Source of the DNA: Paracoccus zhejiangensis
Lineage (GTDB): Bacteria; Pseudomonadota; Alphaproteobacteria; Rhodobacterales; Rhodobacteraceae
Reading direction: 5' to 3'
DNA length: 64,000 nucleotides
NCBI RefSeq assembly: GCF_002847445.1
Contig: NZ_CP025430.1
Location: forward strand, 3,406,501-3,470,500
Position 1 is the stretch's first letter. Every line of letters starts with the position of its first letter. Below are positions 1-64,000 of this stretch, one piece after another. The notes under the pieces are model-generated. The model did not search any database, was not told where the DNA came from, and was given only the letters and a program-made list of their open reading frames with translations. A program made the position numbers and the translations under genes.

Positions 1-1104
1 AAGGTGATGTCAGCGATCGAGGCCTGCCGGACCGAGGCACTCGGTGGGCATGTGGCCGGTTGTGCCAACTGTGGCCACCACCACATCGCCTACAACTCCT
101 GCAAGAACCGGCATTGCCCGAAGTGCCAGGGGCCAGCGGCACGGGACTGGATGGCCGCGCGCGCCGAGGATCTCCTGCCGGTGGAATACTTCCACGTCGT
201 CTTCACCCTGCCGGCTGAGATCGCGCAGATCGCGTTCTGGAACAAGAAGGCCATCTACGGGCTGCTGTTCAAGGCATCTGCGGAAACGGTCATGACCATC
301 GCTGCCGACCCCAGGCGTCTCGGCGCAAGGGTCGGCATGACCAGCGTGCTGCACAGCTGGGGATCGGCGCTGACCCATCATCCCCATATCCACATGATCC
401 TCCCGGGCGGCGGCTTGTCGCCGGATGGCACCAGATGGGTCGCCTGCCGCCCCGGGTTCTTCCTGCATGTGCGGGTTCTGTCGCGGCTGTTCCGACGCCT
501 GTTTCTGGAGGGGCTGAGGGATCTGCACCGGGCCGGTCAGTTGGCCTTCTTCGGCGATCTGGCTGAACTGGCCAGCGCGGACACCTTCAGAGCTTGGCTC
601 GCCCCATTCCGCAAATCCGAATGGGTGGTCTATGCCAAACCGCCCTTCGGCGGACCCAAGGCCGTGCTGGCCTATCTGAGCCGATACACGCACAGGGTCG
701 CGATCTCCAACACCCGCTTGGTCAGCGCGGATGCCGATACCGTGGCGTTCCGCTGGAAGGATTATAGGATCAAGCGCGGCGACCGCTCGAGGGTGATGCG
801 GCTGGCCACGTCAGAGTTCATCCGCCGGTTCCTGATCCACGTCCTGCCCGATGGTTTCCATCGCATCCGGCATTTCGGCCTGCTCGCCAGTTCGACCCGC
901 AAGGCCAACATCACCAAGATCCGTGCCTTGCTCTGCGTCCAGCAGTCTGAACCGCCTGCCGTTCCAGAGCCAGAGCTTGAGATCCCCCCGCTCACCCTGC
1001 GCGCACCATGCCCCTGTTGCGGCGGTCCCATGCGGATCATCGAGATCTTCAGGCGGGGACAGAAACCGATATCGCGTGCACCACCCAGGGAGCAGGCAGC
1101 ATGA
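1..1104 (+). CDS. IS91-family transposase, 5' end outside window
   Basis: This is a rolling-circle (HUH, Y2-type) transposase of the IS91 family. Near the visible N-terminus there is a zinc-ribbon-like cysteine cluster (CANCGHHH followed by C-x4-C-x2-C). The HUH metal motif lies in HHPHIHMI, and the tyrosine-containing segment YLSRYTHR follows. The frame is open to the first base of the window, and the codon before the first possible starts (GTG at 4, ATG at 7) fits the family sequence, so the true start probably lies upstream and about 30-40 residues are missing. The C-terminus ends naturally. No left or right IS end could be assigned. Such elements often carry neighbouring DNA by one-ended transposition, which suits their position at the edge of an arsenic island. 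Confidence 0.9.
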   Translation, partial: KVMSAIEACRTEALGGHVAGCANCGHHHIAYNSCKNRHCPKCQGPAARDWMAARAEDLLPVEYFHVVFTLPAEIAQIAFWNKKAIYGLLFKASAETVMTIAADPRRLGARVGMTSVLHSWGSALTHHPHIHMILPGGGLSPDGTRWVACRPGFFLHVRVLSRLFRRLFLEGLRDLHRAGQLAFFGDLAELASADTFRAWLAPFRKSEWVVYAKPPFGGPKAVLAYLSRYTHRVAISNTRLVSADADTVAFRWKDYRIKRGDRSRVMRLATSEFIRRFLIHVLPDGFHRIRHFGLLASSTRKANITKIRALLCVQQSEPPAVPEPELEIPPLTLRAPCPCCGGPMRIIEIFRRGQKPISRAPPREQAA

Positions 1105-1368
1105 CATATCGCCCGTCATCCGTCACGAAACAGCACCGGCTACACTCCGCAGACCCGGTCCGAACAGCGCGTGCTCGTCTACTTCCAACCCGGCAGAGGG
1201 CGGCAGTATGTCCAGAGCACACCGCCTTGTTGGGAGCATCCGCCGGGTTTGAGACCGTATCTGGCGCCTGCCTCGCCATTAGCAGCGCCCAGAATACAGC
1301 CGCCGCCGCAACCGTTCGAGCATTTTCCCCATAGCCTGATCCAAGACCCCCGCGGCTTCCACCTTGGG

Positions 1369-1437
1369 AGGTTTCCCAACGCGGGTCGTGGTCGCGCCAA
1401 TGAACAGCGTTCCAACGCGACCCGCATCGGAAAACCT
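1369..1437. repeat. Imperfect 20-bp inverted repeat in gene-free stretch
   Basis: The stretch 1105-1682 between the IS91 transposase and the CYTH gene has no credible coding region. Within it, bases 1369-1388 and 1418-1437 are inverted copies that match at 17 of 20 positions, separated by 29 bases. The second arm runs straight into a segment (about 1434-1580) resembling the dispersed repeat found elsewhere in the window. It could be a hairpin end of a non-autonomous element or of the IS91 unit. No function can be assigned. Confidence 0.45.
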
Positions 1438-1580
1438 TCACCGAACCTGCCGTTCGCCTGTGCCACCAACGCCGTGGCGCGGCTTCCCCAAACCGGCCAT
1501 CTGTGGCACCGCGCAGCATAGTCCAGAGCCCCAAGGTCGGCAGTGCGGGACTTTTCGGTCATTCGGCGACCATCCGGTGC
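1434..1580 (+). repeat. Diverged relative of the dispersed intergenic repeat
   Basis: This segment shares short ordered blocks with the well-conserved copies at 9241-9440 and 13928-14105: TTCACCGAAC followed by GCCGTTCG near its start, and GCAGTGCGGGACTTTTC near its end. The middle has diverged. It contains no plausible gene. The order of shared blocks is what supports homology; the overall identity is low. Confidence 0.4.
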
Positions 1581-1682
1581 AAACGCAGCATAGCGTTGGA
1601 GTTGCTCGCAGCCGCAGCAAGCGGGGTTTAGGCTGCATCCGAGAGACCTTGCGGCTTCCCGCCGATTTTCGCGTGAATGCGG

Positions 1683-2153
1683 TTACTTGGTCGCCTGCCG
1701 GTGTTTCTTGAACAGCGACGACTGCCTATACTGGCTCTTTCCCGACACTTCGCGCCCCAACCATGTCGGCTTCTCGAATTCAGCATCCTCGCTCGGCAGT
1801 TCAATCTCGGCCAGCACGAGGCCTGTGTGAACGCCCTGAAACTCGTCGACTGTCCAGACATACCCACCATGGGGGATGAAGTACCGAGTCTTCTTCAGAA
1901 TTGTCCCGTCGCAATGGTCTTCCAAGAGGGCAAGGCCATCTCTGGCAGGAATTTCGTATTCGAATTCGTCGCGGGTCAGACCCTTCTTGGGCCCTTTGAC
2001 GCTGAGAGTTGCCTTGTCGTCGCAGAAGCGCACCCGGATCTTCCGTCCATCACGGAATGCCAAGAGGCCGTCACGGATCTCAACCTTATGCGTGGCGAGC
2101 TCGCGCCAAGTATCCGTGCTGAGCAGAAACTTGCGTTCAATTTCCTTCGCCAC
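1683..2153 (-). CDS. CYTH-domain triphosphatase-like protein
   Basis: The protein starts with the CYTH signature: VAKEIERKFL gives the ExExK-type motif of the triphosphate tunnel fold. It continues with charged strand motifs (KIRVRF, ATLSVKG, EFEYEIP, LAEIELP) that line the tunnel in this superfamily. I chose the GTG at 2153, which gives 156 residues, the usual size for single-domain bacterial CYTH proteins, with the motif at residues 3-7. An ATG at 2246 would add about 31 residues with no family resemblance. Members hydrolyse inorganic triphosphate or related polyphosphates in the cytoplasm; the exact substrate cannot be read from sequence. It is divergently oriented to the arsenic operon and is probably unrelated to it. 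Confidence 0.8.
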   Translation of the reverse strand: MAKEIERKFLLSTDTWRELATHKVEIRDGLLAFRDGRKIRVRFCDDKATLSVKGPKKGLTRDEFEYEIPARDGLALLEDHCDGTILKKTRYFIPHGGYVWTVDEFQGVHTGLVLAEIELPSEDAEFEKPTWLGREVSGKSQYRQSSLFKKHRQATK

Positions 2154-2291
2154 AACCGTTCCGATCTCGAAATACCGCCTGCCGTTATCACCTTTGGTCA
2201 TCGAGGGGCACGGCACAATGCGCATAGCCTGAAGTAGAGGCGACAAACAGAGCGCTGCCTCGTCGGAAGCAGGCCGTTACAAAACCTTCAC

Positions 2292-2320
2292 TTGGCAGGC
2301 AATCAATAATTCAATAATAC
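2292..2320 (+). promoter_or_regulatory. Promoter and likely ArsR operator of the ars operon
   Basis: A good sigma70-type promoter is visible: TTGGCA at 2292-2297, a 17-base spacer, and TAATAC at 2315-2320. The spacer carries a tandem repeat of TCAATAAT (from 2303 and 2311) in an AT-rich pocket that contrasts with the GC-rich surroundings. That is a plausible binding site for the ArsR domain encoded next. Transcription would start at about 2327-2328, on the start codon itself, so the mRNA may be leaderless. Confidence 0.6.
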
Positions 2321-2327
2321 ATGAAAT

Positions 2328-3161
2328 ATGGAAAAAGAGATTCCCGACCAACTGTCCACCCTCGGCCATCCGCAGCGGTTGGCGATCTTCCGGCTGCTGA
2401 TGCGCCGATACCCTGACCGTGTTCCGGCCGGGGAGATCGCCTCCACGCTTGGCGTCAAGGCGAGCACGATGTCCACCTATCTGTCCGCACTGACGCGGGA
2501 CCAGCTGGTGGAACAACAACGGGCAGGCACGTCGCTTCTCTACGCGATCAACATGACCACGGTGCAACGGCTGTTCGGATACCTGTTCAGCGATTGCTGC
2601 CGTGGCCGTCCCGATATCTGCATGCCTTTCAGCACAGGAACCACCCCCATGTCTGGCCGCAAATACAACGTCCTCTTCATCTGCGTGGGCAACTCCGCGC
2701 GGTCCATCTTCGCCGAGTCACTCCTGCGCAGTGCCGCTGGCGACAGGTTCATTGCGTATTCCGCAGGAACTCGACCGGGGACCCAACTCAATCCCTTCGC
2801 GGTGCAGGTCTTGCAGGACAAGGGGCATGACGTTTCCGTACTGCGCTCGAAGGACGTGTCCGAGTTTGCTCGCCCCGATGCGCCGCAGTTCGACTTCGTC
2901 TTCACGGTTTGCGATCAGGCGGCAAACGAGGAATGCCCCGCTTGGGAGGGGCAGCCAGTAAGTGGCCATTGGGGTATGCCGGACCCGGTCAAAGTCGAAG
3001 GAACCAATGCTGAAAAAGCGCTGGCCTTCCAACAGGCTTACGGGGCGCTCAAGCACCGGATCGAAGCCTTTGTCGCCCTACCGATCGAGACCCTGGACCG
3101 CATTGCATTGCAAAAAGCCGTGGACGACATCGGCCGCGCCAGCCCCGAGACACTGGCATGA
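2328..3161 (+). CDS. arsC: ArsR repressor fused to thioredoxin-type arsenate reductase
   Basis: This 277-residue protein joins two functions. Residues 1-95 form an ArsR/SmtB winged helix (helix-turn-helix around 33-60) ending in a cysteine cluster, Cys90-Cys91 and Cys98, suited to binding arsenite. Residues 110-250 form a low-molecular-weight phosphatase-type ArsC with the phosphate-loop CVGNSAR (Cys119, Arg125) and a later MPDP motif. It is predicted both to repress the operon and to reduce arsenate to arsenite. The start ATG lies exactly where transcription is predicted to begin. An internal ATG at 2649, preceded by AGGAA at 2636-2640, could also produce a free ArsC. The gene overlaps the next by ATGA. 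The fusion is seen directly; the dual role is inferred from the families. Confidence 0.9.
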
Positions 3162-4156
3162 CCACCTACGCACTGAATGGCCTCGGTCGCATGGGCAAGC
3201 TCGCCCTCAAGCCTCTCCTCGATAGCGGCGCCAAGATCGCCTGGATCAACGACGCTGTGGGTGATCCGGAGATACACGCGCATCTTCTGGAGTTCGATAC
3301 GGTCCACGGACGCTGGGATGCCGCGTTCTCGCATGACGCCGAAAGCGTCACGATCAATGGCACACGCCTGCCGTTCATCGGCGCACGCGCGATTGCCGAT
3401 CTGCCGCTGGACGGTGTCGATGTGGTGATCGACTGCACCGGCGTCTTCAAGACCGAGGCCAAGATCGCCCCCTATTTCGAGGCGGGCGTGAAGAAGGTCG
3501 TGGTCTCCGCCCCGGTGAAGGACGGCAATGCGGCCAACATCGTCTACGGCGTCAACAACGAGACATATGATCCTGCCGAGCACCGGATCGTCACCGCGGC
3601 TTCCTGCACGACCAACTGCCTCGCGCCGGTGGTGAAGGTGGTTCACGAGACTTTCGGCATCAAGCATGGCTCGATCACCACGATCCATGACGTGACCAAC
3701 ACCCAGACCATCGTCGACCGCCCGGCAAAGGACCTGCGTCGGGCGCGGTCTGCGCTGAATTCGCTGATCCCGACGACGACCGGCTCGGCCACCGCGATCA
3801 CCTTGATCTATCCGGAATTGAAGGGTCGTCTGAACGGCCATGCGGTGCGCGTGCCGCTGCTCAATGCCTCGCTGACCGACTGCGTCTTCGAGCTGGAGCG
3901 TGCTGTCACGGCGGAAGAGGTCAACGCCGCCTTCGAGGCTGCGGCCAATGGCCCGCTGAAAGGCATCCTCGGCTACGAGACGCGTCCGCTTGTCTCGACC
4001 GATTACACCAATGATCCGCGCTCCTCGATTATAGACGCGCCATCGACGGTGGTGATCAATGGCACGCAGCTGAAGATCTACGCCTGGTACGACAACGAAT
4101 GGGGCTATGCCAACCGGCTGGTCGACGTCGCGCTGATGGTCGGGGACTCACTGTGA
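3158..4156 (+). CDS. ArsJ-associated glyceraldehyde-3-phosphate dehydrogenase
   Basis: This is a complete 332-residue type I GAPDH. It has the N-terminal nucleotide-binding GLGRMG loop, the catalytic cysteine in SCTTNC, and the C-terminal YDNEWGY motif. In arsenic operons this enzyme uses arsenate instead of phosphate to form unstable 1-arseno-3-phosphoglycerate, which the adjacent ArsJ permease exports. The gene overlaps both neighbours, starting inside the arsC stop and ending on the ArsJ start, so translational coupling is likely. That context argues for the arsenic role rather than central glycolysis; kinetic specificity cannot be judged from sequence. Confidence 0.92.
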
Positions 4157-5430
4157 GCCATCTCGCCCCGGCCCGTCCCGAAGGGCTGTCTGCCTATATC
4201 GCCGTCACGGCCGCCTATTGGGCCTTCATGCTGACCGATGGCGCGCTCAGGATGCTGGTGCTGCTGCATTTCCACACGCTAGGCTTCAGCCCGGTGCAGC
4301 TGGCCTACCTGTTCATTCTTTACGAAGTCGCAGGGATGATCACCAACCTCGCGGCAGGCTGGATCGCTCTTCGGTTCGGGCTGACCTCGACGCTCTATGC
4401 TGGACTCGGGTTGCAGGTGGTCGCGCTGCTTGCGCTTGCGCAGCTCGATCCGGGCTGGAGCATCGCGGCTTCGGTCGCCTTCGTCATGTGCGTCCAGGGT
4501 CTTTCAGGCGTGGCGAAGGACCTCGCCAAGATGTCCTCGAAATCGGCGGTGAAACTGCTGGCTCCTTCGGGCGATGGCGGACTGTTTCGCTGGGTCGCGG
4601 TACTGACCGGCTCGAAGAACGCAGTGAAGGGGCTGGGCTTCCTGCTTGGCGCGGCGCTGCTGGCGGTGCTTGGCTTCGACTGGGCCGTGCTGGGCATGGC
4701 CATCGTCCTCGGGGTGATCCTCGTCGCGGTCGTGCTGTTCATGCCTTCGGGCCTGCCCAAGGGCAGGAAGGGCACCAAGTTTTCCGAGGTCTTCTCGAAA
4801 TCGGCCAACGTCAACTGGCTGTCGGCGGCGCGGGTGTTCCTGTTCGGGGCGCGCGACGTCTGGTTCGTCGTGGGCATCCCGATCTACTTCTATGCGGTGC
4901 TCTCGGACGGCACCGAGGATGGCAACCGCGCTGCCTTCTTCATGATCGGCACCTTCATGGCGGTCTGGGTCATCCTCTATGGGATGGTGCAGGCCAGCGC
5001 ACCGAAGATCCTGCGCGCGGCGAGCCGCCCGGAGGGCGAGCTGATCCGTGCGGCTCGGAGCTGGGCTCTTGCGCTCTTCGTCGTGCCAGCCGCGTTGACG
5101 GTGGCCGTTGCGTTTTCGCCTGCGCCGCAGACCTGGCTGACGGTGACGCTGGTCCTGGGTCTGCTGGCTTTCGGCGCGCTGTTTGCCGTGAATTCCTCGC
5201 TCCACTCCTACCTGATCCTCGCCTTCTCGAAATCTGAACGGGTCACGATGGATGTAGGCTTTTACTACATGGCCAATGCGGGCGGTCGTCTGATCGGCAC
5301 GCTCCTGTCCGGCCTGACCTACCAGATCGGCGGGTTGACCCTCGTCATGGGCACGGCGGCGGTCATGGTCGTCCTGGCGGCCCTGACCTCGGGTCGCCTG
5401 ACCGATCAGACGAACGAGGTGACTGCATGA
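4153..5430 (+). CDS. arsJ: ArsJ organoarsenical efflux permease (MFS)
   Basis: This is a polytopic membrane protein of about 425 residues with the alternating hydrophobic segments of a 12-helix major facilitator, such as [16 protein letters not shown] near the N-terminus. Directly after the GAPDH gene it matches ArsJ, which exports 1-arseno-3-phosphoglycerate. I set the start at the GTG at 4153, which overlaps the GAPDH stop as GTGA; the frame extends 18 codons further upstream but only inside the GAPDH gene. The product acts in the inner membrane and works as a pair with the GAPDH to lower arsenate without reducing it. Confidence 0.9.
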
Positions 5431-6446
5431 GTATTTTCGAACGCTACCTGACCGTCTGGGTCGGTCTCGCGATGATTGCCGGTGTCCTGATTGGTCAGGG
5501 CGCACCCTGGCTTGTGCAGGCCATTGCCGCGACCGAGGTCGCGAGCGTGAACCTTGTCGTGGCCGTGCTGATCTGGGCCATGGTTTACCCAATGATGGTG
5601 GGCGTGGACTTCGGCGCGGTCGCCGGTGTCGCGCGCCAACCCAAGGGGCTTTTGGTTACGCTGGCCGTCAACTGGCTGATCAAGCCTTTCACCATGGCGT
5701 TTCTGGCCGTGTTGTTCTTTGACCATGTCTTCGCGCCGCTGATTTCTCCCGAAGATGCCGCCCAGTATACGGCGGGGCTGATCCTGCTCGGGGCCGCACC
5801 CTGCACGGCGATGGTTTTCGTCTGGTCGCAGCTGACCAAGGGAGACGCCACCTACACGCTCGTGCAGGTCTCGGTGAATGATCTGGTCATGGTGGTGGCC
5901 TTCGCGCCGATTGTGGCCTTCCTTCTGGGCGTGACGGACCTCTCTGTGCCGTGGGAAACGCTTTTGCTGGCCACGGTGCTCTATGTTGTCCTGCCGCTTG
6001 GAGCCGGTCTGATCACACGCCGCAAGCTGGGCTCCAAGGCGGCCATCGACGCGTTTTCGGCGCAGGTAAAGCCGTGGTCCATGGTCGGGCTGATTGCTAC
6101 CGTCGCAATCCTCTTCGGCCTTCAGGGAGAAACGATCCTCGCCAAGCCGACGGTGATTCTGCTGATTGCGGTGCCGATCATCATCCAGAGCTACGGCATC
6201 TTCGCCCTGGCCTATGGCGCAGCCTTCGCCCTCAAGGTGCCGCACCAGATCGCCGCGCCCTGCGCCCTGATCGGAACATCGAACTTCTTCGAACTGGCGG
6301 TTGCGGTTGCCATCTCGCTCTTTGGCCTGAACTCCGGCGCAGCGCTGGCCACGGTGGTAGGCGTGCTGGTTGAGGTGCCAGTGATGTTGTCGCTCGTGGC
6401 CTTTGCCAATCGCACCCGCGCACGCTTTCCCGAGCCTGCGGCATGA
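5427..6446 (+). CDS. acr3: Acr3-type arsenite efflux permease
   Basis: This 339-residue membrane protein has about ten hydrophobic helices. It carries the family's cysteine motif in helix 4, [13 protein letters not shown], which is needed for arsenite transport in Acr3 proteins. It exports the arsenite made by the two arsenate reductases in this operon, driven by the proton motive force. The start overlaps the arsJ stop (ATGA) and the end overlaps the next arsC start in the same way. It is an Acr3 protein, not an ArsB of the E. coli type. Confidence 0.93.
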
Positions 6447-6865
6447 GCATCGTCATCCATCACAATCCGGATTGCGGGACCTCCCGCAATGTTCTGGCCT
6501 TTCTTCGAGCGACCGGCGAGGAGCCGGTCGTCATCGAGTATCTGAAGGAAGGCTGGACGCGTCCTCAGCTCCTGGCCCTGTTCGCCGCGGCAGGACTGAA
6601 CCCGCGGAGCGCCCTGCGGGAAACGAAATCGCCCGCAGAGGCGCTCGGGCTTCTGGAACCGGGTGCCTCTGATGACACGCTCCTGAATGCGATGATCGAA
6701 CACCCGATCCTGGTGAACCGGCCCATTGTTTGCACGCCCAAGGGGGTGCGCCTGTGCCGCCCCTCTGAAACCGTTCTCGACCTTCTGGACCGGTTGCCGC
6801 CCGGACCGCTGTTCAAGGAGGACGGAGAAATGATCCTGAACGAAGAAGGAGAACGGCTTGCCTGA
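6443..6865 (+). CDS. arsC: Glutaredoxin-coupled arsenate reductase ArsC
   Basis: The 140-residue protein begins [14 protein letters not shown], with the active-site Cys11 in the HNPxCGTSRN motif of the E. coli-type ArsC. The arginines that bind arsenate follow in the RETK segment and the [10 protein letters not shown] segment. It reduces arsenate with glutathione and glutaredoxin. That chemistry is unrelated to the phosphatase-type ArsC fused to ArsR at the head of the operon, so the operon encodes two independent arsenate reductases. It overlaps acr3 by four bases and arsH by eight. Confidence 0.93.
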
Positions 6866-7568
6866 AACGCCGAACCTGGACGACACGCTGCTACGCCAGC
6901 CAGACTCGGACACGCTTTTCCCTGCTACCCGCTGCATCCACCCACCGCTCATCCTGATGCTCTATGGATCGCTGCGCGAGCGCAGCTTCTCGCGTCTTGC
7001 AGCCGAAGAGGCGGCGCGCATTCTCGAACGCCTCGGGGCTGAGGTGCGGTTCTTCGATCCCCGTGATCTGCCGCTGCCTGACAGTGTCGGGACCGATCAC
7101 CCCAAGGTGGCGGAGCTGCGCGATCTGGTGCAGTGGTGCGAAGGCATGGTCTGGTCCTCGCCCGAACGCCACGGGGCCATGACCGGCATCATGAAGGCGC
7201 AGATCGACTGGATTCCGCTCTCGCTCGGCTCCGTGCGCCCGACGCAGGGCAAGACGCTGGCGGTGATGCAGGTCTCAGGCGGGTCACAGAGCTTCAACAC
7301 GGTCAACCAGCTGCGCATCCTCGGGCGCTGGATGCGCCTGCTCACCATCCCGAACCAATCCTCGGTTGCCAAGGCTTGGAATGAATTCGAGGAAGACGGG
7401 CGGATGAAACCCTCGCCCTATTACGACCGGATCGTGGACGTGATGGAGGAGCTGGTGAAGTTCACCCTTCTGACGCGCGACATCCGCGATCATCTGGTCG
7501 ACCGCTATTCCGAGCGGAAGGAAAGCCATGCCGAACTGTCGGCGCGGGTGAACCTCAAGACGATCTAA
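6858..7568 (+). CDS. arsH: ArsH NADPH-dependent FMN reductase
   Basis: This 236-residue flavodoxin-like protein has the ArsH pattern: a phosphate-binding [10 protein letters not shown] loop near residue 38, then [19 protein letters not shown], which contacts the flavin. ArsH proteins oxidise trivalent organoarsenicals to less toxic pentavalent forms using NADPH and FMN. The start is a TTG at 6858 inside the end of arsC, read as the most coupled option. The first 30 residues are poorly conserved, as is common in the family. It is the last tightly overlapping gene of the first ars unit. Confidence 0.92.
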
Positions 7569-7578
7569 TTCGACGGAA

Positions 7579-7628
7579 ATGGAAATGGATGTTGACGCCC
7601 GCAAGATTTGGCGCGCATCTATTTCCAT
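7579..7628. promoter_or_regulatory. Inverted ATGGAAAT repeat, possible second ArsR operator
   Basis: The gap between arsH and the second arsR contains ATGGAAAT at 7579-7586 and its exact reverse complement ATTTCCAT at 7621-7628, separated by 34 bases. The second arm covers the preferred start codon of arsR. This would suit autoregulation, but the arms are short and the spacing is long, so chance is possible. Confidence 0.35.
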
Positions 7629-7929
7629 GAACATCGAAACAGCTTCCCGCCAACTCGACGCCCTCGGCAACGCGACGCGTCTGCGCATCTACCGGACACT
7701 CGTGCGCGCCGGTGAAAGCGGCGCTCCAGTCGGTCGGGTGCAAGACACTCTTGGGCTTCCGGCATCGACCCTGTCGCATCACCTGAAAAAGCTGCTCGAC
7801 GTCGGTTTGATCCGCCAGGAGCGCAGCGGCAACACGCTCCATTGCCACGCCGAATATCCGGCGATGAAGGCGTTGGTGGGCTTTTTGGTCGACGAGTGCT
7901 GCGCGGATGAGGCCGCGTCAGGCAAATGA
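7627..7929 (+). CDS. arsR: Second ArsR-family metalloregulator
   Basis: About 100 residues with a typical ArsR winged helix: LDALGNATRLRIYRTL, then a recognition region around STLSHHLKKLL, then wing residues RSGNTLHCHAEYP. A C-terminal DECCAD pair of cysteines could bind arsenite or antimonite. I chose the ATG at 7627 because it gives the standard family length; an ATG at 7579 would add a 16-residue extension with no family resemblance. It overlaps the following transporter by ATGA, so the pair probably forms a regulated two-gene unit appended to the main ars operon. Confidence 0.85.
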   Translation: MNIETASRQLDALGNATRLRIYRTLVRAGESGAPVGRVQDTLGLPASTLSHHLKKLLDVGLIRQERSGNTLHCHAEYPAMKALVGFLVDECCADEAASGK

Positions 7930-9116
7930 CGCTGTCACGCGCAAAAGTCGTGTCATCGCTCGGGATCGTCCAGATCTTCGCATGGGGCAGCAGCTATTAC
8001 CTGCTGGCACCGCTGGCCGGTGCGATCGCAGACGATACCGGCTGGGGCCATGCCATGATTTCCGCCGGTGTATCGGTTGCCTTGCTCATGTCAGGTCTGA
8101 CGGCACCGAAAATCGGCCGCTGGATCGGCCGGAGCGGTGGCAGAAAGACCCTCTGCCTCGGGATGGCCTTCATGGCCATTGGTCTGTTCCTTCTCAGCAT
8201 GGCGCACGCCCCATGGGTCTACCTGCTCGCTTGGAGCGTCCTCGGTTGCGGGATGGCTGCCGGGCTCTACGACGCCGCCTTCTCCGTCCTGGGTGCCGCC
8301 TATGGACGTGATGCGCGATCCGCGATCACGCAACTGACCCTCTGGGGCGGCTTTGCCAGTACCGTGTGCTGGCCGCTTTCGGCTTGGCTGGTCGAAAGCA
8401 TCGGCTGGCGCACAACCTGTCTGCTCTATGCTGGCATCCACATCTTCGGAACGCTGCCCCTTTGCTGGTGGGCCTTGCCGCATGCTTCCGCCACGCACTC
8501 AGCAACGATGCATGAACCAGTGCGCCGATCGGAAGTTGGCGTTCGCCGCGCCGATATCAGGTTCCTCTGTATCGTCGTCGCAGGCGTCACGCTGACTCTT
8601 CTTGCGACCATCTGGTCCATTCACATGGTGACGATCCTGACCGCCGGGGGCTACACCACGGCTGCAGCGATCGCGGTCGGTACTTTGATCGGGCCATCCC
8701 AAGTCGGTGCCCGCGTCGTCGAAATGATGGGAGGGGGCCGACATCACCCGATATGGACCATGCTTGCAGCGACCATGCTCGTTTTCGTCGGCTTCCTGGG
8801 GCTGCAGATGGGATTTCCAGCTGCCGCCGCTCTCGTCGCATACGGGGCCGGAAATGGCCTTTGGTCCATCGCGCGCGGTGCTCTTCCGCTCGCGCTCTAC
8901 GGTCCGGAGCACTATGGCGCTCTAATGGGACGTTTGGCTCGCCCGATGCTGTTGGCTGGCGCTGCCGCCCCGACGCTTGGGGCATTGCTCATTGACAAGG
9001 TCGGCGCCGAAACGACGATGGTCCTTCTCGCCGCAACGGCCATCGTCCCGTTCTCGATGGCATTCTTGATCCATGTGGACTTGATGCGGGAGCGGCGCAG
9101 CCCAGAATTCCTATAG
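7926..9116 (+). CDS. MFS transporter coupled to ArsR, possibly ArsK-like
   Basis: This 396-residue permease has about 12 hydrophobic segments and a major-facilitator loop, GRWIGRSGGRKTL, after helix 2. Translational coupling to an ArsR regulator (four-base overlap) points to metalloid export. ArsK of Agrobacterium-type strains, an MFS exporter of trivalent arsenicals and antimonite, is found beside an ArsR and is the closest functional candidate I know. The assignment rests on context and size, not on a recognised signature, so I give no symbol. It ends just before a repeat-rich gap. Confidence 0.75.
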   Translation: MTLSRAKVVSSLGIVQIFAWGSSYYLLAPLAGAIADDTGWGHAMISAGVSVALLMSGLTAPKIGRWIGRSGGRKTLCLGMAFMAIGLFLLSMAHAPWVYLLAWSVLGCGMAAGLYDAAFSVLGAAYGRDARSAITQLTLWGGFASTVCWPLSAWLVESIGWRTTCLLYAGIHIFGTLPLCWWALPHASATHSATMHEPVRRSEVGVRRADIRFLCIVVAGVTLTLLATIWSIHMVTILTAGGYTTAAAIAVGTLIGPSQVGARVVEMMGGGRHHPIWTMLAATMLVFVGFLGLQMGFPAAAALVAYGAGNGLWSIARGALPLALYGPEHYGALMGRLARPMLLAGAAAPTLGALLIDKVGAETTMVLLAATAIVPFSMAFLIHVDLMRERRSPEFL

Positions 9117-9240
9117 CGGAGGGCCGGTTCGCAAGACAGGAGCATTGTGGCGAGGTTACCGGATGCTCGACCCAATCTGTTCTATGTCGCCACGGATAAG
9201 AATGCTGCGAATGCTATAAACTCTGAGCCGGGGCGGCTGG

Positions 9241-9440
9241 TTTGGGCTCGAAGCGGACATGCGGCGGTGCGGCATGCACCTCGCCCTGGCACGCCAAGCC
9301 TGCGGACGGTGACGGCCCAATCCTGCCCTTCGCGATTTCGGGATGCCGCAATGTTGCTTTCACCGAACCGGCCGTTCGACCGCTGGTGCAGCATTTTCGT
9401 GAGGCGGGCGGCAGCAATGCGGGACTTTTCTGCCGTTCGT
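9241..9440 (+). repeat. Dispersed intergenic repeat, copy A (full length)
   Basis: This copy has a head module at 9241-9273 (TTTGGGCTCGAAGCGGACAT and following) and a 112-base tail at 9314-9425. The tail is identical to copy C at 23480-23591 (opposite strand) and differs at one base from copy B at 13994-14105. It contains the near-palindrome GAACCGGCCGTTC. Several reading frames cross it in both strands, but they are the same in unrelated copies and have no gene context, so I treat it as non-coding. The rest of the 9117-9518 gap holds nothing recognisable. Confidence 0.85.
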
Positions 9441-9518
9441 AGGAGCCATACAGTCGGAGTAGGATCGTGGACAACGGCTGTTACTAAGGCCGTCTCTGAC
9501 AAACAGGAAGGATATTTT

Positions 9519-9866
9519 ATGCGCTTTGTGTCAAGTATTGCGATAACTGTCGCATTAGCTTCGGCCGCGTCGGCGGACGTCTCGTTTTCGCTCGGCTTTG
9601 ATACCGAAGACATGGCGATACGCACGATAGAATACGAATGCGACAAAGGGCAACCGTTCGTCGTGCACTATTTCACTTCAGAATCCGACGTGCTGGCACT
9701 GGTGCCAGTGGATGAAGATCATCGTGTATTCGTCAACGTGGTCTCCGCCTCAGGCGCCCGTTACGTGTCTGGGCGGTACGAATGGTGGACAAAGGGTGAG
9801 AATGTCACGCTGACCGATACGATCAAGGAAGAGTCCCTGCTGCAATGCACACCAAACAATGAGTGA
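9519..9866 (+). CDS. MliC-type inhibitor of C-type lysozyme
   Basis: The predicted protein is 115 residues with a signal peptide (cleavage near ASA-DV around residue 20). The mature part shows the MliC/PliC layout: YECDKGQPFVVHYF, a central GARYVSGRYEWWTKG core and a final cysteine in LLQC that would pair with the first. Such proteins sit in the periplasm or envelope and block host or environmental lysozyme. There is no lipobox cysteine at the cleavage point, so it looks soluble rather than membrane-anchored. The start ATG follows AGGAAGG with good spacing. The frame runs open further upstream, but that part is the repeat. Confidence 0.8.
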   Translation: MRFVSSIAITVALASAASADVSFSLGFDTEDMAIRTIEYECDKGQPFVVHYFTSESDVLALVPVDEDHRVFVNVVSASGARYVSGRYEWWTKGENVTLTDTIKEESLLQCTPNNE

Positions 9867-10036
9867 AACTAGGAGACAAAGAGGCGCGGCGGGCATCAAT
9901 AACTGGCTTGGTCCCGGCGTACTCATCAACGCCAGGACGGTCATTACGTACAATGTCCGGGTTTCAATTAGCATCAGTTGGCGCCCTTCCGTTCCCCCTC
10001 ACTCTTACACTCAACGAAACTTTTCACAATTTGAAC

Positions 10037-10067
10037 CGCCCCGGCTTGCCCGGAGGGGCGTTTCGTT
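10037..10067 (+). terminator. Hairpin resembling a Rho-independent terminator
   Basis: CGCCCCGG at 10037-10044 pairs with CCGGAGGGGCG at 10050-10060 (one bulged base), with a short CTTGC loop, and is followed by TTTCGTT. It lies 170 bases beyond the lysozyme-inhibitor gene and could end that transcript. Confidence 0.5.
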
Positions 10068-10085
10068 CAGCGCGGAAAGCTGAAA

Positions 10086-10230
10086 TTGGGCTCAGAGCCG
10101 ACATGCGGCGGCGCGGCAGCTCCATCACGAGGGAGCCGCCACTGTATCGACGTCTTCGGCCCGAAGCTGCCGTTCGCCAGGATGACCAACGCCGCAGCGC
10201 GGCATCATAAGACCGGACTTTCGCTGCGCC
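10086..10230 (+). repeat. Dispersed repeat, copy E (diverged)
   Basis: The head matches the other copies (TTGGGCTC, then GACATGCGGCGGCGCGGC). The tail is diverged but keeps CTGCCGTTCGC and a CGGACTTT block near the end. It lies in a gene-free gap (9867-10373) together with the hairpin at 10037. No coding potential is credible there. Confidence 0.5.
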
Positions 10231-10373
10231 TGCATGGGTTCCGAAACATCGAACTCGCACAACGCGGGACAACGAGGTCATGCAATCGCGCACAAAAGAG
10301 AAAAACCTAATCGGGATCACATTGGCCATTCCTGCCAATATTGCACGATTTTCGGAAAGGTCGCGCGAGCCTC

Positions 10374-11297
10374 CTATGTCTGCGGGCTTTGGCGGACGGA
10401 CCGACCTCGCTTTGGCACAGATTTCAGCTCCTGCCCCCTGATTGCGGTCCGGAACGCCGTTGGCGTCATGTTGCGGGCATTGCGAAAGCGTCGCGCGAAG
10501 TCGGCGGCATCGGAGAAACCGCACTCGGTTGCGATCAGGCCCACGGGGCTGTCGGTCTGCATCAGCATTTGGCACGCCCGGCCAAGCCGCAGTTGCAGCA
10601 CATAGGCGCTGATGGACATGCGGGCGCTGCGCTTGAAGATCCGTTGCAGCTGACTTTCGGTCAGATGCACAAGATCACACAGCGGGGCCAGCCGCACCGG
10701 TTCATCGTAATGGGCATGCAAATGGTCCAGCACCTTCTGCATCCGCGCCCGGTCGCGCGGCATCTCGCTGACGGTAACCTCTCCGCTGGCCAGCGGCACT
10801 CGGTCAGTAGATCCTGACAAGGTCGCAAGGATGGCTTGGAAGGCAATCACCTGATCCACGCTGTCAATCTGACCCAGTTGCAGGATCCGGTCTCGCAGTT
10901 GCGCCGACGTTTGTGCGCCGAACCGCAATCCACGCCGGGCCTGCGCAAGCAGCGGCGTGACGGGCGAAAGCTCTGGCACCAGACCGATCAGGCTGGTGAT
11001 CCAGTCACTGGTGAACCAGCACACAATGGCGCGATGGTCGCCGGCAATCTCGATCAGGTTTTGGGATTGAAACGCGTGCGGCAGATTGGGGGCGATCAGG
11101 ACAAGATCGCCATCGTTGTAGGGCCCGACATGATCTCCCACAAAGCACAATCCGCGGCTGTTCACCGTGAGGGTCAACTCGAATTCCGGATGGTAATGCC
11201 AGTTGAACGGAAACTCTGGCAGGCGGCGGTCGAAGACATGCAGGGACCGGTCCGGCGGGATGGCAACGGTCTCGAAGTAGGGTGGCGATATGGGCAT
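10374..11297 (-). CDS. AraC-family transcriptional regulator with cupin domain
   Basis: The N-terminal part carries a cupin-like sensory domain (WHYHPEFELTL, then GPYNDGDLVLIAPNLPHAF). The C-terminal 100 residues hold the two helix-turn-helix motifs of AraC proteins, the second being GFSDAADFARRFRNARNMTPTAFR. I chose the ATG at 11297 (307 residues); a TTG at 11336 would add 13 residues. It is divergent to a GMC oxidoreductase with about 110 bases between them, the standard arrangement for a regulator controlling its neighbour, so the inducer is probably that enzyme's substrate, which is unknown. Confidence 0.88.
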   Translation of the reverse strand: MPISPPYFETVAIPPDRSLHVFDRRLPEFPFNWHYHPEFELTLTVNSRGLCFVGDHVGPYNDGDLVLIAPNLPHAFQSQNLIEIAGDHRAIVCWFTSDWITSLIGLVPELSPVTPLLAQARRGLRFGAQTSAQLRDRILQLGQIDSVDQVIAFQAILATLSGSTDRVPLASGEVTVSEMPRDRARMQKVLDHLHAHYDEPVRLAPLCDLVHLTESQLQRIFKRSARMSISAYVLQLRLGRACQMLMQTDSPVGLIATECGFSDAADFARRFRNARNMTPTAFRTAIRGQELKSVPKRGRSVRQSPQT

Positions 11298-11410
11298 TAC
11301 ATTCAACTGTAGCGCTGAGATGCGGCAATCATACAAGGATATGCGGCAATAGGGAATGGTGCGCGCGGTGAAGGCTTGGCATCTGTGAAGCGGAAACCGG
11401 GGAGGACGTG

Positions 11411-12922
11411 ATGCAAACCATTAGGACGGATGTCGCGATTATCGGGTCGGGGGTGGGTGGATCTGCCGTGGCGCATCAACTCGCAGGCAGCGGCGCAAAA
11501 ATCCTGATCCTCGAACGCGGCGACGATCTGCCGAATGAGCCGCAGAACAGCGATGCAGAGGCGGTTTTCGTCCAGTCCCGATACAAGACGACGGATGAAT
11601 GGGTGGACGCGAAGCGGGCACCCTATCGGCCCGGTCAATACTACTATGTCGGCGGGCATACGAAGTTCTACGGCACTGCGATGTTCCGGTTCCGCGAAAG
11701 TGATTTCACGCACACGCAGATCGATGGCGCCACATCCCCCGCCTGGCCGGTCAGCTACGCCGATCTTGCGCCATACTACGCCGCAGCCGAACGCCTGTAT
11801 GGCGTGCGCGGCGCGGCAGGTGTCGATCCGACCGAGCCGCCCCGCGATGCCTTCCCCCACGCCGCGATCCCGCACGAGCCGGTGATTGCCGCGCTGTCGG
11901 ATCGGTTGCGCGCCCAGGGCCTGCACCCATTTGCGATGCCATCTGCAATCGATTATGGCCCCGATGGCACCTGCCGGCGCTGCGGCACCTGCGATGCCTT
12001 TGCCTGCCGGTTCGACGCCAAGGGTGACGCGGATAAGCGCGTGCTCCGCCCACTTTTGGCGCATTCGGACGTGCGGCTGGACCGCAACGCAAAGGTTACG
12101 CGACTGATCACCGATGGCGAGGGCAAGCATATCGTCGCCGCTGAGGTGCTCCGGTCCGGAGAGATCCTGCGCGTGGAAGCGCAGGTCTTCGCCCTCTGCG
12201 CGGGGGCGATCAATTCCGCTCTGATCCTGCTGCGGTCCGCCTGTGAGGCGGCACCGGACGGAATTGCCAACCGGTCCGACGTCGTGGGCCGATACCTGAT
12301 GAACCATCACCTGACCGGGCTGATGGGGGTGAAGCCTTTCACTACAAACACCACGAAGTTCCCCAAAACCCTGTCGTTGAATGACTTCTACCACGGTTTG
12401 CCAGATGATCCCGATGCGCGCGGCAACATCCAGATGCTCGGCAATATCCAGGGTGCGATGATCCGTGCAACGTATCCCAGAACGCCGCGTGCCGCGGCCG
12501 ACTGGTTGGGCCGCCATTCCGTCGACGTGCTGGCGATGGGCGAGGATCTGCCCGACCGCGAGAGCCGCGTGCGCCTTCTGGACGGTGACCGGGTGCAGGT
12601 CGATTACCGCCCCGGCGGGCGGGCCGCCCATGACCGGTTCGTGCGCCATGTCAGGCATGTGCTGCGCCGGGCAGGGTTCCCGGTCGTTCTGCGTCACAGC
12701 TTCGGCATTCAGGCCCCCTCGCACCAATGCGGCACGGTGCGGATGGGCGATGATCCGGCGACATCAGCCCTAAACGCCATGTGCCGCGCGCATGATCATC
12801 CGAACCTTTACGTGGTGGACGCGGGGTTCTTTCCCTCATCCGCCGCGCTGAACCCCGCCCTGACCATCGCAGCCCAGGCGCTTCGGGTCGGGGCGCATCT
12901 ACGCAATGCCCGCGCCATCTGA
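11411..12922 (+). CDS. GMC-family FAD-dependent oxidoreductase
   Basis: About 503 residues. The N-terminus has the FAD-binding Rossmann motif IIGSGVGGSAVAHQL with the acidic end LILERG. A second GMC-type block, YYYVGGHTKFYGTAM, follows. The C-terminus has HQCGTVRMGDDP and VDAGFFPSSAALNPALTIAA, where the family's active-site histidine and FAD contacts lie. An internal CRRCGTCDAFAC cluster is unusual and could bind iron or a metal. GMC enzymes oxidise alcohols or sugars; the substrate here is unknown. The ATG at 11411 follows GGGGAGGACG. It is followed after 13 bases by a shikimate-dehydrogenase-like gene, probably co-transcribed. Confidence 0.88.
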   Translation: MQTIRTDVAIIGSGVGGSAVAHQLAGSGAKILILERGDDLPNEPQNSDAEAVFVQSRYKTTDEWVDAKRAPYRPGQYYYVGGHTKFYGTAMFRFRESDFTHTQIDGATSPAWPVSYADLAPYYAAAERLYGVRGAAGVDPTEPPRDAFPHAAIPHEPVIAALSDRLRAQGLHPFAMPSAIDYGPDGTCRRCGTCDAFACRFDAKGDADKRVLRPLLAHSDVRLDRNAKVTRLITDGEGKHIVAAEVLRSGEILRVEAQVFALCAGAINSALILLRSACEAAPDGIANRSDVVGRYLMNHHLTGLMGVKPFTTNTTKFPKTLSLNDFYHGLPDDPDARGNIQMLGNIQGAMIRATYPRTPRAAADWLGRHSVDVLAMGEDLPDRESRVRLLDGDRVQVDYRPGGRAAHDRFVRHVRHVLRRAGFPVVLRHSFGIQAPSHQCGTVRMGDDPATSALNAMCRAHDHPNLYVVDAGFFPSSAALNPALTIAAQALRVGAHLRNARAI

Positions 12923-12935
12923 AAGGACACGCCCC

Positions 12936-13778
12936 ATGAACTTCCTGTTGCCCCTGACGGGTTCCTTCGCACAACCCGCAGCCGAGAACCCGACCGTCGC
13001 GATGATCGAGGCCGCCTACCGCCATCACGGTCTCGATTGGCGCTACATCAACGTCGAGGTCTCGCCCGACGATCTGGCGGACGCGGTGCGCGGCGCGCGG
13101 GCGATGGGCTGGCGCGGCTTCAACTGTTCCATCCCGCACAAGGTCGCCGTGATCGACCACCTCGATGGGTTGGGAAAATCGGCCGAGATCATAGGAGCCG
13201 TCAATACCATCGTGCGCGACGGTGACCGGCTGATCGGTTAAAACACCGACGGGCGCGGCTTTGTCGCGGCGCTGAAAACCGTCGTGGATCCGGCGGGCAA
13301 ATCCGTCGTCCTGTTCGGTGCGGGCGGTGCGGCGCGGGCGGTTGCGGTCGAGATGGCGCTGGCCGGCGCCACGCGGATCACCGTCGTCAACCGCAGCGCG
13401 GAGCGGGGGCGAGTGGTCGTCGATCTGCTGAACGACCGCACGGACACGCAGGCAAGCTACACGTCGTGGGAGGGCACATTCGTCGTGCCGTCCGGCTCGG
13501 ATATCGTGATTCATGCCACATCCGTCGGTCTGTATCCCGACGTCGACGCAATGCCCGACATCGACACCGACAGCCTGACGCCCGAGATGGTCGTTGCCGA
13601 CGGCATTCACAACCCGCCCCTGACACGCCTGATTCAGGCCGCCAAGGATCGCGGCTGTAAGACCGTCGACGGGCTCGGGATGCTGGTGCAGCAGGGCGTG
13701 ATTGGAGTGAAATACTGGACCGGTGTGGATGTCGATCCGCACGTCATGCGGCAGGCGCTGCTGGATCTCGAATTGTAG
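12936..13778 (+). pseudogene. Shikimate dehydrogenase family gene with in-frame stop
   Basis: The sequence encodes the full shikimate/quinate dehydrogenase fold: an N-terminal substrate domain (LPLTGSFAQP, NCSIPHK with the catalytic lysine, GAVNTIV), then the Rossmann domain (VLFGAGGAARAVAVEMAL, VNRSAERG) and a complete C-terminus. A TAA at 13239-13241 interrupts it exactly before NTDGRGF, where a sense codon normally completes the conserved GxNTDG motif. A single T-to-A style change from TAT would explain it. Both halves remain open and undegraded, so the mutation looks recent or could be a sequencing error. Its place behind a GMC oxidoreductase under AraC control suggests a catabolic polyol or quinate role rather than aromatic biosynthesis. 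Confidence 0.88.
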
Positions 13779-13927
13779 ATGGAGAAGCGACTGTCTTGGA
13801 CAGCGTCGGTCATTCTGATCTGGTTGCTGGCTGCCGGAAATCGACCAGACCAAAGAATATGAGGCGTCACGAGACCCGTCCCGATTTCGCTGTATGACAG
13901 GATTTTGCCAGAGTGTTTCATTAGTGG

Positions 13928-14105
13928 AAATGGGCTCGAAGCGGTCGAGCGGCGTGCAGCCAAATCACTTTGGCGGTATAGCATGGCGCTCGCGGCCCAA
14001 TCCTGCGCTTCGCGATTTCGGGATGCCGCAATGTTGCTTTCACCGAACCGGCCGTTCGACCGCTGGTGCAGCATTTTCGTGAGGCGGGCGGCAGCAATGC
14101 GGGAC
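13928..14105 (+). repeat. Dispersed intergenic repeat, copy B
   Basis: The head begins ATGGGCTCGAAGCGG at about 13928 and the 112-base tail runs 13994-14105. The tail differs from copy A at only one position (CG for CC at the start of the tail). It sits between the broken shikimate dehydrogenase and the serine hydrolase gene. The remainder of 13779-14368 shows no gene. Confidence 0.85.
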
Positions 14106-14368
14106 GAAGCCGCCGTTTGCTTCTTGGCTTCACGCGTAACTAGCAGCCCGCAAAACACGCGACTTTTCCAGGTCAGTGAAGGTGTGAATAGCTTTCGCTC
14201 AGGCGTAGTGAGGTCTTACAATCGCGAGCGCTCTGCATGCTTAGCTCGCTTCTTAAACTGAGCGGAAAGTAGAATAGCGGTGACGCCTGAAATCCAGCAA
14301 ACGACAAGACCGCCCTGTCCCCGCGACGGGGCGTTCCCAAGACCGGCTTCAAAGAATGGGAGGAAACC

Positions 14369-15556
14369 ATGGGCCACAAATTCAACGCTGATTCCGTCCT
14401 GAATGGTGTCGTGACGTCCGATCCACGCGTGCCCGGCGTCGTGGCGATGGTCACGGACCGCGAGAAGAACATCTACGAAGGTGCCGCGGGTGTCCGCCGG
14501 ATCGACGGTGACACGGCGATGACCACCGACGACGTCTTCGCGATCTTCTCGACCACGAAGGCTATCACCGCGACGGCCGCGTTGCAGCTTGTCGAGGAGG
14601 GCAAGCTCGACCTAGACGCACCGGCGAGCGACTACGCGCCCGATATCGGAAAGCTCAAGGTGATCGACGGCTTCGACGACGCCGGCGAGCCGATCCTGCG
14701 CGACCCGAAACGCCCGATCACGACGAAGCACCTGCTGCTCCATACCGCCGGCTTTGGATACGACTTCTTCTCCGAAACCTACAACCGGCTTGCGCAGGAG
14801 AAGGGCCAGCCCAGCGTCATCACCGCATCGAAGGCCTCGTTGATGACGCCCTTGCAGTTCGACCCGGGCGACAAGTGGGAATACGGCACCAACATCGACT
14901 GGTGCGGGCAGGTGGTCGAGGGGATCACCGACAAGCGTCTGGGCGAAGTCTTCCAGAGTCGGATCTTCGAGCCGCTCGGGATTGAAGACATGACCTTCGA
15001 GTTGAACGACAGTCTCCGCAAGCGGCTTGCGGGCATGCATGCGCGCGGGGAAGACGGCTCGCTGACACCGATGGACTTCGAGCTGCCCGATAGGCCCGAG
15101 ATCCACATGGGCGGGCACGGCCTATACGGCACGGTCGGCGACTACATGAAGTTCATCCGCATGTGGCTGAACGACGGCATGGGGCCGAACGGGCGCGTCC
15201 TGAAGCCCGAGACGGTGGTGATGGCCGAGAAGAACCACCTTGGCGAGAAGAAGATCGGCATGTTGCCGGGGGTGATCCCGTCCCTGTCGAACGACGCCGA
15301 GTTCTTCCCGGGCCTTTTGAAGTCATGGTCCTATAGCTTCATGGTGAACGACGAGGCAGCCCCCACAGGTCGGCCGGCAGGGGCGTTGGGCTGGGCGGGG
15401 CTCGCGAACCTGTTTTACTGGATCGATAGGGCGAACGGGTTCGGAGGCTTCTGGGCGACACAGATTCTCCCATTCGGAGATCCCGTCTCCTTCGTCGGCT
15501 ACATGGACTTCGAAAGCGCCTTCTACGCCTCGCTCAAGTCTGCAAAAGCTGCCTGA
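14369..15556 (+). CDS. Serine hydrolase, beta-lactamase/family VIII esterase fold
   Basis: This 395-residue protein has the class C beta-lactamase/penicillin-binding fold. The SxxK nucleophile motif is STTK near residue 57 and the YxN-type motif is YGTN in the middle. A long insert precedes the C-terminal [17 protein letters not shown] region. No signal peptide is visible, which favours a cytoplasmic esterase (family VIII carboxylesterase) over a true beta-lactamase. The ATG follows GGGAGGAAACC. A perfect hairpin lies ten bases after the stop. Substrate unknown. Confidence 0.85.
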
Positions 15557-15566
15557 GTTAGACCGT

Positions 15567-15589
15567 GATCGCCGGCACCGCCGGCGATC
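15567..15589 (+). terminator. Perfect 10-bp hairpin after the serine hydrolase
   Basis: GATCGCCGGC, a three-base loop ACC, then GCCGGCGATC. No T-run follows, so it may be a Rho-assisted or bidirectional 3' end rather than a classic intrinsic terminator. Confidence 0.55.
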
Positions 15590-15680
15590 GCCCTCCGTCG
15601 TTCAAGAGCCGTCTTAGGGCTGGAGAGCGATTGGACGGGGCACGGTCCGAGCTCTTGCTGAATCCAAAGCTTACGTCGTA

Positions 15681-15775
15681 TTTGGGCTCGAGGCGGTCAT
15701 GCGGCGGCGCGGCGTGCTGGACGCCCAGGCGAGTGGGTCCGCCCGGCAGAGACGGCCCAATCCAGCCGTTTTAAG
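15681..15775 (+). repeat. Dispersed repeat, copy D (truncated)
   Basis: The head is well preserved (TTTGGGCTCGAGGCGG, then TCATGCGGCGGCGCGGC) and is followed by ACGGCCCAATCCAGCCGTTTT, where the long tail of the other copies would begin; the rest of the tail is absent. It lies in a 560-base gap (15557-16116) with no recognisable gene. Confidence 0.6.
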
Positions 15776-16116
15776 TGAAGATCTACGCGGCGCCGCAGCA
15801 TTACCAGACCAGTCATTCACTACGACAGATAGGAAGCAAAGGCAGGTCCTACCCACTGCGGGACATGCTGCCGTGTAAGGAACGCTCGATCCTCTGTTGT
15901 GCCCACGAATGATATCGCGAGGGAATGACTGCAGCTGGCATTTTCTTTTGAGAACGCTCCGTTGATCGAAGCCTGAACCGCTGATTTTGTTTCTTGGCAT
16001 TGGTTAGGGGATTGACGATAGTGGGCACAAAGCCGGAAGTGCAGCCCGCACTTTCCTCTGGTGATGTTCCCACATCGCCGTTTCCCCTCTCACGAAAATC
16101 AAGCTATTTCAGGCGT

Positions 16117-18654
16117 ATGGATATCGTTCTCGCCACCACTGTCATTGCGTCCCTGTTCCTTGTCATAGGAGCGGCGGAGCCGCTCGCCGCGCGTCTGACG
16201 CTGCCCTACAGCGTGATCCTGGCCGTGCTCGGCGTGATGATCGGCGCCGGCGCGATCTTTTTCCTGCGAACCGAGCTGACTGACGCACTGAACCCAGTAG
16301 CCGAGGCGATCTTGGGATTGCCGATCCGTTCCAACGTATTCCTCTACGTGTTCCTGCCGACGCTACTGTTCCAGGCGACACTGGGAATGAACCTGAGGCG
16401 GATGCTTGACGACTGGGTGCCGATCCTCGTTCTTGCGATCGTGGCCGTGGTCGTGGCGACGTTCAGCGTGGGCTACGCCTTGTCGTGGGCCAGCGCGCTG
16501 CCTCTCGTGGCCTGCCTCCTGATTGGCGCCATTGTTTCCACGACCGACCCTTCCGCGGTGGTCACCATCTTCCGGTCGATCTCGGCGCCGCGTCGGCTGG
16601 CGCGGATCATCGAGGGCGAGAGCCTGCTCAACGATGCCGCCGCCATCGCGCTTTTCGGCCTGTTCATGGGCTTCGTGATGCTTGGGATGCCGGATCCCAA
16701 CCTTTACGAGGCGCTTGTCCGGTTCCCGGTCCTGATCGCGGGAGGCGCAGCTGTCGGCTGGCTGGCGGCGCGGGTGGCGGTCTGGGTCATGGCGCTGTTC
16801 TCGCGCCACGAGCTGGCGCAGATCTCGATCTCGGTCGCATTGCCCTACCTCGCCTATATCGGGGCCGAGCAAAGTATCGGCGCCTCGGGCGTGATCGCGG
16901 TGGTGGCCGCTGGACTGACGCTGAACCTGACCGGACCGGGGCGCCTGCCGCCACAGGCATGGACGAACCTGCGCGAGATCTGGGACGTGCTGGCGCATTG
17001 GGCTGGGGCGTTGATCTTCGTTCTTGCCGCGCTGCTGATCCCGCGGATGCTGGAGGAGGTGCGCGTCGAGGATTTCGTTCTGGTCGGCGTGGTGATCCTC
17101 GCTGCCATCGCGGCGCGGGCGGTGATCCTGTTCGGGCTTCTGCCGCTCCTGACCGCGCTCAGGCTCTCGCCCGCGGTCGAGCGCCCTTACCGTGTCGCAA
17201 TCCTCTGGGGTGGCCTGCGGGGCGCGGTGACGCTCGCACTCGCACTCGCAGTGACGGAAAGCTTCCGCGTGCCAGACGGCATCCAGCGCGTGGTGGGCAT
17301 TCTTGCCACAGGCTTCACGCTGTTCACGCTGATCGTGCAGGGGACGACGCTTAGGTGGGTAATCGGCCGGCTGGGTCTCGCCCGGCTCTCGCCCATCGAC
17401 GAGGCGCTGTCGCGTCAGGCCGTCGCCGTCGCGCTGCAGACCGTCCGCGAGGACGTGGCGCGCACCACCGAGAATTACGAGTTGAGCCACGACACCGTGC
17501 GCTCCGAGGCCAAGCGCTTCGGTGAGCGGCTGGACACGGCGGTGAAGTTGGCGGAGGATAGCGCCGACATCCTCGACCGCGACCGGGTCACGCTCGGCCT
17601 GATCGCACTGGCCGGCCATGAGCGCGACACGATCCTTGCCCGCGTGCGGGAGCGGACGATCTCGGCGTGGATGGCCGAACAGGTCCTGTCAGACGCCGAC
17701 CGGCTGATCGAGGGCGCCCGCAGCCAGGGGCGCAGCGGCTATAACCGCGCCGCGCGGCGCAGCGTTGCCTACGGCCGGGGGTTCCGCGTCGCCGTGGTGC
17801 TGAACGGCCGTCTGCGCCTGTCGGGGCCGCTGGCGCGCATGACCGCCGACCGGTTCGAGCTTCTGCTCTCGCAGCGGCTGATCCTGCGGGATCTCGGCGC
17901 CTTTATCGACGGTCGCATCCGGCGCATTCACGGACGGCGCGTGGCGGAGCTGCTGCACGAGTTGCTCGCCCGCCGGATCGAGATGGTTGAGACCGCGCTG
18001 GAGGGGTTGCGCCTGCAATATCCGGGCTATGCCGAGGAGCTGGAGCGCCGGTTCATCCGGCGCACGGCGCTTCGGCTGGAGGAGCGGGAATACACCGCGA
18101 TGCGCGAGGACGGGCTGATCGGCGCCGAGGTCTACACCACGTTGATGCAGGATCTCGATGCGCGCAGGACCGCCGCCGAGGAACGTCCGCATCTCGACAT
18201 CGCGCTGCAGCGGGCCGAACTGGTCCGGCAGTTCCCGCTCTTCTCCGAACTCGACGATGCCGTATTGAAGCGGCTCGGCCGCGCGCTCGAGACGCGCTAC
18301 GTCAACGCTGGCGAGGTCCTCATCCGCAAGGACAGCGTCCCTCGAAGCGTGTTCTTTATTGCCTCCGGTGCGGTGGAACTTGAAACCGCCGGTCAGACAT
18401 GGCGGCTCGGGCGGGGCGAGATGTTCGGGCAGATGGCGATCCTACTGCAAAAGGCTCGCCGCGCCGAAGTGCGCGCCATCGCGCCCTCGACGCTGCTGGT
18501 CCTCGACGAGGCGCGTTTCCGCCGGCTGCTGGGCCGCAGCCAGGCCCTTCAGGACGCCGTCCGCGCGAGCGCCGAGAAACGCGGGATCGACCCGGACCAT
18601 CTGTTCGAGGACACGAATGTAGAGCGCCCGGCAGACGATCGCATGTCGGTGTGA
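16117..18654 (+). CDS. CPA1 Na+/H+ antiporter with cyclic-nucleotide-binding domain
   Basis: The protein is 845 residues from the ATG at 16117. Residues 1-430 form the multi-helix NhaP/CPA1 exchanger with the ion-binding ND pair in ESLLNDAAAIALF (about residue 170) and the conserved WGGLRGAVTLALAL (about 365). A long helical cytoplasmic linker follows. Residues about 700-825 form a cNMP-binding domain (FPLFSELDD, GEVLIRKDSVPRSVFFIASGAVEL, GEMFGQMAIL, RRAEVRA). This layout resembles SOS1-like and sperm-type exchangers and suggests gating by cAMP or cGMP. The frame is open for 41 codons upstream without family resemblance or a ribosome site. It probably handles sodium or pH stress. Confidence 0.88.
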   Translation: MDIVLATTVIASLFLVIGAAEPLAARLTLPYSVILAVLGVMIGAGAIFFLRTELTDALNPVAEAILGLPIRSNVFLYVFLPTLLFQATLGMNLRRMLDDWVPILVLAIVAVVVATFSVGYALSWASALPLVACLLIGAIVSTTDPSAVVTIFRSISAPRRLARIIEGESLLNDAAAIALFGLFMGFVMLGMPDPNLYEALVRFPVLIAGGAAVGWLAARVAVWVMALFSRHELAQISISVALPYLAYIGAEQSIGASGVIAVVAAGLTLNLTGPGRLPPQAWTNLREIWDVLAHWAGALIFVLAALLIPRMLEEVRVEDFVLVGVVILAAIAARAVILFGLLPLLTALRLSPAVERPYRVAILWGGLRGAVTLALALAVTESFRVPDGIQRVVGILATGFTLFTLIVQGTTLRWVIGRLGLARLSPIDEALSRQAVAVALQTVREDVARTTENYELSHDTVRSEAKRFGERLDTAVKLAEDSADILDRDRVTLGLIALAGHERDTILARVRERTISAWMAEQVLSDADRLIEGARSQGRSGYNRAARRSVAYGRGFRVAVVLNGRLRLSGPLARMTADRFELLLSQRLILRDLGAFIDGRIRRIHGRRVAELLHELLARRIEMVETALEGLRLQYPGYAEELERRFIRRTALRLEEREYTAMREDGLIGAEVYTTLMQDLDARRTAAEERPHLDIALQRAELVRQFPLFSELDDAVLKRLGRALETRYVNAGEVLIRKDSVPRSVFFIASGAVELETAGQTWRLGRGEMFGQMAILLQKARRAEVRAIAPSTLLVLDEARFRRLLGRSQALQDAVRASAEKRGIDPDHLFEDTNVERPADDRMSV

Positions 18655-18656
18655 AG

Positions 18657-19124
18657 TCAGTCCAGCGTTGCGTCGAACTCGATGACGCTGCGCCCGTCCT
18701 CTGTCGTAGGCGCGACGATGATCTTCGCGTTGGCGATGCCCGGGCCGGAAAATTCGATCGAATGGTCCAGCAGATCATCGGCACCCTGCGTCACGGGATA
18801 TCCATTGCCGCTCAGGCTTTCTTCCCATTCGGCAAAGAGTGCATCGACATCGGCGCCCGTCGCGATGGAGAACATCCGCACGGTTGAGCCGATGGCGCGA
18901 TCTGTGACGACCTCCGCATCCTCCGGGATCGTGAGCACGTCGGGGATCCAGTCCTGCAGGTGCTCGTCGGCGTAGACGACGGCCGAGGCGGCCAGCACGA
19001 GCCAGGCTGCAAGGAGTGCGTCTCTCACGGGCAGGCGCGGGAGAGCGGTGCGCAGGCTGGCGAGGGCTCGTCCGGGGCTGGTCGGAAGGAAAGGGTGCGC
19101 GGGGGTGCAGGTCATCGTCGTCAT
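18657..19124 (-). CDS. Hypothetical membrane-anchored protein
   Basis: This 155-residue protein has one strong hydrophobic segment (about residues 36-52, LLAAWLVLAASAVVYA) that could be a signal anchor or cleavable leader. An acidic domain rich in D and E follows, presumably periplasmic. I do not recognise the family. It lies downstream of the CPA2 antiporter on the same strand (87-base gap) and converges with the CPA1 antiporter two bases away, so it may be the last gene of the antiporter operon. The function is open. Confidence 0.6.
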   Translation of the reverse strand: MTTMTCTPAHPFLPTSPGRALASLRTALPRLPVRDALLAAWLVLAASAVVYADEHLQDWIPDVLTIPEDAEVVTDRAIGSTVRMFSIATGADVDALFAEWEESLSGNGYPVTQGADDLLDHSIEFSGPGIANAKIIVAPTTEDGRSVIEFDATLD

Positions 19125-19211
19125 AACCGGAAAGCTATCCGACCTGGGTACTTCTTCAAGTTCGCCGGCGTATTCCCGCCAACATGCCCGGGTTTCGAAG
19201 AGATTACGCGA

Positions 19212-20933
19212 TCACGATGCCTGTTTCTCTTCCGTTTCGATGGACGGGATCTCGGTCCGCTCTTCCTCCCGTGCGCCGCAGAGCAGGTCCACCGCACGGT
19301 CGGCCGCATCCTGAAACGGCTCCAGAACCATGTCCGCGCCGGAGGCGAAGAGTTCCTCGGTGTCCTTGGGGTGGTGAGACGCGACGGCCACCCGCCCGCG
19401 GAAACCTGAGGTGCGGGTCAGCTGGATCAGCGTCGTGCGCGTGTCCTCGTGGCTGAGGCCGGTCGGGTGAATCGGCACGGTGGAGACGATCCATTCCGAC
19501 CGCGACAACGGAAGCTCGGCCACGAATTCCGGATCGGTCGCGTCGCCGAACTCGGTCTCCAGCCCCAGTTCCCGCCAGCGCCGGACCGCGAGTGGGTTGA
19601 AGTCGACCCCAAGCACCCTGATGCCGCGCTTCTTCAGCCGCATCCCGATGGCGGTGCCGAACCGCCCCAGCCCGAAGACGATCACCTTGTAGCCGTCCTC
19701 GCGATGCGCCCCGGCCTCGGACGGCTCGCGCGGTGTGCCCTTGCGTTCGAACACGCCGAGCAGCGGCTCGAACACGGGATAGAGTTGATGCGAATAGGTG
19801 ATCGTGTAGGTCGAGGCGGCGATGGTCACGAGCCCGACCATGGTGACGAGGCCGAGCGCGTCTTCCTGCACATGGCCGAGCGACACGCCCATGGCCACGA
19901 AGATCAGGGAGAACTCGCTGATCTGCGCCACCGTCAGGCCCGCGAGGAAACCGGTGCGCTTGCGGTAGCCCATCGCCCCCATGATCGCGAGCACGATGAG
20001 CGGGTTGCCGATCAGCACGAAGAGCGAGAACATGATCGCCCCGGTCACATGCGCGCCAAGGAGGGAAAGATCGAGCGCGGAGCCGAGCGCGATGAAGAAG
20101 AACAGCAGCAGGAAATCGCGCAGCGGCGCCAGCCGTGCCGCGATCGTCTCGCGGTAAGGTGTGGAGGCCAGCGCGACGCCGGCCAGGAGGCCGCCCACCT
20201 CCTTGCCCAGCCCCACGATGTCGCCCGCCGCCGCGAACATGGCCGCCATGGCGATGGCGAAGATCACGAGAAGCTCGGGCGCGCGCGCCAGCCGCTCCGT
20301 CAGCGGATTGGCGACGTAGCGCACGAAGAGGACGACCAGCGCCACCATCGCCACGCCCGAGGCCAGGACCAGCGGGACCGACCCGCCGCCATGGCCGCCA
20401 TCCCCGGTGCCGATGCCAATGGCTGACAGCACGATCATCGCCAGCACGACGACGAGATCCTGCACGATCAGGAAACCCAGCGCGATCTGGCCGTGCAGGC
20501 TGTCGATCTCGCGCTTGTCCGACAAAAGCTTCACGATGATGATCGTGGAGGAGAAGGTCAGCGCCACGGCAACATACAGGCTGGTGACGTGCCCCAGTCC
20601 CAACGCCAGCCCGATCAGGTAGCCGAAGACAGACGTGAACGCGACCTGGCCGAGGCCGGTGAGAAGCGAGACCGCCCCGAGGGAACGGATGAGCTTCACG
20701 TCGAGCTTGATGCCGACGAGGAACAGGAGGACTGCAATACCGAGCTCGGACAACAGGCTAATCTGCTCGTCAGATCGCACCAGGTCCAGCGCCGAGGGCC
20801 CCGCGATCAGGCCGACCGCGATGAAGCTGACGATCAGCGGCTGGCGCAGGATGATCCCGAGAAAGCCTACCACCGCCGCCAGAACGAGCAGTGCAGCGAT
20901 CTCCGCGAACGGCGACTGAACAATTACTTCCAT
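19212..20933 (-). CDS. CPA2 cation:proton antiporter with TrkA-N domain
   Basis: About 573 residues from the ATG at 20933. The first 390 residues contain a dozen hydrophobic segments of a Kef/YbaL-type exchanger. Residues about 410-550 form a TrkA-N (RCK) Rossmann domain with GLGRFGTAIGMRL binding NAD(H), then a region that ends QDAADRAVDLL. Such proteins exchange K+ or Na+ for protons and are gated by nucleotide or redox state. The start overlaps the stop of the upstream HTH gene (ATGA), and the frame extends upstream only inside that gene. Confidence 0.88.
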   Translation of the reverse strand: MEVIVQSPFAEIAALLVLAAVVGFLGIILRQPLIVSFIAVGLIAGPSALDLVRSDEQISLLSELGIAVLLFLVGIKLDVKLIRSLGAVSLLTGLGQVAFTSVFGYLIGLALGLGHVTSLYVAVALTFSSTIIIVKLLSDKREIDSLHGQIALGFLIVQDLVVVLAMIVLSAIGIGTGDGGHGGGSVPLVLASGVAMVALVVLFVRYVANPLTERLARAPELLVIFAIAMAAMFAAAGDIVGLGKEVGGLLAGVALASTPYRETIAARLAPLRDFLLLFFFIALGSALDLSLLGAHVTGAIMFSLFVLIGNPLIVLAIMGAMGYRKRTGFLAGLTVAQISEFSLIFVAMGVSLGHVQEDALGLVTMVGLVTIAASTYTITYSHQLYPVFEPLLGVFERKGTPREPSEAGAHREDGYKVIVFGLGRFGTAIGMRLKKRGIRVLGVDFNPLAVRRWRELGLETEFGDATDPEFVAELPLSRSEWIVSTVPIHPTGLSHEDTRTTLIQLTRTSGFRGRVAVASHHPKDTEELFASGADMVLEPFQDAADRAVDLLCGAREEERTEIPSIETEEKQAS

Positions 20934-21187
20934 CAATTCTTCTGTTCCTTCGTCTTTTGTGCCGCTGCCTCCTCCGGAGACGTTTTCGTGCCGCCGTTTG
21001 GCCTGGCGGCGGGCCGCGTCGCGTGACCTTCCAGGAAGGCGTCGAGGTCCTCCGGGCCGATCCGCCATCCCTTGCCGATATCGATCGCCCGGAGCTCGCC
21101 GTCCTTGATCCAGCGGCGTACGGTGACCTCGTTGACCTGCAGGAGGTCCGCGACCTCCTTGACGGTCCGATATTGCTCGCGTGACAT
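20933..21187 (-). CDS. Small excisionase/MerR-like HTH DNA-binding protein
   Basis: 84 residues. The N-terminal 55 hold a helix-turn-helix of the excisionase type: YRTVKEVADLLQVNEVTVRR, then WIKDGELRAIDIGKGWRI. The C-terminus is a disordered, charged tail. It is translationally coupled to the CPA2 antiporter. In this family such proteins can be transcription factors or DNA architectural proteins; here an autoregulator of the antiporter operon is the simplest reading. A perfect TATAAT lies about 40 bases upstream. Confidence 0.8.
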   Translation of the reverse strand: MSREQYRTVKEVADLLQVNEVTVRRWIKDGELRAIDIGKGWRIGPEDLDAFLEGHATRPAARPNGGTKTSPEEAAAQKTKEQKN

Positions 21188-21225
21188 GCTAGCGCCTTTT
21201 CACCGAGTTTGGCTTAATATAGCGT

Positions 21226-21231
21226 ATTATA
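21226..21231 (-). promoter_or_regulatory. Minus-strand -10 box for the HTH-antiporter operon
   Basis: Read on the minus strand, this is TATAAT, the consensus -10 hexamer, 39 bases before the HTH start codon. No good -35 hexamer lies 17 bases further up, so an activator may be needed. The divergent universal stress gene begins 86 bases away on the other side. Confidence 0.4.
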
Positions 21232-21316
21232 GGATAGCTGAGCTGATTCAGACAGAGCCGGATGCGTCGCACCGCATCGCTCACAAACGCGAGGCCATGG
21301 CCGGGGACAGGAGACG

Positions 21317-22180
21317 ATGAAGAATCTCATGGTGGCCACGGACTTTTCGGAGCGGTCGGATCGGGCGCTGCGGCGCGCGACCCTTCTGGCCCGCCAGTTC
21401 CAAGCCACCATGCTGCTGGTCCACGTTGTCGACGACGATCAACCGCGCCGGATCGTGGACGCCGAGCGCGACGAGGCCACCAAGTTGCTTCGCCAGATGG
21501 CCGCCACGCTGCGGGACGTGGACGGCGTAACCTGCGAGACGCGGGTCATCCTCGCGTCCCCATTCGTCGGCATCGCCCAAGCCGTGGCGGACGCGACGCC
21601 TGACCTTCTCGTCATCGGCCCGCATCGACGCCAGGTGCTCAGGGACGTGTTCGTCGGCACCACGGCAGAGCGGACGATCCGGTCGGTAGATTGTCCGGTC
21701 CTGATGGTGAATGCTACGCCAGCCGGGCAGTATCGGCATGTGCTGCAGACGACCGATCTGTCCGACGGCTCGCGCGAGGCGTTGCTCTGGTTCCAGACGT
21801 TGGGGCTTGCCGACCATGCCCGGACGTCGCTGCTACATATCTTTGATGCTCCTGCGCTCCGTCTTGTCTTCAGCCATTCGATCCCGAAGGACGATCAGAA
21901 GCACTACCTCGAAGATGAACAGCGTGACGCTTCTCGCGATCTCGCTCGCTTCCTCTCCTCGACAGATCTGGGACGTCTGCGGCAGATCGTGCGCTACGAG
22001 GCGGCGCCAGCGCCGCACGAAATCCTGAAGGCGGCCGGTGAAGAGCACGCGGACCTGATCGTGATGTCGACGCATGGCCGAAGCGGGCTGGCCAAGATGC
22101 TCATCGGAAGCGTCACAGAGCAGGTGCTCAGAATAGCGCAGATCGACATCCTCGCCATTCCGCCGCAACGCGCCGACTGA
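21317..22180 (+). CDS. Tandem-domain universal stress protein
   Basis: 287 residues made of two UspA domains. The first (about 1-140) starts NLMVATDFSERSDRALRRA; its phosphate-loop region (VIGPHRRQ) has lost the usual glycines. The second (about 145-284) keeps the ATP-binding pattern STHGRSGLAKMLIGSV. The ATG follows GGAGACG with good spacing. It is divergent to the antiporter operon, which supports a shared role in ion, pH or envelope stress. Binding of ATP is expected only for the second domain. Confidence 0.9.
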   Translation: MKNLMVATDFSERSDRALRRATLLARQFQATMLLVHVVDDDQPRRIVDAERDEATKLLRQMAATLRDVDGVTCETRVILASPFVGIAQAVADATPDLLVIGPHRRQVLRDVFVGTTAERTIRSVDCPVLMVNATPAGQYRHVLQTTDLSDGSREALLWFQTLGLADHARTSLLHIFDAPALRLVFSHSIPKDDQKHYLEDEQRDASRDLARFLSSTDLGRLRQIVRYEAAPAPHEILKAAGEEHADLIVMSTHGRSGLAKMLIGSVTEQVLRIAQIDILAIPPQRAD

Positions 22181-22221
22181 GCCACGCGTCGGCTTTGGTA
22201 ACGGCGAGGGCGGGTCGCAGG

Positions 22222-22497
22222 TCAGTCATCGAGCGCCAGCCAGATCTGACGGGCGACCGCCCGCGGTCCGCGGAGCGCCTCCCGCAAGGTCATCAGGCGT
22301 TGTTCGAGGGGCGGCGAAGCGCCGCCTTGCTCGGAGCTATGGGCCTCGAAGAGAACCCTACGTTCCCCGTCTACCTCCACAAGGGACCACGTCTCATGCC
22401 GAGATACGCCACCTTCGCCGACCGATCGTTCATGCAGCGTCCTGATGCGGGTCAGCGAACGGGGAGGCATGTGGAATTGTTTTCCGCCGCCTGTCAT
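22222..22497 (-). CDS. Hypothetical small protein, 91 residues
   Basis: The frame continues upstream, but the ATG at 22497 overlaps the stop of the preceding membrane-protein gene (ATGA), the best sign of the real start. The product is basic at the N-terminus (MPPRSLTRIRTLHER) with a central stretch SRHETWSLVEVDGERRVLFEAHS resembling a beta-rich core. I recognise no family. It converges with the universal stress gene. Translational coupling and codon pattern support a real gene. Confidence 0.55.
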   Translation of the reverse strand: MTGGGKQFHMPPRSLTRIRTLHERSVGEGGVSRHETWSLVEVDGERRVLFEAHSSEQGGASPPLEQRLMTLREALRGPRAVARQIWLALDD

Positions 22498-22826
22498 GTC
22501 CCGAGCAGCGGATTGCCGAAGATCACCGCGAGCAGGTTGCCGACCTGGATCCCCAGCAGATGCAGGAAGATCGCCTCCATGAACGCCATCGACCAAACCC
22601 GTCTGGCGAACATGCCGTCATAGTAGGACCAGACAACGGCGACGATGTAGGAAACGCCGTTGAGCTTGAGGTTGGCTTCAGGATCCTCGCCGAGAAGCAG
22701 ATAGAGCGCGGTTCCAAGCAGAACGCCACGCCACACCAGCGCGCCGGTGGTCCAAAGCGTTTCCGCGTTAATCCCGGTTCGCTGGAGGCGCTTTGAGAGA
22801 CAGCGTGAGTGCGTCGTCGTGGTCAT
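22494..22826 (-). CDS. Small two-helix membrane protein
   Basis: 110 residues with two or three hydrophobic segments (around GVLLGTALYLLLG, GVSYIVAVVWSYY and AIFLHLLGIQVGNLLAVIFG). The N-terminus is basic and probably cytoplasmic. It overlaps the downstream 91-residue gene by four bases. No family recognised. Its place next to the antiporter and universal stress genes suggests an envelope-stress role, by inference only. Confidence 0.6.
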   Translation of the reverse strand: MTTTTHSRCLSKRLQRTGINAETLWTTGALVWRGVLLGTALYLLLGEDPEANLKLNGVSYIVAVVWSYYDGMFARRVWSMAFMEAIFLHLLGIQVGNLLAVIFGNPLLGT

Positions 22827-23479
22827 ATTTGATCGTTACCACAACGCGCCGAAGGACTCCACGCTATCGGTGACCCGTAAGACATGACACACGCGGGTGA
22901 CGCGGGCAGCGCAGATGCCCGTTCCAAGGTTACGCGGAAGTGGTGTTCAACTTGCATAAATTGCCGGAAACGATTTTGGCCGCGCGAATCCAGATATCCT
23001 GGTGAGCCGGGCCCCCGCCCGGGCTTTGCAGCACTTTATCGGCTAAGGCGACTCAACCGGGGGTCATTCGGCCAGCGTTCGGAACCTGCGGTCCATTTGG
23101 CACGAATGGGCAGCGGGTCTGGGCCGGCTGCGAGAGAGTGCGGGTTTCTGCACTTGCCAACTTGTCTTGGCTGGTGACGGTCAGTTTAAGTTCAGGCGGC
23201 CATGCTCCACATCGGAAATCCAAACCGGAAGCCACTGTTCCGATGATGTCCGGTTTCGAAGGATGGCCACGAGCATCTTGCGCTTAAAACGAATGGCCGG
23301 AAACCACCCTCTTATGCAGGTCGCGCGATGTTCGGCGGCGCGGTCTTACCGGAATGTCCGCTTCGACGCTCTAGCAAGGTTCCATTCGCGCTTGCAGCGA
23401 ATGTCTCCGTCCCGCCCAACACGTCTATGCAGCGGTAGCATTTGGTCTGCAGAACGCAGCCGCAGCGAAAGCCCGCTCC

Positions 23480-23591
23480 GTCCCGCATTGCTGCCGCCCG
23501 CCTCACGAAAATGCTGCACCAGCGGTCGAACGGCCGGTTCGGTGAAAGCAACATTGCGGCATCCCGAAATCGCGAAGGGCAGGATTGGGCC
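23480..23591 (-). repeat. Dispersed repeat, copy C (tail only, inverted)
   Basis: This is the reverse complement of the 112-base tail of copies A and B, identical to A. The head module is missing on its 5' side. It lies in a long gene-free stretch (22827-23655) that otherwise shows only a GC hairpin at 23005-23025 and no credible gene. Confidence 0.85.
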
Positions 23592-23655
23592 GGGTACGGC
23601 GCACAGTGGTGTGTTCTCCCTGTGTCGCGAGTTCGCACTGACTGCTCGGCGTCTC

Positions 23656-23997
23656 CTACTTTCGCCATCTTCGCGCAGATCTTGCGAATGCGGTTTCCAG
23701 CGCCTCGGGCCCGCATTGCGAAAGGTAGTCGTAGTCGAACACGACATGCTTGTGTGTTGCGAACTGGTCTGCCCGCATTCGTGCGAAGGCTTCGGTGATG
23801 AAGGGGTGTTTTGCGGCCCCGGCCTGCGAGATGCGACCGATCTCGACCGTGGCCAGCAATTCCATCTCGATAGCTTTGAAGACCAGGTTTCCGGCATCGT
23901 TGCGGGATGCGACGAAGGTGGCGGGCGAGACCAGCTCATAATCGCAAAGCATGTTGGCCGCGGTGATGCCCACGCACCCATGCAGGTCGAGGTTCAT
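23656..23997 (-). CDS. Possible hypothetical protein, 113 residues
   Basis: From the ATG at 23997 the frame reads MNLDLHGCVGITAANML and on to a basic end, ARSARRWRK. Its amino-acid mix looks protein-like, with long hydrophobic and acidic stretches (KAIEMELLATVEIG, FATHKHVVFDYDYL). It has no clear ribosome site, no recognised family, and lies among remnants. It may be a real orphan gene or the decayed end of one. Confidence 0.3.
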   Translation of the reverse strand: MNLDLHGCVGITAANMLCDYELVSPATFVASRNDAGNLVFKAIEMELLATVEIGRISQAGAAKHPFITEAFARMRADQFATHKHVVFDYDYLSQCGPEALETAFARSARRWRK

Positions 23998-24134
23998 CAA
24001 CGCGAGGCCAAGATCGTCAGCAGTATGTAAGGGGAAGGCGGCGATCCTCCGTGATGTTGGCGAGCGATTCCGATAGCATATCACGTCTGCCAGGACGTCT
24101 CTGCAGCTTCGTGGGGGCTGTGGAACCTGGGCCC

Positions 24135-24386
24135 TTAGTTTGCTTCCCAAGGGGCCGGGCGCCGCAATACTTCGACCATCTCCGGCACCGGCGCTGCTGG
24201 AGCCTCCAGGGCAGCAAGAAATGCCGTGAGCCCCTCGGTGCCCATTAGTATCCGCCCTGGAGGGGTCAGCATGTCTGCGGAAGCAGGAGAATTGGTGTAT
24301 GATGTCGCCATCTTTTCGACGGCGCCGTCGCAGTCCGAAGTACCTGCCGGAAGGGTGTATTTTGTGTTTCTGACCATGTGGCACAC
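24135..24386 (-). pseudogene. Remnant of a DUF1778 (TacA-type) antitoxin
   Basis: The last 35 residues (FLAALEAPAAPVPEM, ending RRPAPWEAN) match the C-terminal pattern of DUF1778 antitoxins, the segment that neutralises the partner GNAT toxin (family knowledge). The first 45 residues do not resemble the ribbon-helix-helix DNA-binding half. No GNAT acetyltransferase follows downstream. I read it as a fragment of a TacA-TacT toxin-antitoxin pair whose toxin has been lost. Confidence 0.45.
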
Positions 24387-24554
24387 TATTCGCAGCCTTG
24401 GAGGACTCGCAACGGCGCAAGGCTTCTGGCGGCGTTCTTGGGCCAGGTTGCGGTTCGGCCGTCCTAGGGAGGTCTGCTCCGGTGTGCGATATCCTTGAGA
24501 GGTATATCGCAGGTCGTGCAGGTTGTGGACCTGCTACGGACAGAAGAGGGTGAG

Positions 24555-24619
24555 CCTATTTAAGGTGGCTTATGTTAGCACTGTCGTTATTTAATCTTGG
24601 CTGACATTGCTTAAATAGG
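24555..24619. promoter_or_regulatory. Likely operator of the fic gene (TATTTAA repeats)
   Basis: CCTATTTAAG at 24555-24564 and its exact reverse complement CTTAAATAGG at 24610-24619 flank a third TATTTAA at about 24588. The set sits 23 bases before the fic start codon in an otherwise GC-rich area. The Fic protein ends in a winged helix, so autorepression at this site is plausible. Confidence 0.55.
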
Positions 24620-25415
24620 ACTCGGGTGCCATGATCGCCCCATGACCGATTCCGAACCTGATCAACGCCTTGGCCGCTTTGTCGAGACCCCCGTCGCGGG
24701 TGAGATCGTGCGCGCCTTTGTCCCGCCGCCCCTGCCGCCGAACCCGCAGATCGATGTGCTGGCGCTTCTCGAGCGGTTGAGCCTCGCCGAGCGTGCGCTG
24801 GGGCGGCTGGACGGCATTACCATGCTGCTGCCGCGCCAGGAACTGTTCCTTTACATGTATTACGCAAGGAGGCGGTGCTGTCGTCCCAGATCGAGGGGAC
24901 GCAATCCACGTTGACCGACCTGCTGCGGTTCGAAACCGAGGCGCAGGCGGGGGAACCGATCGACGACATCCGTGAGGTGTCGAACTACGTAGATGCAATG
25001 ATGTACGGGCTGGAGCGGCTGGAGGAACTGCCGCTGTCCCTGCGCCTGATCCGCGAGATGCATGCGCGGCTGTTGCACAGTGGACGAGGCGGCACGAAAA
25101 GCCCCGGTGAGTTCCGCCGTTCGCAGAACTGGATCGGCGGCTCGCGTCCCGGAAACGCGCTCTATGTGCCGCCGCCCGTTACCGAGCTCGGTGCCTGTCT
25201 CGACGCGCTGGAGCGCTTCATGCACGAGGACGAAACGCGGCTCCCGGCGCTGATCAAGGCCGGGCTGCTGCATGTCCGGTTCGAGACCATCCACCCGTTC
25301 CTAGATGGCAACGGCCGTATCGGCCGCCTGCTGGTGACGCTGTACCTTTGCGTCAACGGGGTGCTGCGCAAGCCGCTGCTTTACCTCAGCCTCTATCTGA
25401 AGACACATCGGGCCG

Positions 25416-26793
25416 GTTAGCGTCCGCGGACGTGGTGTAATTTCTACGCCTTCATCGGTGTAATCCCGGGTGGCCATCGAGGTGTATGGTCGAGGTGGAG
25501 TTTCGACGCTTCAACCACGAACCTTACGGAGACCCCGATGACCAAGACCAACATGGACCTGTCCGAGCTTCTGGCCAAGCATGATCAGGGCGATTTCCTG
25601 CGCGGCATTGCCGAGGCCGTTCTTCAGCTGATCATGGAGAGTGATGTCGACGGCCTGATCGGCGCCGGCCGGCATGAACGCAGCGGCGAACGCACGACCT
25701 GGCGCAACGGGTATCGAGAGCGCGCTCTCGATACCCGTTTGGGCACGCTGAACCTGCGGGTGCCGAAGCTCCGGAAGGGCAGCTATTTCCCCGGCTTCCT
25801 CGAAGCCCGGAAGACCTCGGAACAGGCGCTGGTCGCGGTGATCCAGGAAGCCTGGATCGGTGGCGTCTCGACCCGTCGCGTCGACGAGTTGGTGCAGGCC
25901 ATGGGGCTGTCGGGCATCTCCAAGAGCACCGTGTCCAAGCTGTGCAAGGACATCGACGAAAGGGTCGGCGAGTTCCTGAACCGGCCGCTGACCGGCGATT
26001 GGCCCTATCTCTGGCTGGATGCCACCTATCTGAAGGTCCGGCAGGGCGGCCGTATCGTGCCGGTGGCGGCGATAATCGCCGTGGCCGCGAACACCGAGGG
26101 GCGCAGGGAAATCATCGGTCTGGGCATCGGTCCTTCTGAGGCCGAAACCTTCTGGACAGAGTTCCTGCGCTCGCTGAAGGCGCGCGGCCTCGGTGGGGTC
26201 CGCTTGGTCATCAGCGACGCCCACACCGGTCTCAAGGCCGCCATCGCCCGGGTGTTCGAAGCGACGTGGCAGCGGTGCCGCGTTCACTGGATGCGCAATG
26301 CCCTCGCTCATGTTTCGCGCGGCCAGCACACCGTCATCGCAGCCGCGATCCGGCAGGCCTTCGACCAGCCCGACCGTGCCCATGCCGGCGAAACCTGGCG
26401 CAAGGTGGCCGAGCAGTTGCGCCCGAGATGGCCAAAGCTGGCCGACCTCATGGACGAAAGCGAGCACGATGTGCTGGCCTACATGTCCTTCCCTCGCCAG
26501 CACCGCACCAAACTGCACTCGACCAACCCGATCGAGCGTCTGAACAAGGAAGTGAAACGCCGCGCCGACGTCGTCGGGATCTTCCCCAACGAGGCCTCCA
26601 TCATGCGCCTGATCGGTGCCGTCCTCTTCGAACAAAACGACGAGTGGCAGACTGCAAGCCGCTACATGATGGTCGAGGCCTTCGCCCAGATCGACAAGGA
26701 GGAGATCGATCCCATTCTTAGCATCACAACGAAAGCCGCCTAATCATGCCCTCAGGCCATCCGAGAAATTACACCACCTTGACGGACGTGACC
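25416..26793 (+). mobile_element. Intact IS256-family element with 8-bp target duplication
   Basis: The element is 1378 bases. The target TCGGGCCG occurs directly on both sides (25408-25415 and 26794-26801). The ends are inverted repeats that match at 22 of 29 positions and share GGTGTAATTTC. Removing the element and one target copy restores an uninterrupted Fic reading frame, which fixes the boundaries. The clean duplication suggests a recent insertion. Confidence 0.93.
25538..26743 (+). CDS. IS256-family (Mutator-type) transposase
   Basis: 401 residues, full length, no defects seen. The N-terminal helical region with GERTTWRNGYRERAL is followed by the DDE catalytic core: LWLDATYLKVR supplies the first aspartate, VISDAHTGLK the second, and the glutamate lies in STNPIERLNKEVKRR. 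The C-D box CRVHWMRN is present. It is the only gene of the element that interrupts fic, and a degenerate relative of its N-terminus is found at 45534-45812. Confidence 0.95.
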   Translation: MTKTNMDLSELLAKHDQGDFLRGIAEAVLQLIMESDVDGLIGAGRHERSGERTTWRNGYRERALDTRLGTLNLRVPKLRKGSYFPGFLEARKTSEQALVAVIQEAWIGGVSTRRVDELVQAMGLSGISKSTVSKLCKDIDERVGEFLNRPLTGDWPYLWLDATYLKVRQGGRIVPVAAIIAVAANTEGRREIIGLGIGPSEAETFWTEFLRSLKARGLGGVRLVISDAHTGLKAAIARVFEATWQRCRVHWMRNALAHVSRGQHTVIAAAIRQAFDQPDRAHAGETWRKVAEQLRPRWPKLADLMDESEHDVLAYMSFPRQHRTKLHSTNPIERLNKEVKRRADVVGIFPNEASIMRLIGAVLFEQNDEWQTASRYMMVEAFAQIDKEEIDPILSITTKAA

Positions 26794-27404
26794 TCGGGCC
26801 GACTATTACCGGCTGCTTCAGGAGGTGCGCGAGCATGGCAATTGGGAGGCCTGGCTGGATTTCTTCCTTGCCGGGGTGGCTGAGACGGCGAACCAGGCGT
26901 TCGAGGCCGCGACCAGGATCGTCGACCTGTTCAAGGAAGACCGCGAGCGCATCACGACAGAGAGCGACCGTGCCGGATCGGCGCTTCGCATCCATGACCT
27001 TTTCCAGCAGAACCCGTTCCTGACTTCCAACCAACTGGTCCGGCAGACAGGCCTGTCGGCCCCGACAGTCAATGCCGCCCTGGCCGATCTGGAGAAGATG
27101 GGTATCATTGACGAAATCACCGGGCGCAAGCGGGGGCGGGTGTTCAGCTACCGCCGCTATCTTGCGATCCTTAGCGAAGGGACTGATCCTTTGCCGGCGG
27201 GTGTCTGATCTGTCCATTCCCAAAGAGCTAAAGAAAATCAGGCAGCGTTGAGGTGCTGGCGATCGAAACGCGAAACGTGGGTGAAAAGGTCGCATCCGGG
27301 TTCGGATTGTCGTCTACGCTGCTGCGCGAAAGACCTCGCTATGGAGCGATGTTTCCGTCTGCAGCAGCATGGCGTGAAGAGAATAGGGCGGTCGCAAGTA
27401 AAGA

Positions 27405-27426
27405 TGGTTGCTTGTCCCCGCAACCA
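27405..27426. other. tRNA 3'-end-like sequence, possible attachment-site relic
   Basis: The sequence TTGTCCCCGCAACCA resembles the last 15 bases of an alphaproteobacterial tRNA (acceptor strand CCCCGCAACCA, as in initiator-type tRNAs), but no tRNA body precedes it. It also forms a hairpin, TGGTTGC pairing with GCAACCA. It lies about 80 bases from a serine-recombinase remnant. Similar, more decayed bases occur at 40161-40176, beyond the phosphonate genes. Inferred, not proven. Confidence 0.35.
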
Positions 27427-27465
27427 TACTTTCTTGCAAGATATCAATGGCTTAGGCAGAAGCAG

Positions 27466-27488
27466 AGCGCCCCACGGGGCGCTTTTTA
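27466..27488 (+). terminator. Rho-independent terminator
   Basis: AGCGCCCC, ACGGGGCGCT pairing, then TTTTA: a strong GC stem with a T-run. No clear plus-strand gene precedes it within 250 bases (27209-27465 holds only the tRNA-like sequence), so it may serve an untranslated transcript or be a relic of a lost gene. Confidence 0.6.
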
Positions 27489-27504
27489 GTTGCCTAACAG
27501 GCAC

Positions 27505-27789
27505 CTACAGCAGCTGCGCCGCCGCGCTGCAGAGCGTGATCGACACACCGTCTGCGGCCTCAGGGTCCCCCATGACGCGGATCTCGCCCAACAGGTCCTT
27601 CAGCAGCGCGTTCGTGGCCACCATCTGGTCACTGCCGGTCAGCAGGCTCTCCAGCCGCTCGACCTGCGCCCGATAGATCGTCTCAAGCTCAGCATGGGTC
27701 GGGACATGCTGGACCGCCGGTTCGGTGAGCTTGGCGATCTCCGCACGCAGTGCATCGCGCTCGTCCTCACGTGCTGTCAGGCGGGCCAT
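27505..27789 (-). pseudogene. C-terminal remnant of a serine recombinase
   Basis: 94 residues: a coiled region rich in R and E (REDERDALRAEIAKLTEP), then LETIYRAQVERLESLL and a beta-type end, VSITLCSAAAQLL. This matches the tail of large serine recombinases, which follows the zinc ribbon and coiled coil. The catalytic and DNA-binding parts are gone. It flanks the phosphonate cluster on the left; a second, different recombinase tail flanks it on the right. The following 27790-28013 shows no gene. Confidence 0.6.
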
Positions 27790-28013
27790 GTCGTTGTTTC
27801 ACGGGGTGTGGGCTGCTGGTGATCTTGCCCACCCGCGAGTAAAGAGCCTTCAGAAATCTACCGCATCTGTCAAATGTCGATGTCTTACGCCGAAATCAGT
27901 CCGGCCGAGTCGTCCCCGATACCGAAACAGGGCGCATTGCGATATGGGCCACAGACGATCAGGCCGCCTTTTCAGTTCCGTGATCAGCCACCGGCATCGC
28001 GTACCATCCCCGG

Positions 28014-30026
28014 TCAGGTCGATCTCACCCTCCACCTCTGCGTCGCAGCCAGCAGCCTCCGCGACAGCAGTGCGTGGAGCAGCCGGGCGGCGACATTGGT
28101 GTAGAAGATCATCATCCCCATCGCCGCCGCCGGGGCGATGTCGCCGGCGTCGTCCATGTTCAGCACCGCGATCGAGGCCAGCGCCGTGTGGGTCGAGTAG
28201 ATGAAGACCACCGCCGAAACCGTCGTCATCGCGTTCACGAAGAGATAGATCATGATGTCGAGGATCGCCGGCAGGCAGATCGGCACCGTCACCCGGGTGA
28301 AGACCCGGTAGAAAGGCTGCCGCATCGAGGCTGCCACCGGCTCGAATTCGGCGTCGATCTGCTTCAGTGCGGTCAGTCCGGTCAGGTGGCCGACGGTGTA
28401 GAAATGGGTCACCGTCGACAGAACCAGGATCGCCATGGTGCCATAGATGGCGTTCAGCGGATTGGCCGGGTTGTTGAAGAAGAAGATATAGGCGAGACCA
28501 AGCACCATCCCCGGCACCGCCATCGGCAGCATGGCGAGGAACTGGAACAGCCCCCGGCCAAAGCGGAACCCGTCGATCTTCTCGACCATATAGGCGCCGG
28601 TGAAGACGATCACCGTGCCAAGGACCGCGGTCAGCCCGGCCAGGGTGATAGAGTTCCAATAGGCCCCCCAGCCACCGCCATCCATCCGGTCAAAGGCATA
28701 GTTGCCAAGGCTCAGCGACATGTCATAGGGCCAGAGCTTGACCAGCGCCGCCAGCTGGCAGGTGCCGATGATGGCGAGGATGAAGAGGGCGATCAGGCCG
28801 CACCAGCCGAGGCAGGCCAGATCGAAGGCGGCATTGGGCTTGGGCTGATAGGGCACCGATTTCGCCGTCAGCAGCGAGACCTGTTTCTTCTGCACCTGCC
28901 GGTCAACCAGGAAGGCAAGCACCGCCGGTATCAGAAGCAGCACCGAGACCACCGCGCCCATCTCGAAATTCTGCTGGCCGATCACCTGCTTGTAGATGTC
29001 GATGGCCAAGACGCTGTATTGCCCGCCGATGACCTTGGGCAGGCCGAAATCGGTGATGACCAGCGTGAAGGTGACGAAGGCTGCCGAGATCAGGCCATAG
29101 CGCGCACCGGGCAGCGTCACCGTAAGGAAGGTCCGCAAGGGCGAGGCGCGCAGCGAATCCGCGGCCTCGTATTGCCGCTGGTCCGAGATCGCCAGCGCCG
29201 TCGAGATGATGATGAGCGCATGCGGGAAGGTGAAGAAGACCGAGCCGATCACGATCCCCAGCGGGCCATAGATCGACTGGCCCATCAGCAGCCCTTTCAG
29301 CAAGCCCTGATTGCCGAAGAGATAGATCAGCCCGATCCCCGGCAGCAGCGAGGGCACGAGGATCGGCATCATCGCGATCAGCTTCATCGCGCCCTTGAAG
29401 CGCATGCAGCTGCGGTTCAGCGCATAGGCAAAGCCAAAGGCCAGAAGCACCGTCAGGACCGTGCTGACCGAGGCGATGAAGAGCGAGTTGAAGATCGAGC
29501 GTGACAGCGCCGGGTTCGAGAAATAGGCGGTGTAGTTCTGAATGCCAGTGCTGGTCGCCGGCAGCAGGCTGACCCGGCGAAAGCTGTTGCTGTCATATTG
29601 CACCCAGTCCTGCGAGGCGACGCGCTCCAGCCCCACCAGCCAGCTGGTGCCGGGCTCGGTGGCGCGGATGCGGTAGGTGACCGGGCTGCGAAAGCTGAAA
29701 TCGGCGAAGAGATCGGGGGCGGGCAGGCGGCCTTCCGATGTGCTGTGCAGATCATCGGGACCAAGCCGGCTGGTCTCTTGGTTCAGGTCAAAGGCGCTGG
29801 TGATCGGGCCGAAGCTGGTGCCGCTGTCATCGCTGACCTGAAATTCATAGCGGGTCAGGTCGAAGGAATAGGTGACGAAAGATTTCGACAGCATGGTGTA
29901 GAGCGGCAGCGCCAGCGCCACGACCAGATAGAGCGCGATGACCAGCATCAACCCGCGCTTGATCGCGCCATCGCGGTCGATCTGAAGGCTGAGGGCGCGG
30001 CCGGCGGGCAGGGTGGAGGCGGTCAT
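28014..30026 (-). CDS. 2-aminoethylphosphonate ABC transporter permease
   Basis: 670 residues with two permease halves, each with about six membrane helices and an EAA-type loop (QYEAADSLRASPLRTF in the first, EFEPVAASMRQPFYRVF in the second). A soluble insertion of about 130 residues follows the first helix. The double-permease layout and the neighbours fit the putative 2-AEP importer subunit, related to ferric-iron (FbpB) permeases. It forms the membrane channel with the ATPase encoded three bases upstream. Substrate is inferred from the PhnW-PhnA-PhnY genes next door. Confidence 0.85.
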   Translation of the reverse strand: MTASTLPAGRALSLQIDRDGAIKRGLMLVIALYLVVALALPLYTMLSKSFVTYSFDLTRYEFQVSDDSGTSFGPITSAFDLNQETSRLGPDDLHSTSEGRLPAPDLFADFSFRSPVTYRIRATEPGTSWLVGLERVASQDWVQYDSNSFRRVSLLPATSTGIQNYTAYFSNPALSRSIFNSLFIASVSTVLTVLLAFGFAYALNRSCMRFKGAMKLIAMMPILVPSLLPGIGLIYLFGNQGLLKGLLMGQSIYGPLGIVIGSVFFTFPHALIIISTALAISDQRQYEAADSLRASPLRTFLTVTLPGARYGLISAAFVTFTLVITDFGLPKVIGGQYSVLAIDIYKQVIGQQNFEMGAVVSVLLLIPAVLAFLVDRQVQKKQVSLLTAKSVPYQPKPNAAFDLACLGWCGLIALFILAIIGTCQLAALVKLWPYDMSLSLGNYAFDRMDGGGWGAYWNSITLAGLTAVLGTVIVFTGAYMVEKIDGFRFGRGLFQFLAMLPMAVPGMVLGLAYIFFFNNPANPLNAIYGTMAILVLSTVTHFYTVGHLTGLTALKQIDAEFEPVAASMRQPFYRVFTRVTVPICLPAILDIMIYLFVNAMTTVSAVVFIYSTHTALASIAVLNMDDAGDIAPAAAMGMMIFYTNVAARLLHALLSRRLLAATQRWRVRST

Positions 30027-30029
30027 CGC

Positions 30030-31154
30030 TCAGCCCTCGCACGGGAAGACGAGGATGCGCTCGGACGGCAGTTCTACGGCCATGCCGCAGCCGGGCTGCA
30101 GATTGAAACGGCGCACCGCATTGATCGAGAAATTCGCCAGCAGCGGCGTGTCGCCCAGTTCGGGACTATGCAGATGGGCGCGCCAGAACGATCCCAGAAA
30201 CTCCATCGCGATGATCGTCACCGGCAGGTGGTTGGGCAGGGTGGCGGTCTCCTCGTCCAGCGCATGGGGCAGCACATCCTCGGGGCGGATGGCGACGACG
30301 ACCTGCTGTCCCTCGCGCGCGCCCTGTGTCGCGGTTTGCAGCGTGGTGCCGCCGATGGTGATGGCGCCGCCGCGATAAGTGCTGCGCACGCGGTTGGTCT
30401 CGCCGATGAAATCGGCCACGAACAGCGAGGCTGGCTGGCGATAGATCTCGGTGGGCGTGCCGACCTGCTCGACGACGCCGTGATTCATCACCACGATGCG
30501 GTCGGCCATGGCCAGCGCCTCTTCCTGGTCATGGGTGACCATGATGGTGGTGACGCCCAGCTTGCGCTGCAATTCCTTGATCTCGTGGCGCAGATGCACG
30601 CGTACCTTGGCATCCAGCGCCGAGAGCGGCTCGTCCAGAAGCAGAAGCCCCGGATTGATGGCGATGGCGCGGGCGAGCGCGATGCGCTGCTGCTGACCGC
30701 CGGAAAGCTGGGCGGGATAGTTGCCGGCGCGGTCGGGCAGACCGACCAGTTCCAGCAATTCGCTCACCCTCTGCGCGATCTCGGCCTTGGGACGGCCGGT
30801 GTTTTCCAGCCCGAAGGCGATGTTGCGGGCAACCGTGAGGTTCGGGAACAGCGCATAGGACTGGAACACGATCCCATAGTCGCGTTTGGAGGCCGGCAGC
30901 CGCGAGATGTCGCGCCCGGCTTGATGGATGGTGCCGCTGGTCTGCGGGTCAAGCCCGGCGATGGCGCGCAGCAGCGTGGTCTTGCCGCAGCCCGAAGGCC
31001 CGAGGAAACAGATGAACTCACCCTTGGCCATGCTGAGCGAGACATCGCGGAGCGCGATGAACTCTCCATAGGCCTTCCAAAGATTCTCGATGCAGAGATA
31101 GGCGTCCGGCACCACCGGCATGTGGGGGTCGCGGGTCTGGGTCATGGCATTCAT
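30030..31154 (-). CDS. 2-aminoethylphosphonate ABC transporter ATPase
   Basis: 374 residues. Walker A is GPSGCGKTTLL, the signature is LSGGQQQRIALARAI, Walker B is LLLDEPLSALD, and the switch histidine is in MVTHDQEEAL. A C-terminal TOBE-like regulatory domain (about 290-370) places it in the spermidine/iron/phosphonate importer group. GAGGGA precedes the start ATG. It powers the adjacent permease; the gene lies between those for the binding protein and the permease in one operon. Confidence 0.9.
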   Translation of the reverse strand: MNAMTQTRDPHMPVVPDAYLCIENLWKAYGEFIALRDVSLSMAKGEFICFLGPSGCGKTTLLRAIAGLDPQTSGTIHQAGRDISRLPASKRDYGIVFQSYALFPNLTVARNIAFGLENTGRPKAEIAQRVSELLELVGLPDRAGNYPAQLSGGQQQRIALARAIAINPGLLLLDEPLSALDAKVRVHLRHEIKELQRKLGVTTIMVTHDQEEALAMADRIVVMNHGVVEQVGTPTEIYRQPASLFVADFIGETNRVRSTYRGGAITIGGTTLQTATQGAREGQQVVVAIRPEDVLPHALDEETATLPNHLPVTIIAMEFLGSFWRAHLHSPELGDTPLLANFSINAVRRFNLQPGCGMAVELPSERILVFPCEG

Positions 31155-31215
31155 GTCGCTGGTCCCTCAGGGGCGTGGGGGAGACCGGCCGTTGCCAGCC
31201 GGTCTCCTGCCGGGT

Positions 31216-32235
31216 TCACGATTTCGGTTCGGACTTGGATTCGTAGCGCTTGGACCATTCGGCCAGGATCGCCGCGCGGTTGTTGGCGGTCCATTCCAGG
31301 TCGTTCTTGATCATCGCGGCCTCGGTATTGGCCGGATAGTTGGGAACGGGCTGGGCGATGCCGGGCACGGCAAGGATGGCAAAACCCTCGTTATATTCTT
31401 TCATCGCCTCCGGGGTGATCGACCAGTCGATCAGGGTCTGCGCGGCTTCCTGCTTGTCGGTGCCGGCGACGATGGCCGAGGCCTCGATATCCCAACCGAT
31501 GCCTTCCGAGGGGATCAGCACCTCGATCGGCGCGCCGTCGGATTTCGACTTGGCGCCACGGAAGGCGAAGGACACGCCGACCACGGTTTCGCCCGCCGCC
31601 GCCATCTTGCAGGGCTTCGAGCCCGAATGGGTATAGGCGGCGATATTGGCGTGCAGCCGGTCCATATAGTCCCAACCCTTTTCCTCGCCCCACATCTGCA
31701 GCCAGGACGAGACATCCATGAAGCCGGTGCCCGATGAGGCGGGGTTCGGCATCACCACATGCCCGGCATATTCGGGTTTGGTCAGGTCTTCCCAGCTGGT
31801 CGGCGCTGGCACGCCCAGCTTTTCACCCTCGACGGTGTTGTAGCAGACCGAGGCTTCCCAGACATCCATGCCGACCCAGGCCGGCGGCTCGTCACTGTCG
31901 CGATACCGCGGGTCCAGCGTCTCGACACCCTTGGGGGCATAGGGTTCCAGCATCCCCTCGGATTTCAGCAGCAGCAGCGACGACCCGGCGATGCCCCAGA
32001 TCACGTCGGCCTGCGGGTTGTTCTTTTCGGCCAGAAGCTTGGCGGTGATGACGCCGAAGGAATCGCGCACCCAGTTGATCTTGATATCCGGGTGATCCTT
32101 GTTGAAGGCTTGCGCATAGCGATCCAGCAGGTCGGCTTCGAGACCGGTATAGACGGTCAGCTCGGTCTCGGCCTGCGCGCCCGCGGCCATGCAGGCCAGA
32201 AGGGCTGAGGTCTTGAAGGCGGTCTTGAGGTTCAT
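31216..32235 (-). CDS. 2-aminoethylphosphonate-binding periplasmic protein
   Basis: 339 residues with a signal peptide cut after AAGAQA. The mature part has the type II periplasmic-binding fold of the FbpA/2-AEP group: ELTVYTGLEADLLDRYAQAF, then ADVIWGIAGSSLLLL and AIVAGTDKQEAAQTLIDW. Iron-binding tyrosine pairs of FbpA are not obvious, which favours an organic ligand. It is the first gene of the transporter operon, with about 200 bases of AT-rich DNA upstream. Confidence 0.87.
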   Translation of the reverse strand: MNLKTAFKTSALLACMAAGAQAETELTVYTGLEADLLDRYAQAFNKDHPDIKINWVRDSFGVITAKLLAEKNNPQADVIWGIAGSSLLLLKSEGMLEPYAPKGVETLDPRYRDSDEPPAWVGMDVWEASVCYNTVEGEKLGVPAPTSWEDLTKPEYAGHVVMPNPASSGTGFMDVSSWLQMWGEEKGWDYMDRLHANIAAYTHSGSKPCKMAAAGETVVGVSFAFRGAKSKSDGAPIEVLIPSEGIGWDIEASAIVAGTDKQEAAQTLIDWSITPEAMKEYNEGFAILAVPGIAQPVPNYPANTEAAMIKNDLEWTANNRAAILAEWSKRYESKSEPKS

Positions 32236-32439
32236 CAGAATTTCCCTGTCGTTTATGAGGCCCGTTGGGGCATATTGCGCGCCGCTGCCCGGCCCGGGCT
32301 AAGCGCAGGGTGGTGAAGACGCCGGATTCTGTTGATCGTCATGCCCGGCTTTCCTTCCTTGAGAGTTTGAAGAGGTCCAACAATAAGTAAAATCTATTCT
32401 TTCGATGTAATGATTACTTGTATCGATAATATGACGCGT
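32236..32439. promoter_or_regulatory. AT-rich control region of the transporter operon
   Basis: This gap separates the binding-protein gene from the DMT-phnY-phnA-phnW genes transcribed toward it. About 32378-32430 is AT-rich and holds a palindrome-like GTAATGATTAC, with AAATCTATT and TATCGATAA half-sites that resemble bases upstream of phnW and of the LysR gene. A LysR-controlled promoter for the transporter is likely here; no exact -10/-35 pair stands out. Confidence 0.45.
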
Positions 32440-33276
32440 TCAGCTGACCGCGAGTGTGATGACCCCTGCCGCCACAACCGTCGCGGCGATCAGGCGGCCA
32501 ATCACCGGGCGTTCCCCGAACAGGAAGATGCCGATCAGGGCAGCGAACACGACGCTTGATTCGCGCACGGCCGAGACCGCGCCAAGCGGCTCCAAGAGGT
32601 TGATATACAAGACGATTGCATAGGCAGAGACGGCCAGGACTCCGGCGCCGGCCCCTAGTGACAGCACGCGCAGGGGGATCGCGCCGCCGCCCCGGTGACG
32701 CGCGAGCGCGATGGCCAGCGGCACCGGAAATTCCAGCAGGAACAGCCAGCCGATATAGCCAAGGACGCTGCCGGAGACCCGCACGCCAAGACCGTCGGCG
32801 ACCGAATAGGCAGCGATCAGGATGCCAAGGCCGATGGCATAGGTCACGCCACCGCGCGGCGCCGGCCCCGCACCCCGGCGCAGCGCCAGAATGCCCACCC
32901 CCAGCGAGACCAGAACCACCCCCAGCCATCCGGCGGGCGGCAGCGTCTCGCCGATCAGAACCGCCGCCGAAACCGCGACCAGAGCCGGGGCGATCCCGCG
33001 CGAGATCGGATAGACTTGGCTCAGGTCCCCGATGGAATAGGACCGGAACAGCAGCAGGTAATAGCCGTAATGCAGCGACGCCGAGGTCGCGATCATCGGC
33101 CAGCTTGCCGGCAGGGGCGCAGGCGCCAGCGCGATCAGTGCCAGCCCGGTCAGCGCATGGACCCCCGACACCGCCGCCAATACCCCGGCGCGGTCGTCCA
33201 CCGCCTTGACCAGCGCGTTCCAACTTGCGTGCATCAGAGCGGCCAGAAGGACCAGCGATACCGAAAGAAGGCTCAT
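32440..33276 (-). CDS. EamA/DMT-family permease in the phosphonate operon
   Basis: 278 residues from the ATG at 33276 with about ten hydrophobic helices in two EamA repeats. The N-terminus, SLLSVSLVLLAALMHASWNA, is typical of DMT transporters. A GTG at 33354 would add 26 non-family residues. It is the last gene of the phnW-phnA-phnY unit (87 bases after phnY, or 9 with the GTG start). It might export a by-product such as alanine or take up a phosphonate intermediate; the direction and substrate are unknown. Confidence 0.82.
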   Translation of the reverse strand: MSLLSVSLVLLAALMHASWNALVKAVDDRAGVLAAVSGVHALTGLALIALAPAPLPASWPMIATSASLHYGYYLLLFRSYSIGDLSQVYPISRGIAPALVAVSAAVLIGETLPPAGWLGVVLVSLGVGILALRRGAGPAPRGGVTYAIGLGILIAAYSVADGLGVRVSGSVLGYIGWLFLLEFPVPLAIALARHRGGGAIPLRVLSLGAGAGVLAVSAYAIVLYINLLEPLGAVSAVRESSVVFAALIGIFLFGERPVIGRLIAATVVAAGVITLAVS

Positions 33277-33363
33277 CTTTGACTCACGCAGAACGGCTTT
33301 GACGCTGTGGATGGCGGGGCGGGCCGCAGCATTGACCCGCCCCCGTTCGCTCACCCGGGCCCC

Positions 33364-34827
33364 TCACCCCCAGGGCAGAGAGAACGTCTTGACGTTGGTG
33401 AAGCTTTTCATCGCCTCGATCACGCCTTCCTTATAGCCGTTGCCGCTGTCCTTGATGCCGCCGAATGGCGACATTTCGATGCGATAGCCGGGCACTTCCC
33501 AGATGTTCACCGTGCCCACCACCAGACCCGAGATGAAAGCCTGCATCCGCCGGTAGTCATTGGTGCAGACCCCCGAGGACAGGCCGAAGGGCGTCGAGTT
33601 CGAGATGCGCATGACCTCGGTATCGTCATCGGGCACGCGAACGATGGGGATGACCGGACCAAAGGTCTCGTCCATCACCAGTTCGCTTTCATGGTTTACA
33701 TGATCGACCACAATGGGCGGCAGCAGCGCGCCCTGCCGGCCCGGGTGATAGAGGATCTTCGCCCCCTGCGCCTCGGCGTCGAGCACGCGGCGCTCGAAGG
33801 TCTCGGCGGCGCGGTCGTGGACGACGCAGCCGAGTTCCGTCGCCGGGTCCATCGGGTCGCCAAAGCGCAGCCTCTTGGCCCGCTCCAGCACCAACGGCAC
33901 GAAACGGTCGGCGACGCTCTCCTGCACCAGGATGCGCTTGACCGCGGTGCAGCGTTGGCCCGAATTCTTGGTCGCCCCGGCCACGGCCAGATCGGCGGCC
34001 TTGGCCAGATCGGCATCCGACAGATCGTTCAGGATGATCAGCGGGTCATTGCCGCCCAGTTCCAGCACCTGCCGCTTGTAGACCGCCTTGGCCGCGATCA
34101 TCTTGCCCACCGGCACGCCGCCGGTGAAGGTGATGAGGTCGAAATCGGCATTGGTGATCATCTCGTCGCCGATATCCTGCGGCCAGCCGGTCAGCACCGA
34201 CAGCATCTCGGGCGGCAACCCGGCCTCGTAGATGGCATCGGCCAGCCACAATGCGGTCAGCGGCGTCAGTTCGGTCGGCTTCACCACGATGCAATTATTC
34301 GTGGCGATGGCCGGCGCGATCTTGTGGCTGACCATGTTCAGCGGGTGGTTGAAGGGGGTGATGGCCGAGATCGCCCGCAAGGGTTCGCGCAGGGTGAAGA
34401 TCTTGCGGCTTTTGCCATGCGGGGTCAGGTCGCAGGAAAAGATCTCGCCATCGTCGAGAATGCATATCTGCCCGGCCAGCGTATAGACATCATAGGCCCG
34501 GCCGCATTCATACAGGGCATCGGCCAGCGAGATACCCAGTTCCGCGGTGATGATCGGCGCAAGCTCGGTCTTTCGGTCGTTGATGATCTGCGCCACGTTT
34601 AGCAGGATCTTCTGCCGCTCGTAGCGGGTCAGCGTCGGGCGATAGGCGGCGGCGATGGCAAAGGCCTCGCGCGCGTGTTCGGCCGTTCCGGCGGGCACGG
34701 TGCCGATCACCTCGCCCGACCAGGGGTAATGCACCGGAACGCGGTCCTTGGTCTGGACCTTGCGCCCGGCGATGCGCATGGCTTCGTGCCGCAGGGCGAT
34801 GGGAGGGGATTTGTCCAGCATCATCAC
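33364..34827 (-). CDS. phnY: Phosphonoacetaldehyde dehydrogenase PhnY
   Basis: 487-residue aldehyde dehydrogenase with [14 protein letters not shown] for NAD binding, the catalytic glutamate region [10 protein letters not shown] and the catalytic cysteine in [11 protein letters not shown]. The partners on either side (PhnA, PhnW) identify the substrate: it oxidises phosphonoacetaldehyde to phosphonoacetate. The start overlaps the phnA stop by four bases. General aldehyde dehydrogenases have the same motifs, so the specific assignment rests on context. Confidence 0.9.
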
Positions 34828-36074
34828 ACCGCCGCCGCCACACAGGCATAAAGGAAGGCATCGAAGTTGCGCAGCACCGGCGCCGAGGGCAAGTCGATCG
34901 GACGGTTGACGATAAAGGGCACCACCTGCTCGGTCAGCCCGCCATGGCTGCGCAAGGGTTCCTTCAGCGCGGCAAGGTCGTGGCGGTGGGCGCTGGTGCC
35001 AAGGGTCATGTTCTCGCCCGAGATCATCACCAGATCGCCGATCCGGTCATCGGGCAGTTCGAAGCGTTCCACCGCCTCGGCCTTGTCCACCACCAGCGTC
35101 ATGCCGGGGATGGCCGACAGCTCGGCGATGACCGCCGCCTGATCGACACCCTCGGGCAGATAGGCGGTGGCAAAGGAACCTAGCGCGCCGTGATGGACAA
35201 CATAGGGATCGGTGATCGGCAGGATCACCCGCGCCTTGTCCTTGCCCAGCATCGCATCAAGCTTGTCCTGCACATAGATCACGGCGGGGCTGCCATCGGC
35301 CAGATGCTTGGGTTTCATACCGTGATCGGCCGTCACCACGATCGCCGCGCCAAGCGCGTCAAGCTGCGCCAGATAGCTGTCGAACATCCTGTAGAAGCTT
35401 TGCGCCTCGGCATCCTCGGGGGCGTATTTGTGCTGCACGTAATCGGTCGTGGTCAGATACATCACGTCCGGCTTCCACTCGGCCAAAAGCCGGACCCCGG
35501 CGGCAAAGACGAATTCCGACAGATCGGCCGAATAGACCTCGGGGACGGGGCGACCCAGCCAGGCGCTGGCATTGTCGATGCCGTTCTCGGCGACGGTGGC
35601 GGTATCGGATTTCTCGGATGAGAAGCAGATCGCCCGATCCTCGTCAAAGCGCAGCCCGGCCCCCAGCAGGGCGCGCAGCTTGTCCTTGGCGGTGACGACG
35701 GCCACGCGCGCGCCGGCCTCGTAGAAGCGGCTGAATACGGTCGGTGCGCGCAGGAAGCGCACATCGTTCATCATCACTTCCTTGCCGGTTTCGCGCTCGT
35801 AGAGGTAGTTGCCGCAGATGCCGTGGACGGCGGGCGGGCGCCCGGTCGCGATGGACAGGTTGTTGGGATTGGTGAAGGAGGGGATCACCGAATGGGCCAG
35901 CCGGTCGGTGCCGGTCTCGCGCATCCGCTTCAGCGTGGGCATCAGCCCCTTTTCGATGGCGACCTCGAGATAGGCGGGTTCGCAGCCGTCGAGGCAGATG
36001 GCGATGGCCGGGACCTTGGGCCAGGGATAGGCGCGGTCATTGGCGAGGACCGGGGCGCGGGAATGGGCGTTCAT
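34824..36074 (-). CDS. phnA: Phosphonoacetate hydrolase PhnA
   Basis: About 416 residues of the alkaline phosphatase superfamily. Metal-binding points are visible: [11 protein letters not shown] (aspartate), [13 protein letters not shown] (threonine nucleophile), TTTDYVQH and VTADHGMKP. These match phosphonoacetate hydrolase, which cleaves the C-P bond to give acetate and phosphate. I chose the ATG at 36074, with GGAACC upstream; another ATG at 36089 adds five residues. It ends inside the phnY start (ATGA). Confidence 0.92.
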
Positions 36075-36106
36075 GTGGTTCGGTTCCATGTGAAGGAGGG
36101 AAGGGG

Positions 36107-37294
36107 TCAGGCGGCCAGCTTGGCGCGCTCGGCAATGGCGGCGGCGGGGGGCGCGGCATTGTCCACACCCATCTCGGTCAGGCTTTCGCCGGCAGCGCGA
36201 ACCACCCGGCGCATGATCTCGGCATCCATGCGGCCGATGCAGCCGACGCGGAAACTGTCCACCACCGTCAGCTTGCCCGGATAGATGATGAAGCCCTTGG
36301 CCTTCATCAGCTCGTAGAAGCGCGAGAAATCAAAGTTCGGATGCGCCGGGTTGAAGAAGGTGACGATGATCGGCGACAGCCAGCGATCGGCCAGCAGGGT
36401 TTCAAAACCCAGTTCGCGCATCCCCGCCACCATCACATCGCGGTTCTGCGTATAGCGGGCACCACGGGCGGGCACGCCACCTTCTTCGGCGTGAAGGCGC
36501 AGCGCCTCGAGGAAGGCCGCGACCACATGGGTGGGCGGCGTAAAGCGCCACTGGCCGGACTTCACAAGCCCCTGCCATTGCGCGTGAACGTCGAGGCTGA
36601 GGGAATGGGCATTGCCCTTGGCCGGCTCGAGTGCCGATCTGCGGGCAATGACGAAGCCAAAGCCCGGCACGCCCTCGATGCATTTGTTGGCCGAGGAGAC
36701 CATCGCGTCATAGCGGATCTGGTTCACGTCCAGTTCGACCGCGCCAAAGGCACTCATCGAGTCGATCAGCAGGCTGCGACCGCGCGCCGCGACTGCCTCG
36801 GCGATTTCGGCCACCGGGTTCAGGATGCCTGAAGAGGTTTCGCAATGGATGGCGATGACATGGGTGATCGCCGGATCGTCGTCCAGCGCGCGGCCCACCT
36901 CGTCACCGCGCGGGGGCAGGTAGTCGCCCTTGTCGATCAGCGTATAGGCCCGGCCCATCACCCGCAGCGTCTCTGCCGCGCGCAGCCCGTAGGCGCCATT
37001 GGCCAGCACCAGCGCCTTGCCGCCCTTCGGCACCATCGTGCCCAGCATCGCCTCGACCGAGAAGGAACCCGAGCCCTGCATCGGCACGCAGACAAACTCG
37101 CCGGCGGTATCTCCGGCCAGCGCCACCAGCTGATCGCAGAGCGAGCGGGTCATGGCGCGGAAATCGGCGTCCCAGGAGCCCCAGTCCCGCAGCATCGCCT
37201 GCTTCACGCTAAAGGCGGTGGTCAGTGGCCCCGGTGTCAGCAGAAACGGCTCTCCCATCTGCGGATCGGGGAAGGCGGCATCGGCGGTGGTCAT
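36107..37294 (-). CDS. phnW: 2-aminoethylphosphonate-pyruvate transaminase PhnW
   Basis: 395-residue class V aminotransferase. Early residues LLTPGPLTT match PhnW. VQGSGSFSVEAMLG-type and IHCETSSGILNP segments surround the cofactor, and the PLP lysine is in SSANKCIEGVPG. It converts 2-AEP and pyruvate to phosphonoacetaldehyde and alanine, the first step of the pathway. It is the first gene of the catabolic unit, with about 95 bases of AT-rich control DNA upstream. (Family motifs are read from the sequence; the reaction is known for PhnW.). Confidence 0.93.
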   Translation of the reverse strand: MTTADAAFPDPQMGEPFLLTPGPLTTAFSVKQAMLRDWGSWDADFRAMTRSLCDQLVALAGDTAGEFVCVPMQGSGSFSVEAMLGTMVPKGGKALVLANGAYGLRAAETLRVMGRAYTLIDKGDYLPPRGDEVGRALDDDPAITHVIAIHCETSSGILNPVAEIAEAVAARGRSLLIDSMSAFGAVELDVNQIRYDAMVSSANKCIEGVPGFGFVIARRSALEPAKGNAHSLSLDVHAQWQGLVKSGQWRFTPPTHVVAAFLEALRLHAEEGGVPARGARYTQNRDVMVAGMRELGFETLLADRWLSPIIVTFFNPAHPNFDFSRFYELMKAKGFIIYPGKLTVVDSFRVGCIGRMDAEIMRRVVRAAGESLTEMGVDNAAPPAAAIAERAKLAA

Positions 37295-37355
37295 GGCAAT
37301 CCTCGTTGCAGTGTAACCCTTGTCTGGATGCAGATTTCCACGGGGTATGATATAT

Positions 37356-37392
37356 GTAAAATCGTTATTTCAGATCAGATGATCGATTTTAC
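37356..37392. promoter_or_regulatory. Inverted repeat upstream of phnW
   Basis: GTAAAATCG at 37356-37364 and CGATTTTAC at 37384-37392 are exact inverted copies 19 bases apart, with a smaller GATCA/TGATC pair between them. The spacing fits a LysR-type tetramer site. It lies about 62 bases before phnW and its far arm reaches the stop codon of the phosphate-transporter gene. Confidence 0.5.
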
Positions 37393-39050
37393 TGATGAAG
37401 CATCATCTGCAGGCGCGACTCCAGCAGGTCGCCATTTTCGGTCAGGATCGGATAGGCGACCTTGACCAGCAGGGAATTGATTTCCTTCAGCGACCGGACC
37501 ACTTCCAGGTGCAGGTCGCTGGTCTCGACACTGTCGGTCTGGCCGCTGCGCAGGCGCATCAGATGCCGGTCGTGGCTCTCGCGCTCCAACCGGCGCAGGA
37601 CGGATTTCTCGGCCACCAGCTGCCGCGCGGTGGGCAGGTCGCCGCTGACCATCACATGCAGGGCCAGCTGCATGTTGGCCAGCACCCGGGCATGCATACG
37701 CGACAGCTCCTCCCAGCCCTCGGCCGAGAAGCGCAATTGCCGGCCGACCTTCTCATCGGCCTGTGCCAGCAGGTTCTTGGCAATGATATCGCCGATCGCC
37801 TCGAAATCGATGGCCATGCCGGTCAGTTCAAGCCCCCGCCGCGCCTCTTCATCGGTCAGGTTGGCGCGGTTCATCCGTGCGATGAATAGCTTGATGTCGG
37901 TATGGCGCTGGTTCACCTCGTCATCCATCGCGCGCAGCTGTGCGATCCGCTTGCTGTCGCCGCCCTCGAGCAGATCGGCGACCGGGCGCAGCATCGCCTC
38001 GACCGCCTCGGCCATGTGCAGCAACTCGCGCCGCACGCTGGCCAGCGCCAGTCGCGGCTGCGACAGCGCGAAAGGGTCCAGCGCGCTGCGATAGGCGGCG
38101 GCTTCGCCCGGCGTGTCGGGCGTCGGCCAGAGCCGCAGGGTCAGCCGGCCCATCGCCCCGGCAAGGGGCAGGGCAATGATCACCAGCGCGGCATTGAAGA
38201 GCACATGGAAATTGACCAGCTGCACCCCGGCACTCCCCCCCAGATGGTGCAGGGGTTGCGGCATGATCTGCAGCAGGATCAGCGCGATAACCGCGCCAAG
38301 CCCGCGGAAGATCAGGTTGCCCATCGGAATCCGCCGCTCGGGCAGGGCGGCCCCCCGCGTCAGCCATGCCGCGATCAGCGCGCCGCCCAGGTTGGCGCCC
38401 AGCACCATCGGCGCCGCCGCCTCGACCGGCAAGAGCCCACTGGCGGCGAAATTGGCGAACAGCAAGAGCGCCGCGACCGAGGAATGCAGCCCCCAGGCCA
38501 GCAGCGCCGCCAGCGCGAAGGCGGTCAGCGGATCGCCGCGAAGATAGGCGACAAGCTGCGGCAGGGCGGCGCTGTCACGCAGTGGTTCGGTCGCCTCGCC
38601 CACCATCCTGAGCGACAGAAGGATGAAGGCGATCCCCAGCAGAATGCGCCCGATCTGGCGGATCTGCCGGCTCTCGAATTTCAGGAACATGGTCGCGCCG
38701 GCCAGCAGCAGCACCGGGATCAGTTCGGACAGGTCGAAGGACAGGATCTTGACCACCAGCGCGGACCCCAAATCGGCCCCCAGCATCGCCGCGATGCCCG
38801 CCGTCACCCCGAGGATTCCCGAGGCGGCAAAGCCCACCGCCAGCACCCCCACCGCGGTCGAGCTTTGCAGCACCACTGCGAGCACCATCCCCGCCGCCGC
38901 GATCCCGGCCGTGCCGCCCCGCGCCTGCCGCAGGCTGCGACGCAATGATACCCCCCAGGCGCGTTCAACCCCGGTGCGGACCATGCGGACCGCCCAGAGC
39001 AGCAGCATCACCGCGGCGGCAAGGTGAAGCAGGATCAGAAAGGGATGCAT
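37389..39050 (-). CDS. Na/Pi cotransporter (PNaS) with PhoU-like C-terminus
   Basis: 553 residues. Residues 1-310 carry the two PNaS repeats with the QSSTAVGVLAVGFAASG and LHSSVAALLLFANFAASG motifs that bind phosphate and sodium. Residues about 340-550 form a helical PhoU-like domain. YjbB-type members mostly export phosphate. Next to a C-P cleavage pathway, the obvious job is balancing the phosphate released. I chose the ATG at 39050, preceded by GGAGG; upstream ATGs give unlikely extensions. It is divergent to the LysR gene. Confidence 0.88.
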   Translation of the reverse strand: MHPFLILLHLAAAVMLLLWAVRMVRTGVERAWGVSLRRSLRQARGGTAGIAAAGMVLAVVLQSSTAVGVLAVGFAASGILGVTAGIAAMLGADLGSALVVKILSFDLSELIPVLLLAGATMFLKFESRQIRQIGRILLGIAFILLSLRMVGEATEPLRDSAALPQLVAYLRGDPLTAFALAALLAWGLHSSVAALLLFANFAASGLLPVEAAAPMVLGANLGGALIAAWLTRGAALPERRIPMGNLIFRGLGAVIALILLQIMPQPLHHLGGSAGVQLVNFHVLFNAALVIIALPLAGAMGRLTLRLWPTPDTPGEAAAYRSALDPFALSQPRLALASVRRELLHMAEAVEAMLRPVADLLEGGDSKRIAQLRAMDDEVNQRHTDIKLFIARMNRANLTDEEARRGLELTGMAIDFEAIGDIIAKNLLAQADEKVGRQLRFSAEGWEELSRMHARVLANMQLALHVMVSGDLPTARQLVAEKSVLRRLERESHDRHLMRLRSGQTDSVETSDLHLEVVRSLKEINSLLVKVAYPILTENGDLLESRLQMMLHQ

Positions 39051-39149
39051 GGCGCGACCTCCGGCTGGAAGGCCCCATGCAAGCGGCATTGCCATCCATA
39101 AATCAAATCGATAGTTTCAATGGTATCATAGAATCTACCGGGGTTTGTC

Positions 39150-40016
39150 ATGCGCTATGTTCAACTGCGGGCCTTCCACTATGTCGCCACCTGCGGCGGC
39201 TTCTCGCGGGCGGCCGAGGAGTTGCTGCTAACCCAGCCCGCCATCTCGGATCAGGTGCGCAAGCTGGAAGAAGAATATGACGTGCTGCTGTTCAACCGGA
39301 TGCGCAAGCAGGTAACACTGACCAGCGCCGGCGAGTCGCTGCTGCAGATCACCCGGCGGCTCTTTGATTGCGAACAGCAGGCGCTGGACCTGCTGTCAGA
39401 AAGCCGGGCGCTGCAATCGGGGCATCTGCGGGTCATCGCCGACAGTGCCCATCACCTGCTGCATATCCTCGCCCAGTTCCGCAAACGCTATCCCGGCGTG
39501 CGCATCTCGGTCCATGCGGGGAATACCCAGACCGTCGTCAGCAGCCTTTACAATTACGAGGCCGATCTGGGCATTCTCGGCGAGATGCCGACGCTGAAAA
39601 GCTTTGACTGCCAGCTGCTCAGTTCCTCGCCCATCATCGGCTTCGTGGCGCGCGGGCACCCCTTGGCCGAGGTCGGGCAATTGCGGCTGGACCAGCTGCC
39701 GGGCCATCCGCTGGTCCTGCGCGAGCGCGGGTCAAAGACCCGCACCAAGCTGGAGGTGGCGGCGCAGGCCTGCGGGGTCGAGCTTCAGCCCACCGTCGAG
39801 GCCGAGGGCCGCGAGGCCGTGCGCGAGATCGTCGCCTCGGGCGTCGGCATCGGCTTCGTGTCGCTGGCCGAGTTCAGCGAGGACAAGCGCCTGGTCCCGA
39901 TCACGCTCACGCCCGAGGAAGACCTGATCATGGACGAGGCGCTGATCTGCCTGCAGGAGCGGCGCAATTCCAAGCTGGTCCATGCATTCTTCGACATCGC
40001 GCGGCGGTCGATCTGA
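39150..40016 (+). CDS. LysR-type regulator of the phosphonate genes
   Basis: 288 residues. The N-terminal winged helix (RAFHYVATCGGFSRAAEEL, then QPAISDQVRKLEEEYDVLLF) is followed by a periplasmic-binding-like sensor domain (HLRVIADSAHHLLHILAQF, VASGVGIGFVSLAEF). It is divergent to the phosphate transporter and adjacent to the PhnW operon; LysR regulators respond to 2-AEP in comparable clusters. AAATCGATAG upstream resembles half-sites before phnW. Target genes and inducer are inferred. Confidence 0.88.
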   Translation: MRYVQLRAFHYVATCGGFSRAAEELLLTQPAISDQVRKLEEEYDVLLFNRMRKQVTLTSAGESLLQITRRLFDCEQQALDLLSESRALQSGHLRVIADSAHHLLHILAQFRKRYPGVRISVHAGNTQTVVSSLYNYEADLGILGEMPTLKSFDCQLLSSSPIIGFVARGHPLAEVGQLRLDQLPGHPLVLRERGSKTRTKLEVAAQACGVELQPTVEAEGREAVREIVASGVGIGFVSLAEFSEDKRLVPITLTPEEDLIMDEALICLQERRNSKLVHAFFDIARRSI

Positions 40017-40078
40017 TCGGAGAGAGGGAACTGATTGAGGCATCAGCATCGGACAAGATAGTCTTCAGGAATATGCGC

Positions 40079-40511
40079 TCAGTGTGGGCGAAACAGCGTC
40101 AACTGTGAAGCTGAACAATGGCGGCATGTTACGGCTATTTCAGTTCGCTGTAATGCAAATCCTGTCGCAGTAACCAACACTAATTCGCCTATCCTATCAA
40201 AAGCCTCGGTGCTCGCGCCCAGGGCTTTTCTGTCGTTTGCGTGCCGCGTGATCCGGTGCAGCGGCTGGCCCGTTGCCAGGCGCAAAAGGCTCGCCAGCCC
40301 GCCATGCAGGTCGATGGTCATACCGTCTCCATTCGGGTCGGGCGCCAGCGCGATCCGCTCGACCAGCGCGCGCAAGGCCTCCTTCGCTTCTTCCATCCCC
40401 TCGGCATCCGACAAACCTCGGATCAGCGCGCCGACTCGGTCGCGATAGGTGCGCGCCATGGACGGATGGATCCGCACCGGGTCGGGGCTCGGGTTGGTGA
40501 TCAACCCCATC
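40079..40511 (-). pseudogene. C-terminal remnant of a second serine recombinase
   Basis: Read on the minus strand: NPSPDPVRIHPSMARTYRDR, then coiled residues EEAKEALRALVERIALAPD and MTIDLHGGLASLLRLATG, the typical tail of a large serine recombinase. It is cut by the IS3 remnant at 40512; the two are read in one frame by chance. The end, GELVLVTATGF, is the translation often made when such a gene runs into the reverse strand of a tRNA 3' end, as the tRNA-like bases at 40161-40176 suggest. Active domains are missing. Confidence 0.6.
40161..40176. other. Decayed tRNA 3'-end-like sequence
   Basis: CCTGTCGCAGTAACCA, preceded by GCAAAT, lines up with the common tRNA end TTCAAATCCTGTCCCCGCAACCA with several changes. 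With 27411-27426 it forms an imperfect direct repeat around the phosphonate cluster. This could be a decayed attachment site; weak on its own. Confidence 0.3.
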
Positions 40512-41215
40512 TGAGTGGTCCATTTGGAAGGTTGGTGTATGACCGGTCTTTGGTCCATCGGGGCGATGGCTTCTGGGGCTGGTGGGCGATAGCCCAATCC
40601 GCTGTATGGTCGTTTTGTGTTGTAGCGTTTCCTCCATTCCTCGATCAGGATCTGCACCTCGCGCAGGCTATGGAAGACTTTCTCGCTCAGCATCCCGTCG
40701 CGAAAGCGCGCGTTGAAGCTCTTCCGATACCCGTTCTCCCGGGGCGATCCCGGTTCGATATAGGCCTTCTGCGCCCCGACTGGATCGCCAGGGCCACAAA
40801 CTCGGGGCCATTGTCGGAGCGAATGAGCGCCGGGATGTCGCGCAGGATGAACAGATCCATCAGGGCATCAATCATATCAGTTGAGTTAAGTTTGCGCCGC
40901 ACCCTAATCGTCAGGCATTCGCGGCTAAACTCGTCAAGAATACTCAGCGTCAGATGCGACACGGCACGTCTAAGCCGCTCATACTCCTGCTGAGGACGCT
41001 CCAGCTCCTTGAGTTGGTCTACGCCCATTCCGCGTTCGCCACCGGCAATAGGTCTGTTCGACAAGATCGATCCGCCTGATAGCATCCAGGCGGGAACGGC
41101 CTTGCCCCATCAAAACCTCAACCTGTCGCAACTTCGAAACAATTTCTTCCGCCTTCGGTCGCTTGTTGGCCATTCTCGATCCTCCGTTTCCTCAGAATAG
41201 CGACGGACCACTTCA
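40512..41215 (-). mobile_element. IS3-family remnant with internal deletion
   Basis: The ends TGAAGTGGTCC (at 41215, minus) and TGAGTGGTCC (at 40512) are inverted. OrfA starts at 41173 (ANKRPKAEEIVSKLRQVEVL, a helix-turn-helix), shifts frame after RWRT, and the leucine-zipper region is joined directly to the OrfB core (LDEFSRECLTIRVRRKL, SDNGPEF). A further gap leads to the OrfB tail (EEWRKRYNTKRPYSGLGYRPPAP). It is 704 bases instead of about 1.2 kb, so it is dead. No target duplication remains. Confidence 0.8.
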
Positions 41216-41380
41216 CTTGGGGAGAATCAGAGCTGGAAAAATCCTGTTCCAGGTCAGTGTGTCAACGGCGGAGCAAAAACCGGCCACGGGGCGGCGCAAA
41301 AGCAGGCCACTTTCTTGCGCGCTTGAGCCCGCCGGGAGGGCGTAGCCCGAGCGGCGGGCTCAAGCGCGCGTTGCGGTTTT

Positions 41381-42145
41381 CTATGGGGTCTGGCCGGCGT
41401 TTCGGGCCCGACTTTGCGCGAGCCTGTAGCTCTCGCCATTCATCTCGAGGATGTTGACGTGGTGGGTCAGGCGGTCGAGCAGAGCGCCGGTCAGCCGCTC
41501 TGTTCCGAAGGTCTCGGTCCATTCGTCGAACGGCAGGTTGCTGGTGATGAGCGTGGCGCCGCGCTCGTAGCGTTGCGAGATCATCTCGAAGAGTAGCTCG
41601 GCGCCGGTCTTTGACAGAGGCACGAAGCCCAGTTCATCGATGATGAGCAGTTTGACCGAAGCCAGCTGCTTCTGGAGCCGCAGGAGGCGGCGCTCGTCGC
41701 GGGCTTCCATCAACTCGTTGACCAGTGCCGCGGCCGTAGTGAAGCTGACCGACATTCCTTTCTGACAAGCGGCCAGTCCCAGCCCCAGAGCAACATGCGT
41801 CTTGCCCGTGCCACTCGGTCCGAGCGCAATGACGTTTTCGCGCCGCTCGATCCATTCGCAACGGGCAAGGTCCAGCACCTGCATCTTGTTGAGCTTCGGG
41901 ATCGCCTTGAAGTCGAAGCTGTCCAGGCTCTTCTTGGCGGGGAACTTTGCAACCTTGATCCGGCGTTCGATCATCCGTCCCTCGCGGTCGATCAGTTCCA
42001 GTTCGACCAGTCGGGCGAGGAACTGGACGTGGTCCAGGCCCTCGGCTGCACATTGGCGCGCCAGCTTCTCGTGCTCCCGCAAGAAGGTCGGGAGCTTCAG
42101 CGTCTTCAGGTGATGAGCAAGCAGGATCTGCGGCGCACCGGTCAT
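41381..42145 (-). CDS. istB: IS21 helper ATPase IstB
   Basis: 254 residues of the DnaC/IstB AAA+ type. Walker A is GPSGTGKTHVALGLG, Walker B is LLIIDELGFVPLS, followed by LLFEMISQRYERG and TSNLPFDEW. IstB selects target DNA and stimulates the IstA transposase. It starts on the last bases of istA, so the two are coupled. Full length with no visible damage. Confidence 0.95.
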   Translation of the reverse strand: MTGAPQILLAHHLKTLKLPTFLREHEKLARQCAAEGLDHVQFLARLVELELIDREGRMIERRIKVAKFPAKKSLDSFDFKAIPKLNKMQVLDLARCEWIERRENVIALGPSGTGKTHVALGLGLAACQKGMSVSFTTAAALVNELMEARDERRLLRLQKQLASVKLLIIDELGFVPLSKTGAELLFEMISQRYERGATLITSNLPFDEWTETFGTERLTGALLDRLTHHVNILEMNGESYRLAQSRARNAGQTP

Positions 42146-43629
42146 GCCGCGTCTCCCGACAGCAGAGACATGTAGCTTGCCGCCGAGGTGGTCCCCACGT
42201 TGGCCCGCGGCAGGTAGGGATAGACATCGAGGTCCAGCTTCGGCGGCCGTTTCTCAACATGGCAGAGAGCGAGGTGCTTCACGGCATCGAAGCCGACAGC
42301 GCCCAATTGCAGGGCCTTCTTCACGGCCGCGTGGAGATCATCGATGTCGAAGGTTTCCAGCAGGCGCAAAACCTGCACATATTCCCGGCGTCCCGCCTTG
42401 ATCATCCGCGCCTCCATCAGGCGGCGCAGGGTTGCGAACTCCGGCGGCAGGTTCCATTCGGCAAGAGGCGCGGCCTGATCCAAAGCATTGATCTTCCTCT
42501 CGATGAGCGGGAGGTAATGCACCGGATCGAACACCATGTCCTCGCGGTCATAGCAGCGGGGGTGGCGTGCGATGAGCTCGCCACCGCAGCCGATCACAAC
42601 CTCGTCGACATAGCCCCTGATCCAGACATCGCGGTGGCCGTAGGCGACCGGCACCGAGTAATCGTTGGTCTTGTAGCGCACCAGCGCTTGGGAACTGACT
42701 CGCCCGGTGGCTTGGTCGCAGGCATCGAACGGCGCGGGTGGCAGATCAGACATCACGACCAGATCTCGCACGAGGCGTTCCCCGATGGTCTCGGACTGGC
42801 CGCGCAGAACATCCGCCTGACGTTTGCGACACTGCTCCTCCAGATAGGCGTTGAACGAAGCCCAACTCACAAACCGCGGGACCGGGACCATGAAGTTGCG
42901 GCGGGAATAGCCGACCAATCCTTCCGCGTTGCCCTTGTCGTTCCCCTTGCCGGGGCGGCCATAGCGGTCTCGGAACAGGTAGTGGGACAGGAACCCGCTG
43001 AAGAGCGTGGCCCGCTGACGTGTGCCGTCCGCCAGGATCTTCGCAACAAGACAGCGATCGTTGTCGTAGAGGACCGATACCGGCACCCTGCCGAAGAAGG
43101 CGAAGGCGTGGACGTGGCCGTCTACCCAGGCTTCCGCTGTCGCCGCGGGATAGGCGCGCACGAAGCAGGCATCACTGTGCGGCAAGTCCATAACGAAGAA
43201 GTGCGCCTTCTGCTCGACGCCGCCGATGACGACCACAGCCTCGCCGAAGTCGGCCTGGGCATGTCCTGGCGGATGGGCTAGCGGCACGAAAATCTCTCGG
43301 CCGCGCCGCTCGCGCTCCCGCATATAGTCCTTGATGATCGTATAGCCGTCGGTGAAGCCATGCTCATCGCGAAGCCGCTCGAATACCCGCTTCGCCGTGT
43401 GCCGTTGCTTTCGATGGACCTCGCGATCCCCCTCCAGCCAGCCATCGATGATCTCGGTGAACCCATCCAGCTTCGGCCGCTTCACCGGCGCCGTCCGCCG
43501 GTATCCAGGCGGAACCGAGAACGCCAACATCTTCCGAACGCTGTCGCGGGAAACCCCAAACTGACGCGCAGCCTCGCGCTGGCTCATGCCTTCTGAACAA
43601 GCCAGGCGAACCTTCCGATACAAATCCAC
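42142..43629 (-). CDS. istA: IS21 transposase IstA
   Basis: 495 residues. A helix-turn-helix near the N-terminus (MSQREAARQFGVSRDSVRKML) is followed by a DDE integrase core: HAQADFGEAVV, YDNDRCLV-type second acid and GNDKGNAEGLVGYSRRNFMVP for the glutamate, then a C-terminal DNA-binding region (YSVPVAYGHRDVWIRGY). It acts with IstB. Complete, so the element may still be active. Confidence 0.95.
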   Translation of the reverse strand: MDLYRKVRLACSEGMSQREAARQFGVSRDSVRKMLAFSVPPGYRRTAPVKRPKLDGFTEIIDGWLEGDREVHRKQRHTAKRVFERLRDEHGFTDGYTIIKDYMRERERRGREIFVPLAHPPGHAQADFGEAVVVIGGVEQKAHFFVMDLPHSDACFVRAYPAATAEAWVDGHVHAFAFFGRVPVSVLYDNDRCLVAKILADGTRQRATLFSGFLSHYLFRDRYGRPGKGNDKGNAEGLVGYSRRNFMVPVPRFVSWASFNAYLEEQCRKRQADVLRGQSETIGERLVRDLVVMSDLPPAPFDACDQATGRVSSQALVRYKTNDYSVPVAYGHRDVWIRGYVDEVVIGCGGELIARHPRCYDREDMVFDPVHYLPLIERKINALDQAAPLAEWNLPPEFATLRRLMEARMIKAGRREYVQVLRLLETFDIDDLHAAVKKALQLGAVGFDAVKHLALCHVEKRPPKLDLDVYPYLPRANVGTTSAASYMSLLSGDAA

Positions 43630-43747
43630 GGTGAAAATCCTCCCGCCCTCCCTGTCGCCAGAAAGGGTAAAGGTGGACGACTTTTACGCCGCCCGCAGCG
43701 GGCTCATCCCGCCGCTACCGTGGTCGACTTTCTCACCGCCGTTCTCA

Positions 43748-44839
43748 GACCCGGCCAGCTCCGATCCCTCGCGCGAGGCGATCTTCTTCCAGCGGCTCGA
43801 GGTGCTGTCGGGCTTCGATGCCGCGCGGCAATTGTGGGAAAGCCCGCAGATGCAGGCGGCGAACATCTCGGGCGGGCGCTGGGGCGGGGTGCAGGGCAGC
43901 GACCCGGGCAGCGGGTCGCAGGCCTGGTCGATGCTGACCCATATGAACGGGAGGCCGATGCCCAAGGGCGGTTCTGGCATGGTCAGCACCTCGCTTGGCC
44001 GCTTCATCGAGGCGCATCAGGGCACGGTCCTGACCAATATGCCGGTGGTGGCGCTGATGATCGAGGACGGCCGCTGCACCGGCGTCGAATGCGCCGATGG
44101 CAGCCGCTTCCGGGGCCGCAAGGGCGTGGTCTCGACCATACATGTCAAGCATCTGATGCAGATGGCGCCCTCGGATCTTTGGGGGCAGGCCTTCACCGAC
44201 AGCGTCGAGGTCTGGCAACCCGAAATGGCCATGTTCGCCTTCCATTTCGCGCTGAAGGGATCGCCCGAATATCCGCTGGCCGGGGGTGGTTCGGTCACCG
44301 GGGCCGAGGCCTCGATCATGGAGCGTCCGGAAAGCATCTTCAAACTGAACGAGGACAATGCCCGGGGCGAGCTGACGCTGGAAGATTATCCGCTGCAGAT
44401 CGTCCATGCCGCCGGCTATGACCGCAGTCGCGCGCCCGACGGCTTTTCGCTGCTGAAGATCGAGGGCGGGATGCCCTATGCGCTGAAGGAAGGCCCCGAG
44501 CATTGGGACGCGATCAAGGACGAGGTCGCCGATCAGGTGCTGGACCGCTACCTGCGCTATACCCCGAACCTCACGCGCGAGAATGTGCTGGCGCGGGTGA
44601 TCATGAGCCCGATCGACATCGAGCGGATGAACCCCGCCATGTGGCGCGGCAGCGTGCATCATCTGGACAAGCGCTGGGGCAATTTCGCGCCCTACCGGAT
44701 GCCGATCCCGGGGCTTTACCAGACCGGGGCCTGCACCGCGCCGGGCGGGTCGGTCACCGGCCAGCCCGGCCGCAACGCCGCCATCGCCATTCTGGAAGAT
44801 GACGGCAAGACGTTGGCCGAGGTGGTCGGAAGGGGTTGA
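43748..44839 (+). pseudogene. FAD oxidoreductase (phytoene dehydrogenase-like), N-terminus lost
   Basis: The remaining 363 residues match the middle and end of NAD(P)/FAD-dependent oxidoreductases of the phytoene dehydrogenase class, ending GLYQTGACTAPGGSVTGQPGRNAA, the usual C-terminal FAD contact. The N-terminal dinucleotide-binding GxGxxG domain is missing because the coding frame enters from the IS21 right end at 43747. The frame stays open through the IS end, so a chimeric protein could be made but would not bind FAD normally. It is followed closely by a multiheme cytochrome, suggesting an electron-transfer pair. Confidence 0.82.
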
Positions 44840-44862
44840 GTTTCAGCAAGGGGGGGCATCTC

Positions 44863-45453
44863 ATGCTCCGTTGGATTGCTTTCACCGGGTTTGCCGTCCT
44901 TGGCGCCGGCATGGCCATGGTCACGGTCGCGCCGGTCACCGCGCAGCAGGAGGCGCCCCCGCCCGCCGAACGGGTGGTCGAGCCGGTTCAGGCCAACCCG
45001 AACCCGCCGCCTGCACCGAACCAGCCCTTGCCCTATAGCCATCAATGGCATGTGGGCGAGCTGGGGCTCGACTGCACCACCTGCCATGTGAACCCCGATC
45101 CCGGCAATATGATGACCTTCCCGGCCACCCAGACCTGCATGGATTGCCACAGCGACATCGCCATCGAGAAAGAGCCGATCCAGCGCCTGACCCAGTATCA
45201 CGAAGCGCAGGAGCAGATCCCCTGGGAACGGGTCTATCAGGTCCTGCCCGGCGTTACGTGGAGCCATCGCACCCATATCGATGCCGGGGTCGATTGCACC
45301 TCCTGCCACAGCGCGGTCTCGGAGATGCCGCAGATGCAGGAGGTGACGGCGGTGACCAGCATGGCCAGCTGCATGAACTGCCACGAACAGCAGGGCGCGC
45401 CGAATACCTGCGTGACCTGCCACAGCTGGCCGAATGCCGGGAATACGCCGTAG
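44863..45453 (+). CDS. Pentaheme c-type cytochrome
   Basis: 196 residues with a signal peptide (cleavage near VTAQQ) and a proline-rich spacer. Five CxxCH heme-binding motifs follow: CTTCH, CMDCH, CTSCH, CMNCH and CVTCH. Extra histidines (YSHQWH, WSHRTH) sit where distal ligands are expected in cytochrome c3/c7-like proteins. The ATG at 44863 follows AAGGGGGGG. It probably carries electrons in the periplasm, perhaps from the neighbouring flavoprotein, whose gene is now broken. No recognised terminal reductase is nearby. Confidence 0.87.
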   Translation: MLRWIAFTGFAVLGAGMAMVTVAPVTAQQEAPPPAERVVEPVQANPNPPPAPNQPLPYSHQWHVGELGLDCTTCHVNPDPGNMMTFPATQTCMDCHSDIAIEKEPIQRLTQYHEAQEQIPWERVYQVLPGVTWSHRTHIDAGVDCTSCHSAVSEMPQMQEVTAVTSMASCMNCHEQQGAPNTCVTCHSWPNAGNTP

Positions 45454-45533
45454 GGCTGCTGGCGGAGGGGTCTCGCCCCCATGTCAAGGATGTCCCTCTG
45501 TCGGCGCGATCGTGACTCGTCTCGAGGGCGGAG

Positions 45534-45812
45534 GAAGCTGGCGAAGCTCTGCGGAAGTCCGAGCACATGCATTCGAAACCCGTTGCGCCAGATCGAGCGC
45601 ACGCCGCTGCCTTCGTGCCCTACGGCGCCGATCAGGCATTCGATATCGGCCTCAAGAATCAGCTGTAGGACGGCCTCGGCGATGTCGCGTTCCAAGTCGC
45701 AGTGATAGTGCTTGGTCAGAAGCTCGGAGAGCTCCATGCCTCGCCGTGGTTGCTTGGACCAGTGGCGCTCCCATGCCTCGGTCTTGATCATCGGAGTTTT
45801 CATAGACCCCAT
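45534..45812 (-). pseudogene. N-terminal remnant of an IS256-type transposase
   Basis: The minus-strand reading MELSELLTKHYHCDLERDIAEAV and WRNGFRMHVLGL lines up with the start of the intact IS256 transposase at 25538 (MDLSELLAKHDQGDF, WRNGYRERAL). It stops after about 80 residues; the catalytic region is absent and the frame runs on into unrelated DNA antisense to the cytochrome. A relic of an earlier insertion. Confidence 0.75.
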
Positions 45813-45855
45813 GGTCGACGTAGCGTAACTTCACCATGAACATACGGCATATGCG

Positions 45856-46383
45856 TTGGTCGAGCCCCGGCGCGACGACCCACTGGTCGCCCATTTCGAA
45901 GGTCGCAGCATCCGCATCGTCTCGTTCGGAACTGTGCCCGACCGCCTCGACATTCCCGCAGTTGACCTGCGCTCGCACGAGACGGCAAAGCTGCTCCTCT
46001 ATCATCTGGCGATGCAGGGATGCCGCTGCGTGGCGGCGCTGGTGGCGTCAGCCGAGCGGACCAGCCAGATCGAAAGCGCCGCGGCCTACACCGCCTTTAT
46101 CGGCAGCCGCCGCGCGCCGTCGCTGATGCTGAGGCTCGACGAGGAGGGCGGCGAGGAGATCGGCTATCGCGAGACCCTGCGGCTTCTGCGCGAGACGCCG
46201 AAAATCGACGGCATCTTTGCCGCTGTCGACCTGCATCTGCCGGTGATCGCCGAGGAGGCGGTGAACCTGCTTTTCGATCGGATCGAGGGCCGGAGCCGCA
46301 AGGTCAGGGCCGAACTGTCGGATCTGATCGTGAGACGATCCTCGGTCGCCAAAGACGTGATCCGTTTCGATCGAGACACGTGA
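45856..46383 (+). pseudogene. LacI-family regulator, head missing and internal deletion
   Basis: The 175-residue frame encodes part of the effector domain of a LacI/PurR-type repressor (VSFGTVPDRLDIPAVDLRSHETAKLLLYHLAMQG, with SAERTSQIE). The helix-turn-helix half is absent. Near the end IFAAVDLHLP joins two parts that in relatives are about 50 residues apart, both containing AVD, so a deletion between short repeats is likely. The tail (EEAVNLLFDRIEGRSR) is normal. It cannot bind DNA. Confidence 0.65.
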
Positions 46384-46458
46384 TATTGACCTGAACACAT
46401 AATCCCGAGACGATTGCAGCATTTGGAATGATCAATCGGATTGGACCTGCCGTTCAAT

Positions 46459-49400
46459 ATGGACTCCCGTTCCCGCGAATTTCTCGAGCGTTGCCTTTCC
46501 CTTGATCTCGAGGTCGATCCCAAATCCGCCAGGATATTCGCGTTTGCCGCCGCGCGATGTGATGAAACCCCGGCCATCATTTCCCACAAGGGTGCGGTAG
46601 AGGAGGCTCTCGACAAACTGGATGATGCCTTGCCCGCGACCGGACATCTGATCGGCCACAATATCCTGCGTCACGACCTGCCACATCTGATGGCGGTCCG
46701 GCCAAGGCTGGCGAGACTGGCGCAGGACGCGATTGACACACTGTGGCAGAACCCGTTGGCGTTTCCGCGCAATCCCTATCATCGGCTGGTCAAGCATTAC
46801 CATGATGGGCGATTGCAGGTCGGCCATGTGAATGATCCGGAACAGGATGCACGTCTGGTATTTCAGGTGCTGGAAAACCAGATCGAGGCGTTCGGCCAGC
46901 TGAATGTCAAGGAACCAGACGCGTTGATCGCGTATCATCTGCTGACGACGCGGGGCGAGGCATCGTGTGGGTTTGATGCCGTCTTCCGGCATGTCCGCGG
47001 CGCAGCCTGCCCTTCTTCCGCAACGGCCCATGAGGCGATCCGGCGGCTGCTTTCGGGGCGTGCCTGCGACAGACGGGTCGATCAGGTGCTAAGCCGGCTG
47101 GTCGATCCGAGGCTTGGCTGGCCCATGGCCTATGCGCTGGCCTGGATCTCGGTCGCTGGTGGGGATTCTGTCATGCCACCCTGGGTGCGGATGCAGTTCC
47201 GGGAGGCCTCGCTGATCGTGCGGCATCTGCGCGATACCGCCTGCGATAGCCCCGACTGCAGCTGGTGCCGCGAGCAGAGCGACCCGGGCCGCGCCCTGAC
47301 CCGCTGGTTTGGATTCGATGCGTTTCGTCCGCAGCCCCAGGAACCTGAAACCGGTCGGCCCCTGCAGGAGCGGATTGTCGAAGAGGCGATGCGGGGTCAA
47401 AGCATCCTTGGCATTCTGCCGACGGGGACCGGAAAATCTCTCTGCTACCAGATCCCGGCACTGACGAAATTCGACAAGACCGGGGCACTGACGGTGGTGA
47501 TCTCGCCGCTGGTCGCGCTGATGGCGGACCAGGTGCAGGGGATGGAACGGGCGGGGATCTCGTCGGCTGTAACCATCAACGGAATGCTGTCCATGCCCGA
47601 GCGGCAGAATGCGCTGGATCAGGTGCGGATGGGCGAGGCGGCGATCCTGCTGATCTCGCCAGAACAACTGCGCAGTGTCACGGTCCGTTCGGTGCTGAGA
47701 CAGCGCGAGGTCGGGCTTTGGGTGCTCGACGAAGCCCATTGCGTTTCGAAATGGGGGCACGATTTCCGGCCCGACTACCGCTATATCTCGCGCTTCATCA
47801 GGGAAACCTCGGGCGATGAACCGGCGCCGCCGGTCCTGTGCCTGACGGCCACCGCCAAGCCCGAGGTGGTGCAGGACATCCGCGAACATTTCCACTCGCG
47901 GCTGGATGTTGATCTGTTGCTGCTGGACGGTGGCGCGGCGCGCACCAATTTGTCCTTCGAGGTGCGCGAAACGCAGCGCAATACCAAACTGGCCGATATT
48001 CTGGACGTGATAGAGGCGAAGCTGCCGGCCGAGGGCGTATCAGGCGCGGTGGTCTATTGCGCCACCCGCAGCGCGACCGAACGCGTCGCCAACTTTCTGA
48101 AAGGGCAAGGGCTTGCCGCCGAGCATTTCCATGCCGGGCTGACCCCCGACGTAAAACGCGACATTCAGGAAAGGTTCCGCGTTGGCGCCTTGCGGATCAT
48201 CGCCGCGACAAATGCCTTTGGCATGGGAATCGACAAGCCTGATATCCGGCTGGTCGTGCATGGTGATATTCCGGGATCGCTGGAAAACTATCTGCAAGAG
48301 GCCGGGCGTGCAGGCCGCGACCGGGCTCATGCCAACTGCGTGCTGCTGTTCTCGACCGAGGATGTCGAGCGGCAGTTTTCCCTGTCGGCGCGCTCGCGGC
48401 TGGCGCGGCACGAGATCGGCGCAATCCTCAGGGCGTTGCGCCGGATCGATGGCCGAACCGAGAAATCCGGCGAGGTCGTCGCCACCTCTGGCGAGATCGT
48501 CCGGGCCGAGCGTGATCAGGAATTCGCGCGCGACAGCGCCACCGATGATACCCGCGTCAAGACGGCCGTTTCCTGGCTGGAGGAGGCCAGTCTACTGTCG
48601 CGCGAGGAAAACCGGGTGAAGGTGTTTCCGTCCTCGTTGCGCATCCGTAATCTGGACCAGGTCGAGCAGATCCTCTTCCGCCAGTCGATCACCGGTGTGA
48701 GGCGCAAGCAGTTGCTGGATATCGTCCGCCATCTGATGAATGCACCGGCCGATCTGGGGATTTCCACCGACGAGCTAACCGGCGTCAGCGGGCTGACAGG
48801 GGCGGGGCTGAACAAGGCGATGGCCGATCTCGAGACGCTTGGCATTGCCCGCAACGATCTGGCGGTGACGGTCTTTGTCCATGTCGGGGTTGAGGGGCAT
48901 TCGCAGAGCCGGTACGCGCAAGCGTCGCGATGGGAGGCCGAGTTGATCGCGCTGATGCGCGAGGTCGCGCCGGATGCTGATGGCACGTCGGCTGTGCCGC
49001 TGCATTTGGCCGAGACCTGTCAGGCGTTGCGCGACAGGGGCCATGGGGCGGTGCGCCCCGATGTCATTGAAAAGCTCTTGCGTGGCATGGCGCGCGACGG
49101 GCGTGACCAGGATGGCGGACGCGGCAATCTGCATCTGCGCAAGGACTCGCGCAATACGCTGCTGGTCACATTGCAGCGGCCCTGGCAGGTGGTGGAGCAG
49201 ACGGCGGTTATCCGGCGTCAGGGTGCGGAATTGCTGCTGACCCATCTGACCGGCAAGGTCGCGAAAGGGACGCGCGGCAAGGATCTGCAGGTGGAAACCA
49301 CGATGGGCGACCTGCTGGCCAGCCTGACCGGCGATGCCTTTCTGCGCAGTGCGGTGCAAGACATGAACAAGCTGATGGAGCGCGCCCTGCTGTGGCTGCA

Positions 49401-51558
49401 TGAGCAGGAGGTGGTGACGCTCGGCAAGGGGCTGACGGTATTTCGCCCGGCGATGACAGTGCATCTGCGACCGGGTCGCGAGACCTTCACCGTCGACCAT
49501 TTCACGCCGCTTGAACAGCATTATGCCGAACAGACGATCCAGACCCATGTGATGGCCGCCTATGCTCAGCAGGGTCTCGAGGCAATGGACCGGGCCGAGA
49601 AGCTTTCAAGTGATTACTTCCAGCTCGATCAGGACAGCTTCCTGAACAAGTGGCTGCCGGGTCGCGGCGCCGAAATCGGTCGACAGACAACCGGCATCTC
49701 GTGGCGCTCGATCGTCGAGGCGCTGAACAATCCAGTGCAGCAAAAGATCGTTGCCGATGATCGCGAACAGACCAATGTTCTGGTCCTGGCCGGACCCGGA
49801 TCGGGCAAGACCCGGGTGCTGGTGCATCGCATCGCCTATCTGATCCGTGTCCGGCGCGAGGATCCGCGCGGCATTCTGGTCCTGGCCTATAATCGCCATG
49901 CTGCGGCAGAGATCCGCGCGCGGCTGCGCCATCTGATCGGGGACGATGCAATTCATGTTACCGTTTCGACCTGTCATGCCATGGCCATGCGGCTGGTCGG
50001 GGCAAGCTTCGCCGGGGCCACCGGAAGCGACCACGATTTTGATGGCATCGTGCTGGAGGCCGTCCGGCAGCTGAATGGCGAGGGGCTGAGCAAGGCCGAG
50101 GCCGAAGCGCAGCGCGATGCGCTCATACAGGGATATCGATGGATTCTGGTCGACGAGTACCAGGATATCGGGCCCGAGGAATATGCGCTGATCGCGGCGA
50201 TCGCCGGGCGATCGCTTGAAGATCCCGATCTGCGTCTGAGCCTGTTCGCCGTGGGTGACGATGATCAGAACATCTATGCATTCGCCGGCGCCTCGGTGGA
50301 CTTCATTCGCCGCTTCGAAGGTGAGTATCGCGCTAAGCCCGAATACCTGATCGAGAACTACCGCTCGTCCCGTCACATCATCGATGCCGCCAATGCCGTG
50401 ATTGCCCCGGCCGGGGCACGAATGAAGGCCGATCAGCAGATCACAATTGACCGCAAGCGCGCAGGGCACCCCGCCGGCGGGGCGCTCGCTGATCTCGATC
50501 CCGTCGCCGCCGGTCGCGTGCAGCTTTTGCGATGCCCGTCCGGGGCCGTCGCCCAGGCCGTCGCGGCTGTGGACGAGCTTCTGCGCTTGTCCCGCCTCGA
50601 TCCTGACTGGAGCTGGTCCCGCGCCGCGATCATCTCGCGCGAGTGGAAGCGGTTGGGGCCGGTCCGTGCCTATGCTGAGGCTTGCGGCATTCCCGTCGAG
50701 ATGGCCAACGAGAGCCTTCCGAATATCTGGCGGCTGCGCGAGATGCAGATTTTTGTTGCCGCGATCAGACAGGATCCCGCTGCGCGGCTGGGGATCGGGG
50801 ATTTGGTTGAACGGCTGAACTGCCAGCCGGGCAACCGGTGGATTGATCTTATCGCCGAGGGCATTGCCGCGCTGGCGCGCGAGATCGCCGACAAGACGAT
50901 TCCGGCGCCCGACCTGATCGAGTGGTTCGCCGAATGGGCACGTGATACGCGAGGTGAGCAGCGCGGGCTGTTGCTGCTGACCGCGCATCGCGCCAAAGGG
51001 CTGGAATTCAACGATGTGGTCATTCTTGACGGGGGCTGGGAAAAGCCATCGCGGGGAGAAGACCGCGATGCCCCCCGCCGCCTGTTTTACGTCGCCATGA
51101 CCCGCGCGCGCCGAAGCCTGTCGGTGATGGCGGATGGCAGGCATCCGTTCCTGGCCACTGGCGAGGCGCTGCTGCAGCGCGAGGTCCGGCCCGACTGTCG
51201 GGTGCTACAGGGGCGGTCAGAGCATTATGTGATGCCCGAGATGAAACTGGTAGATCTGTCCTGGGCCGGACGGCAGGCATCCGCCAGTACCGAGCTTGCC
51301 GCAATTGGTGTCGGCGATCCGGTGAATCTCGTCTACCGCGAGCTGAATGGCAAACGCGGCTGGTATATCTGCGATCTGGACGGGCGGGTCCTTGGCCGTA
51401 TGTCAGGCGGGTTCTCTCCCCCCGGGGGCTTGACGTTCCTGCGCGGCGAGGTCGGCGCGGTTATCCGCTGGCGCAAGCGCGACAACAGCGAAGAATATCG
51501 CAGCCACATCCGCCGGGATGAGTGGGAGGTGGTTCTGCCGGAACTGGTATTCGGGTAG
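46459..51558 (+). CDS. Giant exonuclease-RecQ-UvrD helicase fusion
   Basis: One unbroken 1699-residue protein from the ATG at 46459 (a TTG at 46441 adds six). Numbering from the ATG: residues 10-170 look like a DEDD 3'-5' exonuclease (LDLEVD with Asp16 and Glu18, GHNILRHDLPHL, EQDARLVF). A C-x4-C-x2-C cluster is at 262-270. Residues 300-700 form a RecQ helicase (PTGTGKS with Lys326, DEAHC at 424-428, QEAGRAGR at 613-620). Residues about 1095-1560 form a UvrD/Rep helicase (AGPGSGKT with Lys1117, VDEYQD, TAHRAKGLEF, AMTRARRSL). The last 80 residues resemble a small beta-rich domain. Both motors look active. Surrounded by dead mobile elements, it stands alone with no partner gene. Possible roles are DNA repair or anti-phage defence. 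Confidence 0.88.
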   Translation: MDSRSREFLERCLSLDLEVDPKSARIFAFAAARCDETPAIISHKGAVEEALDKLDDALPATGHLIGHNILRHDLPHLMAVRPRLARLAQDAIDTLWQNPLAFPRNPYHRLVKHYHDGRLQVGHVNDPEQDARLVFQVLENQIEAFGQLNVKEPDALIAYHLLTTRGEASCGFDAVFRHVRGAACPSSATAHEAIRRLLSGRACDRRVDQVLSRLVDPRLGWPMAYALAWISVAGGDSVMPPWVRMQFREASLIVRHLRDTACDSPDCSWCREQSDPGRALTRWFGFDAFRPQPQEPETGRPLQERIVEEAMRGQSILGILPTGTGKSLCYQIPALTKFDKTGALTVVISPLVALMADQVQGMERAGISSAVTINGMLSMPERQNALDQVRMGEAAILLISPEQLRSVTVRSVLRQREVGLWVLDEAHCVSKWGHDFRPDYRYISRFIRETSGDEPAPPVLCLTATAKPEVVQDIREHFHSRLDVDLLLLDGGAARTNLSFEVRETQRNTKLADILDVIEAKLPAEGVSGAVVYCATRSATERVANFLKGQGLAAEHFHAGLTPDVKRDIQERFRVGALRIIAATNAFGMGIDKPDIRLVVHGDIPGSLENYLQEAGRAGRDRAHANCVLLFSTEDVERQFSLSARSRLARHEIGAILRALRRIDGRTEKSGEVVATSGEIVRAERDQEFARDSATDDTRVKTAVSWLEEASLLSREENRVKVFPSSLRIRNLDQVEQILFRQSITGVRRKQLLDIVRHLMNAPADLGISTDELTGVSGLTGAGLNKAMADLETLGIARNDLAVTVFVHVGVEGHSQSRYAQASRWEAELIALMREVAPDADGTSAVPLHLAETCQALRDRGHGAVRPDVIEKLLRGMARDGRDQDGGRGNLHLRKDSRNTLLVTLQRPWQVVEQTAVIRRQGAELLLTHLTGKVAKGTRGKDLQVETTMGDLLASLTGDAFLRSAVQDMNKLMERALLWLHEQEVVTLGKGLTVFRPAMTVHLRPGRETFTVDHFTPLEQHYAEQTIQTHVMAAYAQQGLEAMDRAEKLSSDYFQLDQDSFLNKWLPGRGAEIGRQTTGISWRSIVEALNNPVQQKIVADDREQTNVLVLAGPGSGKTRVLVHRIAYLIRVRREDPRGILVLAYNRHAAAEIRARLRHLIGDDAIHVTVSTCHAMAMRLVGASFAGATGSDHDFDGIVLEAVRQLNGEGLSKAEAEAQRDALIQGYRWILVDEYQDIGPEEYALIAAIAGRSLEDPDLRLSLFAVGDDDQNIYAFAGASVDFIRRFEGEYRAKPEYLIENYRSSRHIIDAANAVIAPAGARMKADQQITIDRKRAGHPAGGALADLDPVAAGRVQLLRCPSGAVAQAVAAVDELLRLSRLDPDWSWSRAAIISREWKRLGPVRAYAEACGIPVEMANESLPNIWRLREMQIFVAAIRQDPAARLGIGDLVERLNCQPGNRWIDLIAEGIAALAREIADKTIPAPDLIEWFAEWARDTRGEQRGLLLLTAHRAKGLEFNDVVILDGGWEKPSRGEDRDAPRRLFYVAMTRARRSLSVMADGRHPFLATGEALLQREVRPDCRVLQGRSEHYVMPEMKLVDLSWAGRQASASTELAAIGVGDPVNLVYRELNGKRGWYICDLDGRVLGRMSGGFSPPGGLTFLRGEVGAVIRWRKRDNSEEYRSHIRRDEWEVVLPELVFG

Positions 51559-52159
51559 AGACAGGTAATGCGGGATCGAGGGAAGGCAAAGCCTGCGCCG
51601 CTTTTTCATCCGCGAACCAAACGGCTAGCGCAACCCTCCCGTCAGGTCACGGTAGGGCCGAGGCGATTGACGGCGGCTGGTACCTTTCGCGGCGTAAGCA
51701 ACTCATGGGGGAGGCGCAGATGCGAAGCGCAAGGATGAAATCTATTCGTGGTCCTAACAATCAACGCGCTAGGTCCTCCCGCAGCTGGTTTCAGTCACCG
51801 AAAGCTATCTTTGCTTCGCAATCGGTTATGGTCCATTTGACGTGAGGCATGACCTGAAGATTGTGGTGGTTTCGGCGATTATTCGCGTCATCAAGCTGAT
51901 GAATGCGCAAACAAGGATGATCCGAAACAGTGTCCAAATCCTGCCCCGTAAGCTAAAAAATAATAACGATTATAACGAATTATACCCGCACAGCGCGAGG
52001 GTTTTGACGTTACTGCTGCACCAGTGGAAGCACATTGGAAGCACGAAGGGCGTGACCTGCTCACCTGAAACATCCGCGGTCTGAGATTAGTATGTTGTCC
52101 ATCTGATGTGCTACCCAACGCGTCATCGGCCGCTGTCAGAGTTTCTGCCATTTGGTCGG
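51559..52159. other. Gene-free stretch with AT-rich pocket
   Basis: No credible gene. Around 51950-52000 the base composition becomes strongly AT-rich, unlike the neighbours. TGGTCCATTTGAC at about 51829 resembles an IS3 end such as that at 53087. Probably debris from several insertions; the transcript end of the helicase gene must lie here but no clear terminator hairpin was found. Confidence 0.4.
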
Positions 52160-52245
52160 ATACACGGGCTGGCTGCGTGTGCCAATTTGATCAGCGCCGC
52201 CGGGACTTTGTTGCCGATCGCGCCATGAGGCCGCTCCTCGTCGTA
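52160..52245 (-). pseudogene. IS3-family OrfB C-terminal fragment
   Basis: Read on the minus strand: YDEERPHGAIGNKVPAALIK, then LAHAASP. This is the standard end of IS3-type (IS407-like) OrfB transposases (family pattern NEERPHSAIG). Only about 28 residues are left and no start exists. Confidence 0.7.
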
Positions 52246-52347
52246 GTCTCTAGGCCATCCCCGTCGTCAAATGGCAGGTCAAGCTTGGGCGTTCCAAGAT
52301 ATTCAATGCCGTCGATAACCGTGTAACCCATTACATGCTCCGTCCTG

Positions 52348-52968
52348 CTATCGACCGTCAAAATAGTCGGCGTAGGCTGTCATCCATCCGTCCGACACGC
52401 CGCTACCCTGCAGCAGCTCGTCGCATATGAAGGGCAGGGACTGCGGTCTGCCGAATTCGGCCAATCGGTCCACCTCTTCCGCTTCCGGCGATGGGGCGCT
52501 ATCGAAGCCGCAGAAGACCAAGCCGTGCGAAGGCTTCAACCCTGCCTCGATCAACGCCAAAATACGCTCCCGTGCGCAATCCTGATCCGCATCGCATTCC
52601 AGGTTGATCTGCAGAAGCGTCTCAACGTCCCAGCCATACCGCGCTTCGACCGAAGGCATCGCGTCGCGCTGCTCAAGCCGCTGCGTATAGTATTTCTCCA
52701 AGGCGTCGGGGTCGTCTTTCGCCAGAAGAAACTGGCCTAGCGCGCTTTCTGGGCATTGATCAGGGTCGCTACTGTCAACCCGCCCCGTCAGGTAACCTTG
52801 CGCTGACTGGATATAGGCAAGCGCCCCGTCAAAGCCGGAACCAGCTTGTGCTCCTTGACACAAGGGTGTCATTTCCGTGGCCTCGCCGCGCTGATCGGCA
52901 AGAATCCATGCGCCGGCACCAGCGAGCAGCGCAAGACCAAGAACGGAAACTAATCTCAGTTGAGCCAA
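52348..52968 (-). CDS. Hypothetical protein with N-terminal membrane anchor
   Basis: 206 residues. The N-terminus MAQLRLVSVLGLALLAGAGAWIL is one hydrophobic segment, a signal anchor or leader. The rest is acidic and soluble with several cysteines (TPLCQG, DQCPE, LECDADQDCA, VFCGF, FICDEL) that may form disulfides outside the cytoplasm. No family recognised. It is intact although both sides are IS remnants. No operon partner. Confidence 0.65.
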   Translation of the reverse strand: MAQLRLVSVLGLALLAGAGAWILADQRGEATEMTPLCQGAQAGSGFDGALAYIQSAQGYLTGRVDSSDPDQCPESALGQFLLAKDDPDALEKYYTQRLEQRDAMPSVEARYGWDVETLLQINLECDADQDCARERILALIEAGLKPSHGLVFCGFDSAPSPEAEEVDRLAEFGRPQSLPFICDELLQGSGVSDGWMTAYADYFDGR

Positions 52969-53086
52969 ATTTTTCCACCCGCTAGTTTGATGCCCGTGCC
53001 AACCAGTTCGATTTCGCCGCTAGCCTTGAGCACAAGACGAGACTGGCCTCAACTTAGCACAAGCGCCTTTGACGCCCCCTAAGAAC

Positions 53087-53855
53087 TGGACCATTTGAGG
53101 CTGGAGTTTTCAGTTAACATTTCCTGGTTGGGAAAGGAGCTGAGAACAATGCAGGCATCGAAGTTTGCGGAAGCGCAAAAGGCATTCATCCTGAAACAGG
53201 TCGAGGAAGGCACATCGGTTGCCGAGATCTGTCGTAAGGCCGGGATCGGCCAGTCGACCTACTTTGCGTGGAGGAAGAAGTATGGCGGCTTGCTACCGGA
53301 CGAGATGCGCCGGCTGAAGCAACTCGAGGACGAGAACGCGCGGCTGAAGCGCAATTTGGCCGACCTGACATTGGATCGCCAGATGGTGCAGGGTGTCGTG
53401 CGGCGAGAGCTCTGAAGCTGGAACGGACGCGCGAGCTGGTTCGCGGGATGTGCGCAGACTGGGCAGTTTCGATCTGCACGGGGTTGTCGTCGGCGCGCCA
53501 TCGGTCCGAGCGCAGATGACAACGGGAGCCTCCGGTTCGACTGTTCGAGCTACCACTACAAGTCCCGCCGCACCGATCCGGCAGAGTTGAAACGGCGGAT
53601 CAAGGAGAGATGCGAAATATGAGCCGTCGAGGCGCCATCGGTTCGAGCCCGACGGCGATTGATGTGCGGTATGGGCATCGCCGCGTTTACGTCGTCCTTG
53701 ATCGGGAAGGCTCGGAGGTCAGTATCAAGATCGTATATAATTTTTTACAAAGAGTTAGGCCTCCGGCTGCGGAAGATCGATGCGTGAGCCGCCACTGGTT
53801 CAAGGCCACGCCTAGGGCCGAAGCGGCGGGTGAGGGCCAAGCTGCGCGATGACCG
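53087..53855 (+). mobile_element. IS3-family remnant with decayed OrfB
   Basis: The left end TGGACCATTTGAGGCTGG (53087) precedes an intact OrfA. The OrfB region (from about 53398) keeps pieces such as RALKLERTRELVRGMCADWAVS and YGHRRVYVVLDREG in different frames, separated by stops and shifts. It ends near 53850, where an IS5-type remnant begins in the opposite direction. The right end was not found. Confidence 0.75.
53149..53415 (+). CDS. IS3-family OrfA transposase subunit
   Basis: 88 residues: MQASKFAEAQKAFILKQVEE, helix-turn-helix EICRKAGIGQSTYFAWRKKY, then a leucine zipper (MRRLKQLEDENARLKRNLADL). The start ATG follows GGAAAGGAG. The normal -1 frameshift into OrfB would lead into damaged sequence, so the gene is intact but the element is not functional. 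Confidence 0.88.
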   Translation: MQASKFAEAQKAFILKQVEEGTSVAEICRKAGIGQSTYFAWRKKYGGLLPDEMRRLKQLEDENARLKRNLADLTLDRQMVQGVVRREL

Positions 53856-53859
53856 GGCG

Positions 53860-54271
53860 AAAGCTGTCGGGCCGCTGCGCGAGTGCCGGATGGCCTGAAT
53901 TTGCGCCCCCTTTTTCGCAGTGTGTCGACCGATCGGAGCGCTCGGCGGTAAAGCCGATGCTCGGTTCATCGAGCAACACTGTCTGTGCCGCAAGGGTGAC
54001 AAAGAAGCGCCCCCAAATGCCGCGATGGCTCCAACGGTTGAAACGATTATAGGTCGTCGTCACAGGCCCATAGCCGGGCGGACAATCCTGCCCTCGGCAT
54101 CCGACATGCAATACATGGATGATCCCGCTGATCATGCGGCGATCGTCCGCCCTCCTCGCACCCGGCTGGCTCGCCGGCAAAAAGCGGCTCAATCGCCAGC
54201 CAAGCCCGACCCGAAAGCCAAAATGGGACTGCCATCACCGAGCTCCCATTGTCCTGTCGGAGAAGTGCCAT
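53860..54271 (-). pseudogene. IS5-family (IS427-type) transposase remnant
   Basis: On the minus strand the pieces WLAIEPLFAGEPAG, DDRRMISGIIHVLHVGC, QDCPPGYGPVTTTYNRFNRW and SHRGIWGRFFVTL follow the N-terminal half of IS427-type transposases, split over two frames by at least one shift. A later piece (GFTAERSDRSTHCEKGG) continues it. The catalytic core is not complete. Confidence 0.75.
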
Positions 54272-54375
54272 CAGAAGAATGACAACAGATCAGTATCTTA
54301 ATTGGGTTTGGTGCCTGGGCGATTCTGCCAGATCTCAACTGTGGCGGCTACGAGGCCTTTCGTTGAACCGGCCGA

Positions 54376-54615
54376 ATGCCTGCCGGAACGACCAGACCAT
54401 TGGTGTGCAGCGCGAGGGCATTGGGCGCATCTGAGGTTAACAACACCGCGTGCGAGTATGTCGCGGCACGGGTGCCGACCCTGGCAGGTGACGGCGGGAC
54501 CGATGTCGTGGTTGAAGCCGTAGGCTCTGAAATGACCTGTCTCGCCGCGTCCGACGCCGGCTATGTCGCCGGGCATATTCTCGTTGTCAACGTCGGGGCT
54601 TTGCGCAGGTTTTGA
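54376..54615 (+). pseudogene. Possible dehydrogenase gene fragments
   Basis: One frame reads ARALGASEVNNT, then GDGGTDVVVEAVGSE, a pattern of the cofactor domain of zinc-type alcohol dehydrogenases, and straight after it ASDAGYVAGHILVVNVG, which recalls the end of short-chain dehydrogenases. Neither is long enough to be sure. I read it as two gene scraps joined by deletion. Confidence 0.3.
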
Positions 54616-54766
54616 AAGGGGTAGCCGATTTCACGTCGAAGGCCGCCATCGCAACTGCGGCGTCGAGTTTGGCGTACGGTGCGCTCGTGCAGCTTGCGTC
54701 CGAGTGGCCCAGCCTCGCCTCCGCTTCCCCCTTCCCCCTCCCACCTTTGCAGCCTATGCAAACCAA

Positions 54767-55705
54767 ATGAGCACGATCCCCGATCCCAACAGCGATTCGC
54801 CGCGCGGCCTGGTCTTTGCGCTGGCCGCCTATGTCCTGTGGGGATTCCTGCCCCTCTACATGAAGGCGCTGGACCATATTTCGCCCTTCGAGATCATTGC
54901 CCATCGGGTGATCTGGTCGCTGCCCATCGCCGCCGTCGTGCTGTTCTGGCAGGGCCGCAGTGCCGATGTGCTGACTGCGCTGCGCACCCCACGTCTGCTG
55001 GCGATGGCCGCGCTGACGGCGGCGCTGATCTCGGTCAACTGGCTGATCTATGTCTGGGCGGTGACCAACGATCACGCCATGGATGCGGCGCTTGGCTATT
55101 ACATCAACCCGTTGTTCAGCATCTTCCTTGGCGCGATGCTGCTGGGCGAGCGGCTGAACCGGCTGCAGAAGCTGGCGGTCGCGCTGGCCGCCGCCGCGGT
55201 GATCCTGCTGACGGTCGAGGCCGGGCGCCTGCCGCTGGTGGCCGTTGGGCTGACGCTCAGCTGGGGCTTCTATGCCTATTGCAAGAAAAGCCTGCCGCTT
55301 GGTCCCAATCAGGGGTTCACGCTCGAGGTGTTGCTGCTGCTTCCGCTCGCCATCGGCTATGTCATCTGGCTGCAGGTGAACGGGCAAAGCCACTTCGCGC
55401 AGGGTAATCTCAAGGACAGCATCCTCCTGATCCTCGCCGGTCCGGCCACCGCCATCCCGCTGATGTTCTATGCCAATGGCGCCAAGCTGGTACGGCTTTC
55501 GACCATCGGCACGCTGCAATACATCACCCCCACCATGGTCTTCATCACCGCGCTTCTGGTCTTTGGCGAACCCTTTGAGGGGGCGCGGCTGATCGCCTTT
55601 CCGATGATCTGGTTGGCGCTGGTGATCTATTCGGTTACGCTGATCCGAGAGGCTGGCCAACGCCGCCGCACGCGCCGGGACATGGCCAGCCAACGTGCAA
55701 ACTAG
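54767..55705 (+). CDS. rarD: RarD-type EamA/DMT permease
   Basis: 312 residues with ten hydrophobic helices. RarD-type marks are visible: LVFALAAYVLWGFLPLYMKAL at the N-terminus, NWLIYVWAVTNDHAMDAALGYYINPL in the middle and YITPTMVFITALLVFGEPF near the end. The ATG at 54767 gives the normal family length; the frame is open upstream without resemblance. Substrate unknown. It begins the compact right-hand block and is followed after nine bases by a VOC protein gene. Confidence 0.9.
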   Translation: MSTIPDPNSDSPRGLVFALAAYVLWGFLPLYMKALDHISPFEIIAHRVIWSLPIAAVVLFWQGRSADVLTALRTPRLLAMAALTAALISVNWLIYVWAVTNDHAMDAALGYYINPLFSIFLGAMLLGERLNRLQKLAVALAAAAVILLTVEAGRLPLVAVGLTLSWGFYAYCKKSLPLGPNQGFTLEVLLLLPLAIGYVIWLQVNGQSHFAQGNLKDSILLILAGPATAIPLMFYANGAKLVRLSTIGTLQYITPTMVFITALLVFGEPFEGARLIAFPMIWLALVIYSVTLIREAGQRRRTRRDMASQRAN

Positions 55706-55714
55706 GAGGCTCTC

Positions 55715-56149
55715 GTGCCCCTGCCGCGTCAACGCGTTACGCTGATTACGCTCGGAACCCGCGACCTGATCCGTGCCCGCAACTTCTACGAGGCTTGGGG
55801 CTGGAAGCTGCACCCCCGGTCGCAGGACGGTGTCGCCTTCTACCAGATGCAGGGTGCCGTTCTGGGGCTGTTCGGGCTGAAGGACCTGGCCGAGGACCAG
55901 GGGCGCCCCGATGCCGAGCTGGGCATGGGGGCGATCACCCTGGCGCAGAACTGCCCGACCGATGCCGAGACCGATGCAACGTTCCAAGCGGCGATCGCCG
56001 CCGGTGGCACGGTGCTGAAGAAGCCCGAAAAGGTCTTCTGGGGCGGCTATTCCGGCTATTTCTCCGATCCCGACGGCCATGTCTGGGAGATCGCCACCAA
56101 CCCCTTCTGGCCGCTGGCCGCTGATGGCAGCCTGACCCTTCCAGACTGA
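55715..56149 (+). CDS. VOC-family (glyoxalase-like) protein
   Basis: 144 residues, starting with GTG after AGGAGG. One glyoxalase/bleomycin-resistance domain: VTLITLGTRDLIRARNFYEAWGW, then VAFYQMQGAVLGLFG, and SGYFSDPDGHVWEIATNP with the metal-ligand glutamate. These proteins work as dimers on varied substrates, so function is open. It is probably co-transcribed with the rarD-type gene. Confidence 0.87.
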   Translation: MPLPRQRVTLITLGTRDLIRARNFYEAWGWKLHPRSQDGVAFYQMQGAVLGLFGLKDLAEDQGRPDAELGMGAITLAQNCPTDAETDATFQAAIAAGGTVLKKPEKVFWGGYSGYFSDPDGHVWEIATNPFWPLAADGSLTLPD

Positions 56150-56227
56150 CTTTCAAAGGGGGCTGAGCGCCCCTTTGCGCTTTGGCGCGGAATGCGGCAG
56201 GCTGCCCGCCAGCACGGGGAAACCGAC

Positions 56228-56950
56228 ATGGAATGGCAGGCCGAGGGCACGGTGATCACGCGCCGCGCGCATGGGGAAAACGCCATCATCATCGAAGTGA
56301 TGACGGTGGAGTTCGGCCGCCATGCCGGGCTGGTGCCGGGGGGTGCCTCGCAGAAGCGGGCGGCGCTGCTGCAACCGGGGAACCGCCTCTCGCTGCGCTG
56401 GCGGGCGCGGCTGGATGACCAGCTGGGCACCTTTGCCGCCGAACCCCTGCGCGCCCGTCCGGGGCTGATGGCCGATCCGCTGGCTCTGGCCGGGCTGAAC
56501 GCCGTCTGCGCGATGCTGGGATTTGCCCTGCCCGAACGCGACCCGCATCCCGGCCTGACACTGTCGACCGAGGCGCTGCTGGACCGGATGGATGCGGGCG
56601 GGGACTGGGCCGAGGATTATCTGCACTGGGAAATGCAGCTTCTCGACGAGATGGGCTTCGGCCTCGATCTCGTCGATTGCGCGGTAACCGGCGCGCGGGA
56701 GGGGCTGGCCTATGTCAGCCCGCGCTCGGGCCGGGCCGTTAGTCGGGCCGGGGCAGGGGAATGGGCGGACCGCCTTTTACCGCTGCCGGCGATCCTCGGC
56801 GGGGCCGGGGACAATCGCGGCCGGGGCATTGCCGAGGGGCTGGCCATCACTGGGCATTTTCTGGATGCCCGGCTGGCGCGGGAGCTGGTGGGAAAGCCGC
56901 TGCCAGCCGCGCGGGGGCGGCTGGTGCGGCGTTTGGCCGGGGGGAGCTGA
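56228..56950 (+). CDS. recO: DNA repair protein RecO
   Basis: 240 residues. The OB-fold N-terminus (EWQAEGTVITRRAHGENAIIIEVMT, then FGRHAGLVPGG) and a helical C-terminus (LHWEMQLLDEMGFGLDLVDCAVTG) match RecO, which loads RecA on gapped DNA with RecF and RecR. The zinc cysteines of some RecO proteins are absent here, as in many Alphaproteobacteria. I chose the ATG at 56228 over one at 56192 because EWQAEG is the usual start. Confidence 0.93.
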   Translation: MEWQAEGTVITRRAHGENAIIIEVMTVEFGRHAGLVPGGASQKRAALLQPGNRLSLRWRARLDDQLGTFAAEPLRARPGLMADPLALAGLNAVCAMLGFALPERDPHPGLTLSTEALLDRMDAGGDWAEDYLHWEMQLLDEMGFGLDLVDCAVTGAREGLAYVSPRSGRAVSRAGAGEWADRLLPLPAILGGAGDNRGRGIAEGLAITGHFLDARLARELVGKPLPAARGRLVRRLAGGS

Positions 56951-56958
56951 GGCGGGCC

Positions 56959-57381
56959 TCAGCCTTCCGGGGTATGCGGCGTATAGACCAGTTCCGGGCC
57001 GCTGCCGGTCAGGGTCAGCCGGCCACCTTCGAAGCGGGCGGCAGTTGCCCCCTCGATTGCCGCGAAATAGCCGGTCTCCTGCGGCATGCGGTCGCCGATG
57101 CAGGCCATCCGCGTCGACACGACCGGCCCGATGGCCAGTTCCGGCAGCGTGCCCGCCTGCGCCCCGCTGTAGCGGTTGCAGAAGCCGGCACCGCTGATCC
57201 GGTCCGCCTCGAGCAGCAGGGTCACATGGGCGGATTCGACATCCTGCCCGCCCATGCTGACCAGCTGGTAATCACCAAGCGGCACCGCAGCCGCGCTGCC
57301 ACCCGTTGTTGCCGCCGGCTCGCAAGCCGCCAGCAGCAGCGGTGCCAGTGCCAGCGCGGCAACTTTCCCCAGCCCGCGCAT
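56959..57381 (-). CDS. META-domain lipoprotein, copy 1
   Basis: 140 residues. The leader ends in the lipobox LAAC (Cys20), so it is a predicted lipoprotein. The mature part resembles the META domain (GDYQLVSMGG, then GAGFCNRYSGAQ, ending LTLTGSGPELVY). It is the second gene of a tandem pair whose stop and start share bases (TGATG at 57379-57383). META proteins are envelope-associated; roles are poorly known. Confidence 0.77.
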   Translation of the reverse strand: MRGLGKVAALALAPLLLAACEPAATTGGSAAAVPLGDYQLVSMGGQDVESAHVTLLLEADRISGAGFCNRYSGAQAGTLPELAIGPVVSTRMACIGDRMPQETGYFAAIEGATAARFEGGRLTLTGSGPELVYTPHTPEG

Positions 57382-57785
57382 CAGAGCGGCCGACCGGGTT
57401 CGAATTGCATGTAGGTCGGACCCTTCACCAGCAGAACGCCGCCCTGGTAGTCGGCACTGGTGGCGCTGCGCACGGCCTCGAAGAAGCGCTGTTCCTGCCG
57501 GGCTTCGCCGCAGGGCGCGCTGGTCGGCACGAAATTCGTCACCTGGATCGCCGGCAGGGCGGCGGCATTGGTGGCGGTGAAGCTGTTGCAGGGGCCGCTG
57601 CCGAGGATCTGGTTGCCGGTGAAACGGACGGCCATGTTGCGCTCGGGCACGGCGTCCTGACCGATGCCGACCAGATAATAGCTTTCCAGCGGCACGTTGC
57701 CGGTCAGGCCATTGGCAGAGGGCACCGGCTCACAGGCGGCAAGGGCGGTGAGGGCGGCAAGCAGGGTGACGGCGGGGCGGATCAT
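57381..57785 (-). CDS. META-domain lipoprotein, copy 2
   Basis: 134 residues, lipobox LAAC with a lipidated cysteine at about residue 18. The mature part parallels its downstream neighbour (ESYYLVGIGQDAVPE, GSGPCNSFTA, FFEAVRSATSA) and is clearly a paralogue. Two cysteines (GPCNSF and APCGEA) match positions in the other copy, suggesting a conserved disulfide. The pair probably arose by tandem duplication. Confidence 0.77.
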   Translation of the reverse strand: MIRPAVTLLAALTALAACEPVPSANGLTGNVPLESYYLVGIGQDAVPERNMAVRFTGNQILGSGPCNSFTATNAAALPAIQVTNFVPTSAPCGEARQEQRFFEAVRSATSADYQGGVLLVKGPTYMQFEPGRPL

Positions 57786-57894
57786 GGCAGTGTCCTCGTG
57801 AAGCTGAACTTTTGTGTGTCAGCAACGCCTTACACCGGATTTTCGTTCCTTGCACGCCCCTTCACGCAGGCCTGACCGCTTGCCCGGCCACGTG

Positions 57895-59502
57895 TCACCC
57901 CAGCAACCGCCGCGCGATCACCTGCGCCTGGATCTCGGCCGCTCCCTCGAAGATGTTCAGGATGCGGGCATCGCAGAGCACCCGGCTGATCTGATATTCC
58001 AGCGCGAAACCGTTACCCCCATGAATTTGCAGGGCATTGTCGGCGCTGGCCCAGGCAATCCGCGCGCCCAGCAGCTTCGCCATCCCGGCCTCGAGATCAC
58101 AGCGATGGCCGTGATCCTTTTCCCAGGCACTGAAATAGGTCAGTTGCCGGGCGATCATGATTTCGACCACCATCATCGCCAGCTTGTCGGCGACGCGGGG
58201 GAAATGGATCAGCGATTTGCCGAACTGCTTGCGGTCCAGCGCATATTGCAGGCCCAGTTCCAGCGCGTTCTGCGCCACGCCAATGGCGCGGGCGGCGGTC
58301 TGGATGCGGGCGCTTTCGAAGGTCTGCATCAGCTGCTTGAAGCCCTGGCCTGTGACTCCGCCCAACAGGTTCTCGCCCTTGACCTCGAACCCGTCGAAGC
58401 CGAGCTCGTATTCCTTCATCCCGCGATAGCCCAGAACCTCGATCTCGCCGCCGGTCATGCCGGGGGTGGGGAACGGATCCTCGGCGGTGCCGGGGGTCTT
58501 TTCGGCGATGAACATCGACAAGCCGCGATAATCGTCGGTCGCGGGATCGGTTCGCGCCAAGAGCGTCATCACATGGGTGCGGGCAGCATGGGTGATCCAG
58601 GTCTTGTTGCCGGTGACCTTCCAGTCCAGCCCGTCCTTGACCGCGCGGGTGCGCAGGCTGCCCAGGTCGCTGCCGGTATTCGGCTCTGTGAAGACGGCGG
58701 TGGGCAGGATCTCTCCGCTGGCCAGTTTCGGCAGCCAGTGTTCCTTCTGCTCGTCCGTGCCGCCGCCCAAGATCAGCTCTGCCGCGATCTCGCTGCGGGT
58801 GCCAAGCGAGCCGACGCCGATATAGCCGCGCGACAGTTCCTCGGAGACGACGACCATCGCCGCCTTGGACATGCCGAGACCGCCCAGTTCCTCCGGAATG
58901 GTCAGGCCGAACACGCCGAGTTCCGCCAGCTCGTCGATGATCTCGATCGGGATCAGCTCGTCCCTCAGATGCCAGCCATGGGCATGGGGCACGACCTTGT
59001 CATCGGCCCAACGGCGGAACTGGTCGCGGATCATCTCCAGATCCTCGTCCAGCCCGGTGGCGCCAAAGGTGGCGCTGCCGCGATTGTCGGCGACCAGCTC
59101 GGCCAGACGGGCGCGGGCGGCGGGGGTGTTGCCGGCCATCAGCGCGCGTGCAGCCTCGGACGGCTGCCACTCTATCCCCAGATCCGACAGCCGGGCGAAT
59201 TCGTTCTGGCTCATCAGGATGCCGCCGGCAATCTGGCTCAGATATTCGCCAAAGCCGATCTGCAGGATCAGCCGCTCGATCTCGCCATCGACACGGGCCG
59301 ACCATGCCGAAAGCTGCTTCAGCGCCTCGACATAGGTGGCCAGCCAGGACAGGGCGTGCGCCGCATGCTGGTTCTGTTCCAGAAGTGCCGCATCGACCTT
59401 GCCGCCGGGGGCCACGATGTCGCGCAGCGCCGAGGTGGCGCGGGCTTGCAGATCATCCAGTTCGGGCAGGATCGCTTCGGGTGTCTGGGCCATGTCTTTC
59501 AT
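57895..59502 (-). CDS. mcd: (2S)-Methylsuccinyl-CoA dehydrogenase Mcd
   Basis: 535 residues, longer than ordinary acyl-CoA dehydrogenases because of an N-terminal helical domain of about 150 residues (AAHALSWLATYVEALKQL, ILQIGFGEYLSQIAGG) that marks Mcd. The usual core follows: FTEPNTGSDLGSLRT for FAD, YRGMKEYELGFDGF, and C-terminal LQIHGGNGFALEYQISRVLCDARILNIFEGAAEIQ with the region of the catalytic glutamate. Mcd converts methylsuccinyl-CoA to mesaconyl-CoA in the ethylmalonyl-CoA pathway for growth on acetate. The ATG at 59502 follows GAGGA. Confidence 0.9.
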   Translation of the reverse strand: MKDMAQTPEAILPELDDLQARATSALRDIVAPGGKVDAALLEQNQHAAHALSWLATYVEALKQLSAWSARVDGEIERLILQIGFGEYLSQIAGGILMSQNEFARLSDLGIEWQPSEAARALMAGNTPAARARLAELVADNRGSATFGATGLDEDLEMIRDQFRRWADDKVVPHAHGWHLRDELIPIEIIDELAELGVFGLTIPEELGGLGMSKAAMVVVSEELSRGYIGVGSLGTRSEIAAELILGGGTDEQKEHWLPKLASGEILPTAVFTEPNTGSDLGSLRTRAVKDGLDWKVTGNKTWITHAARTHVMTLLARTDPATDDYRGLSMFIAEKTPGTAEDPFPTPGMTGGEIEVLGYRGMKEYELGFDGFEVKGENLLGGVTGQGFKQLMQTFESARIQTAARAIGVAQNALELGLQYALDRKQFGKSLIHFPRVADKLAMMVVEIMIARQLTYFSAWEKDHGHRCDLEAGMAKLLGARIAWASADNALQIHGGNGFALEYQISRVLCDARILNIFEGAAEIQAQVIARRLLG

Positions 59503-59704
59503 CGAATCCTCGCATTGCGGCGTTGCAGCATCCCTAGGCGCTTTGCAGTCGCAGCGCAACTATAATGCGCAAGATGTGATATGAACGAATGAAAATGTCG
59601 CGTTAGTCCGGAAGGCTGCGCCGCCGATCCGGGCGCTTGTTCGTTCTCTGCAGATTCTGCAACCCGGCTTCCCTTCGCCTGAAGCTCCGGCTAGCGTGCG
59701 GCCC

Positions 59705-60469
59705 ATGTTCGGGTTGGAAATCTGGCAGTTCTGGGCGGCCATCGGCATCACGCTTTTCGCGGGCTTCGTGAAGGGCGCGGTGGGCTTTGCCATGCCGATG
59801 ATCATGATGTCCGCCTTCGGCTCGATCCTGCCCGCCACCACGGCGCTGGCGGCGCTGATCCTGCCGACGCTGGTGACCAATATCCAGCAGGCCTTCCGTC
59901 AGGGACGGGGCGAGATGATCGCCTCGGTCAAGCGGTTCCGGCTGCATATCGCCATGGTGGTGATCTTCATCGCCGTCTCGGCCGGCTTTGCCAAGATGAT
60001 CCCGCAGGCAGTGATGTATATCCTGCTGGGCCTGCCGATCATGCTCTACGCGCTCTGGCAGCTGTCCGGGAGGTCGCTGACGATCCCGATCCATCACCGC
60101 AGCCGGGTCGAGGCGATCACCGGCATCATCGGCGGGCTCTATGGCGGCATCTCGGGCATCTGGGGGCCGCCGCTGATCGTCTATCTCCTGTCCATCGGCG
60201 TCGACAAGCGCGAGCAGGTGCGGGTGCAGGGGATCGTCTTCCTGATCGGGGCGGTGACATTGCTGGTCGCGCATCTGTTTTCCGGTGTGCTGAACGCGCA
60301 GACTCTGCCCTTCTCGCTGATCCTCTGCATTCCTGCCGTGATCGGGATGCAACTGGGCTTTGCCTTGCAGGACCGGCTGGATGTGGTGCAGTTTCGGCGC
60401 TGGACCCAGATCCTGCTGGTCATCAGCGGGGCCAACCTTGTCCGCCGTGCCTTTGAACTCTGGAGCTGA
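59705..60469 (+). CDS. TauE/SafE-family sulfite/anion exporter
   Basis: 254 residues with about eight membrane helices. The TauE/SafE repeats are visible: [18 protein letters not shown] near the N-terminus and [22 protein letters not shown] in the middle. Members move sulfite, sulfoacetate or other organosulfur anions; the substrate here is unknown. A GTG at 59696 would add three residues. It ends two bases before dapE, so the two are likely in one transcript. Confidence 0.85.
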
Positions 60470-60470
60470 G

Positions 60471-61607
60471 ATGACCGACGCCGCCCAACTGACCGCCCGC
60501 CTGATCCAATGCCCATCGGTGACACCCGAGGAGGGCGGCGCGCTGGTCCTGCTGCGCGATCTGCTGGCGGATGCCGGATTCGAGGTCACGCGCGTCGATC
60601 GCAATGGCACGCCGAACCTCTTTGCCCGCTGGGGCGCAAAGGGGGCAAAGACCTTCGGCTTCAACGGCCATACCGATGTGGTGCCGCCCGGTCCGCTGGG
60701 GTCATGGACCCATCCACCCTTCAGCGGCCATCTCGAGGACGGGGTGATCTGGGGCCGTGGCGCGACCGACATGAAATCCGGCGTCGCGGCCTTTGTCGCC
60801 GCCGCCGTGGATTTCGTCACGGAGACCCCGCCCGATGGTGCGGTGATCCTGACCGTCACCGGCGACGAGGAAGGCCCCGGTCGTGACGGCACGGTCGCGC
60901 TGCTGGACTGGATGACGGCCAATGGCGAGCGGATGGATGTCTGCGTCGTGGGCGAGCCCTCGAACCCCAACACCTTCGGCGAGATGATGAAGATCGGCCG
61001 CCGGGGCAGCATGAATGTCCATGTCACTGCCAAAGGCGTGCAGGGCCATGCTGCCTATCCGCACCGGGCCAAGAACCCGCTGCACGCGCTGACGCGCTAT
61101 CTGAACGACCTCATCGCCGCACCGCTGGACGAGGGGACCGAGCATTTCGACCCGAGCGGCTTGCAGATCGTCACCATCGACACCGGCAACCCGGCCAGCA
61201 ACGTCATCCCTGAAAAGGCCGAGGCGGTGGTGAACATTCGCTTCAACGATGCCCATAGTTCCGCCTCGCTGACCAAGGACCTGACCGAACGTGCCGCGAA
61301 GATCAGTGCCGAAACAGCGGTCGAGATCACGCTTGATGTCCATGTTTCGGGCGAAAGCTTCCTGACGCAGCCCGGCCCCTTCGTCGATCTGGTCCGCGGC
61401 GTGGTGCGTGAGGAGACCGGCATCGACCCGGTGCTGTCCACCTCGGGCGGCACCTCGGATGCGCGCTTCGTCAAGGATCACTGCCCGGTGGTCGAGTTCG
61501 GGCTGGTCGGCCTCTACATGCATCAGGTGGACGAGCGCGTGCCGGCGCAGCAGGTGAATGACCTGAAGCGCGTCTACCAGAAGATGCTTGAGCGGTATTT
61601 CGCATGA
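60471..61607 (+). CDS. dapE: Succinyl-diaminopimelate desuccinylase DapE
   Basis: 378 residues of the M20 metallopeptidase fold. Zinc ligands and catalytic points are in order: [32 protein letters not shown] with the acid pair, VVGEPS, and [11 protein letters not shown] near the end. The final MHQVDE histidine is the last ligand. DapE makes LL-diaminopimelate for lysine and peptidoglycan. ATG at 60471 comes right after the transporter stop; the frame runs open upstream only inside that gene. Confidence 0.95.
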
Positions 61608-62020
61608 AGATCGAGGTCACCGACGATCTGGAGGCCTGCCTTGCCGTGCGCATGGCGGTATTCGTCGCCGAGCAGGGCTATTCCGAGGCCGAGGAACTGG
61701 ACGGACAGGACGATCATGCGATCCAGATCCTCGCGCGCGACGGCGACCGCCCGGTCGGCACGGCACGGGTCTTTGCAGAAGGAGCGACCGGCAAGATCGG
61801 CCGGGTCTGCGTCCTGCCCGAGATGCGCGGCACCGGCCTTGGTGCCGATCTGGTCCGCGCCGCGCTGGAGGTGCTGCGCGCGCAGCCCGGCATCCGCCGC
61901 GTGAAATTGAGTGCGCAGGTCCGGGCGATGGGTTTCTATGAAAAACTGGGCTTCGTGGGGCAGGGGGCCGATTACGACGATGGCGGCGTGCCGCATCGGG
62001 ACATGGTTCTGGACTTGTAA
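61604..62020 (+). CDS. GNAT-family N-acetyltransferase (ElaA-like)
   Basis: 138 residues. Motif A of the acetyl-CoA site is [21 protein letters not shown]; the end [14 protein letters not shown] is the usual beta6-alpha4 turn. The early [22 protein letters not shown] block is that of YjcF/ElaA-like enzymes. It overlaps dapE by four bases (ATGA). The substrate is unknown. Confidence 0.87.
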
Positions 62021-62074
62021 GCCGCCCTGCATTTTGCCGCTGTGCGCCGCATGGCGCCGTGCTAACAGTCGGAC

Positions 62075-64000
62075 ATGGCACAGATCCCCTCGAAACAGCA
62101 GATCCTCGACTGGGTGGCCGACCACCCGGACGCAAATTCCAAGCGCGACATCGCCAAGGCCTTCAACATCAAGGGCGCCGAGCGCATCGAGCTGAAGCGC
62201 CTGCTGAAGGAGCTGGAGGCCGAGGGCCATCTGGAACGCCGCCGCCGGCACTACCAGGACACGCATCAGTTGCCCCCGGTCACGGTCGTGCGGCTGGAAT
62301 CCCCCGACGGCAATGGTGATCTCTGGGCGCGGCCGCTGGAATGGCAGGGCGAGGGGCCGGAACCGCGCATCCTCTACAAGCCGCGCGAGGCTGACAGCGC
62401 GCTGGGGCCGGGCGACCGCATCCTTGCCCGGCTGATCGAGGTGCAGGGCGAGGATTACCAGTATGACGCAAGGCTGATCCGCAAGATCACCCTCGCGCCG
62501 CAGAAGATCGTCGGCATCTTCCGCAAGGAAGCAGAGGGCGGCCGGATCGTCCCGATCGACAAGGGCCAGGACCGCGAATGGCGGGTGCGCCCTGACGCCA
62601 CCCATGGCGCGCAGCCGGGGGAACTGGTCGAGGCCGAGCAGGTCGGCCCGAAGAACCGCCTTGGCCTGCCCTATGCGCGGGTGACCGAGCGTCTGGGCGA
62701 TCCCTCCGCCCCGCGCGCCGTCAGTCTGATCGCGATCCACCAGCACGGCATTCCCGACGATTTCCCCGAACAGGTGCTGGCCGAGGCCGATGCCGCCAAG
62801 CCCGCCACGATGAAGGGCCGCGAGGATCTGCGCCCGCTGCCCTTGGTCACCATCGACCCCGCCGATGCCCGCGACCATGATGACGCGGTCGCGGCGATGA
62901 TCGAGGAAGACGGCGGCGCGACCATCTGGGTCGCCATCGCCGATGTCGCCCATTACGTCCGCCCCGGCTCGGCGCTGGACCGCGAGGCGTGGAAACGTGG
63001 CAATTCGACCTATTTCCCCGACCGGGTGGTGCCGATGCTGCCAGATGCGCTGTCGGGCGATCTCTGCTCGCTGCACGAGGGCGTCGACCGGGCGGTGATC
63101 GCGGTTCGGATGCGGCTCGATGCGCAGGGCAACAAGGTCTCGCACAGCTTCCATCGCGGGCTGATGAACAGCCGCGCCTCGCTGGCCTATGAACAAGCGC
63201 AGGCGGCTGCGGACGGCAATCCCGATGATCAGACCGCGCCCCTGGTGGATGAGGTCATCAAGCCCCTCTGGCACGCCTATGACCTGCTGAAGCAGGCCCG
63301 CGCGCGGCGTCAGCCGCTGGATCTGGACCTGCCCGAACGCCGGATCGAGTTGACCCCGGACGGGCGGGTGAAATCGGTGAACTTCCGCGACCGCTTCGAC
63401 GCCCACCGGCTGATCGAGGAGTTCATGGTGCTGGCCAATGTCGCCGCCGCCGAGGAACTGACCCGCCGCCAGCGTCCGCTGCTGTTCCGCGTTCACGAGG
63501 AACCGACGCTGGAAAAGATCGACGCCCTGCGCGAGGTGGCGCAGGCATCGGGCTTTACGCTGGCCAAGGGGCAGGTGCTGCACACGCATCATCTGAACCG
63601 GCTTCTGGCGCAGTCCGAGGGCACGGATTTCGACGAGTTGATCAACATCACCACCCTGCGCTCGATGACCCAGGCCTATTACCATCCCGAGAATTTCGGC
63701 CATTTCGGTCTGGCGCTGAAAAGCTATGCCCATTTCACCAGCCCGATCCGCCGCTATTCCGATCTGGTCGTCCACCGGGCGCTGATCACCGCGCATGGCT
63801 GGGGCAAGGACGGGCTCAGCGATGCCGAGATCGAGCGTCTGCCCGAGACCGCCACCCATATCAGCGAGACCGAGCGGCGGTCGATGGCGGCCGAGCGGGA
63901 TACGACCGACCGCTATCTCGCCGCCTTCCTGGCCGAGCGTGTCGGGTCCGAGATGACCGGCCGTATCAACGGCATCCAGCGCTTCGGTGCCTTCATCCGG
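62075..64000 (+). CDS. rnr: Ribonuclease R, 3' end outside window
   Basis: The first 642 codons of RNase R. A helix-turn-helix N-terminus (SKQQILDWVADHPDANSKRD), cold-shock-like OB domains, then the RNB domain with VTIDPADARDHDDA holding the magnesium-binding aspartates (about residue 260-272), and FAHFTSPIRRYSDL-type end (here YAHFTSPIRRYSDL). The S1 domain begins just before the edge (MTGRINGIQRFGAF). It degrades structured RNA 3' to 5'. The large open frame on the other strand is only its shadow. Confidence 0.95.
   Translation, partial: MAQIPSKQQILDWVADHPDANSKRDIAKAFNIKGAERIELKRLLKELEAEGHLERRRRHYQDTHQLPPVTVVRLESPDGNGDLWARPLEWQGEGPEPRILYKPREADSALGPGDRILARLIEVQGEDYQYDARLIRKITLAPQKIVGIFRKEAEGGRIVPIDKGQDREWRVRPDATHGAQPGELVEAEQVGPKNRLGLPYARVTERLGDPSAPRAVSLIAIHQHGIPDDFPEQVLAEADAAKPATMKGREDLRPLPLVTIDPADARDHDDAVAAMIEEDGGATIWVAIADVAHYVRPGSALDREAWKRGNSTYFPDRVVPMLPDALSGDLCSLHEGVDRAVIAVRMRLDAQGNKVSHSFHRGLMNSRASLAYEQAQAAADGNPDDQTAPLVDEVIKPLWHAYDLLKQARARRQPLDLDLPERRIELTPDGRVKSVNFRDRFDAHRLIEEFMVLANVAAAEELTRRQRPLLFRVHEEPTLEKIDALREVAQASGFTLAKGQVLHTHHLNRLLAQSEGTDFDELINITTLRSMTQAYYHPENFGHFGLALKSYAHFTSPIRRYSDLVVHRALITAHGWGKDGLSDAEIERLPETATHISETERRSMAAERDTTDRYLAAFLAERVGSEMTGRINGIQRFGAFIR

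Follow-up and report, generated by a model that had tools for sequence, protein, structure and literature searches.

The locus raises the question of what a single protein does that joins an exonuclease to two helicases of different superfamilies, and whether it serves defence against mobile DNA, repair of the host genome or the needs of a mobile element. In the window (the whole stretch of 64,000 nucleotides that was analysed), the gene is a single uninterrupted open frame encoding, in its long form, a chain of 1,699 amino acids (Table 1). The earlier note had read in this chain an SF2 motor, an SF1 motor and a DEDD-like nuclease, with the main motifs of each present. This reading held throughout, as the open frame, the Pfam domains and the predicted fold agree with one another and the key residues are conserved. 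In an alignment of the window protein with 84 near-full-length relatives (85 rows), the key motif residues were kept in 84–85 rows for the RecQ half and in 83–85 rows for the UvrD half.

Table 1. Features of the exonuclease-RecQ-UvrD gene and of its surroundings in the window.
Feature	Position	Strand	Basis
Whole gene, exonuclease-RecQ-UvrD protein	46459..51558	+	Open frame, Pfam domains, full-length homologues
Residues 1–151, predicted DEDD 3'-5' exonuclease fold	46459..46911	+	Predicted structure, fold matches, conservation
Residues 152–295, helical region with four invariant Cys (203, 262, 267, 270)	46912..47343	+	Conservation
Residues 296–640, RecQ-type SF2 helicase core	47344..48378	+	TIGR00614 score, motif residues
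Residues 641–1080, intermediate region	48379..49698	+	Predicted model; no Pfam family above cut-off
Residues 1081–1575, UvrD-type SF1 helicase core	49699..51183	+	Pfam domains, SF1 motif residues
Residues 1618–1699, C-terminal beta-rich (SH3-like?) domain	51310..51555	+	Five strands in predicted model
IS21-like istB/istA pair, apparently intact	41381..43629	-	ORFs of 254 and 495 aa; family by eye
Fragment reading as LacI-type regulator, just upstream of gene	45856..46383	+	175-aa frame; name by eye
Core flank rarD - glyoxalase-like - recO	54563..56950	+	Names by eye; conserved in relatives

The SF2 core matched the Pfam families DEAD (residues 300–473) and Helicase_C (528–621), and its score of 299.1 bits against TIGR00614 lies above the curated subfamily cut-off (219.8), which places it in the RecQ family. 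An identity as orthologous RecQ was rejected, as the score against TIGR01389 (347.8 bits) falls below the equivalog cut-off of 640.2. The Pfam search found no RQC or HRDC match in the window protein. The SF1 core matched UvrD from residue 1091 onwards and UvrD_C at 1505–1556; with 135.6 bits for PF00580 (gathering threshold 23) and 47.6 bits for PF13361 (25.6) it is assigned to the UvrD/Rep helicases. The two cores are separated by about 440 poorly matched residues that hit no Pfam family above its cut-off; the model of this region has a pLDDT of mostly 70–96 and, as judged by eye, it probably consists of a row of winged-helix modules. The C-terminal domain gave only a sub-threshold match to SH3_2 (E 0.11). 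The four cysteines ahead of the RecQ core are invariant in all 85 rows and in all 145 rows of a larger alignment, and may form a putative metal site. Elsewhere in the same genome (five contigs, 4.6 Mb) a separate RecQ-like frame of 687 aa and a UvrD-like frame of 860 aa were found, so the fused protein is an extra to these. Judged by the names of the protein's relatives, the host belongs to the Rhodobacterales (Alphaproteobacteria).

The protein-database version of the window copy has 1,490 aa; it starts near residue 210, omits positions 46459–47085 and has no nuclease domain. Since the sequence upstream of the database start is conserved, the long form is favoured, and most relatives among the matches listed share it. 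The database start is likely a start-site misannotation, which would hide the architecture.

Structure prediction for the N-terminal domain, proposed in the earlier note as a check, returned a DEDD fold with a pLDDT of 91.7 for residues 1–151. The predicted nuclease domain matched DinG, REXO2, DnaQ and ExoI, with an exonuclease-DinG as nearest fold, and its RNase H-like exonuclease fold together with D16, E18, D73 and D130 assigns it to the DEDD (DnaQ-like) group. All 85 rows have these four residues, and the 145-row alignment keeps them throughout except at gaps and in one row. The place of the catalytic His of the DEDDh subtype, five residues before the last Asp, is occupied by Asn125; this position is never His, being Asn in 79, Ser in 4 and Ala in 2 of the 85 rows, and Asn in 141, Ser in 3 and Lys in 1 of the 145, so that DEDDh was rejected. 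In the DEDDy subtype a Tyr stands four positions ahead of the last Asp. The WRN-like DEDDy assignment failed as well, with Asp (71), Asn (12), Ser (1) and Lys (1) at position 126 in the 85 rows. His108 and Lys112 are nearly invariant. A description of a 'DEDDn' nuclease subtype was not found in open-licence PMC papers. Loss of the DEDDh His could leave the nuclease domain non-catalytic, a point taken up below.

The protein is neither an orphan nor an artefactual fusion. When 5.8 billion proteins were searched, 8,000 candidates were scored, 4,684 of them at an E-value of 0.001 or better; among the 120 matches listed, all except the window's own were 69–82% identical, and the named entries were mostly called 'RecQ family ATP-dependent DNA helicase' or 'ATP-dependent DNA helicase RecQ'. 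From genome contigs at least 80 relatives were kept, most of them matched over almost the full length. They span the Alpha-, Beta- and Gammaproteobacteria, Chloroflexota, Acidobacteriota, Actinomycetota and others, many of those outside the Proteobacteria being metagenome bins that are possibly mis-binned. These relatives, together with the 84 near-full-length rows that can be aligned with the window protein, form a defined family of exonuclease-RecQ-UvrD proteins. A class with exonuclease and RecQ parts that lacks the UvrD half was not evident among the best 120 of 7,885 matches to residues 1–640, which had scattered lengths and were in several cases marked partial. Four distant relatives (L200, L201, L205 and L209; 29–36% identity, open frames of about 1,460–1,650 aa) lie on contigs called viral, where they adjoin genes that by eye are methylase-like, SMEK-like and serine- or tyrosine-recombinase-like; by eye they look like a deeper branch of the family.

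The presence of the gene is patchy at every level surveyed: matches occurred in 10 of 101 genomes of its own genus (six near full length, one of these with an internal stop), 22 of 149 of its family and 15 of 398 of a sample of its phylum, the own genome included each time, and in 5 of 61 genomes of another family of the same phylum in which it had first looked frequent; these counts include partial copies, and thresholds differ between them. This rules out a fixed core gene in these groups, and the gene is accessory. In a tree of 68 rows (quick method, SH-aLRT support) the Nitratireductor copy pairs with that of Tritonibacter (support 100), and a pair from Aquibium and Rhizobium vallis falls inside a 16-row, mostly Rhodobacterales group (support 99, weaker within the group). 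Such groupings, which mix orders, suggest transfer between orders. Compared with the copy in another genome of the same genus (L187), the sole complete pair, dN/dS was 0.148 for the whole gene, 0.149 for the nuclease, 0.085 for the RecQ part, 0.219 for the middle, 0.096 for the UvrD part and 0.191 for the C-terminus; a second, incomplete pair gave 0.127. Interrupted, split or fragmentary copies were seen in some relatives (L186 of genome G225, L109, L193 and L194), which suggests gene turnover.

By eye, the window copy is surrounded by IS remnants rather than by intact defence genes. The names in this paragraph were likewise assigned by eye. An apparently intact IS256-type transposase frame lies at 25538–26743, and an apparent N-terminal remnant of a related element at 45237–45812, just upstream of the gene. 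A FAD-oxidoreductase-like frame followed by a multi-haem cytochrome-like frame (43586–44839) overlaps with its start the IS21-like pair, which appears to have cut into the former. Further to the left an apparent 2-aminoethylphosphonate breakdown set (transaminase, phosphonoacetate hydrolase-like and aldehyde dehydrogenase genes; 33364–37294, minus strand) is found beside ABC transporter genes at 28–32 kb. In the right flank, rarD and recO occur together in 8 of 10 fetched regions of relatives, and these eight extend 4 to 14 kb past rarD; neither the tested window genes left of rarD nor the exonuclease-RecQ-UvrD gene itself was found in any of the ten.

Among relatives, the gene was found on 17 of 72,556 plasmid records, of which eight were inspected, six with gene tables. 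On an Allochromatium plasmid the type I restriction genes hsdS/M/R begin about 1 kb from the gene, with one small gene between, and on a Thiothrix plasmid a type I-D CRISPR locus lies about 4–13 kb away. The other four tabled plasmids carry toxin-antitoxin or HipA genes and/or transposases within 14 kb, and their gene tables name no restriction or CRISPR system. Viral contigs yielded 22 relatives of varying completeness; eight were inspected, and 10 neighbour proteins of three were tested. These three are prophage-like contigs: L196 is flanked on one side by genes for both terminase subunits, small and large, and for a phage methylase/ParB, and on the opposite side by transporter-like genes; near L195 lie an O-like replication protein and a methylase/ParB, but host-like genes too; and L198 has a Mu-type transposase, a transposition protein and a CI-like repressor nearby. 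In none of 50,697 phage records did a single place cover 80% of the protein; there were 23 partial matches, and the 10 listed correspond to the RecQ core. Two copies (L031, from Aquibium, and L051, from Massilia) occupy chromosomal sites where no phage genes were obvious by eye, the latter between ordinary housekeeping-looking genes.

The earlier note had called for a homologue search and a count of defence genes among the neighbours, and both were carried out. Among the neighbours of 81 loci, 901 in all, no partner recurred: the largest cluster, ABC transporters in assorted positions, occurred at 14 loci, and the next at 8. No conserved operon partner was thus found, which fits the suggestion in that note that the protein may act alone. 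Neighbour genes were taken from a simple gene caller (at least 100 aa) and compared with PADLOC models at 1e-20. In the window's own taxonomic family, 148 genes (of 169) within 5.8 kb of the gene in 18 genomes matched 45 models, including PDC-S06, type IIG restriction, Septu PtuA and Hachiman HamB with one gene each; the clear defence count was about 4 of 148 genes, judged from the 25 models shown. The control comprised 144 genes (of 337) on 20 stretches of the same family, hand-placed on large contigs of nine genomes (eight of the 18 and the window's own), and matched two models, mad3 and one Pycsar cyclase. The mad3 model was taken as an ABC-ATPase cross-match and omitted from both sets (4 and 5 genes).

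A wider set consisted of the 118 nearest neighbours at 69 loci, none of them farther than 725 bases from the gene. It was drawn from 338 called neighbours (within 3.2 kb, below 1,700 aa) as the nearest 120 minus two taken as gene pieces (L058 and L092); it still includes L109, itself a gene piece, and nine more size-fitting neighbours were left out. It matched 127 models, and the 25 shown include type IV restriction (4 genes), PDC-S36 (3), PDC-S68 (2), PDC-S37/Hhe, ZorA, LmuA, a reverse transcriptase, AbiEii, CARF-RtcR and others. By our reading of the tally, about 15 of the 118 genes match defence models as against about 1 of 144 in the control, in which comparison the wide set is taxonomically broader, and overlaps are possible within the 15 because the tally names models and not proteins. 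When 10 large neighbours were picked by hand, five matched defence models and five matched none. Individual cases are ZorA beside the Cereibacter flavus copy (L039), a type IV restriction enzyme beside that of Oceaniglobus (L032), PDC-S68 beside that of Rhizobium vallis (L095) and PDC-S37/Hhe beside that of Aquibium; a CARF-type regulator at L106 is a weaker sign of defence.

The defence role, which the earlier note had offered as an inference, is strengthened by the patchy presence, the order-mixing tree, the plasmid copies, the three prophage-like contigs and the excess of defence-model matches over the control. On this genomic association we consider it likely, by a fair margin, that the protein is a solitary, horizontally spread helicase-nuclease directed against mobile elements, most likely phages. 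For a more specific proposal we judge the chances to be about even. On that proposal the protein would be the type member of a widespread, hitherto undescribed family of single-protein defences, and branched phage or plasmid DNA would be dismantled by two motors predicted to share one polarity together with a DEDD exonuclease whose subtype is new (Asn for the catalytic His/Tyr). Translocation is 3'-to-5' in both the RecQ and the UvrD/Rep families, so that a RecBCD-like joint run from a plain duplex end is unlikely. Instead, the two motors may each act on their own 3' arm where the DNA is branched or gapped (fork, flap, D-loop or ssDNA gap) and would pull the structure apart, while the N-terminal domain would trim or hold the freed 3' end and the cysteines, the intermediate region and the beta domain might supply substrate choice. 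Phage or plasmid DNA would then fail to complete replication or circularisation. Since the general-base His is missing, the nuclease would be either slow and tightly gated, or use another residue, for which His108 and Lys112 are candidates.

The N-terminal domain might be a dead nuclease fold that merely binds 3' ends, the protein being a pure two-motor remodeller, which is compatible with a defence role. This agrees with the constant lack of the DEDDh His and with the text available from PMC12345164, in which replacement of the catalytic His by Ala in Staphylococcus aureus DinG nearly abolished exonuclease activity. Four metal-binding acidic residues kept without exception in the smaller alignment, and nearly so in the larger, would be unusual for a dead site, however, and we regard a dead fold as somewhat improbable.

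Residence in defence islands amounts to guilt by association, and accessory repair genes or helpers borne by genetic parasites would fit it as well. One rival is that the protein works in DNA repair or recombination as an accessory enzyme, a bacterial counterpart of WRN or exo-DinG, which has spread horizontally and serves host genome stability. This would account for the repair-type component parts and for the nearest fold, exonuclease-DinG, a protein discussed in connection with mitomycin damage in the available text of PMC12345164. A match is absent, however, from 91 of 101 genomes of the genus, the one genome checked has separate RecQ- and UvrD-like frames, and no recurrent repair operon lies beside the gene, whereas defence-model matches do appear. 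Neither of the two outcomes that the earlier note had named as refuting its reading, a fixed core position with repair genes or the lack of a DEDD fold, was seen. We hold the repair role to be unlikely. Less likely still, and in our view quite improbable, is a helper of mobile elements that acts in prophage or plasmid replication, recombination or counter-defence and not in host defence. The prophage-like contigs and plasmids could be explained in this way, but copies also occupy the chromosomal sites without obvious phage genes described above, a recurrent association with replication or packaging genes is absent, and the neighbours include several unrelated defence models. If the anti-mobile-element role is true, a large multi-phylum family that is mostly labelled 'RecQ helicase' in databases moves into bacterial immunity, and one chain unites activities that RecBCD, AddAB and Gabija divide among subunits. 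How two motors of one polarity cooperate would then need explaining, and the protein would be a natural case in which to ask if a DEDD exonuclease works without its general base.

In PADLOC-DB 2.0.0 (2023), 87 models match the protein; no end-to-end model was found among the best 25, each of which lies within one motor half. A RecQ-UvrD fusion or a defence role for one was not found described among the open-licence PMC papers listed and may already appear elsewhere, for instance in newer defence catalogues; the available text of PMC9122126 and of PMC5512222 has no bearing on such a fusion. The best PADLOC match (E 4.3e-112, residues 276–652) is DpdF of the Dpd 7-deazaguanine restriction system, which shares the RecQ-like core, but membership was rejected on a score of 201.5 bits against an NCBIfam cut-off of 550 and on the absence of a recurrent neighbour set. 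WRN combines an N-terminal DEDD exonuclease and a RecQ core in one chain. It resembles the window protein in this layout and is among the solved-structure matches for residues ~265–642, but the window protein lacks the DEDDy Tyr and has a second, UvrD-type motor. The motors of RecBCD are of opposite polarity. RecBCD and AddAB consist of several subunits with a RecB-type nuclease, whereas the window protein is one chain whose motors both belong to 3'-5' families. DinG is an XPD-type helicase. The S. aureus enzyme (8zef/9ii8), whose N-terminal exonuclease is the nearest fold to the window's nuclease domain, keeps the catalytic His149 and is a 5'-3' helicase in the available text of PMC12345164. 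It has no UvrD half, whereas the window protein has one, and Asn125 in place of the His. The Gabija protein GajB is a UvrD-like SF1 helicase of a defence system, and its PADLOC models match the UvrD half of the window protein (E 4.1e-51). Gabija depends on a nuclease made as a separate protein, GajA, whereas the window protein fuses a nuclease of another fold and a RecQ motor; with no GajA frame seen by eye beside the window gene and no recurrent partner at 81 loci, membership was rejected. In the available text of PMC12407980, Gabija is proposed to block the circularisation of linear phage DNA lacking RecBCD. DruE of Druantia III is a helicase-nuclease effector reported, in the available text of PMC13192584, to engage replication intermediates containing ssDNA, but it works together with DruH. 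Gabija and Druantia III are analogies that follow a comparable logic, not as systems to which the exonuclease-RecQ-UvrD protein belongs.
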